A DNA stretch of 64,000 nucleotides from NCBI GenBank assembly GCA_003058495.1, contig QBVC01000018.1, positions 124,001-188,000 of the forward strand. The letters run 5' to 3'. A program made the position numbers and the translations under genes. Within the stretch, counting starts at the first letter, position 1; each line of letters begins with the position of its first letter. The notes under the pieces are model-generated. The model did no database searches. It saw only the letters and a list, made by a program, of their open reading frames with translations, and was not told the DNA's origin. This document shows, one piece after another, positions 1 to 64,000 of this stretch. The stretch comes from a gamma proteobacterium symbiont of Ctena orbiculata. GTDB lineage: Bacteria; Pseudomonadota; Gammaproteobacteria; Chromatiales; Chromatiaceae.

Positions 1-180
1 CGGTTCGGCCGCCTGAGTAACCGTATCGGCGAGGCTGGCTGCCTGTTCCGGCACCGTGCTCGCCGGTACGGCCTTCGCTTCCTGAGCTTCCGCCTCGGCC
101 GGACTGATCCTTTCGTTTGCCCTGTTCTTGCCCGACTTGGTTTTGGCTAACCGTTCAATGGCTTTCTCAATGCTGCTCAT
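1..180 (-). CDS. Tyrosine autokinase of the XrtA/PEP-CTERM polysaccharide locus, N-terminus only (partial)
   Basis: Only the first 60 codons are in the window; the gene runs off the left edge. The visible start, MSSIEKAIERLAK, followed by an Ala/Glu/Pro-rich linker, is the characteristic beginning of the cytoplasmic tyrosine autokinases linked to exosortase systems (TIGR03018 type). These phosphorylate a tyrosine cluster and control polymer length together with a Wzz-like protein. The ATG lies 29 bp after the stop of the export lipoprotein gene, with an AGGAAA ribosome site about 9 bases upstream, so it is the next gene of the prs operon. No Wzz-like chain-length gene lies between the two. 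The catalytic domain is not visible, so the assignment rests on the N-terminus and context. Confidence 0.6.
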   Translation of the reverse strand, partial: MSSIEKAIERLAKTKSGKNRANERISPAEAEAQEAKAVPASTVPEQAASLADTVTQAAEP

Positions 181-209
181 CTAAACCGCTTTCCTGTGGC
201 TGGTAGGTG

Positions 210-848
210 TTAAAACCATGTTTCCGGAATGATCAATACATCGCCGGGCATCATTTTAACATTAGCAGAAATATCCCCGTCTCTGATCAAATCGTCCAGG
301 CGGACCCGGTACTGGGTTGTTTTCCCATTGATCTTCCTCACTACCGTTGCTTTGTTGCCGGCAGCAAATTCCGTCAACCCGCCCACGGCGATAATGACAT
401 CCAGCAGCGTCATTCCATCCCGGTAGTTGATCGACTGTGGCTGAGAGGCCTGACCCACCACTCGCACCTGTTCAGTATAGCGTCCGACGAACTCTGTAAC
501 ACTCACTGTCACCTTTGGCGACTTGACGAATTTGGAGAGCTTTGCTTCCAGGGTTCTGGCCAGATCGGTGGGTGTCTTGCCACTCGCCGGCAGATCCTCC
601 ACCAATGGCGTCGTGATCATGCCGTCGGGACGAACCACCACCTGGGTCGACAGTTCGCTATCACCCCAAACGAAAACATTGAGGGTATCGCCGGGCCCGA
701 TGACATAGAGTGGTGAGTCCGGCCCCGCCACCGCGGTAGCGGCCTGACTGGTTGCGGGCATCTCCGGCGGGCTTGCACACCCCCCCGCCAAGGTGGCCGA
801 GAGAACCAAGAGAAAACCTGTTAACTTCTTATAACCTGTTGATAACAT
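210..848 (-). CDS. XrtA/PEP-CTERM system polysaccharide export lipoprotein (Wza-like)
   Basis: An outer-membrane polysaccharide export protein of 212 residues. The start is ATG at 848 because it gives a lipoprotein signal ending in LAGGC and has an AGGAAA ribosome site; a longer frame upstream would spoil the signal. The mature part opens with the Poly_export motif YVIGPGDTLNVFVWGDSELS, which is typical of the N-terminal ring of Wza-family proteins, and has a SLBB-like region near the end (INYRDGMTLLDVIIAVGGL, with GDVLIIPE at the C-terminus). The family forms the outer-membrane pore for exopolysaccharide. It follows prsT by 40 bp and precedes the autokinase by 29 bp, so co-transcription is likely. 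Size and context match the TIGR03027 export protein of PEP-CTERM loci. Confidence 0.88.
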   Translation of the reverse strand: MLSTGYKKLTGFLLVLSATLAGGCASPPEMPATSQAATAVAGPDSPLYVIGPGDTLNVFVWGDSELSTQVVVRPDGMITTPLVEDLPASGKTPTDLARTLEAKLSKFVKSPKVTVSVTEFVGRYTEQVRVVGQASQPQSINYRDGMTLLDVIIAVGGLTEFAAGNKATVVRKINGKTTQYRVRLDDLIRDGDISANVKMMPGDVLIIPETWF

Positions 849-888
849 ATTGCTTTCCTGATATTCAATGATGTTAATCCGAGCTATT

Positions 889-3702
889 CTAACCCTTAAT
901 TTGAGAGATCTCACTCAAAAGCTTCTTCGCCTCATCAGATTCGGGAAACTCCGGGTGTCCATCAATAATAGACACCAACACCTTCTCCGCATCCTTCTCC
1001 CTACCCGATTCTGCAAGCATAACAGCATAATGGTAAAGAATGGACGGATCCGTGGCACTCTCCAACACCGGGTTCAAGAGCTTCAGCGCGGTCGCCGTGT
1101 CACCCGATCTATGGGTCAGCCAGGCAAAGGTGTCCACCACCGCAGCGGAGCTGTTGCCGGTGAGGTCGTAGGCCTGTTTCGCCTGCTCCAGCGCCTTTTG
1201 CGGTGCCTGAGAGAAATTCAGCAGTGCTGAATTGTTAAGTGCCACTATATTACGCGGATTGGCTTCGAGCAGATCGCTGTAGAGCTTGAGCGCTGCCCTC
1301 ACCTTTCCCGCGGACTGATAGACGATCGCCAGCGCCAACTGCGCCTGCGGGTCCTCATTGTGGGCTTTTTTCCATTTCGTCAACAGTTTAATCGCACTGT
1401 TAGGATCCTGGTTCTTAATATACAGATCGGACAACTGCTGCACGATGACAAAAGGCGCTTGCGTGGTGGCATGGGCTTCCAGGCCCTTAATCGCCTTCTC
1501 ACGATCGCCCAGGGTTTCATGGTAGTTTGCCTGCAGCGTGATTCCCACAAACTTGGTCCTGTCGTCAGCGAGCAGCTGATCGATGATCCCCACCGCCTGT
1601 TGATGATTCGCCGCTCCCATCTCCAGCTTGTAACGCAACAATTTACCCTTGATGGATGTGGGGACCTCCCTGTCCAGCCTTTGCAGGGTTTCCCGAGCAG
1701 CATTCAAATCACCCCGCTCGGCCTGGAGATCTGCCAGCTGCAGATAGGCCGTCTCATTCCGCGGATTATCCTCCACCAGCTTTCTGATCGTCGATTCCGC
1801 CTCATCGTAGTGGCCCCCCTGCTGATCGAGCATGGCCAGCATCGACCTGATGGCAGGGTTGCTGCTCTTACGCAGCTCAACGTCGTCGAGGTAGACGGCC
1901 GCCCTTTCAGGCTCCTTTCTTCGCAGATAGTACCTGGCGAGTATGACCCTCGGGAGCCAGGGATTGTGCCCGGATTCGACCGCCTTCTCCAGCCATGCCA
2001 GCGCCTCCTTCTGCTTGCCGGATCGTTCGCTTATCTGCGCCAGCAGCATCATTGCATTGACGTTCTGCGGCTCCCTCGCCAGGACCAGATTGAGCCTGTC
2101 GCTGCCTGCAATCAACCTGCCGTCCTCGAGATCCATTCTCGCCAGCGCCAATTGACCGGGAATGAATTCCGGATCCTTATTGACGGCGTCGCTCAGGTAG
2201 CGTCTAGCGCTGTTGCGGTTTCCCGAGTTGAGTTCTATCAGGGCGCGCAGATGGAGATCCTCGGTACGCCCGCCATCTCTTTGCAACAGCTGGTCAGAAA
2301 GCTTGCGCGCCGAAACGAAATCCTGCTTTTTTATATAGGAGAGGATCAGCAGGGTGTCTCTCTTGCTGGACTGGCCGACCCATTTGTCCTCCAATTCGGT
2401 TATCGCATCATCGACCGCTCCGTGATTGATATAGAGTTTTGCCAGCTCCTCGCGGATTCGGGTATCGCTGGGATTGGTTTCGGCAGCCTTCTTGAGAAAG
2501 TCTATTCCCCTGGAATATTCACCCGATTGGCTGGCCGCCAAGCCGATCATGGTCATGATCTGCTCATCACTGCTGTTGACGTCGCCCGACTCCAACAGCG
2601 CCAGGGCCTCCCTGGGCTTGTCCAATCTCAGCTTGACCTCGCCAAGAAGCTTTCTTGCCACGAGATGGGTAGGCACCTGATTGACATACCTGGTCAACAG
2701 GATATTTGCCTGCTCAAGGTTGTTTTCAGCAAAATGCAAGGCGCCAAGCAGGAGGATTGTCGGCAGATGGTTCGGCAGTACCGCATGGGTTTGCGACAAC
2801 TTGTTGACCGCTGTCTCGTAATTCTGATTCAGATAGTTGTAGAGACCCGACAGATAGGCGACGTAGGGATTGCCTTCATAGCTGGACTCTAGATCGTTGA
2901 TGTATACCTCGCTCTCATCCAGCCTCTCCAGATGGAACAAGAGATGGATGAGGTTGACTTTGATGAGGTAGGCATCTTTCTCCGGATCCCCGGGGCCTAT
3001 CTTCGAAAGCGCGTTCGTCAGCAGTTCAACGGCCTTGCCGTGATCCTCCATCTTTGCGTGCATGGTGCCCAGATCACGCCAGGTCTTATAGTCGCCATTA
3101 TCGATCCCCAATGCCTGCTGCAGATACTCCACCGCCTCCGCGTCATCGTTCTTGATACTTGCCGCTTTGGCCAATGTCCGCAACGCGGTGACGCTGTTGC
3201 TCTCCTGTTGCAGCAACTTCCCGGCAAGCTCTACCCCGTTCTCGATCTTCTTCTCGAGCAGATAGGAGTAGGAGACCACGCCCAACACCCTTGCAGGATC
3301 CACCTCATTGAACCCCCCCTCTTCGTAGGTCTCTACAATCGCCTGGTGTTTACCCTGCAACTCCCAGGAGGTCATCAGGATGGATTGCACGTCGGCAGCG
3401 GGCTGCTGAACGCCTGACACCTTTGAAATCTCCTTTTCAGCGGAAGCGCCATCCCCCTTCTTTAGATAACATCTGGCCAGCAGCTTTCTGGCTTCGATAT
3501 TCTTCGAGTTGATCTGCAGTATCTGCTTGAGTTCGATAATCGCTTTCGAATAGTTGCTGTTGTCGTAACTCGCCTGGGCCGCGGCGAGGGCTTGCTGATC
3601 ATTAGGATCAACGCTGCAAGCCGCCACTATCAGCTGCAGCGCGAGAACACATAGCAAAGCCCAAACGTTATTTGAGTTCGGATTTCTGACCGCCTTTGTC
3701 AT
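889..3702 (-). CDS. prsT: PEP-CTERM system TPR-repeat lipoprotein PrsT
   Basis: 937 residues, close to the roughly 900 expected for PrsT (TIGR02917). The N-terminus is a lipoprotein signal with lipobox IVAAC near residue 29. The rest is almost all tetratricopeptide repeats, visible as recurring ALA-x-G-x-Y or A-x-x-x-L-x-x-A patterns from about residue 40 to the end. The role is unknown; in other genomes it sits with prsK and prsR and is thought to act in assembly of the polysaccharide/PEP-CTERM envelope system. The ATG at 3702 has only a weak GGTGGT-type ribosome site. It begins 58 bp after the prsR stop and is followed 40 bp later by the export lipoprotein gene, so it is a middle gene of the operon. 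Confidence 0.92.
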   Translation of the reverse strand: MTKAVRNPNSNNVWALLCVLALQLIVAACSVDPNDQQALAAAQASYDNSNYSKAIIELKQILQINSKNIEARKLLARCYLKKGDGASAEKEISKVSGVQQPAADVQSILMTSWELQGKHQAIVETYEEGGFNEVDPARVLGVVSYSYLLEKKIENGVELAGKLLQQESNSVTALRTLAKAASIKNDDAEAVEYLQQALGIDNGDYKTWRDLGTMHAKMEDHGKAVELLTNALSKIGPGDPEKDAYLIKVNLIHLLFHLERLDESEVYINDLESSYEGNPYVAYLSGLYNYLNQNYETAVNKLSQTHAVLPNHLPTILLLGALHFAENNLEQANILLTRYVNQVPTHLVARKLLGEVKLRLDKPREALALLESGDVNSSDEQIMTMIGLAASQSGEYSRGIDFLKKAAETNPSDTRIREELAKLYINHGAVDDAITELEDKWVGQSSKRDTLLILSYIKKQDFVSARKLSDQLLQRDGGRTEDLHLRALIELNSGNRNSARRYLSDAVNKDPEFIPGQLALARMDLEDGRLIAGSDRLNLVLAREPQNVNAMMLLAQISERSGKQKEALAWLEKAVESGHNPWLPRVILARYYLRRKEPERAAVYLDDVELRKSSNPAIRSMLAMLDQQGGHYDEAESTIRKLVEDNPRNETAYLQLADLQAERGDLNAARETLQRLDREVPTSIKGKLLRYKLEMGAANHQQAVGIIDQLLADDRTKFVGITLQANYHETLGDREKAIKGLEAHATTQAPFVIVQQLSDLYIKNQDPNSAIKLLTKWKKAHNEDPQAQLALAIVYQSAGKVRAALKLYSDLLEANPRNIVALNNSALLNFSQAPQKALEQAKQAYDLTGNSSAAVVDTFAWLTHRSGDTATALKLLNPVLESATDPSILYHYAVMLAESGREKDAEKVLVSIIDGHPEFPESDEAKKLLSEISQIKG

Positions 3703-3760
3703 AACAGAGGTACCACCACATTCAACCCTGTAGGGGATATTGCAAACTATCGGAACAGCC

Positions 3761-5122
3761 TTACTTCAGACCGTATTTGTTGACCAGATCATACAAGGTC
3801 GGCCTGCTGACGCCCAACAGATCCGCGGCCTTGGATACATTGCCGCCTACGAAGCTCATCGCCCTGATGATCGCAGTCGCCTCCGCCTGCTCCCTGACCA
3901 CCCTCAGATTGACCGGCATGATATCCTCGCTGCCCTCGGTCAATTGAAGCTCGCCGGGTGTAATCAGCTGGTCATCGGCCATGACCACAGAGCGTTTTAT
4001 CCTGTTTTCGAGCTCCCTGACATTGCCTGGCCAGGCATAGCCTTCGATGGCCTTTAATGCCTCCTTGGTGAATCCATTGACCTTGGATGCATTCTGTTTG
4101 GCATACTTTTTCAGGAATGACCAGGCCAACAGGACCGCGTCTCCGGCCCGTTCTCTGAGGGGCGGGATGTTGATCGTGATTTCGCTGATTCGATAGTAGA
4201 GATCTTCGCGAAATTCGCCCTGCGCAATCTTCTCTTCCAAATCCTGATTGGTGGCGCAGACAACCCTCACGTCGACCGGTATCTCATCCCTGCCGCCTAT
4301 TCTTTCGATCACACGCTCCTGGAGAAAACGCAGCATTTTTGCTTGCAGTCCGAGCGGCATGTCGCCGATTTCATCGAGAAACAGGGTTCCCCCGGTGGCC
4401 GTCTCGATCTTCCCGACTGTCCTTTTTGCGGCGCCGGTAAATGCGCCTTTCTCATAGCCGTAGAGTTCGCTTTCCAGGAGATTTTCCGGAATCGACGCGC
4501 AGTTTATGGCGACGAATTTCCCGTTCTTTCTGTCACTCAAACCGTGGATCGCGCGGGCCAGCACCTCCTTCCCCGTTCCGCTCTCGCCAAGCAGCAGGGC
4601 GGTTATGTCCGTCGGGCTTACCTTCTCGATAATCCGGCAAATCTCCAGCATTTGCGGACTGTTCGCGATTACACCGTCCAGCGGCGAGTTGCGTTGAATG
4701 TTATATAGCCTGCGGTTCTCCTCTTCCAGCGCGTGGACATGGAACGCACGGTCGATAATGATGCGCAATACATCTGGATCAATTGGCTTTTGATAGTAGT
4801 CGTAGGCACCCAGATCTATCGATTTCAGGGCATTCTCGCGGTCGTCGTTACCCGTCACCACGATAACCTTCGTTTGCGGTATCAGGCTTAGAATCTCCTG
4901 GAGCGCGGCAAATCCCTCGCTGACATTGGTCGGATCGGGCGGCAGGCCTAGATCGAGGGTCACCACCGGCGCGGATGTCTTTCTGAGACAGTTGATGGCG
5001 CTCTTTCTGTCACCCATGATATGCACGTCGTAACCATCAAAGCTCCACTTGAGCTGACTTTGAAGCCCCGGGTCATCCTCGACAATTATCAGTGATTTCA
5101 ACTGATTACTAGCTTTACTCAC
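3761..5122 (-). CDS. prsR: PEP-CTERM system sigma-54-dependent response regulator PrsR
   Basis: 453 residues. An N-terminal receiver domain (residues 8-125) has the acidic pair EDD and the phospho-acceptor Asp57 in VTLDLGLPP. A central AAA+ sigma-54 activation domain has Walker A GESGTGKE at 179-186 and an intact GAFTGA loop at 226-231, the loop that contacts sigma-54. The C-terminus is a Fis-type helix-turn-helix (KAADLLGVSRPTLYDL). It is the cognate partner of PrsK. It starts at GTG, and the GTGA sequence is shared with the prsK stop, so translation is coupled. The intact GAFTGA loop predicts that target promoters carry -24/-12 elements; candidates are found at 27497, 28189 and 29426. Confidence 0.95.
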   Translation of the reverse strand: MSKASNQLKSLIIVEDDPGLQSQLKWSFDGYDVHIMGDRKSAINCLRKTSAPVVTLDLGLPPDPTNVSEGFAALQEILSLIPQTKVIVVTGNDDRENALKSIDLGAYDYYQKPIDPDVLRIIIDRAFHVHALEEENRRLYNIQRNSPLDGVIANSPQMLEICRIIEKVSPTDITALLLGESGTGKEVLARAIHGLSDRKNGKFVAINCASIPENLLESELYGYEKGAFTGAAKRTVGKIETATGGTLFLDEIGDMPLGLQAKMLRFLQERVIERIGGRDEIPVDVRVVCATNQDLEEKIAQGEFREDLYYRISEITINIPPLRERAGDAVLLAWSFLKKYAKQNASKVNGFTKEALKAIEGYAWPGNVRELENRIKRSVVMADDQLITPGELQLTEGSEDIMPVNLRVVREQAEATAIIRAMSFVGGNVSKAADLLGVSRPTLYDLVNKYGLK

Positions 5123-7230
5123 AACTCTGCCTCTGCTGTGTCCGATCTCTGATTATCTGCGGCTTGCCGCGCCACCTCAAGCGGGATGGTGATCTCGAAT
5201 TTCGTCCCGACATCCTTAACGCTCTCCACCTTCATGCCTCCCTTCAGGGAATTCACATACTCCCTTGTCTCGTAGACGCCAATCCCCATGCCTGCATTTC
5301 CTTTCGTCGTTTGAAACGGAAGAAACAACTTCTCCTTTATGAACAGCTCGTCCATTCCGACCCCGTCGTCTTCGATCGTTATCACCGCATTGTTGTCCTG
5401 TCGGTCCACGATGACTTCGACTTTTCCATCCTGTGTCGTCGCTTCCTGGGCGTTTTTTATCATATGCACCATGATGGCGGTGAAGCGATCCTTGTCGGCG
5501 ATGGTCTTCAGATAATTGGCGTTGATAGTAAGTTGCGGCTTGGGTGAATAGGCATAGAGTTGATTGACCGCCTGGGCAACCGACTCCTCCACATAGAATT
5601 GTTTTGCCTTGGTGGATTCGAATCGTCCTTGTCGCAGCTGGTTGAGTAATCGTCCCATTTTATTCACCGCATTGCCAATGGTGTTGACTGCGTCGTCCAT
5701 GAATGCAGGATTGTTCTTGTGCCGTTCGGCATTCTTTACCACCAATTCCAACTGGGCTATCAGATTTTTCAGGTCATGCACGACAAAAGCCGAGAGCCTG
5801 TTGAAGGTTTCAAACTGGTTGGCCTGACTCAATGCCTCCGAGGTCTGCAGCAGCGCCAGGTAACTCCCTGCCTGCTTCGCCGATGCCTTGACCAGATCCC
5901 TGTCCTCCCAATTGATCGACTTGGACAGCTTTGGCCGGGTCAGCAACACGAAACCAAGAAGCTGTTCGTGGTGTTTAATCGGAACGACCAGCCAGGAGCC
6001 CTCCACTGCGATCAGCTCCGGGTCGAGTTTCAGCGCATCGTAACGTTCCGGAAACCTTCTGTATTCGTCGATATCGATAATCCAGTCACTCTTGAAAAAA
6101 TAGGTCACCAATGCGTTATCTGCATCGAATGAGATATTTATTGGAGATGCCTGCCAATGACTGACACATTGGTAACTGCCGACATGACCCATCATCCATA
6201 AATAGCCCCCTCCCGCATCGACCGAATCGGCGATCGCCTGCACCACCCGGGTGCGGACCTCTTTGCCTCCTCGACCGTCGGAGAGGGTCTGCACCACACG
6301 CAGCCACTCATCCCGCCAGTCGTACTTGTAGCTGAAGAAGTGTTTGTTGACAAAGACTTTTATCTTAGATCGCAGACTTCCCGAAAACAATACAGTAATG
6401 AGAAAGATGATCCCTGCGAAGACAAAGGCGATCTGGGTCGCCTTCCCCCAGCTGCCGCCGTAGTAGCGAATGTAATAGCCAACCGCCGCCATTGTCACCA
6501 GATAGACACCGGCTGCGATGATGGTAGTGGCGTGAAACACCACCTGCTTGGAGACGAAGACACGCACTGACCAGCTTGGATTTCTGGTCGCTGCAATGGC
6601 TACGAAGGGCACGGCCAGTGAGCTGGTAAGGCCTCTTGCCTGCCAGAGCGTGGTATCCACCCTGTTGAACATCAATGCCTCGGCATAGAGGAAAAAGTCA
6701 TATACGAACAGGATTCCCATCCCGAGATAGAGATACTTGACCGCCCAGCGTACCTCCGGCCTTGTACTGCGGTAGAGCTGCTCGATCAGGGTCAGGCCGG
6801 TAATGGCAAATCCGAGATATCCCACCAGTGGCAGATTGATATCAGCGCCCCAGGATCGCAACGTCTGATTGGCCTGCAGCAGCGGCTCGAACGCTATCAA
6901 CAGGGCTGAACCTATGAGGATGGCGAAGGGGATGTAGACAAGATTCCGCTGTTGCTGACCACTCGCCTTATCCAGGTTGTACAACAACCGAAACAGAAAA
7001 CCGAACCATGCGATGTTTCTTGCGATTTCAAACAGTTGATAGACGGTAACGGTAAGGGCGGAGTCATCGAGCTGATAGGCGACAGCGGCCATCGCCCAGC
7101 AGGCGGTGGTGAATGAGGCGACCAGCAGATAGATCCCCTCTATCCGCCCGCGCCAACTAGTCAGAAGCATTACACTGAAGAGCAGGAAGAGAGAGGCCGA
7201 GATGGCGTAACCGATTATTCCGATACTCAA
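5119..7230 (-). CDS. prsK: PEP-CTERM system sensor histidine kinase PrsK
   Basis: 703 residues. About eight hydrophobic segments in residues 1-285 form the membrane sensor part. A GAF-like region follows (about 300-465), then a dimerisation/phospho-acceptor helix with His485 in FVVHDLKNL, and an HATPase domain with N box (KNAQEA) and G boxes (DDGVGM, GMGIGV). The start is TTG at 7230 with GAGGG 8 bases before it; no better ATG is nearby. It is the first gene of the minus-strand prs operon and overlaps prsR by 4 bp. It is divergent from gspG with a 319-bp gap. The input signal is unknown for the family. Confidence 0.93.
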   Translation of the reverse strand: MSIGIIGYAISASLFLLFSVMLLTSWRGRIEGIYLLVASFTTACWAMAAVAYQLDDSALTVTVYQLFEIARNIAWFGFLFRLLYNLDKASGQQQRNLVYIPFAILIGSALLIAFEPLLQANQTLRSWGADINLPLVGYLGFAITGLTLIEQLYRSTRPEVRWAVKYLYLGMGILFVYDFFLYAEALMFNRVDTTLWQARGLTSSLAVPFVAIAATRNPSWSVRVFVSKQVVFHATTIIAAGVYLVTMAAVGYYIRYYGGSWGKATQIAFVFAGIIFLITVLFSGSLRSKIKVFVNKHFFSYKYDWRDEWLRVVQTLSDGRGGKEVRTRVVQAIADSVDAGGGYLWMMGHVGSYQCVSHWQASPINISFDADNALVTYFFKSDWIIDIDEYRRFPERYDALKLDPELIAVEGSWLVVPIKHHEQLLGFVLLTRPKLSKSINWEDRDLVKASAKQAGSYLALLQTSEALSQANQFETFNRLSAFVVHDLKNLIAQLELVVKNAERHKNNPAFMDDAVNTIGNAVNKMGRLLNQLRQGRFESTKAKQFYVEESVAQAVNQLYAYSPKPQLTINANYLKTIADKDRFTAIMVHMIKNAQEATTQDGKVEVIVDRQDNNAVITIEDDGVGMDELFIKEKLFLPFQTTKGNAGMGIGVYETREYVNSLKGGMKVESVKDVGTKFEITIPLEVARQAADNQRSDTAEAEL

Positions 7231-7549
7231 ACAGCAGACCCTCTATGAAGACTCCGACAGCCTCAGGCAGAGTGAACTTTTTAGCTGCCCTGAGGTACGT
7301 ATTATTTTGAAAGCGTCTAAGGCCATAGCCTAACAGCCGTCCTGAACCACTGCATGAATGTATTACTATTCAAAAAGTTATCAGATAGAGTAATGATAGC
7401 GACGGATAATGGATAGCTGAATATTATATGGGATGGTGAACTGAATCACCCCTTCAAATCGGAATTATCAATGAACCTAGATTCCATGGCGGATTCCCTC
7501 GATAATAGCCCACCACCAACCAGATACCATTTTTAGCAGGTTTGAATCC
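7231..7549. other. Divergent intergenic region between prsK and gspG
   Basis: 319 bp without a gene, between the start of prsK (minus) and gspG (plus), so it should hold both promoters. It is A+T-rich. The one clear structure is an inverted repeat at 7261-7270 and 7285-7295 (CCTCAGGCAG and its complement with one extra C), 31-65 bp upstream of the prsK start codon. It could be an operator or an mRNA hairpin. No convincing -24/-12 element or strong sigma-70 promoter was found by eye. Confidence 0.5.
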
Positions 7550-8038
7550 ATGATGAAATATGCAGCAGACAGCGTCATTACCCGCATTCCGCGCCAGTCG
7601 AGGACCGGAACAAGAGCAGATAATCTCATCAAAATCAAAGGGTTCACTCTGATAGAAGTGATGGTTGTCGTGGTTATTCTCAGTATCCTGGCGGCCATCG
7701 TGGTGCCGAAGATCATGGACCGGCCCGAACAGGCCCGAATCACCAAGGCAAAGAGCGATATCCGCGCACTGGAGGCCGCCCTCAACCTCTATCGGCTTGA
7801 CAATATGACCTACCCGACGACCGACCAGGGGCTCGAGGCCCTGGTCAGCAAGCCCGCGGACTCCCCCGAGCCGCGGAACTGGAAAGAGGGCGGGTACCTG
7901 GATCGCCTCCCTGTCGACCCCTGGGGCAACGCCTATCTCTATCTCAGCCCGGGCACCCACGGCGTGATCGACATCTACTCCGCCGGACTCGATACGCAAT
8001 CGGTTGATGACGATCTTGGAAACTGGAATCTGGAGTGA
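7550..8038 (+). CDS. gspG: Type II secretion major pseudopilin GspG
   Basis: 162 residues. The class III signal is cleaved by prepilin peptidase at KG/FTLIE (Gly31), followed by the hydrophobic helix VMVVVVILSILAAIVVP and the conserved GspG C-terminal region (YPTTDQGLEALV, PWGNAYLYLSPG, GLDT). It is the major subunit of the periplasmic pseudopilus. The leader before the cleavage site is about 30 residues, longer than the usual 6-10; no nearer in-frame ATG or GTG exists. ATG at 7550 is followed at once by a second ATG. It is the first gene of the operon and its stop overlaps the GTG of gspH. Confidence 0.96.
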   Translation: MMKYAADSVITRIPRQSRTGTRADNLIKIKGFTLIEVMVVVVILSILAAIVVPKIMDRPEQARITKAKSDIRALEAALNLYRLDNMTYPTTDQGLEALVSKPADSPEPRNWKEGGYLDRLPVDPWGNAYLYLSPGTHGVIDIYSAGLDTQSVDDDLGNWNLE

Positions 8039-8553
8039 GTGACCATCCGTCTGTGCCATGGCCGGCCATCCAGCGAGGTTTCACCCTCATCGAGGTGATG
8101 GTGGTTGTCATCATCATCGGCATCCTGATCAACTTTGTCACCATTTCATTCGGACGCAGTTCGCCGGAGGATCTGCTGCAGACTGAAGCCCGGCGACTCT
8201 CCAGCCTGCTCGGGCTGGCGAGCGAGGAGGCCCTGTTGCGATCGCTGCTGATAGGCATAGATATCAGCGAAGACGGCTACAGCTTCCTCTACCTGGATGA
8301 CGGCACATGGCAACCGATGGACGACAATCTGTTCCGTCCGCGTCAGCTGCCGCAGGGCATGGCGTTCAGCATTGCCTCCACCCAGCAGAGCGGAGAGGAC
8401 GAAGAGGAGAATATCCCGGAAATCATATTGCTCAACAGCGGGGAAATGACGCCCTTCGAATTGAAGTTGAGCTACGACCGTATCGACAGCTACTACAGGC
8501 TGAGCGGAAACGAGGTCGGGGAGCACGGTTTCGATCATGTCGCGCCCTATTGA
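8035..8553 (+). CDS. gspH: Type II secretion minor pseudopilin GspH
   Basis: 172 residues, with prepilin cleavage motif RG/FTLIEVMVVVI at about residues 15-25, then a variable beta domain typical of GspH/FimT. The initiation codon is GTG in a GTGA overlap with the gspG stop, so translation is coupled. The protein is a minor subunit near the pseudopilus tip. The 3' end overlaps gspI by 17 bp. Confidence 0.9.
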   Translation: MSDHPSVPWPAIQRGFTLIEVMVVVIIIGILINFVTISFGRSSPEDLLQTEARRLSSLLGLASEEALLRSLLIGIDISEDGYSFLYLDDGTWQPMDDNLFRPRQLPQGMAFSIASTQQSGEDEEENIPEIILLNSGEMTPFELKLSYDRIDSYYRLSGNEVGEHGFDHVAPY

Positions 8554-8953
8554 TCTCACCCCTCCCCTCACCCCGCCGGCCGATGCCGCGAGAAACCGGG
8601 GATTTACCCTGTTGGAGATACTGATCGCGCTGGCCATCCTGGCGATTGCCTTTGCCTCGATCATCACCGTGGCCGCCAACCAATCTGTCAATGTCGGCTA
8701 TTTGAGGGACAAGACCCTGGCGCATTGGGTGGCGTTGAACCAGATCGCCGAGATTCAGGTCGGCAACAAATGGCTGCCGACCGGAAAGCAACAGGGTGAT
8801 GAAGAGATGGGTCTGCACAAATGGCATTGGCAGCGAGTGGTGACAAAGACGCCGGATGACCGTGTCCGCCAGGTGGAGATAGCGGTGTTTCGCGAAAGAG
8901 GCGACGATGAGTCGGTGACACGACTTGTGAGTTTTATCTCTCAACCGATGTAA
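8537..8953 (+). CDS. gspI: Type II secretion minor pseudopilin GspI
   Basis: 138 residues. After a Pro-rich leader comes RG/FTLLEILIALAILAIAF and the GspI signature region with AHWVALNQIAEI, where GspI proteins have AxWvAxNrl. With GspJ and GspK it forms the tip complex that primes the pseudopilus. The ATG lies inside the end of gspH, a 17-bp overlap in another frame. The stop is 3 bp before the gspJ start. Confidence 0.93.
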   Translation: MSRPIDLTPPLTPPADAARNRGFTLLEILIALAILAIAFASIITVAANQSVNVGYLRDKTLAHWVALNQIAEIQVGNKWLPTGKQQGDEEMGLHKWHWQRVVTKTPDDRVRQVEIAVFRERGDDESVTRLVSFISQPM

Positions 8954-8956
8954 AGC

Positions 8957-9691
8957 ATGGATACGCGGGTTCACTCAACACAGCCGATCAAGCCCGATCC
9001 CGCAGCCAAGGGTGAGCGCGGATCGCCTGGGATCGGGTCCTGCCCCGGCATGCCCGATCACCGCCGTGTCAGTCGCGGATTCACCCTGCTGGAGTTGCTG
9101 ATCGCGATCACGATCTTCGCCATCCTCGCGACGTTCGTCTATGCGGGCCTCAAGGTGATCCTCGACACGGAGCATCAGACCAGCCTCTACAGCCAGCGCA
9201 TCTCCAAGCTTCAACTCGGGCTCAATCTCATGCAGAGAGACATCGAACAGCTGGTGGGCAGGCCGGTGCGCGATGAGTACGGCGATCAACAACCCGCACT
9301 GAAGAGCGGCGGCTTGTCGGGCATCCTCCTGGAACTCACCCGCGGGGGATTTTCCAATCCTATGCAGTTGTCACGCAGCAATCTGCAACGTGTCGGCTAC
9401 AGCTACGAGGAGAACACCCTCTACCGGCTCACCTGGCCAAGCCTCGACAGGTCCCGGGAGAGCGAGCCGCATCGGCAGAAGCTGATCACCGAGATCACCT
9501 CCCTGGAGCTGGTCTTCTATGATGAAAAGCTGCAACAGAAGCGGGAGTGGCCACCCCGGACCACCGGGAGCGAAGAGCCGGACCCGGGTGCCTTGCCCGT
9601 CTCCATCGAACTGAAGATGGAACTCAAGGACTGGGGTGCGATACGGCGGCTGTTCCGTGCCGCCCGCACCATCCCGGTAGTGGCAGGGTAA
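8957..9691 (+). CDS. gspJ: Type II secretion minor pseudopilin GspJ
   Basis: 244 residues from the first ATG. The cleavage site RG/FTLLELLIAITIFAIL lies about 40 residues in, so the true start may be the internal ATG at 9050, which would give a 10-residue leader; neither has a strong ribosome site. The rest shows GspJ landmarks (LQLGLNLMQRDIEQLVGRPVRD, a typical QRDieQlv-R-R region). Tip-complex subunit. It lies between gspI and gspK with gaps of 3 and 6 bp. Confidence 0.92.
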   Translation: MDTRVHSTQPIKPDPAAKGERGSPGIGSCPGMPDHRRVSRGFTLLELLIAITIFAILATFVYAGLKVILDTEHQTSLYSQRISKLQLGLNLMQRDIEQLVGRPVRDEYGDQQPALKSGGLSGILLELTRGGFSNPMQLSRSNLQRVGYSYEENTLYRLTWPSLDRSRESEPHRQKLITEITSLELVFYDEKLQQKREWPPRTTGSEEPDPGALPVSIELKMELKDWGAIRRLFRAARTIPVVAG

Positions 9692-9697
9692 CCGCTG

Positions 9698-10690
9698 ATG
9701 GGATTCGGATCTGCCCAGGCTCCCGCGCAGCAGAGAGGCGTCGCCCTGATCACCGCCATCATCATCGTCTCGATGGCCTCGATCGCCGCTGTCGCCATGA
9801 CCCACGAACTGCAGCTGACCATCCGCCGCAGCGGAAACATCTTTGCCGCCGACCAGGGCTATCTCTTCACCCTCGGCAGCGAGGCCTGGTCGCGGGGCAT
9901 GCTGATCAGAGACCTGAACGACGACAGCAGCGGTGATAAATACGACAGTCTGGACGAAGACTGGGCACAGGAACTGCCGCCGACCCCGGTTGAGGGCGGT
10001 CAGATTGAAGCGGTGACCACCGATCTGCAGGCCAGGTTCAATCTCAACAACCTCTATCTGCAGGCGGAGGCCAGCGAAGAGGATAAACGGTCGGTCGCCG
10101 ACAACCTGGCCTATTTCCAGCGCCTCCTGGCGAGCCTGGAGCTACCCGAGTCGATCGCCCAGGCCACGGCGGATTGGCTGGATGAGGATATCAAATCGCT
10201 CTACCCGGACGGCGCCGAAGATATGGAGTATCTCAACCTGGATCGGCCCTATCGCACCGCCAACGGACCGATGGCAAGCGCGACCGAAATGCGGCTCATC
10301 AAGGGGGTGGATCGCGACGTCTACGAGAAGCTGGCCCCCTACATCACAACCCTCCCGGAGCGGACCCCGATCAATATCAACACCGCGGACGCCCAGGTCG
10401 TCCAGGCACTGGCCGAGGAGCTCAACGAGGCAAACGTGGAACAGCTCCTCGGCGAGCGGGAAGAGAACCCGTTCAAAGAGCCGAACGCATTTATTGAAAG
10501 ACTTAAAGAACTTTTGGATGAAAATAAAGTAAAATCTGATGAAATAACCTCATTAATCTCTGTTGAGAGTCGATATTTTCAGATGGAGACGGTTGTCAGT
10601 ATGGAAAGCAGTAGCCAAAGATTGGTCAGCCTGCTCTACAAGGGCGAGAAGGACGTGATCGTCATCTCGCGTACCCTGGGGGTCTTCTGA
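9698..10690 (+). CDS. gspK: Type II secretion minor pseudopilin GspK
   Basis: 330 residues, the large tip pseudopilin. The processing site RG/VALITAIIIVSMASI lacks Glu5, as is normal for GspK. The extra alpha domain follows, with DLQARFNLNNL, ADWLDEDI and PININTADAQVVQAL as family landmarks. The stop overlaps the gspL ATG by one base. Odd point: codons at about 10485-10580 (residues 263-295) switch to A/T-ending codons (GCA TTT ATT GAA AGA CTT AAA) in an otherwise strongly G/C-ending gene, while the protein reads on normally. Confidence 0.93.
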   Translation: MGFGSAQAPAQQRGVALITAIIIVSMASIAAVAMTHELQLTIRRSGNIFAADQGYLFTLGSEAWSRGMLIRDLNDDSSGDKYDSLDEDWAQELPPTPVEGGQIEAVTTDLQARFNLNNLYLQAEASEEDKRSVADNLAYFQRLLASLELPESIAQATADWLDEDIKSLYPDGAEDMEYLNLDRPYRTANGPMASATEMRLIKGVDRDVYEKLAPYITTLPERTPININTADAQVVQALAEELNEANVEQLLGEREENPFKEPNAFIERLKELLDENKVKSDEITSLISVESRYFQMETVVSMESSSQRLVSLLYKGEKDVIVISRTLGVF

Positions 10691-11919
10691 TGGCCGATCG
10701 CCTGATCATTCAGTGCCACGACAGCGACTGCAGCCGGGTCAGTTGGCTGCTCAAGGGCGGCGCCAGCCCGCAACCGACCGAGGGCACCCTGGCGGATGCG
10801 GCGAAGTTGGCGAAGGGCAGGCGCAGCCTGTTGATCATTCCCGCCACCGATCTGCTCATCACCGAGGTACATATCCCGACCCGTAACCGCCAGCGCCTGA
10901 TCCAGGCGATTCCCTACTCCCTCGAAAATGAGTTGACCGAGGATGTGGACAGACTCCACTTTGCTGCCGGCAATATCGACAGCGAAAATGTGACACCGGT
11001 CATCGTCATCGCCAGGCAGAAGCTCGATGACCTGCTGCAGACCCTCGAATCGGCCGGGATAGAACCCATCGGCATCTATGCCGATCTGCTCTGTCTGCCC
11101 CGTGAGAGTGACGCCTGGAGCCTCTACGAGGATAATCGGGTCCTCAATGTCCGCAGCGACGGGGAGCGGGGATTCAGCGTCGACGCCATCAACGGAGAGG
11201 CGACACTCAAGCTTGCGCTGCAACAGAACAGTGAGCATCCGCCACGCAGGATTGTGCTCTATCAATCCCCCGATACCACAGAGCCACTGGATCTGCAGCA
11301 GTTCGAAGGCGAGTACGATGTCAGCGCACGACGTCTCGGCTCGCTCGCCGAACTGACCGGCATACTCGCCGACAACCTGGTGGAGAAACAGCAGATCAAC
11401 ATTCTCCAGGGCGATTACCAGCGGGTCGACAAGCTGACCCTGCAATGGAAGCGCTGGCTTCCCGCCGCCGTGCTCGCCGCGGTGTTCATCGCCCTGTCCC
11501 TGCTGCTCAGTGTGCTGGAGTATCGCCACTATGAGGCGCAGAGCATCGCCCTCGGCAAACAGATAAGGGAGACCTTCCAGCAGGCCTTCCCCGAGGTAAA
11601 GCGGATTGTCGACCCCAAGGTACAGATGGAGCAGAAACTGAAGGCCCTTCGTGGCGGCGATGCGGGTAGCTTCATGCAGTTCGCCAGCCTCTTCGTCCCT
11701 ACCGCAGCGGTGATCAAGGGCAGCCCGAATACCACTTTGGAAAGTATCAGCTTCCGCGACGGCAAGCTCGATCTGCGTTTGGTCGTCAAGGAGTTGCAGG
11801 CGTTGGAGACATTGAAACAGACCATCGAAGCAAAGCGGCTGGCGGTTGATATCCGTTCCGCCGACGCCACCGGCGATCAGGTCTCTTCGCATATTCGGAT
11901 CAGCGGAGTGAATCCATGA
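10690..11919 (+). CDS. gspL: Type II secretion inner-membrane protein GspL
   Basis: 409 residues. The N-terminal cytoplasmic actin-like domain (residues 1-245) binds the ATPase GspE; RQRLIQAIPYSLENELTEDVDRLHFA is the usual GspL landmark. One membrane helix (about 258-278, LPAAVLAAVFIALSLLLSVL) leads to a periplasmic ferredoxin-like domain. It recruits GspE to the membrane platform with GspM and GspF. The start overlaps gspK by 1 bp and the end overlaps gspM by 4 bp (ATGA). Confidence 0.92.
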   Translation: MADRLIIQCHDSDCSRVSWLLKGGASPQPTEGTLADAAKLAKGRRSLLIIPATDLLITEVHIPTRNRQRLIQAIPYSLENELTEDVDRLHFAAGNIDSENVTPVIVIARQKLDDLLQTLESAGIEPIGIYADLLCLPRESDAWSLYEDNRVLNVRSDGERGFSVDAINGEATLKLALQQNSEHPPRRIVLYQSPDTTEPLDLQQFEGEYDVSARRLGSLAELTGILADNLVEKQQINILQGDYQRVDKLTLQWKRWLPAAVLAAVFIALSLLLSVLEYRHYEAQSIALGKQIRETFQQAFPEVKRIVDPKVQMEQKLKALRGGDAGSFMQFASLFVPTAAVIKGSPNTTLESISFRDGKLDLRLVVKELQALETLKQTIEAKRLAVDIRSADATGDQVSSHIRISGVNP

Positions 11920-12407
11920 AGGAGTGGTGGCAGTCAAAGACCCCCCAGGAGCACATGGCGATGATTATCGGCGCCGTGGCTGTGCTGCTGCTGCTCGTCT
12001 ATCTGCTGATGTGGCGTCCGTTCACCCAGGCACTGGAGAAGAAGGCGCTGCTGGTCGAGAGCCAGCAGATCACCCTGAATTGGATGCAGGACAATCTCGA
12101 CCTTGTTCGAAGCCTGCGCAGTCAACAGCGAGGCAAGGGCGCCGGCAGCAACGAGGCGCTGCTCACCCTGGTCGACAGAACGGCGAAGCGAATTCAGCTG
12201 CGACAGCAGATCCAGCGCATCAAGCCCCAGGGAGACAATGCCGTTCAGCTGTGGATCGAAGAGGCGCCATTCGACACCATCATGAAGTGGCTGGGACAGC
12301 TGACCCTGACCCATGCCATCGAGATCGACTCCCTGACCATCGACCGACAAGAGAAGCAGGGGCTGGTCAATGCCAGACTGGTGCTGCAGCGGGAAGGGGG
12401 CAGCTGA
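11916..12407 (+). CDS. gspM: Type II secretion inner-membrane protein GspM
   Basis: 163 residues. A short cytoplasmic N-terminus, one membrane helix (about 15-33, MAMIIGAVAVLLLLVYLLM) and a periplasmic domain starting with W-RPF, which is typical of GspM. It partners GspL in the inner-membrane platform. It starts in an ATGA overlap with gspL, and its TGA shares one base with the gspN ATG. Confidence 0.9.
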   Translation: MKEWWQSKTPQEHMAMIIGAVAVLLLLVYLLMWRPFTQALEKKALLVESQQITLNWMQDNLDLVRSLRSQQRGKGAGSNEALLTLVDRTAKRIQLRQQIQRIKPQGDNAVQLWIEEAPFDTIMKWLGQLTLTHAIEIDSLTIDRQEKQGLVNARLVLQREGGS

Positions 12408-13162
12408 TGCGCTGGTGGAGCTATCTGCTGATCGGCATCGGGGGCTACCTGATATTTCTGCTCTCGGAGATGCCGGCCCAACACGTTCTGGGCTGGGCCC
12501 TGGCCGACAAGGGCAGGCTTCCGTTCAACTATGCAACCATGAAGGGGAGTCTGTGGCGAGGCAAAATGGAGGCCATCAACTACCAGGGGACACCCATCGA
12601 TAAACTGAAATGGCGCTTCACCCCCAGCTCGCTGTTGCTCGGCAGAGTCGGTTTCAGGCTAAGGCTTCACTACCTGGATCATCGGCTGTACGGACATCTG
12701 GCACGCAGTTTCGGCGGTGAAATCAGGCTGCAGGATATCACGGGACAACTCCCGGCATCGCTGATCGCCGATCTGGCGAATCTTGGCCAGATAGCTGTCG
12801 CGGGCGATGTGGATCTCGATATGAGCCACCTCGCCATCGAGGCTGAACGCATCGCCTCGGCAGAAGGCGAGATCAGATGGCTCAACCCGGCCCTGGTGCG
12901 CCCCTTCAGCGTCAAAGAGGGCAACCTCAAGGCCGAGGTGACAACGGACGATAAGGGTACTATCAAGGTAAGGATCAATGACCTGGACGGGACGACCTCG
13001 GTGGATGGTGAACTGAATCTCACAACCGAGGGAAACTATGACCTCAACGGCGCCATCAAACCTGGCGCGGGATCAGATCCAGGTTTGAGCAGCGCCCTGA
13101 AGGCGGTCGCGAAGAGCCAGCCTGACGGCAGTTACCGAATCAAGTTCAGCGGTCGGCTCTAG
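12407..13162 (+). CDS. gspN: Type II secretion protein GspN
   Basis: 251 residues starting at the ATG that overlaps the gspM stop by one base. One N-terminal membrane helix (LIGIGGYLIFLLSEMPAQ) is followed by a periplasmic beta-rich domain with G-LWRGK, the landmark of GspN. GspN is present only in some type II systems and its role is not settled. It closes the first translationally coupled block; a 208-bp gap with a palindrome follows before gspD. Confidence 0.88.
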   Translation: MRWWSYLLIGIGGYLIFLLSEMPAQHVLGWALADKGRLPFNYATMKGSLWRGKMEAINYQGTPIDKLKWRFTPSSLLLGRVGFRLRLHYLDHRLYGHLARSFGGEIRLQDITGQLPASLIADLANLGQIAVAGDVDLDMSHLAIEAERIASAEGEIRWLNPALVRPFSVKEGNLKAEVTTDDKGTIKVRINDLDGTTSVDGELNLTTEGNYDLNGAIKPGAGSDPGLSSALKAVAKSQPDGSYRIKFSGRL

Positions 13163-13174
13163 GTGTTTTCTGTG

Positions 13175-13198
13175 ATCGGGAGCAACTATCGGGAGCAA
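13175..13198 (+). repeat. Tandem 11-bp direct repeat downstream of gspN
   Basis: ATCGGGAGCAA occurs at 13175-13185 and again at 13188-13198, a period of 13 bp, about one helical turn. It lies just after the gspN stop and ahead of the palindrome at 13233. It could be a regulator binding site or a small slippage duplication. Confidence 0.6.
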
Positions 13199-13232
13199 TT
13201 CGGGGCTGTATGCCTCGGCCCTATCATCTGCT

Positions 13233-13254
13233 AATATATAATGCATTATATATT
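13233..13254. promoter_or_regulatory. 22-bp perfect palindrome upstream of gspD
   Basis: A perfect 22-bp palindrome made only of A/T except the central GC (half-site AATATATAATG). It is the only A+T-rich island in the 208-bp gap between gspN and gspD. The position, 117 bp before the chosen gspD start, suits an operator or a promoter for the gspD-E-F block; it contains TATAAT on both strands. No -35 box is obvious. Confidence 0.5.
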
Positions 13255-13370
13255 CAACATAAACCCATGATGAATAAAGATTTTCACCGACAACAAACGA
13301 GCCTCCCCAAAATCGTCCGCCGACGGACGCCAGGTAACGGGTGCAAGGCTTCAAGGGAACCGGTCAAACA

Positions 13371-15380
13371 ATGAGTATTTTGGCAACCCTTTTCATGGAT
13401 AGACAGCACCCGCACAGCGGTCCGATCAGGCGTCTGGTCATCATGCTGTACACCGTCCTCCTGCTTAACCTCTCGTGGGTCCCGCTTGGCCATGCAGAAC
13501 AGATCACCCTGAATCTGAACAATGCCGATATCGAGGCCCTGATCAAGACGGTATCCGAACACACCGGCAAGAACTTTGTCATCGACCCGAGAGTGAAGGG
13601 AAAGGTGACCGTGATCTCCGCCCACCCGATGGAGCGTGATGAGTTCTACCAGGTCTTCCTCTCCATCCTCGAGGTACACGGCTTCTCCACCATCCCCAGC
13701 GGCGACGTGATCAAGGTGGTCCCGGATGTGAAGGCCAAACAGGGTGGAATCCCCACCGTCAGCGCCCTCGGACAACTGCCCGGCGATCAGATCGTCACCC
13801 GCATCATTCAGGTGAAGAATGTCACTTCTGCGCAGCTGGTGCCGATCCTGCGGCCGCTGATCCCCCAGGAGGGCCATCTCGCCGCCTACCCCGACACCAA
13901 CGTCCTGATCATCTCGGACCGCCGACAGAATGTCGACCGCCTGATGAAGATCATCGAGCAGATCGACCGGGTGAGCGACAGCTCCATCGAGGTCATCACC
14001 CTGCAGCACGCATCCGCCGCCGAGGTGGTGCGCATCCTCAACAGCCTGCAGACGCCGGCAGCCGCCAAAGGGGGCAAGAAGAACGCCACCAAGCTGGTCG
14101 CCGACGAGCGCACCAACAGCATCCTGATCAGCGGCGATCCCACCGCAAGATTGCGTTCCCGGGTGATCATCGAGCATCTCGATACCCCCTTCGACAATGA
14201 AGGCAACGCCCAGGTCATCTATCTCAAGTATGCCAATGCCACCGACCTGGTGCAGGTATTGACCGGGGTCAGCGAGAATCTGGACGAGACCAAGCAGGCG
14301 GGTGGAGCCAAGGCCAAGGGCAAGCCCAAGCTGCCGATCAACATTCAGGCCGACGAGGCCTCCAACGCCCTGATCATCACCGCCCCGCCGGATCAGTTCA
14401 GGGCCCTGCAGGCGATCATCCGCAAGCTGGACATCCGCCGCGCCCAGGTCCTGGTGGAGGCGATCATCGCGGAGGTCTCCTACGACAAGGCGAAACAGCT
14501 CGGCGTGCAGTGGATCGTCGACGGCAGTCCGGATGACAAGGGCCCGATAGGCGTCATCAACCTGGGTTCGCCCTCGATATCCGATATCGCGAGTTCGGTG
14601 GTTGCCGAGACCGGCGTTCCCCTCGGCCCGGGCACCTCCCTCGCCTTTGGACGGTTCAACAGTGACCGGATCAATTTCGCCGCGGTGATCCAGGCCCTGG
14701 AGAGCGACTCCACCTCCAATATCCTCTCCACCCCCACCATCACCACCCTGGACAACCAGGAGGCGGAGATAGTGATCGGTCAGAATGTGCCCTTCATCAC
14801 CGGTTCCTACAGCTCGACCGGCGGCGTCAGCAACTCGGTGAATCCCTTCCAGACCGTGCAGCGCGAGGACGTGGGACTGACCCTCAAGGTCAAGCCGCAG
14901 ATCAACGAGGGCAACTCGATTCAACTGGAGATCGAACAGGAGATCTCCAGCATCAACGCCTCCGCCAGCTCCGGAACCAGCGATATCGTCACCAACAAGC
15001 GCACCATCAAGACCGTGGTCATGGTGGATGACGGCAATACCATCGTTCTCGGCGGGTTGCTCGAGGAGGACCTGCAACAGACCGAAGAGAAGGTCCCGTT
15101 GCTGGGCGACATCCCCCTGCTTGGCGCGCTGTTCCGCGCCAACAGGACCACCAAGATAAAACGCAACCTGATGGTCTTTCTGCGGCCCGTGGTGATCCGG
15201 GATGACGCTGTCAATACGCAGATCGCCAGTGAAAAGTACAACTATTTTCGCGCTCAACAGATGAGGATGAAACAGGAGGGTGTCAATCTGATGTCCGATG
15301 AGGAGTTGCCGGTACTGCCGCCGCGCTTCGGCACCCTCGCCCCCCCATTCGATGATGAAGAGCTGGAACCCGAAAACTGA
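13371..15380 (+). CDS. gspD: Type II secretion secretin GspD
   Basis: 669 residues from ATG 13371, which has AAGGGAA upstream; a GTG at 13341 would add 10 residues. The hydrophobic signal ([21 protein letters not shown]) is followed by the N0 domain ([20 protein letters not shown]), the N1-N3 domains, and the secretin barrel region with [23 protein letters not shown] and [15 protein letters not shown]. It forms the outer-membrane gate. The end carries a charged tail with no obvious S-domain, so a separate pilotin may not be used in the usual way. gspE follows after 17 bp. Confidence 0.96.
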
Positions 15381-15397
15381 TCCCAGGGGATAGGCGC

Positions 15398-16954
15398 ATG
15401 TCGGAGAACTCATCACCCTCTTCCCAGATGGTCGACGATCTCAACGCGGAATCCTCCCTCATCGAGGAGACCACGACCTCCCATGATCAACTCCCCTACG
15501 CCTTCGCCCGCCGCCACGGCGTGGTGATGATCCTGGACGAGGAGCAGAACCAGCTCTGCCTGCTGCACAAGCCCGGGGTGTCCCTGGGCGTGCTCAACGA
15601 GGTGCGGCGCCTGGTCTGCCAACCCCTGATCTATACCCAGGTGGATGAGGAGACCCTGGAGAAGGAGCTCTCCCAGGTCTACGAATCGGGTTCCAAGCAG
15701 TCGACCCAGATCATGGAGACCATGGGCGACGATATCGACCTCGACAATGCGGCGCGGGCATTGAACCAGCCGGAAGACCTGCTGGAGAGCGACGACGACG
15801 CCCCGATCATCAGGCTGATCAACGCCCTGTTTACCGAGGCGATCAAGGAGCAGGCCTCCGACATCCATATCGAACCCTATGAAAACCGCCTGGTGGTGCG
15901 ATTCCGCGTCGACGGCGTACTGCGGGAAGTCCTCACCCCGCCGCGTACCGTCGCCCCCTTTCTGGTCTCGCGCATCAAGGTCATGGCCCACCTGGATATT
16001 GCCGAGAAGCGCATCCCTCAGGATGGCCGCATCTCCCTCAAGGTGGGTAACCGTCCGGTGGATGTACGCGTCTCCACCCTACCCTCCAGCTATGGCGAAC
16101 GGGTGGTGCTGCGCCTCCTCGACAAACAGGCGGGAAGGCTCGACCTGGAGCAGCTCGGCATGTCCAGGGAGCTGCTGCTGCAGGTCGATCCGGGCATCAT
16201 CAAACGCCCCCACGGCATCTTCCTGGTGACCGGACCCACCGGTTCCGGTAAGACCACCACCCTCTATGCGGCCCTGAGTCGGCTCAACACCCAGAGCCGC
16301 AACATCGTTACCGTGGAGGACCCCATCGAGTACTACCTCGACGGCATCGGTCAGACCCAGGTCAACAACAAGGTCGACCTCACCTTCGCCCGGGGCCTGC
16401 GGGCCATACTACGGCAGGACCCTGATGTGGTGATGGTGGGCGAGATCCGCGATCTCGAAACCGCCCAGATCGCGGTACAGGCGAGTCTCACCGGTCATCT
16501 GGTGATGTCGAGCCTGCATACCAACACCGCCATCGGCAGTATTACCCGCCTTCGCGACATGGGGGTGGAACCCTTCCTCCTCTCCTCGAGCCTGATCGGC
16601 GTCCTCGCCCAGCGCCTGGTACGCACCCTCTGCCCCCACTGCAAGACCCCCTACAGCGCCAGCGAAGAGGAGCGGGAGATGCTGGAGCTCACATCCGGCG
16701 ACGAGGTGACGCTCTACACCCCTGCCGGCTGTGAGAAGTGCCACAATCATGGTTACCTCGGAAGAACGGGTATCTATGAACTGATCACCATCGATGAGAC
16801 CCTGCGCAATCTGATCCACAAGGGCAGCGGTGAAATCGAGATGCTGGAACACGCGAGAACGCTGAGCGACAGCATCCGCCAGGACGGCATGAAGCGGGTA
16901 CTCGATGGCGACACCACGATTGACGAGATCATTCGTGTCACCCAGGAGGGTTGA
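15398..16954 (+). CDS. gspE: Type II secretion ATPase GspE
   Basis: 518 residues. The N1E region leads to the catalytic core with Walker [11 protein letters not shown] near residue 278, the Asp box EDPIEY, Walker B ([12 protein letters not shown]) and the His box [11 protein letters not shown]. The four-cysteine zinc motif CPHC...CEKC (about residues 412-448) is intact. It powers pseudopilus assembly from the cytoplasm through GspL. ATG at 15398 has AGGGGATAGG before it; the gap to gspF is 6 bp. Confidence 0.97.
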
Positions 16955-16960
16955 CCAGCC

Positions 16961-18172
16961 TTGGACGCCTTTGAGTATGTAGCACTCGATCCCAGCGGGA
17001 AAGAGCGGCGCGGCGTGTTGGAGGGCGACAGTCCCAGGCAGGTGCGACAGCAGCTGCGGGAGTCGGGCCTCACCCCACTCACCATCGATGTCGCCAGCGG
17101 CGCCACCCAGGAGCGCAAGAGCACCCTCTTCCAGCGCCATATCAATGCCATGGAGTTGGCCTTGATCACCCGCCAGATGGCGACCCTGCTGCGCTCCGGC
17201 CTGCCCCTGGAGCATGTCCTCAAGACCACGGCCTCGCAGACCGACAAACGCCACGTGGAGCGCACCCTGCTGGCGGTGCGGGCAAAGGTGCTGGAGGGAC
17301 GCAGCCTGGCGGACGGGTTGAGCGAATTTCCCAAGACCTTTCCCGAACTCTATATCAAGACGGTCTCTTCCGGTGAGCAGTCGGGCCACCTCGAGGTGGT
17401 GCTGGAGCGTCTCGCCGACTATACGGAACAGCGCCAGCAGATGCGCCAGAAGACCATCTTCGCCCTCTTCTACCCGGCGCTGCTGACCGTGGTCTCGCTG
17501 CTTATCGTCGGTGGTCTGCTGACCTATATCGTGCCCCAGGTCACCCGGGTGTTTGAAACCATGCAGGCCGACCTGCCCTGGATCACCCAGGCCCTGATGA
17601 CCACCAGCGACGTCTTTCGCGCCTACGGCGTGCCGATCTTCCTGCTGCTGCTCCTGAGCGGACTGTTGCTGAGCTATCTGCTGCGCAAACCCGGCCCCAA
17701 ACGCTGGTGGCACCGCACCCTGCTGCGCATCCCGCTGGTGGGACGCCTGGTTCGCACCTCCAATGCCGCCCGCTTCTCCAGGACTTTGAGTATAATGGCC
17801 GCCAGCAGCGTACCGATCCTCGATTCGATGCGCATCGCCTCCCAGGTGTTGACCAACCTGCCGATGCGCAACGCCGTGGAGGAGGCGACCCTGCGGGTGC
17901 GCGAAGGCACCAGCCTCTACCGCGCCCTGGAGAAGACAGGTTACTTCCCGCCCATGACCCTCAGTCTGCTTGCGAGCGGTGAATCGAGCGGCAACCTGGA
18001 GGGCATGCTGGAACGCTCGGCGGACATTCAGGAGCGGGAGATCGAGACCCTGGTGACCACGATCCAGGGATTGTTCGAACCGATACTGATACTGGTGATG
18101 GGTGGTATTGTACTGGTAATCGTACTCGCCATACTGCTGCCGATTTTCGACCTTAACCAACTGGTAGGCTGA
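16961..18172 (+). CDS. gspF: Type II secretion platform protein GspF
   Basis: 403 residues. Two T2SSF domains, each with the LLRSGLPLEHVL or SVPILDSMRIA type motif, and three membrane helices (about 169-191, 222-240, 370-398). It is the polytopic core of the inner-membrane platform. The initiation codon appears to be TTG at 16961, 11 bases after a full AGGAGG; the first residues (DAFEYVALDPSGKERRGVLE) match the family start exactly, so the non-ATG start is credible. Confidence 0.96.
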   Translation: MDAFEYVALDPSGKERRGVLEGDSPRQVRQQLRESGLTPLTIDVASGATQERKSTLFQRHINAMELALITRQMATLLRSGLPLEHVLKTTASQTDKRHVERTLLAVRAKVLEGRSLADGLSEFPKTFPELYIKTVSSGEQSGHLEVVLERLADYTEQRQQMRQKTIFALFYPALLTVVSLLIVGGLLTYIVPQVTRVFETMQADLPWITQALMTTSDVFRAYGVPIFLLLLLSGLLLSYLLRKPGPKRWWHRTLLRIPLVGRLVRTSNAARFSRTLSIMAASSVPILDSMRIASQVLTNLPMRNAVEEATLRVREGTSLYRALEKTGYFPPMTLSLLASGESSGNLEGMLERSADIQEREIETLVTTIQGLFEPILILVMGGIVLVIVLAILLPIFDLNQLVG

Positions 18173-18176
18173 TAGC

Positions 18177-18527
18177 ATGCGATATCTATCCCGATTGAAA
18201 AGCGCCTTTCTGGTTCTCGGCCTGCTGCCCGGCATTATTGCCTTGAACGGATGCAGCACCACACCGGACAGTGCGCAAATGGATGAGACCAAGGCCATTC
18301 TCAAGGAGGCCCACCTGGCCTATAACAAAAAGGCCTACAAAAAGGTTTTCCAGCTGATCTTCCCCCTCGCCGCCGCCGGCAATGACAAGGCGCAGTATGC
18401 GCTGGGCTACCTCTTCTACTACGGCCTGGGGGTCGAGAAGAGCGAACAGCAGGCGATGCACTGGATTCAACAGGCCGCGGCCCAGGGCAACCGTAAAGCG
18501 AAGAAGGCATTGATTCCGAATCAGTAG
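18177..18527 (+). CDS. Sel1-like repeat lipoprotein
   Basis: 116 residues. The N-terminal signal ends at a lipobox IIALNGC, so it is likely an outer-membrane lipoprotein. The remainder holds about two Sel1-type repeats (AAAGNDKAQYALGYLFYYGLGVEKSEQQAMHWIQQAAAQGN). It begins 4 bp after the gspF stop, so it is co-transcribed with the secretion operon. Small repeat lipoproteins can help assemble the secretin, so a pilotin-like role is possible, but nothing in the sequence proves it. Confidence 0.8.
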   Translation: MRYLSRLKSAFLVLGLLPGIIALNGCSTTPDSAQMDETKAILKEAHLAYNKKAYKKVFQLIFPLAAAGNDKAQYALGYLFYYGLGVEKSEQQAMHWIQQAAAQGNRKAKKALIPNQ

Positions 18528-18949
18528 TCGATACCCACCACAGCTGATCCAGCCTAACCTATTGCGGCTAAGCCACATTACATAAGATGTGGTAGTCATG
18601 ACCAGACATGGCGGTTGTCGCTGGTTTACCCAGCGCTGACTGTTGACAACAAACAAGCCGATCTTTCTAAAATAAGCCAAATAGACTGCTCGTCATTCCG
18701 GCGCAGGCCGGAATCCAGGTATTCAGGGATATGAGCGAAGTGACTAACAGACTCAAGGTTGAAAAGCGCATACCATGGCCAGGCCAAATTGAGGGCTGGT
18801 GGCTCGATCCCTGGATTCCGGCCTGCGCCGGAATGACGTGCAGCTAAAATACCCCAACTCAGCGTTGCCTGAACTGACACCCTCTGTCGTATTAAGTGCA
18901 AACTGCCACACATAACATAAGTAGCGGATAAAGTTCCTGTTGGATAAGG
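18528..18949. other. Intergenic region carrying an inverted-repeat element
   Basis: 422 bp between the end of the secretion operon and the convergent GNAT gene. The only feature I can support is the paired 29-bp repeat at 18691-18838. Open frames across it are by-products of the repeat. No tRNA or clear terminator hairpin with a T-run is visible. Confidence 0.5.
18691..18838. repeat. REP-like element: 29-bp perfect inverted repeats around a 90-bp spacer
   Basis: Arms at 18691-18719 and 18810-18838 are exact reverse complements. Each arm is itself an imperfect palindrome (CGTCATTCCGGCG then AGGCCGGAAT). This is the widespread GTCATTCCGGC-type repetitive extragenic palindrome of proteobacteria, here in a paired (BIME-like) layout. 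A related copy is at 43938-44005. Confidence 0.85.
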
Positions 18950-19615
18950 TCAGGGATTTTCTTCAATATTGAATATCATGGTTTCACTACCGCCAAAGCC
19001 CAGGACTTTTTTCAAATAGGGAAACCTCTCTCTCTTTACCACCCTGAATCCTTTCCGTTCATAGAGTGTCTTTGCCCTTGGATTGACATCAATCACATCC
19101 AATCTGATGCTGCAAAAACCGTTTTCGCTGGCGTATTCTTTAACTTTATCAAGAAGCATACCTCCGATGCCTCTCCCTCTATAGTCAGCTCGAACAGAGA
19201 TACCATCCAATACCAGTTCGCCTCGCTTAGGTTCTCTCTCATAAACAGAGAGTAATAAGGCAGCCAGATTCCCCTGTATAAAGCCAAGCTGATTTATCAG
19301 TTCTTTATAACCCGCACCCCCGGTCAATGACCCTTTTCCGGTTTTCAATCCCGCCAGACCAACCAGGCCATCTTTATTCAATGCCGATATTGCATATTCC
19401 ATTACGAAACAGCTTGATAACACCGTCCTTCTCTTTTCATCATCAGCTATAGCAACTGACAGCTTCTGCCCGAACGCCTCATCATACAATGTTACGGCAT
19501 CATCCCTTAATTCATGGGGAATTCCCAATTGATAGCTGATTTCATCCATAAAATTAATATTCACTTCGCTCTGCTGATAGATACTCTTGAAATTGTATTT
19601 GGTTCTCATACCCAC
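18950..19615 (-). CDS. GNAT family N-acetyltransferase
   Basis: 221 residues. The acetyl-CoA-binding motif RGRGIGGMLL (about residues 145-155) with the preceding strand ELVLDGISVRADY and the following IRLDVIDVNPRAKTLYERKGF are the A and B motifs of the GNAT fold. The substrate is unknown. It starts 49 bp after the stop of the PLP-dependent lyase gene on the same strand, so the two probably share a transcript. Codon use is more A/T-rich than in the flanking operons, which may indicate acquisition together with the lyase. Confidence 0.85.
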   Translation of the reverse strand: MGMRTKYNFKSIYQQSEVNINFMDEISYQLGIPHELRDDAVTLYDEAFGQKLSVAIADDEKRRTVLSSCFVMEYAISALNKDGLVGLAGLKTGKGSLTGGAGYKELINQLGFIQGNLAALLLSVYEREPKRGELVLDGISVRADYRGRGIGGMLLDKVKEYASENGFCSIRLDVIDVNPRAKTLYERKGFRVVKRERFPYLKKVLGFGGSETMIFNIEENP

Positions 19616-19664
19616 ACTCCTGCGTGGGATTACAGGCTTCAGTGAAGATGTCGACTATACCTCA

Positions 19665-20660
19665 TCAGCCAACCCAGCCATCCGAGAATGATCGGGAACC
19701 AAAGGCTTTCTGTATTTCTTCCGGTGATGCATTACATCCACTGAATTGAAGCGCCACCCTTTTTCCTTTTAACAAGGATTTTAGTGTTATCGCAGCCATA
19801 ATGGTTGCAGCACCCGCACCCTCAAGGAGGTTATGTGTGTAATAACCTGCCAATGCTATCCCTTCATATATTTCCTCTTCGGACAGAAGCACGAAGTCCT
19901 CTAGATTATCTTTATAAATACCAAATGGAAGCCCATATGCAATACCTGTAGCAAAGCCTCCGGCGAAGCTGGTGTTGGCCGACGAAACAATCTTGCCTGC
20001 TTTCCATGATTTGTATGCGGCGCAGGAGGATTCTGCCTGAACCGCGAATATCTGAATGTCGGGGTTGATTGCTTTGAAGACAGTGACAGCCGCAGCCGCC
20101 TCACTGCCTGCGCCAATCGGTAGGATTATCGCATCCAATTCCGGCAGTTGTTCAATGATTTCGACAAACTCTGACCCGACACCATTGATCAAGTGTGGCT
20201 CATTTGCTGGATGAGCATAGTATAACGATTGTTTAGCGGCAATTTCCGCAACCACACTTGATGCCTCCTCAAAGGTCTTACCTGCTTCGATTAAGGTTGC
20301 AGCTGTTGATTTGATGCTTCTGTTTTTGACAGGGTTGTTGTTTTCCGGGACGACGATTGTTGCCTTAACACCCAGCCATGCTGCCGACTGGGCTATGGAC
20401 AGACCGTGATTTCCCGTGGAAAAGGTGATGACGCCGTCGATGCCCGAACGCCTTAAATGGTGCATGAGATTGATTCCGCCCCGCACCTTGAACGTACCCG
20501 TTGGATTATGGTTTTCGTGTTTTACGAAAATCTCGGCATTCAATAAGGAAGAGAGGCCCTCGTATCGGGTAAGTTGTGTTGGAATAAGATAGTCGTAGAC
20601 AACCTTTTGGGCCTTGAGAACCTCTTCGTATGACACCGGATATTTTTTGTGGTCAATCAC
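19665..20660 (-). CDS. PLP-dependent threonine/serine ammonia-lyase-like enzyme
   Basis: 331 residues of fold-type II PLP enzymes. The Schiff-base lysine is Lys58 in GTFKVRGG, with the substrate loop STGNHG. The phosphate-binding loop reads IGAGSEAA, unlike the Gly-rich GGGGL of classical threonine dehydratase, and the later loop reads FSGCNAS rather than SGGN. It therefore belongs to the threonine/serine dehydratase superfamily, but its exact substrate is open. No regulatory ACT domain is present. It is followed by a GNAT gene in the same direction. A+T-rich like its partner. Confidence 0.8.
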   Translation of the reverse strand: MIDHKKYPVSYEEVLKAQKVVYDYLIPTQLTRYEGLSSLLNAEIFVKHENHNPTGTFKVRGGINLMHHLRRSGIDGVITFSTGNHGLSIAQSAAWLGVKATIVVPENNNPVKNRSIKSTAATLIEAGKTFEEASSVVAEIAAKQSLYYAHPANEPHLINGVGSEFVEIIEQLPELDAIILPIGAGSEAAAAVTVFKAINPDIQIFAVQAESSCAAYKSWKAGKIVSSANTSFAGGFATGIAYGLPFGIYKDNLEDFVLLSEEEIYEGIALAGYYTHNLLEGAGAATIMAAITLKSLLKGKRVALQFSGCNASPEEIQKAFGSRSFSDGWVG

Positions 20661-20785
20661 CTTTGTTAGTCATTCTTTCGGAACCGTTTTGTTTTATTAT
20701 CGAAATCACCTGACTGGTTATACTTTTTTATATTCAAAACGGGGGTGACTGTTTTATTAACGGTTCTCTGTATTCTATTGCATGT

Positions 20786-21013
20786 TTAAGGCCTTTTTGA
20801 TTGCCAGCTAAGATCAATTTCACGATGCTGCGCCACGCAATCACGGAGATACAGATTGATGAGACTTTGATAGGGGATCCCCGTTTCCTCCGCCATTGTC
20901 TTAAAATACTCGATTACATCCTCACCAAGCCGAATCGTTACCGATTTCTTAAGCTTCGACGCATAGGGATTCTTTCTGGACTTCATTTTGGAAAAATCGT
21001 ACTCGGATTTCAT
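20786..21013 (-). CDS. brnA: BrnA-family antitoxin
   Basis: 75 residues. The N-terminal DFSKMKSRKNPYASKLKKSVTIRLGEDVIEYFKTMAEETGIPYQSLINLYL is the BrnA pattern, a ribbon-helix-helix DNA-binding and toxin-neutralising protein. Its ATG overlaps the stop of the brnT remnant by 4 bp (ATGA), the usual brnT-brnA arrangement. It is complete, while the toxin gene upstream lacks its 5' end. Confidence 0.85.
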   Translation of the reverse strand: MKSEYDFSKMKSRKNPYASKLKKSVTIRLGEDVIEYFKTMAEETGIPYQSLINLYLRDCVAQHREIDLSWQSKRP

Positions 21014-21252
21014 AATGCACCATAGGGATAGAATCTGCTTTCCTTCTTTGTGGCTTTACGTGCGGAAATGATTCGAATCAGCTGTCCCTCGGCCCGCTCA
21101 CAATGGCAAACAATCAGCATGCGACTTAGGTTACTCATACCCAGCATGATAAACCGGTCCTCCTCTGAGGAATGCTCCTCGTCGTAGAACTGCACAGCAT
21201 ATTCATCAAAGAATACTGATTCCGCGATAGCTGAGGTAGCCTCAACTTTCGC
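21010..21252 (-). pseudogene. brnT: brnT toxin gene, 5'-truncated, abutting the hemN stop
   Basis: Reading on in the same frame from the hemN TGA gives 80 codons with no Met start. From ESVFFDEYAVQFYDEEH onward they match the BrnT ribonuclease toxin, including the conserved end RIISARKATKKE. The usual first 20-25 residues (the WDxxKAxxNxxKHGVSF region) are absent and the homology begins within a few codons of the hemN stop. A GTG at 21195 could start a 61-residue fragment. I read this as a toxin gene beheaded by a deletion or insertion whose edge is the hemN stop, leaving the antitoxin intact. Confidence 0.75.
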
Positions 21253-22638
21253 TCAGATAACCTTGGAAAAACTTCCCTGGGACTGCTTGCTGCCGAGGTA
21301 GGCGTCGAACTGCATGCAGATGTTTCTGATCAGCAGCCGTCCCTTGGGCAGGACCCTGATCGCCTTGTCGTCGATGGTCAGCAGGCCGTCCGCGGCCATC
21401 TCCTTAAGCGATTCCAGCTCGTTGGCGAAGTAGTCGTTGAACACCAGATCCCAGCGCTGCTCCACATCGGCAAAGGGAAGGTAAAAATGGCAGATAAGGC
21501 GGGTGATCACATCCCGGCGCAGCAGATCGTCATGGTTGAGCTCGACACCGCGGAATACCGCCAGCCTGCCGCTGTCGATGCGCTGGTAATACTCGTCGAG
21601 ACCGCGCATGTTTTGCGCATAGCTCGGACCCACCATGCCGATGGAGGTGGCGCCCAGCCCGATCAGGTCGCAATCGGCATGGGTGGAGTAGCCCTGGAAA
21701 TTGCGATAGAGGGTGCCGTCCTGCTGCGCCAGCACCAGTTCATCGTCGGGCTTGGCGAAATGGTCCATACCCACATAGACGTATCCGGCGGCCGACAGCT
21801 TGTCTATGGTCATCTGCAGGATGTCGAGCTTCGCCTGGGGCAGCGGCAGTTCCTCGGCATTGATCCGGCGCTGCGGCTTGAAGCGCTCCGGCAGGTGGGC
21901 ATAGTTGAACACCGAGAGCCGGTCGGGATCGACCTCGAGGATCTGGTCCAGGGTGCTGGAGAAGCTCTCCACGCTCTGAAATGGGAGTCCATAGATGAGA
22001 TCGATGCTGGTGGAGCGAAACCCCTCGTCCCGCGCTTTCTGCAGCACGCTCAGGGTCTCCTCCTTGCTCTGAATCCGATTCACCGCCTGCTGCACCCTGG
22101 GATCGAAATCCTGCACCCCCAGGCTCATGCGGTTGAATCCCAGCTCCCGCAGCAGCTTGATCGTGTCGCCCTTCGCCTCCCTTGGATCTATCTCGATGGA
22201 GTACTCGCCGCTGTCGTCGTCGAGCAGGGTGAAGTAGTTGCGCGTCTGCGCCACCAGTTCGCGCATCTCGTCATGGCTGATGAAGGTCGGCGTTCCCCCG
22301 CCCCAATGGAGCTGGGTCACCAGGCGCGAGGAGTCAAACAGCTCCGACTGCAGGCGCATCTCTTCATGGATACGCGCCAGATAGCCCGCCGCCAGGCTGC
22401 GATCCTTGGTCGCCACCTTGTTGCAGGCGCAATAGAAACAGACCGTGTCGCAAAAGGGGATGTGGAAGTAGAGCGACAGCGGGTTGCCGCTCTGGTTGGT
22501 CTCGCCGGCGACGCGCTTGTATTCATCCTCGTTGAAGCCGTCATGAAACTGGACCGCCGTGGGGTAGGAGGTGTAGCGCGGGCCGCTCTGATCATATTTC
22601 GCGATCAGATCGAGGTCGAATAGTGTTGAATGATCCAT
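21253..22638 (-). CDS. hemN: Oxygen-independent coproporphyrinogen III oxidase
   Basis: 461 residues. A radical SAM enzyme that decarboxylates coproporphyrinogen III to protoporphyrinogen IX without oxygen, in haem synthesis. The cluster motif CDTVCFYCAC has cysteines 63, 67, 70 and 72, one position from those of E. coli HemN. HWGGGTPTF and the HemN C-terminal domain (RGVELNHDDLLRRDVITRLICHF) are present and the end (FSKVI) is the normal family end, so the gene is whole despite the truncated brnT touching its stop. It follows a small unknown gene by 56 bp on the same strand. Confidence 0.97.
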   Translation of the reverse strand: MDHSTLFDLDLIAKYDQSGPRYTSYPTAVQFHDGFNEDEYKRVAGETNQSGNPLSLYFHIPFCDTVCFYCACNKVATKDRSLAAGYLARIHEEMRLQSELFDSSRLVTQLHWGGGTPTFISHDEMRELVAQTRNYFTLLDDDSGEYSIEIDPREAKGDTIKLLRELGFNRMSLGVQDFDPRVQQAVNRIQSKEETLSVLQKARDEGFRSTSIDLIYGLPFQSVESFSSTLDQILEVDPDRLSVFNYAHLPERFKPQRRINAEELPLPQAKLDILQMTIDKLSAAGYVYVGMDHFAKPDDELVLAQQDGTLYRNFQGYSTHADCDLIGLGATSIGMVGPSYAQNMRGLDEYYQRIDSGRLAVFRGVELNHDDLLRRDVITRLICHFYLPFADVEQRWDLVFNDYFANELESLKEMAADGLLTIDDKAIRVLPKGRLLIRNICMQFDAYLGSKQSQGSFSKVI

Positions 22639-22694
22639 AAAGTTCAGTTTCTCTATCTATTGTAGTTATAGCTGGCGCAGCCGCTGCCTGTCGA

Positions 22695-23012
22695 CTACTC
22701 CACCACCACGTCTATACCCTTGCGGTGGGTCTCGTTTATCTGCCGCAACAGGATGGCAAAGGGAATATCGTCGCCGTGGCGATCCACCAATGGCATGAAG
22801 GTGAGATCTTCACGGCCGAAGTGGTACTCCCCCTCCTCCATCGAGCGGTAGAGGGACTTGATGCCCTCCTCGAGGGGCTCGAGGAATGAGGGATACCGAC
22901 CCAGTTCATCCATCTGGAAGTCGTAGCAGTCCCGCAGGTCATCCACTTCGAAGACGGCCTGCTTGACCCACTCCACATACTCTTCCGCGCTGCGCGCCCG
23001 CTGTAAACTCAT
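22695..23012 (-). CDS. Conserved small acidic protein of unknown function upstream of hemN
   Basis: 105 residues from ATG 23012, chosen because it has GAGAGAGGCGAG before it, whereas the earlier ATG at 23057 has no ribosome site. I do not recognise the family. The protein is acidic and predicted mostly helical (EEYVEWVKQAVFEVDDLRDCYDF), soluble, with no signal or membrane segment. It lies 56 bp upstream of hemN in the same direction and is probably in its transcript, so a link with low-oxygen metabolism is possible but only by position. Confidence 0.7.
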   Translation of the reverse strand: MSLQRARSAEEYVEWVKQAVFEVDDLRDCYDFQMDELGRYPSFLEPLEEGIKSLYRSMEEGEYHFGREDLTFMPLVDRHGDDIPFAILLRQINETHRKGIDVVVE

Positions 23013-23108
23013 CGCTTCTCTCGCCTCTCTCCAGGGCCGAATCTTTCCATCGGCCATGGTTCAATAATCGTACACCGACCTGAATAATACTTATTTGAAT
23101 ATGAAAAA

Positions 23109-23208
23109 AACCGCAAATGTACGCCATTCACCGCTAATCTACGCACAATAGAGATGTATTACACAAATATTCGCGACACTTTGCGGTGATTGGCGTTCAT
23201 TTGCGGTT
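23109..23208. repeat. Near-perfect 26-bp inverted repeat
   Basis: Arms at 23109-23134 and 23183-23208 are reverse complements with two mismatches, around a 48-bp A+T-rich spacer. The arms contain ACCGCAAATG and CATTTGCGGT, typical of an intergenic repeat family. It lies between the end of prmB and the small gene before hemN and could act as a terminator-like structure or a mobile repeat. Confidence 0.75.
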
Positions 23209-23286
23209 ATCTCATAGGATCAGCGCTGCCCGATCACGGATACTGAGGCCCAAATAGATAACCTCAGTGCCATTCTACACTAACCC

Positions 23287-24162
23287 CTATTCTGCCAGAT
23301 CCGCCGCGGTCAGCAGAAATACCCCCTCGCCACCGCGTTCGAAATCGAGCCAGACAAAGGGCAGCTGGGGATAGCGATCCACCACCAGCCCGGCACTGTT
23401 GCCCACCTCGACGATCAATATCCCCTGGGGGGTCAGATAACGCCCGGCCTGCTGCAGTATCCTTTGGACAATCTCCAGCCCGTTTTCATTCGCCTGCAGC
23501 GCCAAAACAGGCTCATGCCGGTACTCCGCGGGCAACTCCTCCATTTCCGCCTCGCCCACATAGGGGGGGTTGGAGACGATCAGGTCGTACTGCTTCGGGG
23601 GGAGATCCTCGAACAGGTCCGATCGATGGACCGCCACCCGCGCCTGGAGACCGTACTCGGCGATGTTCTGCTGCGCCACCACCAGCACATCGGTGGAAAT
23701 ATCGACCAGATCGACCTGGCTGTCTGGAAGGTAGGCGGCCGAGGCGATACCGATACAGCCGCTGCCACAGCAGAGATCGAGGATCTGCGGGGCTGCCGGT
23801 TCCAGCCAGGGGGAGTAGCCCCGCTCGATCAATTCGGCGATGGGCGAACGAGGGATCAACACCCGTTCATTGACATGGAATCGCATCCCGGCGAACCAGG
23901 CCTCCCCCAGCAGGTAGGGTAGCGGAATGCGCTCCTCGATACGGCGCGCGATCAGATCGCTTACCCGTTCACGCTCCGCGGCGGTCAGGTGGCTGCCGAA
24001 CCAGCTTGCGGGGAGGTCAGGCGGAAGATGGAGGGCACCCAGCACCAGTGCCGCTGCCTCATCCAGGGCGTTGTCGGTGCCGTGCCCGAAAAAGAGCCTG
24101 GCCTCGGCGAATCGGCTCGCCCCCCAACGGATGAAGTCTGCAATGGTCGTTAGTGTCTGCAC
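23287..24162 (-). CDS. prmB: Ribosomal protein L3 N5-glutamine methyltransferase PrmB
   Basis: 291 residues. The SAM-binding motif is ILDLCCGSGCIGIA and the catalytic NPPYV (about residues 190-194) marks glutamine/adenine N-methyltransferases. RVLIPRSPIAELIE distinguishes PrmB from PrmC/HemK. It methylates a glutamine of ribosomal protein L3. It is a single gene, with 135 bp to iscR upstream on the same strand. Confidence 0.93.
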   Translation of the reverse strand: MQTLTTIADFIRWGASRFAEARLFFGHGTDNALDEAAALVLGALHLPPDLPASWFGSHLTAAERERVSDLIARRIEERIPLPYLLGEAWFAGMRFHVNERVLIPRSPIAELIERGYSPWLEPAAPQILDLCCGSGCIGIASAAYLPDSQVDLVDISTDVLVVAQQNIAEYGLQARVAVHRSDLFEDLPPKQYDLIVSNPPYVGEAEMEELPAEYRHEPVLALQANENGLEIVQRILQQAGRYLTPQGILIVEVGNSAGLVVDRYPQLPFVWLDFERGGEGVFLLTAADLAE

Positions 24163-24297
24163 GGGACTAACCGGCTGAAAAACGGTGAATTATAGCCGAT
24201 TCAACCGGTAAGTTATAGAGCGGGATCTAGACAGACAAAGAGCGGGGTGGCAGGCCTGAACGGCCTCCACCCCTAGACGAATCTATCCAATCTTGAC

Positions 24298-24765
24298 TCA
24301 GGCTGCCTGAGAATTGGAGTCGCCTACAACACTCAGAGGACTCTCCTCTTCCTCTTTCTTGCCCAGGTTTCGTCTCACCAGGTCGCCCAGGGAGATGTTT
24401 GCGAGGAAATTGAATATCTCGCTGCTGAGATCATCCCACAGGGTGTGGGTCAGACAGCGGGCGCCACCGCTGCAGTTCTGCCTGCCGCCGCAGCGGGTGA
24501 ACTCCACCCACTCATCGACTGCGCAGATGATATTGGCAATCGATATCTCATCGGCGCTCTTGCCAAGATAGTAGCCACCGCCAGGTCCTCTGACACCCCG
24601 TACCAGATCCTTGTTTCTCAGGGCGGCGAAAAGCTGTTCCAGATAGGAGAGGGAGATACCCTGGTTTTCAGATATCTCAGCCAGTGTAACCGGACCGTTT
24701 TTGCCGTTCAGAGCCAGATCCAGCATAGCGGTTACCGCATAACGACCTTTCGTTGACAATCTCAT
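24298..24765 (-). CDS. iscR: Iron-sulfur cluster regulator IscR (Rrf2 family)
   Basis: 155 residues. N-terminal winged helix ([19 protein letters not shown]) and the cluster ligands Cys92, Cys98, Cys104 and His107 in [17 protein letters not shown], at the same positions as in E. coli IscR. It therefore should bind a [2Fe-2S] cluster and sense Fe-S status. There are no isc or suf genes next to it; prmB follows. A good promoter (24818-24846) and an overlapping palindrome (24793-24815) lie upstream, as expected for autoregulation. Confidence 0.93.
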
Positions 24766-24792
24766 TGGTTTTCTCCAGTGGTATTTAACGTA

Positions 24793-24815
24793 TTACCTAG
24801 TAATTCACTTGGTAA
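24793..24815 (-). promoter_or_regulatory. Palindromic operator candidate for IscR autoregulation
   Basis: A 23-bp palindrome with half-site TTACC-A/T-AGT overlaps the predicted transcription start of iscR. Arms pair over 8 of 9 bases. It is 28 bp upstream of the iscR start. The half-site resembles Rrf2-family operators but does not match the E. coli type 1 IscR consensus exactly. Confidence 0.5.
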
Positions 24816-24817
24816 TT

Positions 24818-24846
24818 AGACTAGAGTAACTAAGTAAATTAGTCAA
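24818..24846 (-). promoter_or_regulatory. Sigma-70 promoter of iscR
   Basis: On the minus strand TTGACT (24841-24846) and TAGTCT (24818-24823) are separated by exactly 17 bp. The predicted start near 24811 gives a 45-base leader and lies inside the palindrome. A second inverted pair, ACTAA and TTAGT, overlaps the -35 region. Confidence 0.55.
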
Positions 24847-24924
24847 CATTTATCGTGAAAAAATTTCAAAAATTTTAAGGGAATTTATTATCCTTTTTAT
24901 ATCAAGTGGTTACATGAAAACAAC

Positions 24925-26082
24925 TCAAGAATTTTGCCGGAATGGGGAGCTTGAAAGCAGGTTTTTCTCATAATTTTCGATCGCCGCTCTCTCTCGATCG
25001 AGGAAATCCCGGATGCTCAGACTGAACCGGCTATCGCCAATCCAGTGGTAGGAGCGGGTCTGAGCGGGTAGAAATCCCCGCCAGATCTTGTGCTCCCCCT
25101 GGGCCCCTGGCTCGAAGCGCTGCAGCCCCTGCCTGATGGCATACTCGATTCCCTGGTAGTAACAGGCCTCGAAATGGAGACTGTCATAGTGGCGCAGGGC
25201 ACCCCAGTGACGGCCATAGAGTACCGATCGACTGCGGTAGAGCAGCGCGCCGGCGACACAGAGCGCGCCGTCATACGCGAGTATCAGGATCACCTGCTCC
25301 CCCATGTGACGACCGACTTCACGGAAAAAACCGGCGTTCAATGTCGGCAGGCTATAGCGCTCCTCGAAGGTTTTGGCATAGAAGTCGGCGAACAGCCGCC
25401 ACTCCTCCTCAGTGACCTGATCCCCCTGCAGCAGGCGAAACCGGATACCGGCCTGGGCAACCTTTCGCCGCTCCTGCCTGATGTTCTTCCTGCGTTTTGC
25501 GGTCAATTGGGAGAGAAACTGATCGAAGCTTTCATACCCCCGGTTGTGCCAATGGAACTGCAACCCAAGTCGCTCCATCATCCCCATCGACCTTAGCACC
25601 TCACCCTCTTCCTCCGTGGTGAAGAGCCAGTGCATGGAAGAGAAACCCGATTCGACGGCCATCTGCCTGCTGGCGGTGACCAGCAGCCTCCTCAGCTGCA
25701 GGCCATCCGCCTCGGGATCGACCAGCAGGCGCTCGCCATAGGCGGGGGTGTAGGGTACCGCGCTGATCAGTTTTGGGTAGTAGTCGAGGCCGCTTCGCTG
25801 ATAGGCATCGGCCCATGCATGATCAAAGACAAATTCGCCATAGGAGTTGTTCTTGATATAGAGCGGGGATAGCCCAAGGAGACGGCCCTCCGCGCGAACC
25901 GCCAGGTGGCACGGCAGCCATCCGAACTTTCTGCCCACGCAACCGTGGTGCTCCAGCGCGGCATGGAAGGCGTACTTGAGAAAGGGATTGTCATCGGTCA
26001 CCAACCGGTCCCATTCGTTCCGGTCCAGCTCATCGATGCTGTGGTGGAATTCAACCTGGATGGAGCTGTCTCTGACTTTCAT
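24925..26082 (-). CDS. GNAT-fold protein of the peptidoglycan-biosynthesis-like COG3146 (DUF482) family
   Basis: 385 residues. The sequence HHSIDELDRNEWDRLV at the start, NPFLKYAFHAALE, and the later HWHNRGYESFDQFLSQLTAKRRKNIRQERRKV and EPGAQGEHKIWRGFLP are landmarks of COG3146, a family with tandem acyltransferase-like folds related to FemX. The substrate is unknown. No signal or membrane segment is visible, so it should be cytoplasmic. It is divergent from the SRAP gene. Confidence 0.85.
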   Translation of the reverse strand: MKVRDSSIQVEFHHSIDELDRNEWDRLVTDDNPFLKYAFHAALEHHGCVGRKFGWLPCHLAVRAEGRLLGLSPLYIKNNSYGEFVFDHAWADAYQRSGLDYYPKLISAVPYTPAYGERLLVDPEADGLQLRRLLVTASRQMAVESGFSSMHWLFTTEEEGEVLRSMGMMERLGLQFHWHNRGYESFDQFLSQLTAKRRKNIRQERRKVAQAGIRFRLLQGDQVTEEEWRLFADFYAKTFEERYSLPTLNAGFFREVGRHMGEQVILILAYDGALCVAGALLYRSRSVLYGRHWGALRHYDSLHFEACYYQGIEYAIRQGLQRFEPGAQGEHKIWRGFLPAQTRSYHWIGDSRFSLSIRDFLDRERAAIENYEKNLLSSSPFRQNS

Positions 26083-26138
26083 ACTGGGGTTCTGAATGAC
26101 GCCAATTCTGTTTCAGTGAATCCGTGTGATGGTGCTAT

Positions 26139-26167
26139 TTGACAGCACACTGCCCTGATACTAATTT
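26139..26167 (+). promoter_or_regulatory. Sigma-70 promoter of the SRAP gene
   Basis: A perfect TTGACA (26139-26144), a 17-bp spacer and TAATTT (26162-26167). The predicted leader is about 70 bases. No LexA-type CTGT-N8-ACAG box is seen in the 161-bp gap. Confidence 0.45.
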
Positions 26168-26243
26168 ATTCCATCAAGACCGGGCTTGCCGAGCCATTGG
26201 CTGCCGGTGCTGTCCTTGAAAATCCAACGAGAACAAAGGATCC

Positions 26244-26906
26244 ATGTGCGGCAGGTTCTACCTCGATGTAACAGCCGAAGATATGCTCGAATATTTCGGC
26301 CTGCCCTTCGTACCGCAACTCAGCCCTCACTACAATATAGCGCCATCGCAGCAGATAGCGGCGATCAAATCGGGGGAAAATAACCGGGAATTTGTCTGGT
26401 TGCGCTGGGGACTGATCCCCTCCTGGGCCAAAGACAAGAAATTCGGTTACCGCACCATCAACGCCCGCGCCGAGACCATCGAGACCAAGCCTTCGTTCCG
26501 TGCGGCCTTCAGATATCGCAGATGCCTGATTCCGGCGAGCGGATTCTTCGAGTGGAAAGCGACCGGCCAGGGGAAGCAACCCTACTGCATCACATCCAAA
26601 AGCGGCCAACCCTTCGCCTTTGCCGGCCTGTATGAACATTGGCAAGGCAGCGAGGGCGAGAGGATCGACTCCTGTACCATCATCGTCACCGAGGCCAGGG
26701 GTGAAATCGCCGCCATCCACGACAGGATGCCGGTGATACTCGCTGCGGAAAACTATGACGCCTGGCTCGATAGGGACACCAAAGAGCCGGCGGTCCTGAA
26801 GCCCCTGTTGCTGCCGCATGATACCGGGGAGATCACCCTCTATCCCGTCAGCCGCAGTGTCAACAATCCGAAAAACGTCAGCCCGGAGAATATCAAACCG
26901 ATATGA
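26244..26906 (+). CDS. SOS response-associated peptidase (SRAP, YedK/HMCES family)
   Basis: 220 residues. The catalytic Cys2 directly follows the initiator Met (MCGRF), as required, because it forms the thiazolidine link to abasic sites in single-stranded DNA. The other active-site landmarks, NARAET, IPASGFFEWK and HDRMPVIL, are intact. The family shields abasic sites. An AAGGATCC ribosome site precedes the ATG. It is single and divergent from the COG3146 gene. Confidence 0.95.
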   Translation: MCGRFYLDVTAEDMLEYFGLPFVPQLSPHYNIAPSQQIAAIKSGENNREFVWLRWGLIPSWAKDKKFGYRTINARAETIETKPSFRAAFRYRRCLIPASGFFEWKATGQGKQPYCITSKSGQPFAFAGLYEHWQGSEGERIDSCTIIVTEARGEIAAIHDRMPVILAAENYDAWLDRDTKEPAVLKPLLLPHDTGEITLYPVSRSVNNPKNVSPENIKPI

Positions 26907-26999
26907 GCGCGGGAAGCATAGCCGTTGACCTATCTGTATAACCTGAACACAAATGGCGATTGGGCTTTGACTTGCCTATCACATAGGGGGCCAACGAAA

Positions 27000-27019
27000 A
27001 ACCCCGCCGAGGCGGGGTT
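27000..27019 (-). terminator. Rho-independent terminator of the Tat/PEP-CTERM gene
   Basis: A 9-bp perfect stem (AACCCCGCC and GGCGGGGTT) with a 2-base gap in the stem sequence, followed on the minus strand by TTTTTCG. It sits 35 bp after the stop of the gene at 27054. On the plus strand it may also stop the SRAP transcript, but the T-run there is poor. Confidence 0.8.
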
Positions 27020-27053
27020 CTTGCAGAGAGACGATTGTAGCTAACGAGAGTCA

Positions 27054-27455
27054 CTACTTCTCGCTATCCTCCTTCTTGCCCCGCTTCTTTCTCGCGAAAG
27101 CCATTGCGCCAAGCCCAATTGTCATCAGACCCAGGGTTGTGGGCTCGGGTACGGAGACGCGGTCGCCATTCTCGCCGCCTGGCGGATAGTATCCGTTTGG
27201 CCCGCAATCTTCCTGGTCACAATAGACGACATTATTGGGTACCTTCTTCTTCGTAACCTTCTTCTTGGCCACTTTCTTTTTGGCGACCTTCTTCTTCGCA
27301 ACCTTCTTCTTGGCAACCTTCTTCTTGGTCACCCGGCCAGGTGACTCCGTATTGGCAGACGCACTCTCTGTGATGAGCGCTGCCGGTAGAACTGCCGTTG
27401 CGGTCAGTACCCCAAGTTCTTTCAAAAACTGTCTACGGTCTTCCTTCTTACTCAT
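27054..27455 (-). CDS. Tat-exported lysine-rich PEP-CTERM protein
   Basis: 133 residues in three parts. An N-terminal twin-arginine signal (DRRQFLKELGVLTA then a hydrophobic stretch and ASA). A middle of at least five KKKVA pentads (about residues 44-67), giving a very basic arm, then a short Cys- and Pro-containing linker (YCDQEDCGPNGYYPPGG). A C-terminal PEP-CTERM sorting signal: VPEPTTLGLMTIGLGAMAF followed by ARKKRGKK. Exosortase is expected to cleave near VPEP and the protein to reach the cell surface. GGGGAG precedes the ATG. A -24/-12 element lies at 27497-27512 and a terminator follows. Tat export of a PEP-CTERM protein is unusual. Confidence 0.85.
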   Translation of the reverse strand: MSKKEDRRQFLKELGVLTATAVLPAALITESASANTESPGRVTKKKVAKKKVAKKKVAKKKVAKKKVTKKKVPNNVVYCDQEDCGPNGYYPPGGENGDRVSVPEPTTLGLMTIGLGAMAFARKKRGKKEDSEK

Positions 27456-27496
27456 AATACTATTCTCCCCGACGATTAACGCTGTACGAAGTGAAT

Positions 27497-27512
27497 AGCA
27501 ATAACCAAACCA
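27497..27512 (-). promoter_or_regulatory. Sigma-54-type -24/-12 promoter for the Tat/PEP-CTERM gene
   Basis: The minus strand reads TGGTTTG, 4 bases, TTGCT, against the consensus TGGCACG-N4-TTGCW; GG and GC are separated by exactly 10 bp. The -12 part is perfect. The predicted start gives a leader of about 30 bases. Confidence 0.55.
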
Positions 27513-28188
27513 AGTAATATTATTTTTGTATTTTCAACTAGTTACATTTTTTGTCCCCAACCGAATGCCAATAACTGTAAATTATACTGACACTGCAATA
27601 TCCAATCGGCGAAGGATCGAACCGGATCTGTCGCCTAGCACGGGCTGCTCTCCCCACTGGTTGCCAAATTCATTGGGGGGATCAATATGGGCCTGCACGG
27701 GCAGCCCCGTAGGGTGCCGAGGATAGTATTTCAGCGAACTAGATTGGGTATTACTACCCATAGAATAGATTCTTCAGGTTTCGTAGCTTATCAAATAGAG
27801 TGGCGAATCCGTTGTGCTTCAACGACCCTAGCCGGTCTGTTTGGACAGATTTCACAGAGGAAATCTCGCGGTTTGATTGTGTTTTCCCCGTTAGGGATCA
27901 CTCATTCCACGATTTTCACAACTGATCTGATTGAAATTTAAGCCTTTATTGAAAGGCCATGCAGGAGAATATGCCAACGGTATTCATACTGCCTACCAGC
28001 AATCAAGGCTTGGAAATGAGTCTATGTGTGTCGATACAAACTCTAGTTGCACAGGGAAGTGCATTCTTCTTTTCCGGGATAGGAAAATTGTCTGGACTTT
28101 CTGGCATATAGAGAACGAAATTCATATGGCGTCGGAATAACTTACAAATCCTATGATGGTGTTTTTTAACTCATTGATCCCAAAAGCA

Positions 28189-28204
28189 AGGCATAGTTTA
28201 TGCT
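28189..28204 (+). promoter_or_regulatory. Sigma-54-type -24/-12 promoter for the PEP-CTERM gene at 28273
   Basis: AGGCATA, GTTT, ATGCT against TGGCACG-N4-TTGCW, with GG and GC exactly 10 bp apart. It is about 70 bp before the ATG, leaving a leader of about 58 bases. Confidence 0.5.
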
Positions 28205-28272
28205 TGGAATCCCAGAATATCGATTCCCTGTCCGGGTGGGATTTAAAGGCATATGAAAGATCAGTGGCTGTG

Positions 28273-28896
28273 ATGAAGAAATTATCAGTATTGTTCCTAG
28301 TCGGCCTGATGGGGTTTTCCGCCGCCGCCAATGCGGCACTCATGGGTTATACCTTCACCGGCCAGGTAACCAGCATCAACGACGGGGCGGGCGCTGCATC
28401 GATAGCGGGCGTCACGAACGGAGATACGATCACCTATCGATTCTCCGTCGACAGGGATCTGCCTGGCACGCTCACGCAAAACAACGGTTCCACGCAGCTC
28501 TTCACCGACACAGGCACAACGGACTATTTCTTCGATGACTTGTTGTCCGGCAGTGTAATCGACGAGGTAAACGGCGGGTATTTCAACGCACCCACCGATA
28601 CCGCGGAATATAACCGTGGCTTCAGAAACACCAATAGCGGCTACACCCAGCTGCGCGGCGGTTCCGCCGACAACTTCATCCAGATAACCAGCAGCCTGGA
28701 TATCGATCTGTGGAGCGTTGGCCTCTACGTCTCCGGAATGGAAGTCGCATCGAATGCCATTGGTAATCAAACCCTGGTTATCTCCAACCTCCGCCTGTCC
28801 AACATTGTTCCTGTTCCCATCCCGGCCGCGGCCTGGCTCTTTGTTTCCGGTCTTCTAGGTCTATTTGGATTCAACCGCCGAAAGAGTAAGACATGA
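28273..28896 (+). CDS. PEP-CTERM surface protein (VPIPAAAWLF type), G+C-rich paralogue
   Basis: 207 residues from ATG 28273, which gives a clean Sec signal (KKLSVLFLVGLMGFSAAANA). An earlier in-frame ATG would bury the signal. The mature domain begins GYTFTGQVTSINDGAGA and is close to the protein at 29507 (shared LLSGSVIDEVNGG). The C-terminus is the sorting signal VPIPAAAWLFVSGLLGLFGF then NRRKSK, recognised by exosortase. The ribosome site is weak. The gene is G+C-rich, unlike its A+T-rich paralogue. Function of the mature domain is unknown. Confidence 0.88.
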   Translation: MKKLSVLFLVGLMGFSAAANAALMGYTFTGQVTSINDGAGAASIAGVTNGDTITYRFSVDRDLPGTLTQNNGSTQLFTDTGTTDYFFDDLLSGSVIDEVNGGYFNAPTDTAEYNRGFRNTNSGYTQLRGGSADNFIQITSSLDIDLWSVGLYVSGMEVASNAIGNQTLVISNLRLSNIVPVPIPAAAWLFVSGLLGLFGFNRRKSKT

Positions 28897-29506
28897 GAAA
28901 GGAGCATGAGTTAGCTGATCCTCATCTTGCCCATCATCTTCGTTTTCTCCTGACACTCAATCCAATCTAGCGCCTGGTGGACAGCCGAGTCTACTGTCCA
29001 TCAATCACAAATCGGCTGCTGAATACGCCACCGCGTTCGGTGCCCGAAACCCTATCAGCCACTGCAGCGAAAACCAGTACCGGAAGCCACGTGACTACAG
29101 TGGGAAAAGAACCGACGGCCGGTGATCGATGTCTGTTTTGCCATCATGATAGATGTTCATTCACCGTTGGTTATCCAGACTCACGCTCGATTGAAATCAT
29201 ATTTTATAAAGAATGAGCGTTATCGAAGCGCCAAACCAACAGGGCAAGTGAAATCTGCTTGTTTATTTTTTTATTATAGGGGGCTTACATCCCTGTCTAT
29301 CATCCCCGGGTGCAAAAAAAATCCATAAGCAAATCTTTGATCTTGTCCGGAACGCAATTCGTAAATCGTCGAAATTACTTACATGTCATATATTGGAAAC
29401 ATATAACTCACTGATTTAAAAAGGGAGGCATGATTTTTGCCTTATCAACAGGGATTGGATTTGCACCCTGCGGTGTAAGAAAAAACAAAAGGGTTAGGAG
29501 CAGGTT
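28897..29506. other. Intergenic region upstream of the second PEP-CTERM gene
   Basis: 610 bp. The left part is G+C-balanced and the right part from about 29200 becomes A+T-rich, a visible composition change. It contains the sigma-54-like element at 29426-29441. Short frames here have no supporting features. Confidence 0.5.
29426..29441 (+). promoter_or_regulatory. Sigma-54-type -24/-12 promoter for the PEP-CTERM gene at 29507
   Basis: AGGCATG, ATTT, TTGCC against TGGCACG-N4-TTGCW; GG and GC are 10 bp apart and TTGC is perfect. It is the best of the three elements on the plus strand and shares AGGCAT with the one at 28189. The leader would be about 55 bases. Confidence 0.6.
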
Positions 29507-30121
29507 ATGAAGAAGTTATTAGGATTCTTTCTTGTTGCATTCGTGGGTATTTCCACAACTGCATTTGCAGCACCATTCACATACACGTTCACAGGTACTA
29601 TCACATCCATTGATGACGATGCTGGCGCAGCTAATACCGCAGGTATTGCTCTAGGAGATTCTGTCTCATATACATTCTTAATAGACAGGGCTCGTGAAGG
29701 TAGAGAAACACGAAATGCAGGATCTTATAATTTACTTGCTGACAATGGAGCTTACGATACATTCTTTGCTGACTTGTTATCTGGAAGTGTTATTGATGAG
29801 GTAAACGGTGGTTTCTATAACAATCCCGGTGATATTGCAGAATATAATTCTGGCAGCGAAAGACTAAATGATGGTTACCACACATTCTTTGGTGGTTCAG
29901 ATAACAATACTATAAATCTTGAATTCTTTAACTTGGGTGTTGGTTCTTCTGCTATGGTTACAGAATATGCTTTCAATAATGCAGGCCTATTCACTACTGT
30001 TATATCAAATGATCTCTCATTGACTGGTGTTTCTCCAGTCCCCGTACCAGCAGCCGTATGGCTATTCGGATCTGGCCTACTAGGTTTGATCGGCCTTAAC
30101 TACCGAAAGAACAAAGCATAA
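29507..30121 (+). CDS. PEP-CTERM surface protein, A+T-rich paralogue
   Basis: 204 residues with a Sec signal (KKLLGFFLVAFVGISTTAFA), a mature domain homologous to that at 28273 along its whole length, and the sorting signal VPVPAAVWLFGSGLLGLIGL followed by NYRKNK. A strong AGGAGCAGG ribosome site precedes the ATG. Codon use is strongly A/T-ending. A terminator follows 4 bp after the stop. Expected to be a surface or matrix protein handled by exosortase XrtA. Confidence 0.9.
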   Translation: MKKLLGFFLVAFVGISTTAFAAPFTYTFTGTITSIDDDAGAANTAGIALGDSVSYTFLIDRAREGRETRNAGSYNLLADNGAYDTFFADLLSGSVIDEVNGGFYNNPGDIAEYNSGSERLNDGYHTFFGGSDNNTINLEFFNLGVGSSAMVTEYAFNNAGLFTTVISNDLSLTGVSPVPVPAAVWLFGSGLLGLIGLNYRKNKA

Positions 30122-30124
30122 GAT

Positions 30125-30146
30125 AGGGGCTTCGGCCCCTTTTTTA
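30125..30146 (+). terminator. Rho-independent terminator
   Basis: A 6-bp stem AGGGGC/GCCCCT closed by the stable TTCG tetraloop, followed by a run of T. It lies directly after the PEP-CTERM gene at 29507. Confidence 0.9.
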
Positions 30147-30344
30147 AATACTCCTCTTCCCTTGCTTTCAGTATATCTCTCTGTTTCTGAAAGGAAGATA
30201 TATATTTCTTAAGGTTTGATTAATCCGAGATAAAAATTTAGTAGTTTTACCCATACCCTACGTGATTTTAATTTAGTACTTTGCATACTAGAAGGGGATA
30301 TTGGACTTACCGCAATGGTGAAATTATAGGGTGGGAGAGATTTC

Positions 30345-30917
30345 ATGAAGAAATTAATTGGATTCATATCAGCACAATTTCTGATACTTTCTGCATATGC
30401 ACCTCTATCTCAAGCAGCAACGATTACATACTTTCAAAATCTAAATATAGGTGGAAGCCTGTATAACGCAACAATCCATACTTCCGGTTCATTTAATACT
30501 ATATGGGATAATAATGGGAACGGAGTATTTGGAGATAGTGATGGCAGCATAATTAATCATAGTCCTACATTTTGGCAAAGTTCAAATGCGAGTCTTGCTG
30601 CACAAGCTGTAATAGATGCACTAGGTACATCTGATACATACGATGGACTACATGATAGAATTGCGGTTCCATATGATACAACCGCATCAAATACTCTTGT
30701 GTATATTGATCGTTTTAATGGTTTAACTAACGATGAGTTGTGGGGACCAACAGGCCTACTTCCCAGTGATGATTACACAATATTATTTCCAAGCAATCCA
30801 ATTGCATATGTTTCTTTTGAAAATGCATCACCAGTCCCCATTCCAGCAGCGGTCTGGCTCTTTGGTACGGGTGTTATAGGATTATTGGGTTTTAACTTCC
30901 GCAATACCAAAAAGTAA
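30345..30917 (+). CDS. PEP-CTERM surface protein, third type
   Basis: 190 residues. Sec signal (KKLIGFISAQFLILSAYAPLSQA), a Ser/Thr/Asn-rich mature region unrelated to the two preceding PEP-CTERM proteins, and the sorting signal VPIPAAVWLFGTGVIGLLGF with NFRNTKK at the end. GGGAGAG precedes the ATG. It is A+T-rich like its neighbour. Unlike the other three PEP-CTERM genes, no GG-N10-GC element was found upstream. A short AAAGAG/CTCTTT hairpin after the stop may be a weak terminator. Confidence 0.88.
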   Translation: MKKLIGFISAQFLILSAYAPLSQAATITYFQNLNIGGSLYNATIHTSGSFNTIWDNNGNGVFGDSDGSIINHSPTFWQSSNASLAAQAVIDALGTSDTYDGLHDRIAVPYDTTASNTLVYIDRFNGLTNDELWGPTGLLPSDDYTILFPSNPIAYVSFENASPVPIPAAVWLFGTGVIGLLGFNFRNTKK

Positions 30918-31170
30918 AGAGGGGTTTTGGCTCTTTTCACGCATAATAGATCGATCGCACGAGTCTCAGAATCCCACTCCCCGGCGATACCCTCATCAGT
31001 GGAAACATCATCACCGCCGCCGGCTAATTGACCGGACACGGCTATAGCCGGTCCTCAAGTCACGAATCCAAGAGACGAGGCAACCCGAATCATATTGACT
31101 TACAAAACCTTATAAAGACTGGCGTTCGAGAGGATTATTGGACTTTATCGGACGCTACCGGATGACGAGA

Positions 31171-31257
31171 TGGTGCCCGGGGCCGGAATCGAACCGGCAC
31201 GACCCAAGGGTCGAGAGATTTTAAGTCTCTTGCGTCTACCAATTTCGCCACCCGGGC
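31171..31257 (-). tRNA. tRNA-Leu (UAA)
   Basis: 87 bases including encoded CCA. The acceptor GCCCGGG pairs with CCCGGGC, the anticodon loop is CTTAAAA (anticodon TAA), the variable arm is long (CGACCCTTGGGTCG) as required for a class II tRNA, and the T-loop GTTCGATTC is present. Last of the Gly-Cys-Leu cluster. Confidence 0.97.
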
Positions 31258-31294
31258 GGCGGCAAGCAGGATTGATGGCGACAGGGCAAGAAGA

Positions 31295-31369
31295 TGGAGG
31301 CTGAGCCCGGAATCGAACCGAGGTCCACGGCTTTGCAGGCCGCTGCATAACCACTCTGCCACTCAGCCT
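31295..31369 (-). tRNA. tRNA-Cys (GCA)
   Basis: 75 bases including encoded CCA. The acceptor AGGCTGA pairs fully, the anticodon loop CTGCAAA gives GCA, and the T-loop is GTTCGATTC. It lies 37 bp upstream of tRNA-Leu. Confidence 0.97.
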
Positions 31370-31446
31370 AAATTAATCATTCTATCATCTATCCCGGATG
31401 AATCGAATTGTTAACATGTCCCCGATCGATCAGGGCTTGCGCAAAT

Positions 31447-31477
31447 AAAAAAGGCCCCGGGGTGCCGAGGCCTTTTT
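31447..31477. terminator. Bidirectional hairpin between tRNA-Gly and tRNA-Cys
   Basis: Stem AAAAAGGCC and GGCCTTTTT around a 12-base G+C-rich loop. It has T-runs on both strands. Its place between tRNA-Gly and tRNA-Cys suggests that the cluster is not one simple transcript or that read-through is needed. Confidence 0.8.
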
Positions 31478-31482
31478 CAACT

Positions 31483-31558
<76 letters not shown>

Positions 31559-31645
31559 TTTGTTCAGGGAAGGGCGTATTGTAGCTACAGTTTGTCGTCT
31601 GTCAAGCCCGCAGCCGGGTCAGGGAGCCACCTGCAGGCGCGTTTA

Positions 31646-32080
31646 CTATTGAGTCCTGTAGGGTAGCGTGATGACGATCTCGCCCTCATTTTCCGTCCTC
31701 TGCATCGCGGTCACATCGGCATCCCAGGGCAGCCTGAAGCGGCGGCGCATCGAGGAGGACGAGGTGGAGAAGCTGTAACTGCGCTCACTGCGATTTTCCA
31801 CCCGGTGGGCCTCCCGGTTCTCCACCAGCAGCGAGCGCCCGTCCACGCTCACCTGAATCGATTCCGGTGAGTAGCCCTGGAGGCGGATGCGCAGATGGTA
31901 GCCGGATTCATCCTGATCCTGCTGGAACCTGACGCCTCGCTGCACACGGAAGGACGACGGGCCTTGACCGGCCCGGTCGTATGACATGCCTGGATGATAA
32001 TAGCCGGGAGGTTGCGCAAAGAGTTGTGAAGCGGCCACAACCATGAAGATGAGACTGATTGAAAGAAACAGACTTTTCAT
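31646..32080 (-). CDS. Exported Hsp20/alpha-crystallin-like protein
   Basis: 144 residues. An N-terminal signal peptide (KSLFLSISLIFMVVAASQLFA) is followed by a Gly/Pro/Gln-rich spacer and an alpha-crystallin-like beta domain (GYHLRIRLQGYSPESIQVSVDGRSLLVEN through RRFRLPWDADVTAMQRTENEGEIVITLPY). Small heat-shock proteins are normally cytoplasmic; here the signal points to the periplasm. It is inserted between pgsA and the tRNA cluster. Confidence 0.8.
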   Translation of the reverse strand: MKSLFLSISLIFMVVAASQLFAQPPGYYHPGMSYDRAGQGPSSFRVQRGVRFQQDQDESGYHLRIRLQGYSPESIQVSVDGRSLLVENREAHRVENRSERSYSFSTSSSSMRRRFRLPWDADVTAMQRTENEGEIVITLPYRTQ

Positions 32081-32167
32081 CCTAAACCTCCTCTAAAAAC
32101 TTCAATTTCCCCTATTGCTAAGCTTAGCAGTTCAAGGGTCCGGCCATGGCGGGTGCGGCTACCCTGT

Positions 32168-32752
32168 CTACTTCTGCTCCAATGATCCGCTCATGCGGCG
32201 CTCGCCCAGCAGGCTGGGCCAGGCGGCACGGAGATAGATCACCATCGACCAGAGGGTGAGGATGGCCGCAATGTAGAGCAGCACGAAACCGACGGTGTAG
32301 ATGGGAATGCCCCACAGCGGCTTTTCATAGATCAGCAGCAGGATGGCTACCATCTGCACCGCGGTCTTGAACTTGCCGATCAGGGAGACCGCCACCATCG
32401 TCCTGGCGCCGAGTTCGGCCATCCACTCACGCAGGGCGGAAATGGTGATCTCCCGACCGATGATCACCGCGGCGGGAATGGCGAATGCCGGGGTCGGCTC
32501 CGACTGTACCAGCAGCAACAGGGAGACCGCCACCATCAGCTTGTCCGCCACCGGGTCGAGAAAGGCGCCGAAGGGGGACACCTGGCCCCAGCGCCGGGCC
32601 AGGTAGCCGTCGAACCAGTCGGTGACCGCGGCTACCGAGAACACCACCGCGCAGCTGAACCGGGCCCATTCGACGGGCAGGTAGAAGAGCACCACGAACA
32701 CCGGGATCAGGACAATCCGCAAGAGAGTGAGAATGTTAGGAATCGTCCACAT
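32168..32752 (-). CDS. pgsA: CDP-diacylglycerol-glycerol-3-phosphate 3-phosphatidyltransferase
   Basis: 194 residues with four to five membrane helices. The CDP-alcohol phosphatidyltransferase motif D-x2-DG-x2-AR-x8-G-x3-D-x3-D is complete in DWFDGYLARR...GAFLDPVAD (about residues 45-70). It makes phosphatidylglycerol-phosphate in the inner membrane. It starts 8 bp after the uvrC stop, the conserved uvrY-uvrC-pgsA order. Confidence 0.97.
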   Translation of the reverse strand: MWTIPNILTLLRIVLIPVFVVLFYLPVEWARFSCAVVFSVAAVTDWFDGYLARRWGQVSPFGAFLDPVADKLMVAVSLLLLVQSEPTPAFAIPAAVIIGREITISALREWMAELGARTMVAVSLIGKFKTAVQMVAILLLIYEKPLWGIPIYTVGFVLLYIAAILTLWSMVIYLRAAWPSLLGERRMSGSLEQK

Positions 32753-32760
32753 TTTAATCG

Positions 32761-34608
32761 CTAACCCTTCTCATGAAATGCATGATAGATCTGCTCCGCC
32801 AAGGCTGTACTGATACCCTCGACACTGGATATATCCTCTATCCCTGCCCTCGAGAGCTCTTGCAGGCCGCCAAACTGCTTCATCAACCGCTGCCTGCGCT
32901 TGGGGCCTATACCGGGTATCTGCTCCAGAATAGAGCGGTTTCGGGTCTTTGAACGCCGCTGTCGGTGCGCTGTGATCGCAAAGCGATGGGCTTCGTCCCG
33001 AATCTGCTGGATCAAATGCAATGCCGCTGAATCAGCTGGCAGTATAATGGGTGCCTTGCGCCCCAACAAGAAGAGCTGTTCCATACCGGCCCGCCGATCC
33101 GCGCCTTTCGCCACCCCGACCAGGGTCAAACCCGAGACCCCCAGGTCCTGCAGGCGCTCATGGACGGCGCCGATCTGCCCCTTGCCGCCGTCGATGAAGA
33201 GGATATCGGGGAGCGCCACCTCACCTTTCTTGATCCTGCGATAGCGGCGATCCAGGGCCTGGGCCATGGCGGCATAGTCATCCCCCGGGGTGATCTCCTC
33301 GATATTGAACCGTCTGTAGTCCGATTTGAGCGGCCCCTGCTCATTGAACACGACGCAGGAGGCGACCGTCGACTCCCCCCGGGTATGGCTGATGTCGAAG
33401 CACTCCATGCGTTCCGGAAGCGCCTGCAGCTTAAGCGCCTGCTGCAGGGCCAGCAGCCGCTCCTCCATGCCGGCCTGGGCATTGAGCCTGGCCTGCAGCG
33501 CCATCTCGGCGTTTCCCTGGGCCATCTTCAGCCAGCGGGCGCGTTCCCCGCGCACCCGGCTGCTGATGCGGACCCGCTTGTCGGCCTGCTCGCTCAACAC
33601 CGCCTGCAGCAGGGCCTGCTCCTCCAGCTGCCGACTGAGGATAATCTCGCCGGGTACCGGTTTTTCCAGATAGTACTGCGAGACGAAGGCCTGCAGGATC
33701 GTCGCTTCGGCGGCATCCCGCGGCGCGGACGGATAGAACGATTTGTTGCCGAGATTGCGCCCCGAGCGAATGTAAAAAACCTGGATGCAGACGCTCCCTC
33801 CCCGCTTCGCCAGGGCGACGATATCCAGGTCGCCCCCCTCCCCGCTGACGTACTGCTTCTCCTGGATCCTTCTCAGATGTTTGATCTGATCCCGGTAGAT
33901 GGCCGCCTGTTCGAAATCGAGATCACCGGAGGCCTGCTCCATGCGCGCCACCAGTTCATCTATGACCTGGTTGGTCTTGCCTTGCAAAAACAGCACCGCG
34001 TGATCGACATCCTCTCCATACGCCTGCGCCGAGACCAGGCCGACGCAGGGTGCGGTGCAGCGTTTGATCTGATACTGCAGACAGGCCCTCGAACGGTTGC
34101 GGAAGAAGCTCTCCTCGCATTGGCGCACCGGAAACAGCTTCTGCAGCACCTGCAGGGTCTCCCTCGTCGAGGCGGCGCTGGGATAGGGACCGAAATAGCG
34201 CCCCTTGCCCCGCCGCGCACCCCGCCTGAAGGAGAGCGCGGGATAGGGATGATCGGTGGAGAGATAGATGTAGGGATAACTCTTATCGTCCCGCAGCAGT
34301 ACGTTGTACTTGGGTTTGAGGGACTTGATGAGGTGGTTTTCGAGCAGCAGCGCCTCGGCTTCGGTATGGGTGACAATGACCTCGATCTGCGCGATCTGCC
34401 CCACCATCACCTGGATACGCTGATTGAGGCTGCGGGTGAAATAGCTGGCGACCCGCTTTTTCAGGTTCTTCGCCTTGCCTACATAGAGTACGTCGCCCTC
34501 GGCATTGACCATACGATAGACCCCCGGCCTGGTGGTCAGGGTGTTGAGAAAGCCGGCGTAATCGAATGCTTCCCGCTGCTGCATGGTCCAGAAATCGTCA
34601 TGGCTCAA
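32761..34608 (-). CDS. uvrC: Excinuclease ABC subunit C
   Basis: 615 residues. N-terminal GIY-YIG nuclease (GVYRMVNAEGDVLYVGKAKNL) for the 3' incision, a central UVR motif (DLDFEQAAIYRDQIKHL), the RNase H-like domain (ECFDISHTRGE, LFIDGGKGQIGA) for the 5' incision, and C-terminal helix-hairpin-helices (LEQIPGIGPKRRQRLMKQFGG). Nucleotide excision repair with UvrAB. The start includes a short extension before the usual FDYAGFLNTL region. pgsA follows after 8 bp. Confidence 0.98.
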   Translation of the reverse strand: MSHDDFWTMQQREAFDYAGFLNTLTTRPGVYRMVNAEGDVLYVGKAKNLKKRVASYFTRSLNQRIQVMVGQIAQIEVIVTHTEAEALLLENHLIKSLKPKYNVLLRDDKSYPYIYLSTDHPYPALSFRRGARRGKGRYFGPYPSAASTRETLQVLQKLFPVRQCEESFFRNRSRACLQYQIKRCTAPCVGLVSAQAYGEDVDHAVLFLQGKTNQVIDELVARMEQASGDLDFEQAAIYRDQIKHLRRIQEKQYVSGEGGDLDIVALAKRGGSVCIQVFYIRSGRNLGNKSFYPSAPRDAAEATILQAFVSQYYLEKPVPGEIILSRQLEEQALLQAVLSEQADKRVRISSRVRGERARWLKMAQGNAEMALQARLNAQAGMEERLLALQQALKLQALPERMECFDISHTRGESTVASCVVFNEQGPLKSDYRRFNIEEITPGDDYAAMAQALDRRYRRIKKGEVALPDILFIDGGKGQIGAVHERLQDLGVSGLTLVGVAKGADRRAGMEQLFLLGRKAPIILPADSAALHLIQQIRDEAHRFAITAHRQRRSKTRNRSILEQIPGIGPKRRQRLMKQFGGLQELSRAGIEDISSVEGISTALAEQIYHAFHEKG

Positions 34609-34759
34609 GTGGAAATGGCGATATTACCAAGCTTTAAGCTTGAGGCGACAGCAGATCGGCGGGAGATCCGTTGCTATCCAAACGGAATCTTGCCCAGTAA
34701 TCGACTGCAGACTGGCGGGTATGACGGCCGTTACCCGGCATGCCAGGCAAGTGGGCGGG

Positions 34760-35392
34760 CTAGCGATTGTCGAGCAATGACCTGGCCCGCCGGAAGACCT
34801 GCTTGAACATCGCCGGGGTAAGCCTGCGGGTCTGGGTGTTGTAGCGACTGCAGTGATAGGAGTCGATCATCAGGTGATCGTCGCTCAACCGGTGTTCCCT
34901 GGCGTGGGCGAAGGCAAAGGCCTTCTGTTTCAGTCCCAGGGCCTTGATGACAGCCTGGTGGGCGATCGAGCCCAGGCTCAGGATCAGACTGTTGGCCGGC
35001 ATCCGATCCAGTTCGCTGCGCAGATAACCGTTGCACTGGTTGATTTCGCTGCCCACCGGTTTGTTCTGCGGGGGCAGGCACTTCACCGCATTGGTGATCC
35101 TGCAGTCATGGAGTTCGAGGCCGTCGTTTCGCGAGCTGGCTTGCGGCTGGTTTGAAAAACCGAAATCGTAGAGGGTCTGATAGAGCAGGATCCCGGCATG
35201 ATCGCCGGTAAAGGGGCGGCCGGTGGCATTGGCCCCATGCAGGCCGGGCGCCAGTCCGACCACCAGCAGGCGGGCATCCGCATCGCCGAACGGCGCCACC
35301 GGCGCGGCGTGATAGGTGGGATAATCGGCCTTCACTTGACCAAGAAATTCCACCAGGCGCGGGCAAAGTCGGCACTTTGCATCGAAGGTCAT
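34760..35392 (-). CDS. Uracil-DNA glycosylase, family 5 (UdgB type)
   Basis: 210 residues. The active-site region GLAPGLHGANATGRPFTGDHAG is the family 5 motif (Ala in place of the usual catalytic Asp/Asn). Four cysteines, in CRLC near the N-terminus, in NAVKCLPP, and in YHCSRYN, are placed for a [4Fe-4S] cluster. Family 5 enzymes remove uracil and deaminated bases from DNA. It starts in an ATGA overlap with the uvrY stop and lies before uvrC, so a second repair gene is inserted in the conserved uvrY-uvrC pair. Confidence 0.9.
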   Translation of the reverse strand: MTFDAKCRLCPRLVEFLGQVKADYPTYHAAPVAPFGDADARLLVVGLAPGLHGANATGRPFTGDHAGILLYQTLYDFGFSNQPQASSRNDGLELHDCRITNAVKCLPPQNKPVGSEINQCNGYLRSELDRMPANSLILSLGSIAHQAVIKALGLKQKAFAFAHAREHRLSDDHLMIDSYHCSRYNTQTRRLTPAMFKQVFRRARSLLDNR

Positions 35393-36039
35393 GTACTGTT
35401 TTCGCTGTCTTTCAGGATTCCGTGCCGATAGGCGAGGCGAGTCAGTTCAACATCGTTTTTGATATCGAGTTTGTCGTAGATGCGTTGCCTGTAGGTGCTG
35501 ACGGTCTTCGGACTGAGAGAGAGGATATCCGAGATTTCCAGGTTCTTGTGTCCCTCCAGAATCTGTAGCAGCACCTGTATTTCCCGCGATGAAAGCACCT
35601 TGAAGGGATTATCGGAACTTCCCTGCCACTCTGTGAGGGTATGTTTGCGGGCCACGTCCGAGGCGATGTAGTGATGACCGCCATCCACCGCCCGGATGGC
35701 GCGAATCATCTCATCCGCGGGGCAGCCCTTGGTGAGGAAACCCATCGCCCCCACCTCATGCAGGCGGGAAGGAAAGGGATCGTCGTCGAGAACGGTCAGG
35801 GCGATAACCTTGAGGTCGGGTTTGATGCGCAACAGTCTGCGAGTCGCCTCGATACCGCCCATACCCGGCATATTGACATCCATAAGCACGACGTCCGGAG
35901 AGAGCTTTTGCACCAGTTCAATCGCTTCTTCGCCACTCGACGCTTCTCCGGAGACATCGATATCGTGGGCTTTGTCCAAGATGCCTTTTACACCGGTTCT
36001 GATCAGCTCGTGATCATCAACCAGCAAAACTTTGATCAT
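35389..36039 (-). CDS. uvrY: Response regulator UvrY/GacA
   Basis: 216 residues. Receiver domain with Asp8-Asp9 and phospho-acceptor Asp54 (VVLMDVNMPGM), and a LuxR-type helix-turn-helix (LSSREIQVLLQILEGHKNLEISDILSLSPKTVSTYRQRIYDKL). It is the regulator partnered by BarA/GacS, which controls CsrA-sequestering small RNAs. The kinase is not in the window. It is the first gene of the uvrY-udg-uvrC-pgsA run. Confidence 0.95.
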   Translation of the reverse strand: MIKVLLVDDHELIRTGVKGILDKAHDIDVSGEASSGEEAIELVQKLSPDVVLMDVNMPGMGGIEATRRLLRIKPDLKVIALTVLDDDPFPSRLHEVGAMGFLTKGCPADEMIRAIRAVDGGHHYIASDVARKHTLTEWQGSSDNPFKVLSSREIQVLLQILEGHKNLEISDILSLSPKTVSTYRQRIYDKLDIKNDVELTRLAYRHGILKDSENST

Positions 36040-36207
36040 CTTTATATCTCATCAGGTCCCTCTTGTTTACATATGGATGCCGGACTTGCAATCCCTTGAA
36101 TCACCCAGAGCCATCCAGGTTTCTCAACATATCTTTGTAATGTACCCCAAACTGGATGCCACGGCGAGTACCCAAAGTCATAAGATTTTGATTTCCCAGC
36201 ACTTTAC

Positions 36208-36729
36208 TCAGGTATATTCCGGCTGTAGCAAACCATCGGAAAATACACGATCTTTTCCGGCAAACCCGTGCCCCTGCGCCAGGCAGTAGCGCAGCCATTT
36301 GGAGAGAAAAAGGTTGATCCGCCAACGCTGGTCGAGGGTCGGATTGCCCCCCCATCGATGCAACGGCAGGCTCGACTGGCGAAGATCCAGGACATCGATC
36401 TGCTTCGAGTCATGGTAGACCCTGAGGGTGGCGTCAGGATCGGGATAGTCGCCCACGGCATGGCTGAAGTAGTAGGTCAGATGGACGAGGGAGGTGTAGG
36501 GCGTCTGCTCCTGGACTTCAAGATGGAGATCCATGCCATGCTCAAGGTTGGATTGGTATTTGCCCGCTAAATCACCAAGCGCCGGGGCAAGGCGCATCAG
36601 CAATGCATAGTTTTCCTCGCTGAGATCCAGCACCATGCCCATGCTTGGTCGCGTGGCCAACAGCTTGTTCAGGCTCCAGGGGTAACCGGCACTGTACATG
36701 GATAGTCTTATCTCTCTCTTCTCGGACAT
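36208..36729 (-). CDS. DUF1249 family protein (YqiB-like)
   Basis: 173 residues. The pattern NYALLMRLAPAL near residue 40, HLEVQEQTPYTSLVHLTYYF, ATLRVYHDSKQIDVL and the end RINLFLSKWLRYCLAQGHGF are the DUF1249 landmarks. Function is unknown; E. coli YqiB lies near cpdA. No signal or membrane segment. A terminator for the upstream thioredoxin transcript lies 37 bp before it, so it is probably transcribed separately. Confidence 0.87.
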   Translation of the reverse strand: MSEKREIRLSMYSAGYPWSLNKLLATRPSMGMVLDLSEENYALLMRLAPALGDLAGKYQSNLEHGMDLHLEVQEQTPYTSLVHLTYYFSHAVGDYPDPDATLRVYHDSKQIDVLDLRQSSLPLHRWGGNPTLDQRWRINLFLSKWLRYCLAQGHGFAGKDRVFSDGLLQPEYT

Positions 36730-36765
36730 GCACTATTATAGTGGGGTGACGGAAGTTCGAGCCAA

Positions 36766-36798
36766 TAAAAAACCCTGGACAACACCCTCATCCAGGGT
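36766..36798 (-). terminator. Rho-independent terminator downstream of the thioredoxin gene
   Basis: Minus strand: ACCCTGGA, 11-base loop, TCCAGGGT, then TTTTTT. Eight perfect base pairs. It is about 190 bp after the thioredoxin stop. Confidence 0.85.
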
Positions 36799-36820
36799 CG
36801 ATCTTGTGCCAGGCGTCTCT

Positions 36821-36843
36821 CTCGCCGAGCGCAGCTCAGCGAG
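36821..36843 (-). other. Stable hairpin between the thioredoxin gene and its terminator
   Basis: A 10-bp stem (CTCGCTGAGC against GCTCGGCGAG, one G-U pair) with a 3-base loop. Together with the downstream terminator it leaves about 190 bases of structured sequence with no convincing protein, possibly a 3' UTR-derived or independent small RNA. Confidence 0.4.
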
Positions 36844-36991
36844 CCCCACCAGATAGCGGATGGTATTGTCACCAGGAAGCTCGGTACAGCGCGTTTCAGG
36901 GGGCGTATCGCCCGTCCGCGATCCCCCGCCCCGCCTGCCCGCCGATGACGGATCTCTCAAACCTACAGCCGCCGAAGGCCGGTTCCGAGGA

Positions 36992-37369
36992 TCAGGCGTT
37001 TTGTCCCTTCTGCTGCTCCGCTTCGACCTGGGCGCGAACCTCGTCCATATCCAGTTCGCCCGCTTTGCTCAGTAGCTCGCGAAAGGCGGATTCCGGCAGC
37101 GCACCCGGTTGGGAAAAGATTATGATATTGTCGCGAAAGATCATCAATGTGGGAATCGAACGCACCTGAAAGTGCATCGCCAATTCCTGCTCTTCCTCGG
37201 TATTGACCTTGCCGAATACGATATTTTCGTGATCCTCGGAAACCTTTTCGTAGGTCGGCGCGAAGGATCGGCATGGCCCACACCAGGGAGCCCAAAAGTC
37301 GACGATGACAAAATCGTTGTCTGTGATCGTCGATTCGAAATTTTCTTTGGTCAGTTCAACTACAGCCAC
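36992..37369 (-). CDS. Thioredoxin
   Basis: 125 residues, a little longer than TrxA (about 108) because of a charged C-terminal tail. The active site is WCGPC (Cys30, Cys33) and the cis-proline region is RSIPTLMIF. The loop after this reads FSQPGALPES, typical of a second thioredoxin rather than the main TrxA. It reduces disulfides in the cytoplasm. Single gene. Confidence 0.92.
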   Translation of the reverse strand: MAVVELTKENFESTITDNDFVIVDFWAPWCGPCRSFAPTYEKVSEDHENIVFGKVNTEEEQELAMHFQVRSIPTLMIFRDNIIIFSQPGALPESAFRELLSKAGELDMDEVRAQVEAEQQKGQNA

Positions 37370-37595
37370 AACGGAGCCCCTTGGCGAAACGCAAAATATT
37401 GCAATGATGGTATCAGAATAGCCAATTTAATTCTTCCCGGAATCGTATTGGCCATCGATCCTGAATGGTTACTTCGTATCTGCACTGGGGATGAGTCGAT
37501 AAAACGCCTCTACTCACGGGGCTGCAGACTTGGCAAAGACCGCGGCTGAATGCGGTCTCTCCTCAAGCGAATCTGAAAATCACCCCCCGGGCGTC

Positions 37596-38261
<666 letters not shown>

Positions 38262-38417
38262 TTATCAGGGTCGAGGAAGTTTGCCACGCTCAAGGGGCTT
38301 GAACCAGTCGAGGCTATCAATGGGTGGATATAGGGCGTTTATGGAGGAGAGAGAGGCACTCCCTGTTGCTCCCTCCCCCATGGCCGGATTGGCTGAATAC
38401 CCGGTTTACCGAGGCTA

Positions 38418-40325
38418 TCAGGCCCCCGCGAGCTTTAGCATCAGGCTATTGAGACGCCGCACGAAGGCGGCAGGGTCGTCGAGCTGGCCGCCTTCCGCAA
38501 GCTGGGCCTGATCGAAAAGCACCTTGGTCAGGTCACCAAAACGATCGCCATCCTCCTCGCCCTCCAGGCGCTCGACCAGGGGATGGGTGGCGTTGATCTC
38601 CATGATCGGCTTGGTTTGCGGTGCGTCCTGTCCCACCGATTTTAGCACCCGGGCCAGATTGGCGCTCATGTCGTGCTCCTCCACCACCAGGCAGGCGGGC
38701 GAGTCGGTCAGGCGCTGGCTGACCCGGATCTCTTTAACCGCCTCCCCCAGCACATCCTGCATCCGTTGCAGCAGCGCCTTGTGCTCCTCGGTCTGTTGCT
38801 CCGTGCTCTCCTTCTCCTCCTTGTCCTCCAGCTCGCCCAGGTCGAGGGCGCCCTTGGCCACCGACTGCAGCGTCTTGCCGTCAAACTCGGTGAGACTCGT
38901 CACCAGCCACTCATCGACCCGGTCGGAGAGCAACAACACCTCGACCCCCTTCTTCTTCAGCACCTCGAGATGGGGGCTAAAGCGCGCGGCGGCGGGTGAG
39001 TCGGCGGTGATGTAGTAGATCTTCTCTTGGCCCTCCTGCATCCGCGATACGTAATCCGCCAGGGAGACAGTTTGCTCATCCGATTCCGTGCCGGTGCTGG
39101 CGAAGCGCAACAGGCCGGCGATGCGTTCCCGATTGGGATAGTCTTCCGCCGGCCCCTCTTTCATCACCTTGCCGAACTGATCCCAGAAGGTCTGGTACTT
39201 CTCCTTGTCGTCCTCCGCCAGCTTCTCCAATGCACCCAGCACGCGCTTCACGTTGGCCTGGCGAATGGTGTCGATCTTGCGGTTGTGCTGCAGTATCTCC
39301 CGCGACACATTCAGCGGCAGATCGTCGGAATCGACCACCCCCCTGACGAAACGCAGATAGCGGGGCATCAGCTTGTCCGCCTCGTCCATGATGAACACCC
39401 GGCGCACGAAGAGTTTCACGCCATGCTTCTGATCCCTGTCCCAGAGATCGAACGGCGCCCGCTGGGGTATATAGAGCAGGGCCGTGTATTCGTTGTTGCC
39501 CTCGACCTTGTTATGGACGTGAAGCAGCGGATTCTCGAAATCGTGGGAGACGTGTTTATAGAACTCCTGGTACTCCTCCTCGGAGATCTCGCTGCGATTT
39601 CGCATCCACAGCGCCGTTCCCTTGTTGACCCGCTCAAACTCCGGCGTCTCCGGCTTCTCCTCGTCTTCGCCGTAGTACTCCTTCTCCATCTCCACCGGGA
39701 TGGTGATGTGGTCGGAGAACTTGGAGATAACGCTGCGCAGCCGATAACTCTCTAGAAACTCCTTTTCATCCTCTCTCAGGTGGAGCGTGACATCCGTGCC
39801 GCGGCCGGGCTTGTCGAGGTTTTCGATGGTGTAGGAACCCTCCCCCTGCGACTCCCAGCGAACGCCGTGTTCAGTACCCAGGCCGGCGCGGCGGGTCACG
39901 ATGGTCACCTTGTCGGCAACAATGAAGGCGGAGTAGAAGCCCACCCCGAACTGGCCGATCAATTCGCTGTCCTTGGTCTGGTCCCCGGAGAGGGACTCGA
40001 AGAACTTGCGCGTGCCTGAACTGGCGATGCTGCCGATGGTCTCCGATACCTCCTGGCGGCTCATCCCGATGCCGTTGTCGGAGATGGTGACGGTTCCCGC
40101 CTCCTTGTCGATGGTCACCCTCACCTTCAGTTCCGGGTCATCCTCGAACAGGGCCTCATCCGTCAGGGATTCGAATCGCAGTTTTTCCGCGGCATCCGAG
40201 GCGTTGGATATCAGTTCGCGGAGGAAAATCTCCTTGTTGCTGTAGAGAGAGCGGATTACCAGGTTGAGTACCTGGCTTACTTCTGCTTGAAATTCAAGGG
40301 TTTCCTTATGGGCTTCAACACTCAT
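38418..40325 (-). CDS. htpG: Molecular chaperone HtpG (Hsp90)
   Basis: 635 residues from ATG 40325, chosen because GGAGG precedes it and [22 protein letters not shown] is the family start; an upstream in-frame ATG would add 27 unrelated residues. The N-terminal GHKL ATPase is complete ([33 protein letters not shown]), followed by middle and dimerisation domains. ATP-driven chaperone. Single gene, next to adk as in some gammaproteobacteria. Confidence 0.98.
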
Positions 40326-40431
40326 GTTTAGCTTGGGCCTCCGAACGATAGGGATTGAATATGCAAACTCAGGATAGTTTTTTCGTCCCCTGATATGGGG
40401 ATTCAACGCGAAATTTCAACTACCCGGCGTT

Positions 40432-41928
40432 TTAGAGTTGGGTTCTGAAGGTGATACTGGCGGAATTCTCCGTATAACTGTCAGCCTCTCTCTCTGCATC
40501 CCGTTCGAGACGGTTGATGTTGAAATCGATCCTGCTGTCGGCGCCAAACTGATAAGCCGCGCCCAGCATGGCCGACCACTGATCATAGACCAGGTTGTTC
40601 TCCTCGTGATCGTTGCCGGTGAGATGAATGTAGCCGGTGGTCATGCGGGTCAGTCTGCGGCTCATGATCAGGGCCAGCGAGGTGTCTTTGGTGTCGCTTT
40701 CGGAGCGGTCGTAGTTGCGCTCGAGATGACTGGCCCGCAGGGTCAGGCTCGACCTGAGCGTCTGATAGACAAACTGTGCTGAGAATCGCTCGGTCTCATA
40801 GTAGTCCTCGTTGAGGGTGGGACTGTAGCCGCTGCGAACCAGTACCGTGGTCGATTCCAGGATCGGATCCCGCACCAGATTGCCGAATGCATCCAGGCGT
40901 TCGAACAGGGGTTGCGCGCCCAGCTCATCCCGCGCGCTGATAAAATCCTGTTCATAGGTGGCGGTCCATACGGTTTTACCCGTTCGATGGCTGAAATCGA
41001 AATAGTAATCATCGCCAAAGGAGCGCTCGCCCCCTCCCACCGCGATGCGGGTCCGGGAAGTGGGTGTGTAGATTGCCCCCAGGCTCCAGGTCGAGTCGTC
41101 CCTGTCATCCGACAGCACCAGTTCATACTCCTCGTAACCGGCGGAGAAGGCGAGCGCCCACTGCGCGGTCAACTGCTGTATGAGTTCGGCGCGAAATATT
41201 CTTATTTCGTTGTCATCATCCTGATTCTCGTAATCCACATTACTCTGCTGGAACAGCACTTCCCATATCTGGCTGGTGAACATGCTGCCGTTGCCAAACG
41301 CGAGCTCCGCCCGCTTGCCTGTGCTGTCGTTATCGATATCTTCCGAATACTTGACCTTGTCGCCGATGAGCCTGGCTTCAACGACGCTGAAGTCACCCAG
41401 TTTCGCGGTAAAATAGGGGCTGAGCCCCACCGTGTAGTAATCGGTATCGTCGACGGCGCCGGTCAAGCCCCGGGTGCTGGATCTTCCCGAACTGGTGATG
41501 TTGGTCCTATCCGCCCTCACCCAGCCATCGAGAAACAGGTGATTTTCAGCAAGCTCAATATTGCCGTCGCCACGCAGGAAATGCACGGCCTCGTTGTCAT
41601 GGGTCTCATCCCAGTAGTGGCGGTATTCGGGGGCATAGTTGAAATCCAGGGTCGCCCTGCCCCCCTCTTTAAGCAGCGACAGGGTGGGCCTGACCACGGT
41701 TATATTGTCAGTCGCCGGATCCTCGTTGGTGAGGAGGGCGTTATCGGTGTAGATATGCTGTAGCCCAACGCTCGGGGAGATCACCCAGTCCGCTGCGAAA
41801 ATGGTGCTTGTAACGGAGGACAGACCCATGCCGCACACAAGATAAAACAGTGCTGAGGCCTTGCCTCCATTGCTTTGATCCATGTTCAAATGATTCAGCT
41901 TTTTGATGATCATTTTATCGTCCTTCAT
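40432..41928 (-). CDS. PEP-CTERM system-associated outer-membrane beta-barrel protein (TIGR03016 type)
   Basis: 498 residues with an N-terminal signal ending near STIFAADW. The mature part starts with WVISPSVGLQHIYTDNALL, the entry usually seen in TIGR03016 proteins, and is made of alternating amphipathic strands to the end (ITFRTQL, aromatic-rich and ending on a non-polar residue), so it is an outer-membrane beta-barrel of about 20 strands. It is usually encoded in exosortase-associated polysaccharide loci and may take part in polymer export. Here it stands alone 33 kb from the prs block. A first Met at 41928 could be replaced by an internal ATG. Confidence 0.8.
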   Translation of the reverse strand: MKDDKMIIKKLNHLNMDQSNGGKASALFYLVCGMGLSSVTSTIFAADWVISPSVGLQHIYTDNALLTNEDPATDNITVVRPTLSLLKEGGRATLDFNYAPEYRHYWDETHDNEAVHFLRGDGNIELAENHLFLDGWVRADRTNITSSGRSSTRGLTGAVDDTDYYTVGLSPYFTAKLGDFSVVEARLIGDKVKYSEDIDNDSTGKRAELAFGNGSMFTSQIWEVLFQQSNVDYENQDDDNEIRIFRAELIQQLTAQWALAFSAGYEEYELVLSDDRDDSTWSLGAIYTPTSRTRIAVGGGERSFGDDYYFDFSHRTGKTVWTATYEQDFISARDELGAQPLFERLDAFGNLVRDPILESTTVLVRSGYSPTLNEDYYETERFSAQFVYQTLRSSLTLRASHLERNYDRSESDTKDTSLALIMSRRLTRMTTGYIHLTGNDHEENNLVYDQWSAMLGAAYQFGADSRIDFNINRLERDAEREADSYTENSASITFRTQL

Positions 41929-43912
<1,984 letters not shown>

Positions 43913-43937
43913 GGAAGGTCTGTTTAATTTGTTGTTC

Positions 43938-44005
43938 GTCATCCCGGCGCATGCCGGGATCTAGAAATTTCAAGCAGATAGTTTCCGGCTTTCGCCGGAA
44001 TGACG
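43938..44005. repeat. REP-like element downstream of pgm
   Basis: Paired palindromes CGTCATCCCGGCGCATGCC... (43938-43961) and TTCCGGCTTTCGCCGGAATG (from 43983) in opposite orientation, so the outer ends GTCAT and ATGAC pair. Related to the element at 18691-18838 but divergent. It lies between pgm and the DUF2934 gene. Confidence 0.75.
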
Positions 44006-44134
44006 AGTTATTCAGAATCTCCCTAAGAATGACTAGACAAGCCGACCGAGAATCGCATATAAAGCAGCTGTAGCGAGACTGTCACGCACACTTACTAAAC
44101 TACATTTATTACTTTTATCAAGGGGAGAATTGAC

Positions 44135-44422
44135 GTGGCCAGCAAAGAGGAAAAGAGCACCGCAACAAAGAAAAAAGCCAAGGCCAAGGCGAGTAAGAAG
44201 AAGGTGGCAAAGAAAAAGGTAGCCGCAAAGAAAGTGAGCGCCAAAAAGGCCGTGAAAAAGGGTAGCGCAAAGGCGTCGATCAGCCCCAGAGAGCGCTATG
44301 AGATGATTGCGACCATGGCCTACTACCGCGCCGAACAGCGCAACTTCGAACCGGGCCATGACGTGGAGGATTGGTTGGAGTGCGAGGGCATCATCGACGG
44401 CATGCTGGGTAAGTCCAAATAG
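44135..44422 (+). CDS. Lysine-rich DUF2934 protein
   Basis: 95 residues. The first half is a lysine/alanine arm with KKKVA units (KKKVAKKKVAAKKVSAKKAVKK), resembling the tail of histone H1. The second half is a DUF2934 domain (RERYEMIATMAYYRAEQRNFEPGHDVEDWLECEGIIDGM). It starts at GTG 44135 with AGGGGAGAA before it. No signal peptide, so a nucleic-acid-binding cytoplasmic role is likely. Function of DUF2934 is unknown. The same pentad occurs in the exported protein at 27054. Confidence 0.85.
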   Translation: MASKEEKSTATKKKAKAKASKKKVAKKKVAAKKVSAKKAVKKGSAKASISPRERYEMIATMAYYRAEQRNFEPGHDVEDWLECEGIIDGMLGKSK

Positions 44423-44645
44423 ACCGGCCGATTCCATTACCTCTAAACAGTTCCATCCCTGTGTCCTGTCATTGGCATGAGGTGGGGGCGGGCGATCCCA
44501 TCTCTATCGGCATAGTGGGTGCGCTAAGGCTTGGTCAGCTCCAGCGAACCATCGCCACTTGGATTTGATGCTGGGGGATAAGCGCCATGAGGAGGGCTTG
44601 GATAGGCGCGGAACCGGGCACTGGTTCACCGGTCCGCCAAGTATA

Positions 44646-44721
44646 TGGCGTCCCCAAGGGGAGTCGAACCCCTGTTACCGGCGTGAAAGGCCAGTGTCCT
44701 AGGCCTCTAGACGATGGGGAC
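44646..44721 (-). tRNA. tRNA-Glu (UUC)
   Basis: 76 bases including encoded CCA. The acceptor GTCCCCA pairs with TGGGGAC, the anticodon loop CTTTCAC gives TTC, and the T-loop is GTTCGACTC. Single tRNA between the DUF2934 gene and the GGDEF/EAL gene. Confidence 0.97.
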
Positions 44722-44874
44722 AGGTCTCTGCAGGGGATCCGGTTGCGAAACCCATGCAAAAGGAGAGCGCGAAATCTACGGTACTTTACCTTCCCTGTCA
44801 AGGCCTTGCAGGTGCCATTTTATTCTGATCACTGGACAGGATCGGCCGCAACCGTCCCTCGCTCTGGAAAACGG

Positions 44875-47424
44875 TCAGGTTTCAAACAGTAGCGCCGCCT
44901 GCAACACCTCCGCGGTGTGCGGTTTGTGCCTGGGGGACCCGACCAGATAACCCTGGATATAGTCGCAGCCCTGCTGCTGGAGAAAAGCCAGCTGGCCCTC
45001 ATTCTCCACGCCTTCGGCGATGACCTGGATATTGAAGGCATGCGCCAGCTGTATCATGGCGCGCACCAGGCTGGCATCGTTGCTGTCCAAGGCCACATTG
45101 TGGACAAACTCCTTGTCAATCTTGAGCAGGTCGAAGGGGAACTGACGCAGATGGCCAAGGGAGGCCTGGCCGGTGCCGAAATCATCCAGCGCGACCCTTA
45201 TCCCCAGTGATTTCGCCTGGTGCAGAAAGAGGTCTGCTTCGGCCAGCTCCTGGGTCAGGATATCCTCTGTTATCTCGAGGATCAGGCTGTATGGGGATAT
45301 CTTGTTCGCCACCAGACTCTCCAGCAGATTGCGGCAAAAGACCGGATCGTTGAGCAGCCTGGCGGAGAGATTGAATGAGATGGCCACATCTTCCGCACCG
45401 CAGCTGTGCTCCTGTTGAAATCGAATCGCCTGCTCGAGGAGAGGATCGAAGAGGGTTGTGATAAGCCCGGTGTCGTTGAGAACCGGCAGAAACTGATCGG
45501 GAGTCAGGATACCGCGCTGGGGGTGGTGCCAACGCAGCAGGGCTTCATAACAGAACAACTCGCCGTTGTTCGACTCGAGAATCGGTTGGAAATGGTAGCT
45601 GAACTGCCCCGCCTCCACCGCCAGCCGGACCTCGTTTTCCCGCTGCAATCCTTCCGCGGCCCGAGCCGTCATTTCGTTGTTGAAGAAGCGATAGGCGGCA
45701 CGCCCTTGTCGCTTTGCCTCATACATGGCGGTATCGGCATCGCGGATGAGGAAGTCGGCCGACACATCATCCAAGGGCGCCATCGCTATGCCGATGGATG
45801 CGGAGACACGCAGTTCCTGACCCGCCACTTCGACCGGCTGCTCGATGGCTCGCAAGATCTTTTCCGCGAGGGGCACCATGTCTTTGCGACTCGATATGCC
45901 CTCGACCAGAATCGCAAACTCATCGCCGCTCAACCTTGCCACGGTATCGGCGCTGCGCACCAGGGAGGTGAGGCGTTCGGCGATGAGCTTCAGCAACTCA
46001 TCCCCGACCAGATGGCCAAGACTGTCATTCACCTGCTTGAAACGGTCCAGGTCGAGAAACATGAGACCGATCAGGCCGTCTCCCCTGAGCGCGATCGCCA
46101 ATGCATGCTCGAGCCTGTCGTGAAACAGAATCCTGTTGGGCAGCTGGGTCAGGGCGTCGTGGTGGGCGACATGGTCCAGATGGCGCTGGCGACTGTGGAC
46201 CTGCTGCCGCATGTCACTGAAGGCGTCGACCAGATCCTGGATCTCCCGCAGATTGCTGCTGTCCGGCAGGATCGGTTCCAGGCCGCCCCTGGCTTCCTGT
46301 TTCAATGCAGCCGCGGTATGGCCGATCGGCTGCAGCAGATTGCGCTTGATGAACTGAAAGGCAAGAAAGAGCAGCAGCAATCCCAGCAGTGCCATGCCAA
46401 GGATCGATAGCGACAGCTGTTTTGCCGTATCGGTAAGCTGCGTGATGCCATCCGCCGATTGGGTATCGAGGGTCAGATCGATACGCGAGAAGCGCTGACG
46501 TATGCGGTCCAGCAGCGGGGTGATCGACTCGCGCATGATATGCAGATCCATGCGCCAGGTGGGCTTTTCCATGAACTGCAAAACCTGCTGGTAGCTCTGC
46601 ATCCAGGATTTGTAGTGGACCTCCATGGCCGTCAGGCTGTCGGAGAGAATGAAGCCCTCATCATTGACATCGAAATAGCCCTCGAGAACACTCAAATGCA
46701 GGACGAAGCGCTCGGCGAAATCGCCGATATTGCCGTCACGCCGGGAGAACTCCGTCTCCTGATTGGCGGCGAAAAGGCCAAACCGGTTGGCCACCATCAG
46801 GCGCAGTTCACCGGTGATTCCCAGCCAGAGCCGCTGCAGCGTGGAGATCTGGTTGATTGCATCGAGCTGCTGTTGCTGAGGAAATCCCACCTCAACCTCC
46901 TGGCGCAGCAACTGCAGTTCACTGAGCATGCCCCTGTTGTGGGGGTACATCTCCTCAAGCATCAGGTTCATGGCTGGAAACCAGCCTTCGACATCGCGTC
47001 GAACCTCGATCAGTCTCTGCACCTCCCGCTCGAGTTGCAGCTTGTCCTCGAGCATGCCCTCCGCCAGCCTGCCCTCATCCGACGGCAGGTTTTTCAGCGA
47101 TTCGATCAGATCGATGAGTACCTGCTCAAGGTTGTGCAAGGTCTCCTCGGTGGTGGCCAACTCCTCCTTCATCGGCTCGTTGAGGATGCGCTGCAGATTG
47201 TTTTCCAACAGATTGAGTTGGGTTTGGGCATCAACCAGGACACCGGCCGCAAGGGTACGGGCGGTAATGTTGTCAATCTGTCTCTGGCTGATCTTGTTGA
47301 CCAGGCTCCAGCCGAGGTAGGCGAAACTGATCAAAGCCACGCCGACCAGTATGGAGAAAAGGGTATAGCGCCCTCGATAGGAATCCAGATCAGGTATCAG
47401 GCCTTTGCTGCTCCACATATGCAT
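44875..47424 (-). CDS. Membrane GGDEF/EAL diguanylate cyclase/phosphodiesterase
   Basis: 849 residues. Membrane helices at about 21-43 and 338-360 enclose a periplasmic helical sensor region. A HAMP-like linker is followed by a GGDEF domain with signature SGDEF at 499-503 and the product-inhibition motif RSAD at 490-493, then an EAL domain with EAL at 626-628, DDFGTG and AEGVENEGQ. The first Gly of GGDEF is Ser, which many active cyclases tolerate, so both activities are possible. It controls cyclic di-GMP and hence probably matrix production and motility. Confidence 0.93.
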   Translation of the reverse strand: MHMWSSKGLIPDLDSYRGRYTLFSILVGVALISFAYLGWSLVNKISQRQIDNITARTLAAGVLVDAQTQLNLLENNLQRILNEPMKEELATTEETLHNLEQVLIDLIESLKNLPSDEGRLAEGMLEDKLQLEREVQRLIEVRRDVEGWFPAMNLMLEEMYPHNRGMLSELQLLRQEVEVGFPQQQQLDAINQISTLQRLWLGITGELRLMVANRFGLFAANQETEFSRRDGNIGDFAERFVLHLSVLEGYFDVNDEGFILSDSLTAMEVHYKSWMQSYQQVLQFMEKPTWRMDLHIMRESITPLLDRIRQRFSRIDLTLDTQSADGITQLTDTAKQLSLSILGMALLGLLLLFLAFQFIKRNLLQPIGHTAAALKQEARGGLEPILPDSSNLREIQDLVDAFSDMRQQVHSRQRHLDHVAHHDALTQLPNRILFHDRLEHALAIALRGDGLIGLMFLDLDRFKQVNDSLGHLVGDELLKLIAERLTSLVRSADTVARLSGDEFAILVEGISSRKDMVPLAEKILRAIEQPVEVAGQELRVSASIGIAMAPLDDVSADFLIRDADTAMYEAKRQGRAAYRFFNNEMTARAAEGLQRENEVRLAVEAGQFSYHFQPILESNNGELFCYEALLRWHHPQRGILTPDQFLPVLNDTGLITTLFDPLLEQAIRFQQEHSCGAEDVAISFNLSARLLNDPVFCRNLLESLVANKISPYSLILEITEDILTQELAEADLFLHQAKSLGIRVALDDFGTGQASLGHLRQFPFDLLKIDKEFVHNVALDSNDASLVRAMIQLAHAFNIQVIAEGVENEGQLAFLQQQGCDYIQGYLVGSPRHKPHTAEVLQAALLFET

Positions 47425-47654
47425 TGATATCGTTTTTGTTGTTTCATAACAATGCGTTACTTAGTATCTCGTGACGCTTCCACATGGCTGTATCCCTCCT
47501 CTCCTGTCAAATCGAAGCACCCGATGGCAGGAAGTTCATACACTCTAGCCTATGTCATTAAAACCGGGATATACCAAGCTTATTTTATGGGAATTAAACC
47601 ACGAAGAGGATATCAAGAGAACTGATTTCGCCCGCGGCGATGCTGCCGGCAGCA

Positions 47655-48347
47655 TTAGATCTCGGTCAGACTGCCCTCGAATACGATCTCCTCGCTTGGC
47701 TCAACCTTCGGCAGCTGATTCAGCTGTTCGATCGAAACCTTGAATCTATTCCGATCGCCGAGGGCCGCAGGCAGGTCCATCCGTTCACTGCCATCGTGGG
47801 GCAAGAGCCCCAGGGGATGAAGGCGTCCCTGCTCATCCTCCATCCACAATTGACAGACTTTTCCTTGCGGCAAGGGAGTCGGTTCCACGGCTTTGACCTT
47901 GAGAAAACGTTGGTGTGCCGGCGCACCCACCAGCCAACCAGGCCTGGATTGATCGTTCAGCACCACCATGATGCTCTCCATCTCCATGACCTGCTGTCTT
48001 GTGGTCAGCAGCGTCATACCCAATACCAGTACCAGGGTGGCGGCGGCCATACCGAGATTGCGCCAGAAGCTGAGGCTGTTCCAAAAACCGCTGCTATCCG
48101 CCGTACCCCTGTCGGCAGGCTCGATGCGACGGGAGATCTGATCCCAAACGGCCTTGGGAGGTGTCACCGGTTCTACCGCATCCAGCATGGGGGCCAGGCG
48201 CCGATGCCAGGCATCGACCTCATCCCGCAGCTCCATGTCCGTCTGCAGGCGCCGCTCAAATTCGATCCGCGCCTCACCCTCCAGGGTACCGAGGACGTAC
48301 TCGCCGGCCAGTATATCGCGCTCTTCATGTTCGTTATCAGGCATCAT
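47655..48347 (-). CDS. Anti-sigma factor (RskA-like)
   Basis: 230 residues. The N-terminal cytoplasmic domain has LAGEYVLGTLEGEARIEFERRL, the RskA/anti-sigma-K pattern, then one membrane helix (about 92-112, LGMAAATLVLVLGMTLL) and a periplasmic anti-sigma-K-type domain (GWLVGAPAHQRFLKV through PLGLLPHDGSERMDLP). Expected to hold the ECF sigma factor encoded immediately upstream. The ATGA overlap with that gene couples translation. Confidence 0.92.
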   Translation of the reverse strand: MMPDNEHEERDILAGEYVLGTLEGEARIEFERRLQTDMELRDEVDAWHRRLAPMLDAVEPVTPPKAVWDQISRRIEPADRGTADSSGFWNSLSFWRNLGMAAATLVLVLGMTLLTTRQQVMEMESIMVVLNDQSRPGWLVGAPAHQRFLKVKAVEPTPLPQGKVCQLWMEDEQGRLHPLGLLPHDGSERMDLPAALGDRNRFKVSIEQLNQLPKVEPSEEIVFEGSLTEI

Positions 48348-48928
48348 GATTCAAGACACCTCCTTAATTGATCCAGACCTCGACGTATCCATGTCTTGAC
48401 CGTACCCAGCGGCGTATCGGTATAGGCCGCCAGTTCATCGTGGGTCAATCCCTTGAAGTAGGCCAGGGCAATGACCTGCCGCTGCTGCTCCTTCAACTGC
48501 TCAAGGCATCTCTGCAAACGCATGCCTTCGTCACTGCTGCTGAGACCTTCCAGCGGCAGCGGATCGCCGTCGACCTGCTCCTGGCGGCCCTTGTCATCAC
48601 TCTCCATCACCTCGCGCTTGTGCTTGCGCAGCAGGTCCAAGGCCTGGTTTCTCGCAATTGCCGACATCCAGGTCATGGGTGCCGCCACTTGCGGGCGATA
48701 GTTACCGGCGTTGTTCCAAACCTTGATATAGGCATCCTGCAGACAGTCCTGCGCCCACTCCTCTCTGTATAATATACGCAGCACCACGCCATATAGTTTC
48801 GCTGAAGTGATGCTGTAGAGACGGGTAAATGCCGTGCGATCGTTGAGGGCACATGCGGCCAGCAACTGTTCCAGCTCCTGATTGCGCTGCTGTGTGGCAT
48901 CTTGTGGATCTCTATCTCCCTTCGCCAT
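48344..48928 (-). CDS. ECF RNA polymerase sigma factor (SigK-like)
   Basis: 194 residues from ATG 48928, which has GGGGGGA before it; the frame is open further upstream, but without conserved sequence. Region 2 (AFTRLYSITSAKLYGVVLRIL, EDAYIKVWNNAG variant QDAYIKVW, MTWMSAIARNQALDLLRK) and region 4 (LPLEGLSSSDEG, LKEQQRQVIALAYFKGLTHDELAAYTDTPLGTVKTWIRRGLDQLR) are intact. Pairs with the anti-sigma factor that overlaps its stop. Target genes are unknown. Confidence 0.94.
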   Translation of the reverse strand: MAKGDRDPQDATQQRNQELEQLLAACALNDRTAFTRLYSITSAKLYGVVLRILYREEWAQDCLQDAYIKVWNNAGNYRPQVAAPMTWMSAIARNQALDLLRKHKREVMESDDKGRQEQVDGDPLPLEGLSSSDEGMRLQRCLEQLKEQQRQVIALAYFKGLTHDELAAYTDTPLGTVKTWIRRGLDQLRRCLES

Positions 48929-49105
48929 GAATCCCCCCAAGGGATGTAAACCTGCCACAAGAGTACTGGCATGGGGTGATGGCGGCAAGAGGCTGAGCCA
49001 GTTCGTCGCCCCCTCAACCGTTGGCGGCAAGCCAACCGGCGCGCTGCCCGCTGCAGCGGAATCGCACCGTCAGGGCGTTGTAGAATCCATACCAGGCTTG
49101 CGCTG

Positions 49106-50866
49106 CTACTGATCCCGGGGCTCCCCCATGTAGCCGGAAAATTTCAGGCATTGTTTACCGTTTACCTCCACGATCTGGACCGTCTCCCCACCGCCGCGAC
49201 CAAAACCCTGCACCACCGCTTCAGTGTCGGATATGGGTTGCAGCGGGACCCTGATCTGATTGTCACTCAGATGGGGTGCGCGGTAGTGCAGACAGAGCAC
49301 GCCATCCTGATCACTCAATTTGAGGTCTTGAATCGAAAACTCACCATCCGGATTGATCGTCCTGTAGCTGCCCAAGCGCTCTTTCCAGCTCGCTTGCCAG
49401 CGGTCCGATTCGATTCTATTGCCCAGCATGATCTCATTGCCGTTACGGTCAGCCACCAGGACATCCATGCCGTTGATCTCGCGTTCACGCAGCCGCAGTT
49501 CACCCAGCACCCGGTAACCCTCCGGCAACTCCTCGATGCTCTCCGGCGTGAGTCCCAGGCTGCCGTCATCGAACCGCACCAGATCGAGAATGCGCTCGAT
49601 TATGCAGGCACAGAGCCTGGGCTGCTCCGCGTCGACCATCAGCAATCCGAGGTCGGTGGCATAGCCCCCCGATGGGGTGTTGAAGCCGGACGGCCGCTGA
49701 TTCGCAATCCGCTGCAGGCGCCGTTTCGGGACAGTCCCCCGAATCGATGCCGCAATGGTGAGAATGGTGGTCGCCATCTCTCTTGCGACCCGGTTGCTGC
49801 CTGCGCCATTGGCCAACACGGCAATGCCCAATCCCTGTTGCGGCAGCAGCGCCATCTCCGATCCGAAGAGCATTGTCGTACCGCCGTGACGGACATGCTT
49901 CCCGAGCACCGGATGCTCTTCAATGAACCATCCGAATCCGGGCAATACACCCAGCGAAACCTGGCCATCCGAGATCTGTGGCTGCCACATCTGTTTCAAG
50001 AGTTCATTCGGCAGACCGGGTACGCGCCGGCCGAGCATCGCGCTCATCAGCAGTCCCAGCTCCTCGCCGCTTGCATAGAGACCCAGCGCGGGAGTGTCCC
50101 TGAGCGGCGGATGGGGCCGCACCAGGCCATCCATATGGCCGGCTGACAGCCTTGCCGCCATCTGCTCCGATAGGGTATAGCCGCTGCCCACCATCCCCAA
50201 AGGGGCGAGGAGTGAGCGCTCGACGAACTCGGTGTAGGCAACCCCGGATCGCTGCTCAATCAAATGCCCAAGCAGGTCATAGCCGATATTCGAGTAGCTA
50301 TAGCGCTTACCGGGGCGATAGGCGGCATATTCATCATGGAGCAGTTCAGTCACCTGGGTGAAGGGGGTATCCGTGTACATCCCTTTGCGCAGGTCGCTGG
50401 GTAGACCGCTGCGGTGGCTCAGGAGTTGGCGGGGCGTCACCGGCGCCCGCTCCTGATGCTCGTGATGGCGGATTGAAAAGCCCTGCAGCTGTTCACTCAG
50501 CGGTGCGTCCAGGTCGATCTTGGCCTCCGCGACAAGCTGCATCACTGCAATCGCGGTGACGGGTTTGGTCAGGGATCCGATCCTGAATAGGGTACGGCTA
50601 TCGACTCGCTCTCCAGTGCGACTGTCAGCCATGCCAAAGCCCTCGAGCCAGACGGGTCCCCGCGCGTCCACCAGGGCGATGCTCAATCCCGGGACGATCT
50701 CCTCCTCAAGCAGGCGGTCGATCAGTTTCTTGGCTTCACTGCGCACTGCCTCCATCTCCCCCTCGGGGAGGACGGCATTAGGATCAAGCTGACGGTCGAG
50801 GGTCGCGCATGACGTGAGTACCAGCAGCAGGATCATTGCCGGCAGGGTTGAGTGTGTTGGCGGCAC
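49106..50866 (-). CDS. Beta-lactamase-family serine hydrolase lipoprotein
   Basis: 586 residues. Lipoprotein signal ending LLVLTSC (Cys20). The class C beta-lactamase/DD-peptidase-like domain has SLTK (Ser98, Lys101), YSN (Tyr191-Asn193) and HGGTT in the KTG position. A C-terminal beta domain of about 200 residues follows (RNGNEIMLGNRIESDR and after). Likely a periplasmic or outer-membrane-anchored esterase or peptidase acting on peptidoglycan or D-amino-acid peptides; true beta-lactamase activity is not implied. Single gene. Confidence 0.9.
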   Translation of the reverse strand: MPPTHSTLPAMILLLVLTSCATLDRQLDPNAVLPEGEMEAVRSEAKKLIDRLLEEEIVPGLSIALVDARGPVWLEGFGMADSRTGERVDSRTLFRIGSLTKPVTAIAVMQLVAEAKIDLDAPLSEQLQGFSIRHHEHQERAPVTPRQLLSHRSGLPSDLRKGMYTDTPFTQVTELLHDEYAAYRPGKRYSYSNIGYDLLGHLIEQRSGVAYTEFVERSLLAPLGMVGSGYTLSEQMAARLSAGHMDGLVRPHPPLRDTPALGLYASGEELGLLMSAMLGRRVPGLPNELLKQMWQPQISDGQVSLGVLPGFGWFIEEHPVLGKHVRHGGTTMLFGSEMALLPQQGLGIAVLANGAGSNRVAREMATTILTIAASIRGTVPKRRLQRIANQRPSGFNTPSGGYATDLGLLMVDAEQPRLCACIIERILDLVRFDDGSLGLTPESIEELPEGYRVLGELRLREREINGMDVLVADRNGNEIMLGNRIESDRWQASWKERLGSYRTINPDGEFSIQDLKLSDQDGVLCLHYRAPHLSDNQIRVPLQPISDTEAVVQGFGRGGGETVQIVEVNGKQCLKFSGYMGEPRDQ

Positions 50867-51201
50867 AATTCACCTCAACGTTGATCGGATGTTGACGGAA
50901 CAGGCGAGCAAGTCGCATCTATCTCCCCTATACGTCCAGTGTCGGGATTTAGATTCAACCAAGGTCAAGAAATTCAACAATTCACCGCTGACAGGCCTTC
51001 CGCCACCCCAAATCGCGGCAGGAATTCGCCGGGGCGCATAGTTTTTTGTTCCTGCTTTTGTGATCTATTTCAATAGCTTGCTATTTTTCGTGCGCCTTTG
51101 ATGGGTCTCTAGCTCGGCGGGCGGGCAAATGGATATCGCGGCCAGTGAAACCAGAGGCGTGAGTTGAGCGGGGCAGTCGCCCCGCTCAAGCGGGACCTCC
51201 A
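50867..51201. other. Intergenic region upstream of the serine hydrolase
   Basis: 335 bp between the serine hydrolase start and the small secreted protein stop, both on the minus strand. It contains the hairpin at 51164-51189 near its right edge. I see no gene or promoter of note. Confidence 0.45.
51164..51189 (-). terminator. Perfect 11-bp hairpin after the small secreted protein gene
   Basis: Stem TTGAGCGGGGC/GCCCCGCTCAA with a 4-base loop, 12 bp after the stop of the gene at 51202. No T-run follows on the minus strand, so it may stabilise the 3' end or assist termination rather than act alone. Confidence 0.5.
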
Positions 51202-51486
51202 TTACCAATTGACCGAGGCACCGACATCGATCAGGCTGCTGCCGTATCCATCGCCGTGGCCAGGCTGCAACCTGCTGTTGGTCTTCGCGAATCCCTCAGA
51301 GTAGAGGAAAGAGCTTCCGTACTGATCACCGATACCGGGCTGTACGGCCGTGGGCAGGCTGTTCGAATCGGATGAGCCGATATAGAAGTCGTGATCGTTA
51401 CCGACAACCCCGTAGAGGTCGTCATAGGAGGTTGCGTAAAGGTTGGCGGACAGAATCATGGCTGCTGTTGCAAGTATCATTTTCAT
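51202..51486 (-). CDS. Small secreted protein of unknown function
   Basis: 94 residues from ATG 51486, which has GAGGAATATC before it. A signal peptide (KMILATAAMILSANLYA) precedes a Gly/Asp/Ser-rich mature part with two similar blocks, PGIGDQYGSSFLY and PGHGDGYGSSLID, an internal repeat. I do not recognise it. It may be a small surface or periplasmic protein. Confidence 0.75.
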   Translation of the reverse strand: MKMILATAAMILSANLYATSYDDLYGVVGNDHDFYIGSSDSNSLPTAVQPGIGDQYGSSFLYSEGFAKTNSRLQPGHGDGYGSSLIDVGASVNW

Positions 51487-51791
51487 TTTGATATTCCTCG
51501 TATATTCAAGATTTAGTTGGTGAAAGAATGCTGCTTTCAATCTTCTATACGAGGCTTTAACGCAATCGGATTCATTCTCCTGTCAGCCGCCGCCCCTCCC
51601 GGCCAGGACCACCCGGGGTAGCCGGCGGACCGGGAAAGGGTCATCGCAACCGCCGATACCGGGCCAGGTGGCTGACAGCGGGCTGTGTCACAAAACGTTC
51701 ATATTTGAGTCACGGAGTCGCAACATTGGAGTGGCATTCTATAGCTGTTGACAGACTGAGGGTAACTGCACCTGATTTGGGGATACTTGCG
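51487..51791. other. Divergent intergenic region with a structured G+C-rich core
   Basis: 305 bp between the small secreted protein (minus) and the small membrane protein (plus). The middle, 51581-51677, is strongly G+C-rich and can form a closed multi-stem fold. The flanks are ordinary. Confidence 0.5.
51581..51677 (+). ncRNA. Candidate structured RNA with a pseudoknot
   Basis: An outer 8-bp stem TGTCAGCC (51581-51588) with GGCTGACA (51670-51677) encloses two interleaved stems: TCCCGG (51597-51602) with CCGGGA (51630-51635), and CGGCGG (51623-51628) with CCGCCG (51650-51655). The order a-b-a'-b' is that of an H-type pseudoknot. An alternative pairing CCACC (51609) with GGTGG (51667) exists. 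Strand is uncertain because both flanking genes diverge from it. No known riboswitch consensus fits. Confidence 0.4.
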
Positions 51792-52028
51792 ATGCGCAGC
51801 GATACACACTCCTTGAGACCTTTTAAGAATCCCTCCTATATCGACTACCTTGTCGGCTGGAGATATCTCGTTGACAAGCACTACAGGGTGCGGGTCCACA
51901 ATCGCTGGGCGGATCAACCCTGGTTCATCTCCGGCTCCGAAATGCTGGTCGGCCTCGGCAGCGTCCTACTCTCCACCAGCCTGGGTGCAATCCTGCTGTT
52001 TCTCATCTGGGATGTCTGGTTTAAATAG
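51792..52028 (+). CDS. Small membrane protein of unknown function
   Basis: 78 residues from ATG 51792, which has GGGG upstream; an earlier start at 51705 is possible. A basic, Arg/Tyr/Trp-rich N-terminal half (YIDYLVGWRYLVDKHYRVRVHNRWADQ) is followed by one hydrophobic helix (MLVGLGSVLLSTSLGAILLFLIW) at the C-terminus. Tail-anchored topology is likely. I do not recognise it. A bidirectional terminator follows. Confidence 0.65.
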   Translation: MRSDTHSLRPFKNPSYIDYLVGWRYLVDKHYRVRVHNRWADQPWFISGSEMLVGLGSVLLSTSLGAILLFLIWDVWFK

Positions 52029-52073
52029 GGCTCAGGTAGCATCCACTCGACCTTGGATCCCGTTCAATGGAAC

Positions 52074-52102
52074 AAAAAAAGGGGCCTGAGCGGCCCCTTT
52101 TT
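52074..52102. terminator. Bidirectional terminator between the small membrane gene and pnp
   Basis: Stem GGGGCC (52081-52086) with GGCCCC (52092-52097), a 5-base loop, A-run before and T-run after. It can end both the plus-strand small gene and the minus-strand rpsO-pnp transcript. Confidence 0.9.
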
Positions 52103-52118
52103 CCTTACCGGGCTTCAG

Positions 52119-54212
52119 TCAGGCCTCTTCCACGGCCTTCATGCTGAGACGGATGCGGCCCTGCTTGTCCACCTCCAGCACCTTTACTTTCACCACATCG
52201 CCCTCGGAGAGCTTGTCGCTGACCTTCTCCACGCGCTCATTGGAGATCTGGGAGATGTGCACCAGACCATCCTTGCCGGGCAGAATCGTAACGAAGGCGC
52301 CGAAATCCATCAGTTTCGCCACCTTGCCCTCGTAGGTGGTGCCAACCTCCACATCCGCGGTGATCAGCTCGACCCGCTTGCGTGCATCCTCCCCGGCTGA
52401 CTTGTCCACGGAGAAGATCTTGACCACGCCGTCATCGGTGATATCGACAGTGGCGCCCGTCTCCTCGGTAATCGAGCGGATGGTCACACCGCCCTTACCG
52501 ATGACATCGCGGATCTTGTCCGGATTGATCTTGAACTCGATAATCCTGGGGGCATGCTCCGACATCTCGTCGCGGTGGGCATTGATGACCTTGTTCATCT
52601 CGCCGAGGATATGCAAACGACCCTCTTTGGCCTGATCCAGCGCGATCTCCATGATCTGCTTGGTGATGCCGTTGATCTTGATATCCATCTGCAGGGCGTT
52701 GATACCCTGGCCGGTACCGGCCACTTTGAAATCCATGTCGCCCAGGTGGTCCTCGTCGCCCATGATGTCGGTCAGTACGGCGAACTTGTCGCCCTCTTTG
52801 ATCAGGCCCATGGCCACGCCGGCAACCGGCGCCTTGATCGGCACGCCGGCATCCATCAGTGCCAGACTGGTGCCACAGACCGACGCCATCGAGGAGGAGC
52901 CGTTGGACTCGGTGATCTCGGAGACCACACGAATCGCATAGGGGAAGTCGCCGATTGTCGGCATGCAGGCGAGCACACCGCGCTTGGCCAGACGGCCGTG
53001 ACCGATTTCACGCCGCTTGGGACTGCCGACGCGGCCTGTCTCGCCGACGCAGAACGGGGGAAAGTTGTAGTGCAGCATGAAGTGCTCGCGCCGGGATCCC
53101 TCCAGGGCGTCGATGATCTGCGAATCGCGCTCGGTGCCCAGCGTGGTAATCACCAGGGCCTGGGTCTCGCCACGGGTGAAGAGCGCGGAGCCGTGGGTCC
53201 TCGGCAATATGCCCGTACGCACCGAGATCGGACGCACGGTGCGGGTGTCGCGACCGTCGATGCGGGGCTCCCCGTCCAGGATACGGCCCCTGACAACCCG
53301 TTTCTTCAGCTTCTCGATGGCCCCCTTGACCTCGTCTGCACTCCAGCGGGACTCCTCCTCATCTTGCGGGCAGAGCTTCTCTAGCGTCGCTGCCACGACC
53401 TCGTCGATGGCGCCATAACGGTCGAGCTTGTCGGCGATTCGGTAGGCATCGCCGATACCCTGTGCGGCCTCCGCCTCCACCGCGGCGGTCAGCTCCGCAT
53501 CCTCTTGTGGCGCTGCGAAATCGGCCGCCGGCCTGTTGACCTCGGCCGCCAGCTCCTTGATCGCCCGGATCACGATCTGAAACTGTTCATGACCGAACAG
53601 CACGGCACCCAGCATGACCTCTTCGGAGAGCTGATTGGCTTCCGATTCGACCATCAAAACAGCCTCTTCGGTGCCGGCAACGATCAGGTCCAGGTCCGAA
53701 TCGGGATTGAGACCGGTGGTGGCGGCATTCAGAATGAACTCGCCATCCTTATAGCCGACGCGAGCGGCGCCGACAGGACCCTGAAAGGGCAGCCCCGAGA
53801 TCGCAAGCGCCGCGGAGGTGCCGATCAGCGAGGGTATTTCCGGATCCACCGCGGGATTCAGCGACATCACGGTGATGATGACCTGAACCTCGCTGGTAAA
53901 GCCCTTCGGGAAGAGCGGACGTATCGGGCGGTCGATAAGTCTGGCGGTGAGGATCTCCTTCTCGCTGGGACGACCTTCACGACGAAAAAAGCCGCCGGGG
54001 ATCATGCCGGCCGCATAGGTCTTCTCCTGGTAATCCACGGTCAATGGAAAAAAGTCCCGGGCTACCTCGCTCTTCGCCTCCACCACGGTCACCTGAACCA
54101 CGGTATCGTCCATATTGACCATGACTGCGCCGTCAGCCTGCCTTGCGATCTCACCGGTTTCGATGGAGACCTTATTGTCTCCCCACTGAAATTCTTTCTT
54201 GATTAATGCCAC
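52119..54212 (-). CDS. pnp: Polyribonucleotide nucleotidyltransferase
   Basis: 697 residues. Two RNase PH-like cores ([31 protein letters not shown], then [23 protein letters not shown] and [23 protein letters not shown]), a KH domain ([20 protein letters not shown]) and a C-terminal S1 domain ([30 protein letters not shown]). Phosphorolytic 3'-5' RNA decay. The rpsO gene lies 36 bp upstream, so it is read with rpsO. Confidence 0.98.
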
Positions 54213-54248
54213 GATTGAATCCTTGAGTTATGTTTGTTTCAGGACAGA

Positions 54249-54518
54249 TTAGCGACGCAGGCCGAGACGGCTGATCAGCTCTTTATAGCGATCCTGGTCC
54301 TTGCTCTTGAGATAGTCCAATAGCTTGCGGCGGGAGTTGACGAGTCGCACCAGACCCTGACGGGAGTGGTGATCCTGCTTGTGTTCTTTGAAATGTTCGG
54401 TGAGCTGAGTGATACGGCTGGTCATCAGGGCGACCTGTACCTCCGGGGAGCCGGTATCACCAGGCGCGCGCTGATACGCTTCGATGACCGATTTCTTTTC
54501 TGCTGCACTCATTGACAT
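54249..54518 (-). CDS. rpsO: 30S ribosomal protein S15
   Basis: 89 residues starting at ATG 54518, 7 bases after AGGAG; a second ATG two codons later is less well placed. [41 protein letters not shown] and the end [12 protein letters not shown] are diagnostic of S15. It binds 16S rRNA in the platform. A promoter at 54645-54673 suggests transcription independent of truB, as in E. coli. Confidence 0.98.
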
Positions 54519-54644
54519 GACGTTTCTCCTCTTGGTTACGTCGTTGATACTGGCCCAATTCAAGGCCCACCCGACAATGAGTTCAGGCAGGCCGGACCGG
54601 TTGAATTCTGTTCCTATTCCGGGCTACATCCGGAAAGACCGCGT

Positions 54645-54673
54645 AGTATGCGCGTTCTGTGCCGATACGGCAA
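54645..54673 (-). promoter_or_regulatory. Internal sigma-70 promoter for rpsO-pnp
   Basis: Minus strand TTGCCG (54668-54673), a 17-bp spacer and CATACT (54645-54650), in the truB-rpsO gap. Each box matches 4 of 6 consensus bases. E. coli has a promoter at the same place. Confidence 0.45.
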
Positions 54674-54712
54674 CCCAATTTCCACTTAATGTGAAGAAAT
54701 TCTTTCTGCAAT

Positions 54713-55636
54713 TCAATTCGTTATCTGCATCAGTCTCTTAGGCGCCACGCGCCCGTCATCGAGAATCTGGCCGACGCCGAGAAATTCGGTCTCATTGGCA
54801 TAGAGCCGGACCAGGCCGCTGGTGGGCGCATTCGGCACCAGAATAGGCTGGCCCTGTTTCATATAGAATGCGGCATCCGCAGAGAGGGCGACCTGGGGCC
54901 ACTCGGCCAGGGCGCTCTCCAGCGGCAGCAGCCAATCGTCCATCTCCTTGAATTGCTTTGCGGAAAATGCCTCCCGCACCTGATCAAGGGTCAGCATCGA
55001 CTGGTCGTCGTAGGGCCCTACCCCGGAGCGGCGCAGACCGCTGACATAGGCGCCACAACCCAATTGCTTGCCGATGTCCTCGGCGAGGGTACGCACATAG
55101 GTGCCCTTGGAACAGTGCACATCCATGGTGAAATCGGGCAGTGAAAAGTCGATCAGCCGCAGCGAGTAAAGATGGATGGTCCGTGGTTCGCGTTCGACCT
55201 CCACCCCTTTACGGGCCAGCTTGTAGAGACGCTCGCCCTGGTGCTTGATGGCGGAGTACATGGGCGGCAACTGCTGCTGTTCGCCCAGGAAGCCGTCCAG
55301 TGTCCGCCTCAGCATCTCTTCCGTCACCCCGCTGGGATCGGCCTGCTCCACCACCTCGCCCTCGGCATCGGCGGTGCTCCTGGTCTCCCCGAGCCTGACC
55401 CTGACCCAGTAGTGTTTGTCGGCATCCAGGAGGAACGCCGAAAGCTTGGTCGCCTCGCCGAAACAGATCGGCAACAGACCGGTGGCGAGCGGATCGAGGC
55501 TGCCGGTGTGTCCGGCCTTTGCGGCCTTATAGAGGAATTTGACCTCCTGCAAGGCCTTGTTCGATGTCATGCCTTGCGGCTTGTCGAGCAGCAATACACC
55601 ACTGATATTGCGTCCTCTGTTGCGACGACGTCCCAT
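54713..55636 (-). CDS. truB: tRNA pseudouridine-55 synthase
   Basis: 307 residues from ATG 55636 (GRRRNRGRNISGVLLLDKPQG is the usual start; a TTG 15 bases upstream is possible). Catalytic Asp48 is in AGHTGSLDPLATG. KHQGERLYKLARKG and SKGTYVRTLAEDIG complete the TruB landmarks, with a C-terminal PUA-like part. It modifies U55 of the tRNA T-loop. It lies between rbfA and rpsO in the conserved order. Confidence 0.97.
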   Translation of the reverse strand: MGRRRNRGRNISGVLLLDKPQGMTSNKALQEVKFLYKAAKAGHTGSLDPLATGLLPICFGEATKLSAFLLDADKHYWVRVRLGETRSTADAEGEVVEQADPSGVTEEMLRRTLDGFLGEQQQLPPMYSAIKHQGERLYKLARKGVEVEREPRTIHLYSLRLIDFSLPDFTMDVHCSKGTYVRTLAEDIGKQLGCGAYVSGLRRSGVGPYDDQSMLTLDQVREAFSAKQFKEMDDWLLPLESALAEWPQVALSADAAFYMKQGQPILVPNAPTSGLVRLYANETEFLGVGQILDDGRVAPKRLMQITN

Positions 55637-55680
55637 ATTGAAAGGCCCCAATACTCTATTTGCTTAACCGTAAGATAGGA

Positions 55681-56049
55681 TCAATCCGGATCGGTGTGGT
55701 TTTCCTTCACCGCGTGATCGATCAGGCTGGAGAGATGTTCTCCCTGCTCCACCGATGTGTCGTAGACAAAGTTCAGCTTCGGTATCGAACGCAGCTTCAT
55801 GCGCCGGCCCAACAGCCAGCGCAGGTGCCCTGCCATCTGGTTCAACAGCGCAACACTCTCTTTTTGCGACAGCGAGGCAGCCATCGCGGTGAAGAATACC
55901 TTTGCCTGGGACAGGTCCCTGACGACCCGGGCCTCCTGGATGGTCACCATACCCATAGCCGGATCCTTGACCTCGTCTCTGATCAGATCAGCCAATTCAC
56001 GCCGAAGCTCGGCACCAATGCGATCCGTTCGTTGATAGTCACGAGACAT
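55681..56049 (-). CDS. rbfA: Ribosome-binding factor A
   Basis: 122 residues from ATG 56049, which has GGAAAGG before it; an earlier start would overlap the infB stop. RTDRIGAELRRELADLIRDEVKDPAMGMVTI and LRSIPKLNFVYDTSVEQGEHLSSLI are typical. A KH-fold factor for late 30S maturation. It follows infB by 17 bp. Confidence 0.96.
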   Translation of the reverse strand: MSRDYQRTDRIGAELRRELADLIRDEVKDPAMGMVTIQEARVVRDLSQAKVFFTAMAASLSQKESVALLNQMAGHLRWLLGRRMKLRSIPKLNFVYDTSVEQGEHLSSLIDHAVKENHTDPD

Positions 56050-56066
56050 GGCAGGGCCTTTCCACA

Positions 56067-58646
56067 CTACACACTGCGTAACACTTCCGTGCGTTCGAAG
56101 ACCTCGATTTGATCACCTACCTGGACATCGTTGTAGTTCTTGACGCCGATGCCGCACTCCATGCCGCTCTTCACTTCGCTGACGTCGTCCTTGAAGCGTC
56201 TCAGGGATTCCAGGGCGCCCTCGTAGATCACCACGTTGTCGCGCAGGACACGGATCGGATTGTTGCGCTTCACCGTACCCTCGACGACCATGCAGCCGGC
56301 GATGGCGCCGAGCTTGGAGTTGCGGAACACGTCGCGCACCTCGGCCAAGCCGATGATCTCTTCGCGGATCTCCGGCGAGAGCATGCCCGAGATGGCCTTT
56401 TTCACATCATCGATGATCTCGTAGATGATGCTGTAGTAGCGCATGTCGATGCCCTGCTCTTCGACCACCCTGCGCGCACCCGCGTCGGCGCGCACGTTAA
56501 AGCCGATGATGATGGCATTCGAGGTGACCGCGAGATTGGCGTCCGATTCGTTGATACCGCCGACACCGGAAGCAACCACGGCCACCTTCACCTCGTCGGT
56601 GGCGGTCTTTGCCAGCGCCTCTTTCAGCGCCTCGACACTCCCCTGCACGTCGGCCTTGACGATCACATTCAACGTCTGGGTCTCACCCTCCTCCATCTGG
56701 GTGAACATCTCGTCCAGTTTCGCCGCCTTCTGCGCCGCCAGACGGGTGTCACGTTGCTTGTCGTGGCGCAGCTCGGCGATCTCGCGGGCGCGCCGTTCAT
56801 CGCTGACCACGCGCACATCATCACCCGCCTCGGGGGTTCCGGAGAGACCGAGCACAACGACCGGTATAGAGGGTCCGGCGCTCTTGATGGCCCGGCCGGT
56901 CTCATCGAACATCGCGCGCACCCGACCATACTCCTTGCCCGAGACGATCACATCCCCCCGCTGCAAGGTGCCTGCCTGCACCAGCACGGTTGCAACCGGG
57001 CCGCGCCCCTTGTCGAGGGAGGACTCGACAATCGAGCCGGTGGCGTTGCCCTCCTGCACCGCCTTCAGTTCCAGAACCTCCGCCTGCAGCAGGATGGCAT
57101 CGAGCAGTTCGTCGATACCCTGGCCTGTCTTCGCGGAGACCTTCACGAACATGGTGTCGCCGCCCCACTCTTCCGGGATCACCTCCTCCTGGGAGAGCTC
57201 CTGGATGACACGGTCGGGGTTGGCCTCCTCCTTGTCGATCTTGTTGATCGCGACGATCAGCGGCACCTCGGCCGCCTTGGCATGTTGAATCGCCTCCTTG
57301 GTCTGCGGCATCACGCCATCATCGGCGGAGACCACCAGAATCACGATATCGGTCACCTTGGCGCCGCGGGCGCGCATCGCGGTAAAGGCGGCGTGTCCCG
57401 GGGTATCGAGAAAGGAGACGGTACCCTTGTCGGTGTCCACGTGATAGGCGCCGATATGCTGGGTGATGCCACCCGCCTCGCCCGCGGCGACGCGGCTGGT
57501 GCGAATATAGTCGAGCAGTGAGGTCTTGCCGTGGTCGACATGGCCCATGATGGTCACCACGGGCGGGCGGGTAACCGCGTCGCCGGCCTCCAGGCTCTCC
57601 TCCATGCTCAGCAGATCGGCCTCGACATCCTCATCCCGCTGTTGCACCGGCACATGGCCCATCTCCTCGACCACGAGGATCGCGGTATCCCGGTCCAGCG
57701 GCTGGTTGATCGTCACCATCATGCCCATCTTCATCAAAACCTTGATCACTTCGGCGGCCTTGATCGACATCCGCTGCGCCAGCTCGGCAACGGTGATGCT
57801 CTCGGGTATCTTGACCTCGTGAACCACCGGACTGGTGGGGCGTTGAAAACCGTGCTGGGTCTCGCCAGAAGCCACAGCGGATTTTCGCGGTTGCTTGGGG
57901 GCTTTCTTCTTGCGCCGGCCCTTCGCGCCTTCCGCGACGTGCAGCTGCTCCTTGCGCTCCATGCGCTGCTCTTCCTCGAACTCCTTCTCCTCGCGTTTGC
58001 TCTCCTTGCGGGCCTTCTTTCCACGTCCGGCATCCGCCTTGGGCTGTTTTTCCTCGACCGCCGCCGGCTCTTCGGGCTTCAACAGCTCCGCTTCGGCCGC
58101 CTTACGCGCAGCCTCCTCTTCAGCCGCTTTCTGCGCGGCCTCCTCTTCAGCCTTCTTCGCCGCCTCTTCCTCGGCCCGTTTCGCCGCTTCCGCCGCCTTG
58201 CGCGCCTCGATTTCAGCCTCGATGGCAGCCCTCTCCTTGGCCTGTTCATCGAGGGCCTTGCGCGCATCTTCCGCCTCTTTTGTCTTGCGTTCGTCGGTCT
58301 CTACCGTGGCGCGCTTGACATAGGTTCGCTTTTTGCGGACCTCGACACTGACCGTCTTCGCCGGTGCCGACGATGCGCGGCTCAGGGTGCTGCGCGATGC
58401 AGTGGGCTGACGAAGTTCGCTGACGGTCTTGCGCCGCAGCGTGACCTTGCTCGGGGCGGTGACACCGGCGCTCTTCTTCTTGCCGTGGCTCTCACGCAGA
58501 TAGTGCAGCAGCTTGGCTTTCTCCTCGTCGGAGATCCTGTCATCAGGACTCTTGGCCTGGATACCGGCATCCTCCAACTGTTCCATCAAGCGATCGGCAG
58601 GGATGCCAACGACGTTTGCAAGTTGTGCTACCGTTACTTCACTCAT
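56067..58646 (-). CDS. infB: Translation initiation factor IF-2
   Basis: 859 residues. The N-terminal IF2N domain ([21 protein letters not shown]) is followed by a long Lys/Glu/Ala-rich linker (about residues 100-270). The second IF2N-like domain and the G domain follow, with P-loop GHVDHGKTS near residue 367, DTPGHAAF and NKIDK. Domains II to IV follow, ending in the fMet-tRNA-binding part. It is central in the rimP-nusA-infB-rbfA operon. Confidence 0.98.
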
Positions 58647-58737
58647 ACATCAGGCCTCTTAAATTTGCCTTATCCATCTATTCCCATGCTATGCATATTC
58701 GCCGTACCGAGATGCGGCAATAAGGAGACACAACAAC

Positions 58738-60231
58738 TTATTTCGCCTCTTCAAACCAGGGAGCGCGCGCGGTCATGATCAACCGACCCGCACGCTCTTC
58801 ATCCATACCCTCGATTTCCATCAGATCGTCAATGGACTGCTCCGCCAGATCCTCCATGGTCACCACACCGCGACCGGCCAGGATCATGGCGAGCTGCCTG
58901 TCCATGCCCTCCATGGTCAGCAGATCCTCGGCAGGCTCGCGAAACGCCTCTTCGTTTGCGATTGCCTTGGTCAGCAAAAAGTCCTTCGCCCGGTTGCGCA
59001 GTTCGTTGATCAGCTCCTCGTCGAACTCTTCGATACTGAGCATCTCCTCGATCGGGACATAGGCGACCTCATCGACACTGGTGAACCCCTCCTGCACCAG
59101 TATGGCCGCCACATCCTCGTCCACATCCAACTGTTCCATGAATGCATCCATGAAGCCCTTGGCTTCCGACTCGCTCTTCTCCGCCGCCTGGGCCTCATCC
59201 ATTACATTCAATTCCCAACCGGTCAATTGACTGGCCAGGCGTACATTCTGTCCGCCGCGACCGATGGCCTGGGAGAGATTCTCCTCGCTCACCGCCACGT
59301 CCATGGTGTGGGTGTCCTCGTCCACGACGATGGAGACCACGTCGGCGGGCGACATGGCGTTGATCACATACTGCGCCGGGTTGTCATTCCAGAGGATGAT
59401 ATCCACGCGTTCGCCGTTCAGCTCATTGGAGACCGCCTGCACCCTCGAGCCGCGCATGCCGACACAGGCGCCGACGGGATCGATGCGCTGATCGAGGGCC
59501 TTGACCGCGATCTTCGCGCGCAAGCCGGGATCGCGGGCGGCACTCCTGATATCGATCAACCCCTCGCCCACCTCGGGCACCTCGAGCTTGAACAGCTCGA
59601 TCAGCAGCTCCGGCATGGTGCGGCTGATAAAGAGCTGCGGGCCCCGGGGTTCGGAGCGGATTTCGTAGAGATAGCCCCGAATCCGGTCACCGACCCTGAT
59701 CGACTCCTTGGGGATCATGTGTTCGCGGCCGATAAAGGCCTCCGCGTTGCCGCCCAGGTCGAGGAAGACGTTGCCGCGATCGATACGCTTGACCACGCCG
59801 GTGACCAGTTCGCCCTCGCGCCCCTTGTAGGCCTCGACCACCTTCGCCCTTTCGGCCTCGCGCACCTTCTGTACGATCACCTGCTTGGCGGCTTGCGCGG
59901 CGATACGCCCGAACTCGATGGACTCGATCGGCTCTTCCACGAACTCACCGACCTCGATGTCGGGATGCTCCTCTCTGGCGACATCCAGAATGACCTGCCG
60001 CAGCGGCGCGTCCGGCTCATCCTCGGAATAGGACTCGACCACCTCCCAGCGGCGGTAGGTATCGTAGTCGCCGGTGGTCCTGTCGATTGCCACACGCACC
60101 AGAATGTCATCGCCGTTACGCTTGCGCGTGGCGGATGCCAGAGCAGCCTCAATGGCCCCGAAGATGATCGATTTTTCGACATCCTTCTCATTGGAAACCG
60201 CATCTACGACCAGCAATATCTCTTTACTCAT
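58738..60231 (-). CDS. nusA: Transcription termination/antitermination factor NusA
   Basis: 497 residues from ATG 60231, giving the standard start [16 protein letters not shown]; a TTG codon precedes it. The N-terminal RNA polymerase-binding domain, S1 domain (GKEGELV-like [25 protein letters not shown]), two KH domains ([25 protein letters not shown] and [18 protein letters not shown]) and two C-terminal acidic repeats are present, as in gammaproteobacteria. It controls pausing, termination and antitermination. Confidence 0.98.
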
Positions 60232-60247
60232 CAATTGTTTCCCAATT

Positions 60248-60706
60248 CTAAAATTCCGGTATCAAACGGGCTGAATCGATCAGCTCGATCGGGATCCGAT
60301 GGAGTGTCCCATCCTCCTCGATCAACACCTGGTCCTCAGCCACACCCCGAAGTACACCGGTAAAACGGTGACGACCTTCGATCTTGGTGTAGGTCTTTAC
60401 CCGCACCTTGCTGCCCTGGAAGCGCTCGAAGTGGTCGCGCTCGAACAGGGGCCTATCCAAACCGGGTGAAGAGACCTCGAGCTGGTAGGGCTCCTTGATC
60501 GGGTCCTCCACATCCAGCACGCCGCTGATTTGATGGCTGACCTGCACACAGTCATCGAGATTGATGCCGTCCGCGTGATCGATATAGATCCTCAGCAGCA
60601 CGCCTCCCTTACCCTGCCCACTCATTTCCAAACCGATCAGCTCGTAGCCCAGCAGCTCGACTTCAGCACGGACCAGGGATTTCAGTTTTTCCGGAGCCGA
60701 TCGCAT
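60248..60706 (-). CDS. rimP: Ribosome maturation factor RimP
   Basis: 152 residues from ATG 60706, with GGTGAAG upstream. The open frame extends further but only as unrelated sequence crossing the terminator region. [49 protein letters not shown] and [14 protein letters not shown] are diagnostic. Needed for 30S assembly. First gene of the operon; nusA begins 16 bp after its stop. Confidence 0.96.
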
Positions 60707-60818
60707 TTCTTCACCGCAATAAAAAATGGGCACATGGCCCATCACGATGTCTTCGAGGTTCGACGTCCCGGAAGCTATGCTGTCCAACCGGTATCTCTCT
60801 GGTCGTTCGCTCGAAAAC

Positions 60819-60843
60819 AAAAAAACCCCGCTATCGGGGTTTT
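60819..60843 (-). terminator. Terminator hairpin in the leader upstream of rimP
   Basis: Stem AACCCCG/CGGGGTT with loop CTAT, and on the minus strand a run of seven T. It lies about 113 bp before the rimP start and downstream of the predicted promoter, so it may attenuate the rimP-pnp operon or end an upstream transcript. Confidence 0.8.
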
Positions 60844-60909
60844 ATTATAGTTCGTTGCGATTCACCGGGGCCTTTCTCTGCCCGATGGACCGCCGCAAAT
60901 TCGACGCGA

Positions 60910-60938
60910 AGAATAGCACAGGCCGTAATTATGCGCAA
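60910..60938 (-). promoter_or_regulatory. Sigma-70 promoter upstream of rimP
   Basis: Minus strand TTGCGC (60933-60938), a 17-bp spacer and TATTCT (60910-60915). The transcript would begin near 60903 and meet the terminator hairpin about 60 bases later, before rimP. Confidence 0.4.
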
Positions 60939-61002
60939 TTAGTGCCTGTTGCCAGATAAAAAAAGCGCTAATCAGTGCACAAAGGAAATGAGCAGCCCCT
61001 GG

Positions 61003-61018
61003 GCCCTAGGGGAGCCAG
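61003..61018. repeat. 16-bp direct repeat, left copy
   Basis: GCCCTAGGGGAGCCAG; the right copy is at 61288-61303, where it covers the last codons of the DUF1223 gene. The two copies bracket the MITE-like element at a distance. Confidence 0.7.
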
Positions 61019-61031
61019 TGCCTGTTATGAA

Positions 61032-61220
61032 TGGCACTTACTTAAGAGAATGTGATGCGTAGTACGAGATTTCTCTGTGGTAACCAAGCTATTTTGGTGG
61101 GGCAGGGCCCCACCCCACGGCCCATATTTTCGTGTAGGGTGGGGCCCTGCCCCACCAAAATGCGTTGAAAACACCCGTAGGTGTTCCTACTTAGGGTCAA
61201 ATCTCAGTAAGTAAGTGCCA
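61032..61220. mobile_element. MITE-like element with nested inverted repeats
   Basis: 189 bp bounded by perfect 13-bp terminal inverted repeats TGGCACTTACTTA / TAAGTAAGTGCCA. Inside is a second, 24-bp perfect inverted pair (61092-61115 and 61137-61160) with a 21-base loop; the arm begins TTTTGGTGGGGCAGGGCCCC. No transposase gene is present. A target-site duplication directly at the ends is not clear. It resembles a non-autonomous miniature transposable element. Confidence 0.65.
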
Positions 61221-61287
61221 GTCGGGTCTGTTATATGGATCAGATGGCGTTTATCGGAACGGATTGGTAATTTTGCGGTGCCCACAA

Positions 61288-61303
61288 GCCCTAGGGGAGC
61301 CAG
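61288..61303. repeat. 16-bp direct repeat, right copy, over the 3' end of the DUF1223 gene
   Basis: GCCCTAGGGGAGCCAG, identical to 61003-61018. On the minus strand it reads through the TAG stop of the DUF1223 gene, so the left copy looks like a duplicate of the end of that gene. Confidence 0.7.
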
Positions 61304-62037
61304 CCACCCACGGCTTGTACCTGTTGCTTCGAGCCCGGCCGGGTGAGCCAGGCGACCACAGCCAGACGCTCCGATTCAGCGGCGGAGAATTGAGGCCAGG
61401 CAAACCGCCATTCCCCCCGCCCGGCAGCGCTTTTGTCATGGCTCAAGACAACAAAGCTCTCATCCAGGGTGCGCCCGCGGTTTTCACCGCCGCCGATCTT
61501 GCTGGAGAGGCCGAATCCGAGGATCGCCAGATGGGCCACAAAATCGTTCTGCGCGAGACGGGGCTCGGGTTCGAAGCGGAGTTTGGCGCCGCTTCCCGCT
61601 TCGAGCTCCAGGGTAAGCGTTCCCACCCGTTCATTGGCCTTCAGGTCGAGCTCGGGGCGATAGAACCACTGGCGCCACTCCCGCCCGTTGAGGACAAACC
61701 CGGGTGTGTAGACAGAACGGATCGCACCTCCGCGACGGTAGTCGCGCTGGCGCTGGCTGAAGGCCGGCGATGCAAAGCGGTCGGGCCAGCCCAGGCCGTC
61801 CCAGTAGTCCACATGGAACGCCAGCGGGATGAGTTCCCGCCACAAGCCCGGATGGCTCTCCAGCCCCCGCAGCCAGGCATCGGCGGGTGGACAGCTGCTG
61901 CAGCCGTGGGAGGTGTAGAGCTCAAGCAGGTTGACCCGCTGTGCCGGGCTCTGCAGGGTCAGGGCCTGGATTGGCAGCGAAGCCGCGGCCGTCGCCATCA
62001 GCCCGGCAGTCAGCAACAGGCCGCGCCAGCGCTTCAT
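61291..62037 (-). CDS. DUF1223 family exported thioredoxin-like protein
   Basis: 248 residues from ATG 62037, with GGCGGAAG before it. A signal peptide (RWRGLLLTAGLMATAAASLPIQA) precedes NLLELYTSHGCSSCPPADAWL, the DUF1223 hallmark with a CSSC redox pair. LAFHVDYWDGLGWPDRFA and VYTPGFVLNG follow. Likely a periplasmic thioredoxin-fold protein. Its ATG overlaps the msrB stop (ATGA), so it may reduce or serve the exported MsrB; that is inference. Confidence 0.9.
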   Translation of the reverse strand: MKRWRGLLLTAGLMATAAASLPIQALTLQSPAQRVNLLELYTSHGCSSCPPADAWLRGLESHPGLWRELIPLAFHVDYWDGLGWPDRFASPAFSQRQRDYRRGGAIRSVYTPGFVLNGREWRQWFYRPELDLKANERVGTLTLELEAGSGAKLRFEPEPRLAQNDFVAHLAILGFGLSSKIGGGENRGRTLDESFVVLSHDKSAAGRGEWRFAWPQFSAAESERLAVVAWLTRPGSKQQVQAVGGWLP

Positions 62038-62528
62038 GCTTCCGCCGGAATGAACTTCAGTGCGATACCGTTGTTGCAGTAGCGAAGCCCAGTGGGCTCC
62101 GGCCCGTCGTTGAAGACATGTCCATGGTGACCGCCGCAGCGGGCGCAATGGTACTCGGTGCGCGGCCAGATCAGCTTGTAGTCCTTCTTGGTCCCCAGGG
62201 CCCCCGGCAGGTAGTCGAAAAAGCTCGGCCATCCGGTACCGCTCTCGTACTTGGTCGAGGAGTCGAAGAGATGGTTGCCGCAACCCGCGCAGGCGTAGAT
62301 CCCCTGGCGCTTCTCTTTCAGCAGCAGGCTGGTCCCCGGCCGCTCGGTGCCCTCCTCGCGCAGGATGTGATACTGCTCAGGCGTCAACCGCTCCCGCCAC
62401 TCGGCATCGGTCAAATCTAGTTTGTCGTTTTGCATGGTTCCCTCATCCTGTCTGGCTAACACCGACTGGCCGACCACCGGCAGGATCGCCGCCGCACCCA
62501 ACAGCTTAATCAAACTTCTACGCTTCAT
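62034..62528 (-). CDS. msrB: Tat-exported peptide-methionine (R)-S-oxide reductase MsrB
   Basis: 164 residues from ATG 62528, with GAGGAGAAGAG before it. The N-terminus KRRSLIKLLGAAAILPVVG is a twin-arginine signal. The MsrB domain starts at DLTDAEWRERLTPEQYHILREEGTERPGTS. Zinc ligands are in CAGC and CARC, HHGHVF is intact, and the catalytic Cys is in RYCNNG. It repairs methionine-R-sulfoxide in periplasmic proteins. It is coupled with the DUF1223 gene downstream. Confidence 0.93.
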   Translation of the reverse strand: MKRRSLIKLLGAAAILPVVGQSVLARQDEGTMQNDKLDLTDAEWRERLTPEQYHILREEGTERPGTSLLLKEKRQGIYACAGCGNHLFDSSTKYESGTGWPSFFDYLPGALGTKKDYKLIWPRTEYHCARCGGHHGHVFNDGPEPTGLRYCNNGIALKFIPAEA

Positions 62529-62759
62529 CACTCTTCTCCTCACACTTGCGATCCCGGTGTAGCGGGACCGCATAGGACATCTGACAGGAATTCTAAGCTG
62601 AGATTCACCACGAAAAACGGGGGAAAAACGGGGAAATCTGCTGTTACAGCTATGAACCCGATCGCTCATGGTTCAAATTATAGGGGTGGGGGATCCGGAA
62701 GGAATCACGGAGTTATCACAAATGCGTCACGTCAACACTTGGTGGTGGACAGCTCAGTC

Positions 62760-64000
62760 TCATTGTGGATTTGCAGACATTCGCATAAATTCTTTTGCCT
62801 GCTTGATAAAATGCGCCTTTCTTTGTTTCACTTGTAAATCAGAATATAGTTCCTGCATAAGGCTCTTGAAACCTGCATCCAACTCACCAAGCGACATTTC
62901 TCTCGGCACATAATTAACATCAAACAATGTGCACTTATCCCAAAATTCCTTTGCAAGCAAGCGATTATCGGTTTTTAGGCGCTGATACAGGGGTGTACCA
63001 GGAAAAGGAGTCTGAAGGGTTATCTGCACCTCTGCCAGGTTGCTGTCAATTACAAACTCATGTGTTTTACTGAAAATAGACTTGTCATGACCATCCAATC
63101 CAAGAACAAAGCAGCCATTAACCGATATGCCCCTACGTTGAATGCGATAAATCGCCTCTTTATAGCGATCTACTTGTCGCTTTTTCCAGTTTGTTCTTAA
63201 CTCGACATTATCAAGACCAGTAGCGACAGGACTTTCAAACCCGATAAGCAATTGTCTGCAACCACTGTCACTCAATATAGAAAGCAGTTCTTCATCATCA
63301 GCGACAGAAACATCAGTCTCCGTAAACCACTTTATATCGAGTTTTGACAAACCCTTCGCCAGTTCTCTTCCATGCGATTTGTTTGCAAAAGTATTGTCGT
63401 CCGCTAGTTCAATAAACGGATTATTCCAAATCGACTTAATCGTCTCTATTTCCTTTATAACATTTTGTATTGGCTTTACCTTGTATTTTTTTGTAAGCGC
63501 TATGGATGAGGCACAAAACTCACACCTGTACGGGCAACCCCTTTGGGTTTGAACAGTTAAACGGTTGTATCTTTGAGGGTCCAGCAGCTCAAAACCAGGC
63601 AAAATCAACCTTTCCAGATCAAACTCCTTGTTTCTTGCATCATAAACCTTTTTTAACCTTCCATGTAAAAGGTCGTAAATCATCTCTTCCCAGTAAACCT
63701 CCCCCTCTCCAAGTACTACTGTATCTGCATGCAGCAGTGCCTCTTCCGGCAATGACGTCACATGAAGCCCACCCAGAACAACTTTCGTTCCAAGTTTTTT
63801 ATATTTATCTGCAAGGATATAGGCGGCATTTATTTGAGCTGTGAAGCTTGATATCGCAACTACATCGAACTCCTCTGGGACGTCAGACGCTTCGTTAAAG
63901 TCATTCAGCTCAATATATTTAGTACGGACTTGAGGGTCAGTTATACCTGCAAGCGTCAGCAGTCCAAGACTCGGGAGTGATGCGATGACCTTTTTTCTTT
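62760..64000 (-). CDS. B12-binding radical SAM protein (partial, 5' end beyond window)
   Basis: About 413 codons are visible; reading in frame to 64000 continues upstream (VIASLPSLGLLTLAGI and KKLGTKVVLGGLHVTSLPEEA), so the gene starts outside the window. The N-terminal part is a B12-binding-like domain. The radical SAM motif CPYRCEFC (about 63520-63545) binds the 4Fe-4S cluster. GFESP and LGLDGHD are typical of this superfamily. The substrate is not evident. The gene is visibly A+T-rich compared with msrB, suggesting recent acquisition. Confidence 0.88.
   Translation of the reverse strand, partial: RKKVIASLPSLGLLTLAGITDPQVRTKYIELNDFNEASDVPEEFDVVAISSFTAQINAAYILADKYKKLGTKVVLGGLHVTSLPEEALLHADTVVLGEGEVYWEEMIYDLLHGRLKKVYDARNKEFDLERLILPGFELLDPQRYNRLTVQTQRGCPYRCEFCASSIALTKKYKVKPIQNVIKEIETIKSIWNNPFIELADDNTFANKSHGRELAKGLSKLDIKWFTETDVSVADDEELLSILSDSGCRQLLIGFESPVATGLDNVELRTNWKKRQVDRYKEAIYRIQRRGISVNGCFVLGLDGHDKSIFSKTHEFVIDSNLAEVQITLQTPFPGTPLYQRLKTDNRLLAKEFWDKCTLFDVNYVPREMSLGELDAGFKSLMQELYSDLQVKQRKAHFIKQAKEFMRMSANPQ

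Follow-up and report, generated by a model that had tools for sequence, protein, structure and literature searches.

Putative PrsR boxes of PEP-CTERM genes lie almost exclusively at whole helical turns from their predicted sigma-54 promoters, often with a phased IHF-like site between

Are the PEP-CTERM genes of the 64-kb stretch of DNA analysed here (the window) controlled by the PrsK-PrsR pair that is encoded in the same window? Some activated-sludge bacteria need PEP-CTERM proteins to form flocs, and a Zoogloea paper of Gao et al. is said to have found a requirement for PrsR in this process. The first-pass annotation had placed sigma-54-type promoters before three PEP-CTERM genes of the window and proposed a chromosome-wide PrsK-PrsR-sigma-54 regulon. 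A regulatory sequence of this kind has been outlined before: in the passages drawn on here, Haft et al. 2006 (PMC1569441) proposed a PEP-CTERM regulatory sequence associated with PrsK-PrsR-PrsT, in which a predicted activator-binding motif 1 is followed by a sigma-54 motif 2, with a spacer of mean 62.8, SD 10.6 and range 32-92.

Inspection of the sequence found the GG-N10-GC pattern at all three places where it had been reported (cores TGGTTTGGTTATTGC at 27512-27498 on the minus strand, AGGCATAGTTTATGC at 28189-28203 and AGGCATGATTTTTGC at 29426-29440 on the plus strand). Two of the three elements keep TTGC, as had been said, and the 28189 element ends in ATGC; the -24 half of the 27512 element is poor (TGGTTT). 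The distances from the GC to the start codons at 27455 (minus strand), 28273 and 29507 were 42, 69 and 66 bp; the first-pass annotation had given 30-75 bp. The intact GAFTGA loop ascribed to PrsR at 3761 was likewise present, and the protein passed TIGR02915 (Table 1). An XrtA-type export gene adjoins prsT, prsR and prsK (889-7230). In the genome we found one rpoN match (502.1 bits) as well as ihfA and ihfB, both above cut-off.

Table 1. Features of the window, in order of position; promoter parts and binding sites are predictions
Feature	Position	Strand	Sequence	Remarks
PrsT TPR protein	889..3702	-		TIGR02917 468 bits, cut-off 312.2
PrsR: receiver, sigma-54 AAA+ (GAFTGA), Fis-type HTH	3761..5122	-		TIGR02915 722.2 bits, cut-off 502.6
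PrsK histidine kinase	5119..7230	-		TIGR02916 756.8 bits, cut-off 300
PEP-CTERM protein, 133 aa	27054..27455	-		Tat-like signal, six KKKV units; TIGR02595 29.7 bits, cut-off 16
Sigma-54 -24/-12 element	27496..27512	-	TGGTTTGGTTATTGCTA	weakest of the three, 6.8 bits
IHF-like site	27532..27544	-	TAACTAGTTGAAA	one mismatch to WATCAANNNNTTR
17-bp PrsR-type box (Haft motif 1)	27576..27592	-	TGTCAGTATAATTTACA	64 bp upstream of GG; 21.8 bits
PrsR-type box	28130..28146	+	CGTCGGAATAACTTACA	43 bp upstream of GG
IHF-like site	28167..28179	+	TAACTCATTGATC	one mismatch; 10 bp upstream of GG
Sigma-54 -24/-12 element	28189..28205	+	AGGCATAGTTTATGCTT	by sequence and pair model
PEP-CTERM-type, PepA-like protein, 207 aa	28273..28896	+	VPIPAAAWLF...RRK	C-terminus looks right
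PrsR-type box	29367..29383	+	CGTCGAAATTACTTACA	43 bp upstream of GG
IHF-like site	29404..29416	+	TAACTCACTGATT	one mismatch; 10 bp upstream of GG
Sigma-54 -24/-12 element	29426..29442	+	AGGCATGATTTTTGCCT	by sequence and pair model
PEP-CTERM-type, PepA-like protein, 204 aa	29507..30121	+	VPVPAAVWLF...YRK	
Fourth PEP-CTERM-type gene	30345..30917	+	VPIPAAVWLFGTG...	named by eye from its C-terminus

The downstream genes differ in how well they match known families. The 28273 product scored 21.0 against TIGR03370 (VPLPA variant), below the cut-off of 25.35, and the 29507 product passed TIGR02595 only when the frame included its neighbours, and it fell below Pfam's cut-off. Against the PepA floc protein family NF033554 the window proteins gave 21.8 and 28.9 bits, below the curated cut-off of 80. 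The fourth gene (30345-30917) had no family match in profile searches, nor any PrsR box/sigma-54 pair of its own. For the 28273 gene the reading-frame lister gave a longer start at 28153, which would place the promoter inside the gene, so that 28273 is the plausible start. Among named genomes, the closest relative of this protein (95% identity) is encoded by the metagenome-assembled genome of a lucinid-clam symbiont (Ctena orbiculata, NATV01000105.1), and the same search also matched a Candidatus Thiodiazotropha locus. A Thiodiazotropha-like symbiont is the probable source of the window.

The -24/-12 element taken alone was rejected as evidence for a regulon, its frequency being not beyond chance. 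With one mismatch or none, GGCATN5WTGC occurred at 50 window sites against 41.9 expected from shuffles (only the two plus-strand elements match exactly), and TGGCAYN5TTGC with up to two mismatches occurred at 104 against 116 expected. In the 4.5-Mb genome, WGGCATN5WTGC was found at 56 sites, of which 4 lie, by their coordinates, just before recognised PEP-CTERM genes. A genome scan of this kind had been named in the first-pass annotation as a way to refute it, and the element-only evidence would fail there because the element is common elsewhere.

What lifts the three elements above chance is the 17-bp box upstream of each (consensus YGTCRR-N5-YTTACA), the more informative part of each promoter, to which the first-pass annotation makes no reference. 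Both plus-strand boxes end in CTTACA, where Haft motif 1 ends in TTTACA; motif 1 can also occur in several copies, which then stand about 31-33 bp, or three turns, from each other. We built a pair model of position weights for box and promoter that treats all spacers of 28-110 alike, and trained it on 58 class- and phylum-level pairs, none of them from the window's family. A scan of the 64 kb on both strands gave exactly three pairs, the same three that had been annotated, with scores of 33.8, 32.7 and 28.6, and at the thresholds used there were no further pairs in the rest of the window. The top score over 60 random Markov windows (one strand each) was 22.7. The window spacers from box to GG (43, 43 and 64 bp) and the 42-69 bp to the start codons fall inside the Haft ranges (32-92 and 23-221 nt). 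The relatives of the 28273 gene within the genus likewise carry pairs with a spacer of 43. At the minus-strand gene, box and weak -24/-12 element are conserved in a same-genus genome and the spacer has diverged; the IHF-like site at 27532-27544 is not conserved in this relative.

Since a model trained outside the family picks out exactly these three pairs, a PrsK-PrsR-sigma-54 regulon is well supported at the sequence level. The rest of the genome agrees with the regulon that had been proposed for it. We recognised 12 PEP-CTERM-type genes in total, made up of 9 profile-search matches (one of them below cut-off), the window genes at 28273 and 30345, and one near position 31022 of contig C1 named by eye. 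In-phase pairs precede 8 of the 12, on contigs C1, C10, C23, C49 and C51, with spacers of 43, 43, 43, 44, 45, 64, 65 and 65. Among the other four, one carries a weak pair whose spacer is 100 (out of phase) and three have none. Four more pairs do not precede PEP-CTERM genes: one lies before a histidine-kinase gene (spacer 78, out of phase), two before small unknown proteins (44 and 64) and one (65) at a place without an obvious gene. As these four came from the flanks of motif hits, more such pairs may exist.

We next surveyed the pair in other genomes. A first set of 207 PEP-CTERM upstream stretches comprised 9 from the window's own genome, 89 (29 + 60) from order-level and 109 (29 + 80) from class-level genomes; a phylum-level set added 67 stretches (27 + 40) from 27 genomes unused before, giving 274 stretches from 98 genomes. 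The stretches were taken from among the matches listed, not from all of them, and very short or long frames, those near contig ends and those much like one already taken were skipped. Some of the 274 stretches overlap, which leaves 188 distinct promoters at spacers of 112 or less. The weight model, whose training included the phylum-level pairs, found a pair in 192 of the 274 stretches, against 5 when the reverse strand was scanned; 82 stretches, and 16 of the 98 genomes, had no pair. A strict pattern, allowing spacers of 20 to 150, gave 98 pairs in 93 of the first 207 stretches. A third sample was obtained by searching with the 28273 protein; its 78 stretches, which have VPxPA-type ends, come from named genomes that may overlap those of the earlier samples. 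Pairs were present in 12 of them, against 1 on the reverse strand, and absent from 66. One enhancer type appears to be common to many PEP-CTERM genes.

The spacers were found to be quantised. Strict pairs of the 207 stretches occurred only at 42-45, 53-54, 61-67, 72-77, 84-88 and 95-98 bp, with five beyond 105. After similar promoters were collapsed, 158 non-redundant spacers remained, in seven turn classes of 5, 17, 80, 34, 7, 11 and 4 promoters with means of 43.0, 53.1, 63.9, 74.7, 86.1, 96.9 and 106.8 bp; none of the 158 fell at 46-50, 56-60, 68-71, 78-83 or 89-92. Regression gave a repeat of 10.84 bp (95% 10.57-11.08, n=158), and the best Rayleigh period was 11.05, so the period is not sharply fixed. 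At 10.5 bp R was 0.705; in 3000 runs of the jitter null, with the best of the periods 9.5-12 taken each time, it never exceeded 0.297. Relaxed DNA has a helical repeat of 10.5 bp. The slightly larger value is probably that expected of negatively supercoiled DNA in cells.

The signal was not carried by the main peak. Without the 60-69 peak the periodicity remained (p=5e-15, n=78), and when each genome contributed a single promoter drawn at random (n=82, 500 draws) R at 10.8 was at least 0.699. Two or more distinct promoters were available from 51 genomes, and 32 of these used more than one class; together with the one-promoter-per-genome result, this argues that the phasing is not a matter of one spacing per lineage. 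The class centres had been fixed before the phylum-level sample was drawn. That sample gave 20 strict pairs, of which all 19 with spacers of 28-110 lay no more than 2.5 bp from a centre (49% expected), although 15 of the 19 fall in the main 62-65 peak, which makes this result weaker on periodicity than the count implies; the remaining pair had a spacer of 133. In the third sample 10 of 10 pairs outside the genus were in phase (four classes, n=10), and among non-strict pairs with spacers of 28-110, 76 of 81 were in phase and 5 out. In 76 pairs of homologous PEP-CTERM proteins (not independent of each other) the spacers differed by 0-2 (52 pairs), 8-13 (13), 20-24 (5) or 33-40 (6), and never by 3-7. 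Chance was considered as the source of the spacing and rejected by uniform and jitter nulls, main-peak removal, similarity collapse, the one-promoter-per-genome draws, the reverse strand, a backwards decoy and the two later samples.

Each window promoter has one IHF-like site between box and -24, with one mismatch to the IHF consensus. With sites defined as lying within one mismatch of this consensus, 108 of 190 spacers had one, as opposed to 31.4 (sd 3.4) in dinucleotide shuffles, and a reversed-pattern decoy gave 36 in the spacers against 28.4 in shuffles. Of the 67 sites in the commoner orientation, 52 were 20-22, 30-32 or 41-42 bp away from the box; measured from the GG, 52 of the 67 stood at 9-10 or 19-21 bp. 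The phase R, calculated with similar spacers collapsed and far sites excluded, was 0.71 and 0.74 in this orientation and 0.41 and 0.44 in the other. In the 62-66 class, alignments anchored on the GG and made without input of the consensus showed TAAC and then TG at -33 to -24; the 73-77 class had them in the same place. One could nevertheless keep the sigma-54 promoter and the PrsR box and do without IHF, the phasing coming from direct protein contact or DNA wrapping and the IHF-like signal from A+T-rich, flexible DNA. The spacers are just 33% G+C, 82 of the 190 have no such site, an excess is also found upstream of the box (37 of 190, against 11 for the decoy), and the site of the 27576 promoter is the one that is not conserved. 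Flexible DNA of this kind does not account for set distances from both box and GG, for the stronger phase in one orientation or for TAAC and TG emerging at fixed positions, and the excess is absent from the shuffles and the reversed pattern; we consider this explanation unlikely, though it deserves some weight.

The identity of the activator was weighed in the same way. The box might be bound by another NtrC-like activator, PrsR being a mere neighbour: 12 proteins of the genome match the PrsR profile at E<=1e-100, with PrsR the sole one above cut-off among the matches listed, and two genomes with pairs (G168 and G234) have no PrsR above cut-off, exceptions that may be due to assembly gaps. Against this, PrsR was above cut-off in 62 of 64 genomes with the pair and in 7 of 16 without it (80 genomes; Fisher p = 2e-6). 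These 80 of the 98 genomes took in all 16 that lack a pair and 64 of the 82 that have one, same-genus and some same-family genomes having been dropped, and the 7 genomes have PrsR with no pair in the stretches taken. According to the relevant passages of the literature, the same profile occurs in 13 proteobacteria (Haft 2006, PMC1569441), and Zoogloea floc formation requires PrsR, with PrsK-PrsR controlling a PEP-CTERM gene (PMC9012009). A different activator is thus a distinctly improbable reading. Least weight of all goes to the idea that GG-N10-GC is simply frequent and the three elements meaningless. The elements alone show no enrichment, as that idea would have it, but box and promoter together form three pairs in the window and no others at the thresholds used, above a null maximum of 22.7; for the pair, chance is already refuted, and we give it almost no credence.

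We therefore return to PrsR. Very likely, the three genes have enhancer-dependent sigma-54 promoters under the PrsK-PrsR pair of the window, with phosphorylated PrsR looping from its box, IHF often bending the DNA between and the box set at whole turns. In this scheme PrsK would phosphorylate PrsR, and PrsR~P would bind the 17-bp pseudo-palindrome (TGT/CGT-N11-ACA), whose centre lies upstream of the expected start, by about 77 bp at the two plus-strand genes and by about 98 bp at the minus-strand gene. PrsR would assemble its AAA+ ring at the box, and a short loop, often bent by IHF, would bring the ring to the sigma-54 polymerase at -24/-12. DNA is stiff at such short range. As the loop is shorter than this stiffness length, the box would have to face the polymerase, hence the whole-turn classes, with the box on a fixed helical face at about 43, 53, 64, 75, 86 or 97 bp. 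Transcription would then depend on this phase. PEP-CTERM promoters across Proteobacteria thus seem to amount to a natural test of phasing: their PrsR boxes rarely depart from whole turns, at about 43 to 107 bp from the sigma-54 element, many with a phased IHF bend, and it is likely that the enhancer evolves by whole-turn steps.

If true, this would allow active boxes to be told from inactive ones, and the promoters would be expected to depend on IHF. The whole-turn rule and the frequent IHF-like bend would provide a quantitative architecture in place of the published "box ~63 bp upstream". The phasing rule would also sharpen prediction of the regulon, including targets other than PEP-CTERM proteins, and the natural sequences show how tightly short-range enhancer looping may limit promoter evolution.

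The regulon itself is already known in concept (Haft 2006) and partly by experiment (Xia 2023). We found no earlier description of whole-turn geometry with an IHF-like site at PEP-CTERM promoters; the literature was searched in full text and judged by titles and abstract starts, few subscription papers being covered, and no description of phasing or IHF at these promoters was found there. A term search of the Haft 2006 text (PMC1569441) gave no mention of DNA phasing or IHF, and the terms IHF, integration host factor, helical and spacing do not occur in the text of Xia 2023 (PMC9850573).

The present promoters share with the Haft system, as its cited passages describe it (PMC1569441), the 17-nt motif (there ending in TTTACA), the -24/-12 motif 2, the three Prs proteins and targets of PEP-CTERM type. 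Those passages give just the mean, SD and range of the spacer, whereas the turn classes come from the present analysis. In Aquincola tertiaricarbonis, according to the sections consulted of Xia et al. 2023 (PMC9850573), the pepA start site was mapped and rpoN1 dependence demonstrated; pepA is likewise a PEP-CTERM gene with a predicted enhancer upstream (element TGGCAC/CTGCTT). That study concerns one gene, and the window proteins fall below the PepA family cut-off. For Desulfovibrio vulgaris the relevant part of PMC4641369 gives a distribution of activator-site distances to sigma-54 promoters, covering many activators in one genome, and the words helical and IHF are absent from its text. The NifA and Pu promoters, in the extracts used of a review (PMC7057263), similarly combine an upstream activator site with IHF-aided looping to -24/-12. 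IHF-assisted looping is known there from individual promoters, whereas the present geometry was read from 82 genomes in which the natural promoters of a single activator were compared. That NtrC-type activation can depend on the face of the helix, finally, is documented in the section concerned of a review (PMC7408454) by single systems; here, in contrast, natural spacers occupy seven turn classes.

In the window's own genome (G000), in-phase pairs of a predicted PrsR-type box and a sigma-54 element were found away from PEP-CTERM genes. The small proteins behind the pairs at L023 and L312 gave no Pfam matches; judged from sequence, they are candidate regulon members other than PEP-CTERM proteins. 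No convincing gene was found downstream of the L026 pair, whose target may be an RNA or a small protein. The spacer of the pair ahead of the histidine kinase gene (L018) is 78 bp, which is out of phase; the kinase could be a downstream regulator, or the site a false one.

Selected features of the window and of G000
Feature	Location	Strand	Details
Type II secretion genes GspJ, K, L, D, E, F	window 8957-18172	+	adjoin PEP-CTERM regulatory genes
PEP-CTERM protein	window 27054-27455	-	Tat-like signal (weak match); six KKKV units in a row
Fourth PEP-CTERM-type gene	window 30345-30917	+	VPIPAAVWLFGTG, recognised by eye
In-phase pair	L023, G000:C2:95295		spacer 44; precedes small protein, 104 aa
Strong PrsR-type box + TGGCACAATCAATGC	L018, G000:C2:149065	minus	ahead of HisKA_3 histidine kinase gene
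Strong in-phase pair	L026, G000:C3:134170	minus	spacer 65, score 34.0
In-phase pair	L312, G000:C14:90821		spacer 64; precedes small protein, 68-93 aa depending on start codon

When the window was scanned for pairs, none was found for the fourth PEP-CTERM-type gene, which is perhaps expressed by read-through from 29507 or from a separate promoter. The related genes lying in tandem within 28273-30121 differ in G+C (54.6% versus 40.2%); their box-to-promoter stretches are identical at 53 of 76 bases and equally spaced. The KKKV units of the minus-strand PEP-CTERM protein form a lysine-rich stretch between signal and sorting domain, which weakly matches a histone-like family.

At L057 and L084, the PrsR-type box was doubled, the two copies lying at a distance of 33 and 31 bp, respectively, or roughly three helical turns. 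In pairs with 62-66 bp spacers, A and T were additionally preferred at -16 and -10/-9 before the GG, past the IHF-like site but ahead of the -24 element, where the polymerase alpha subunit perhaps makes contact.
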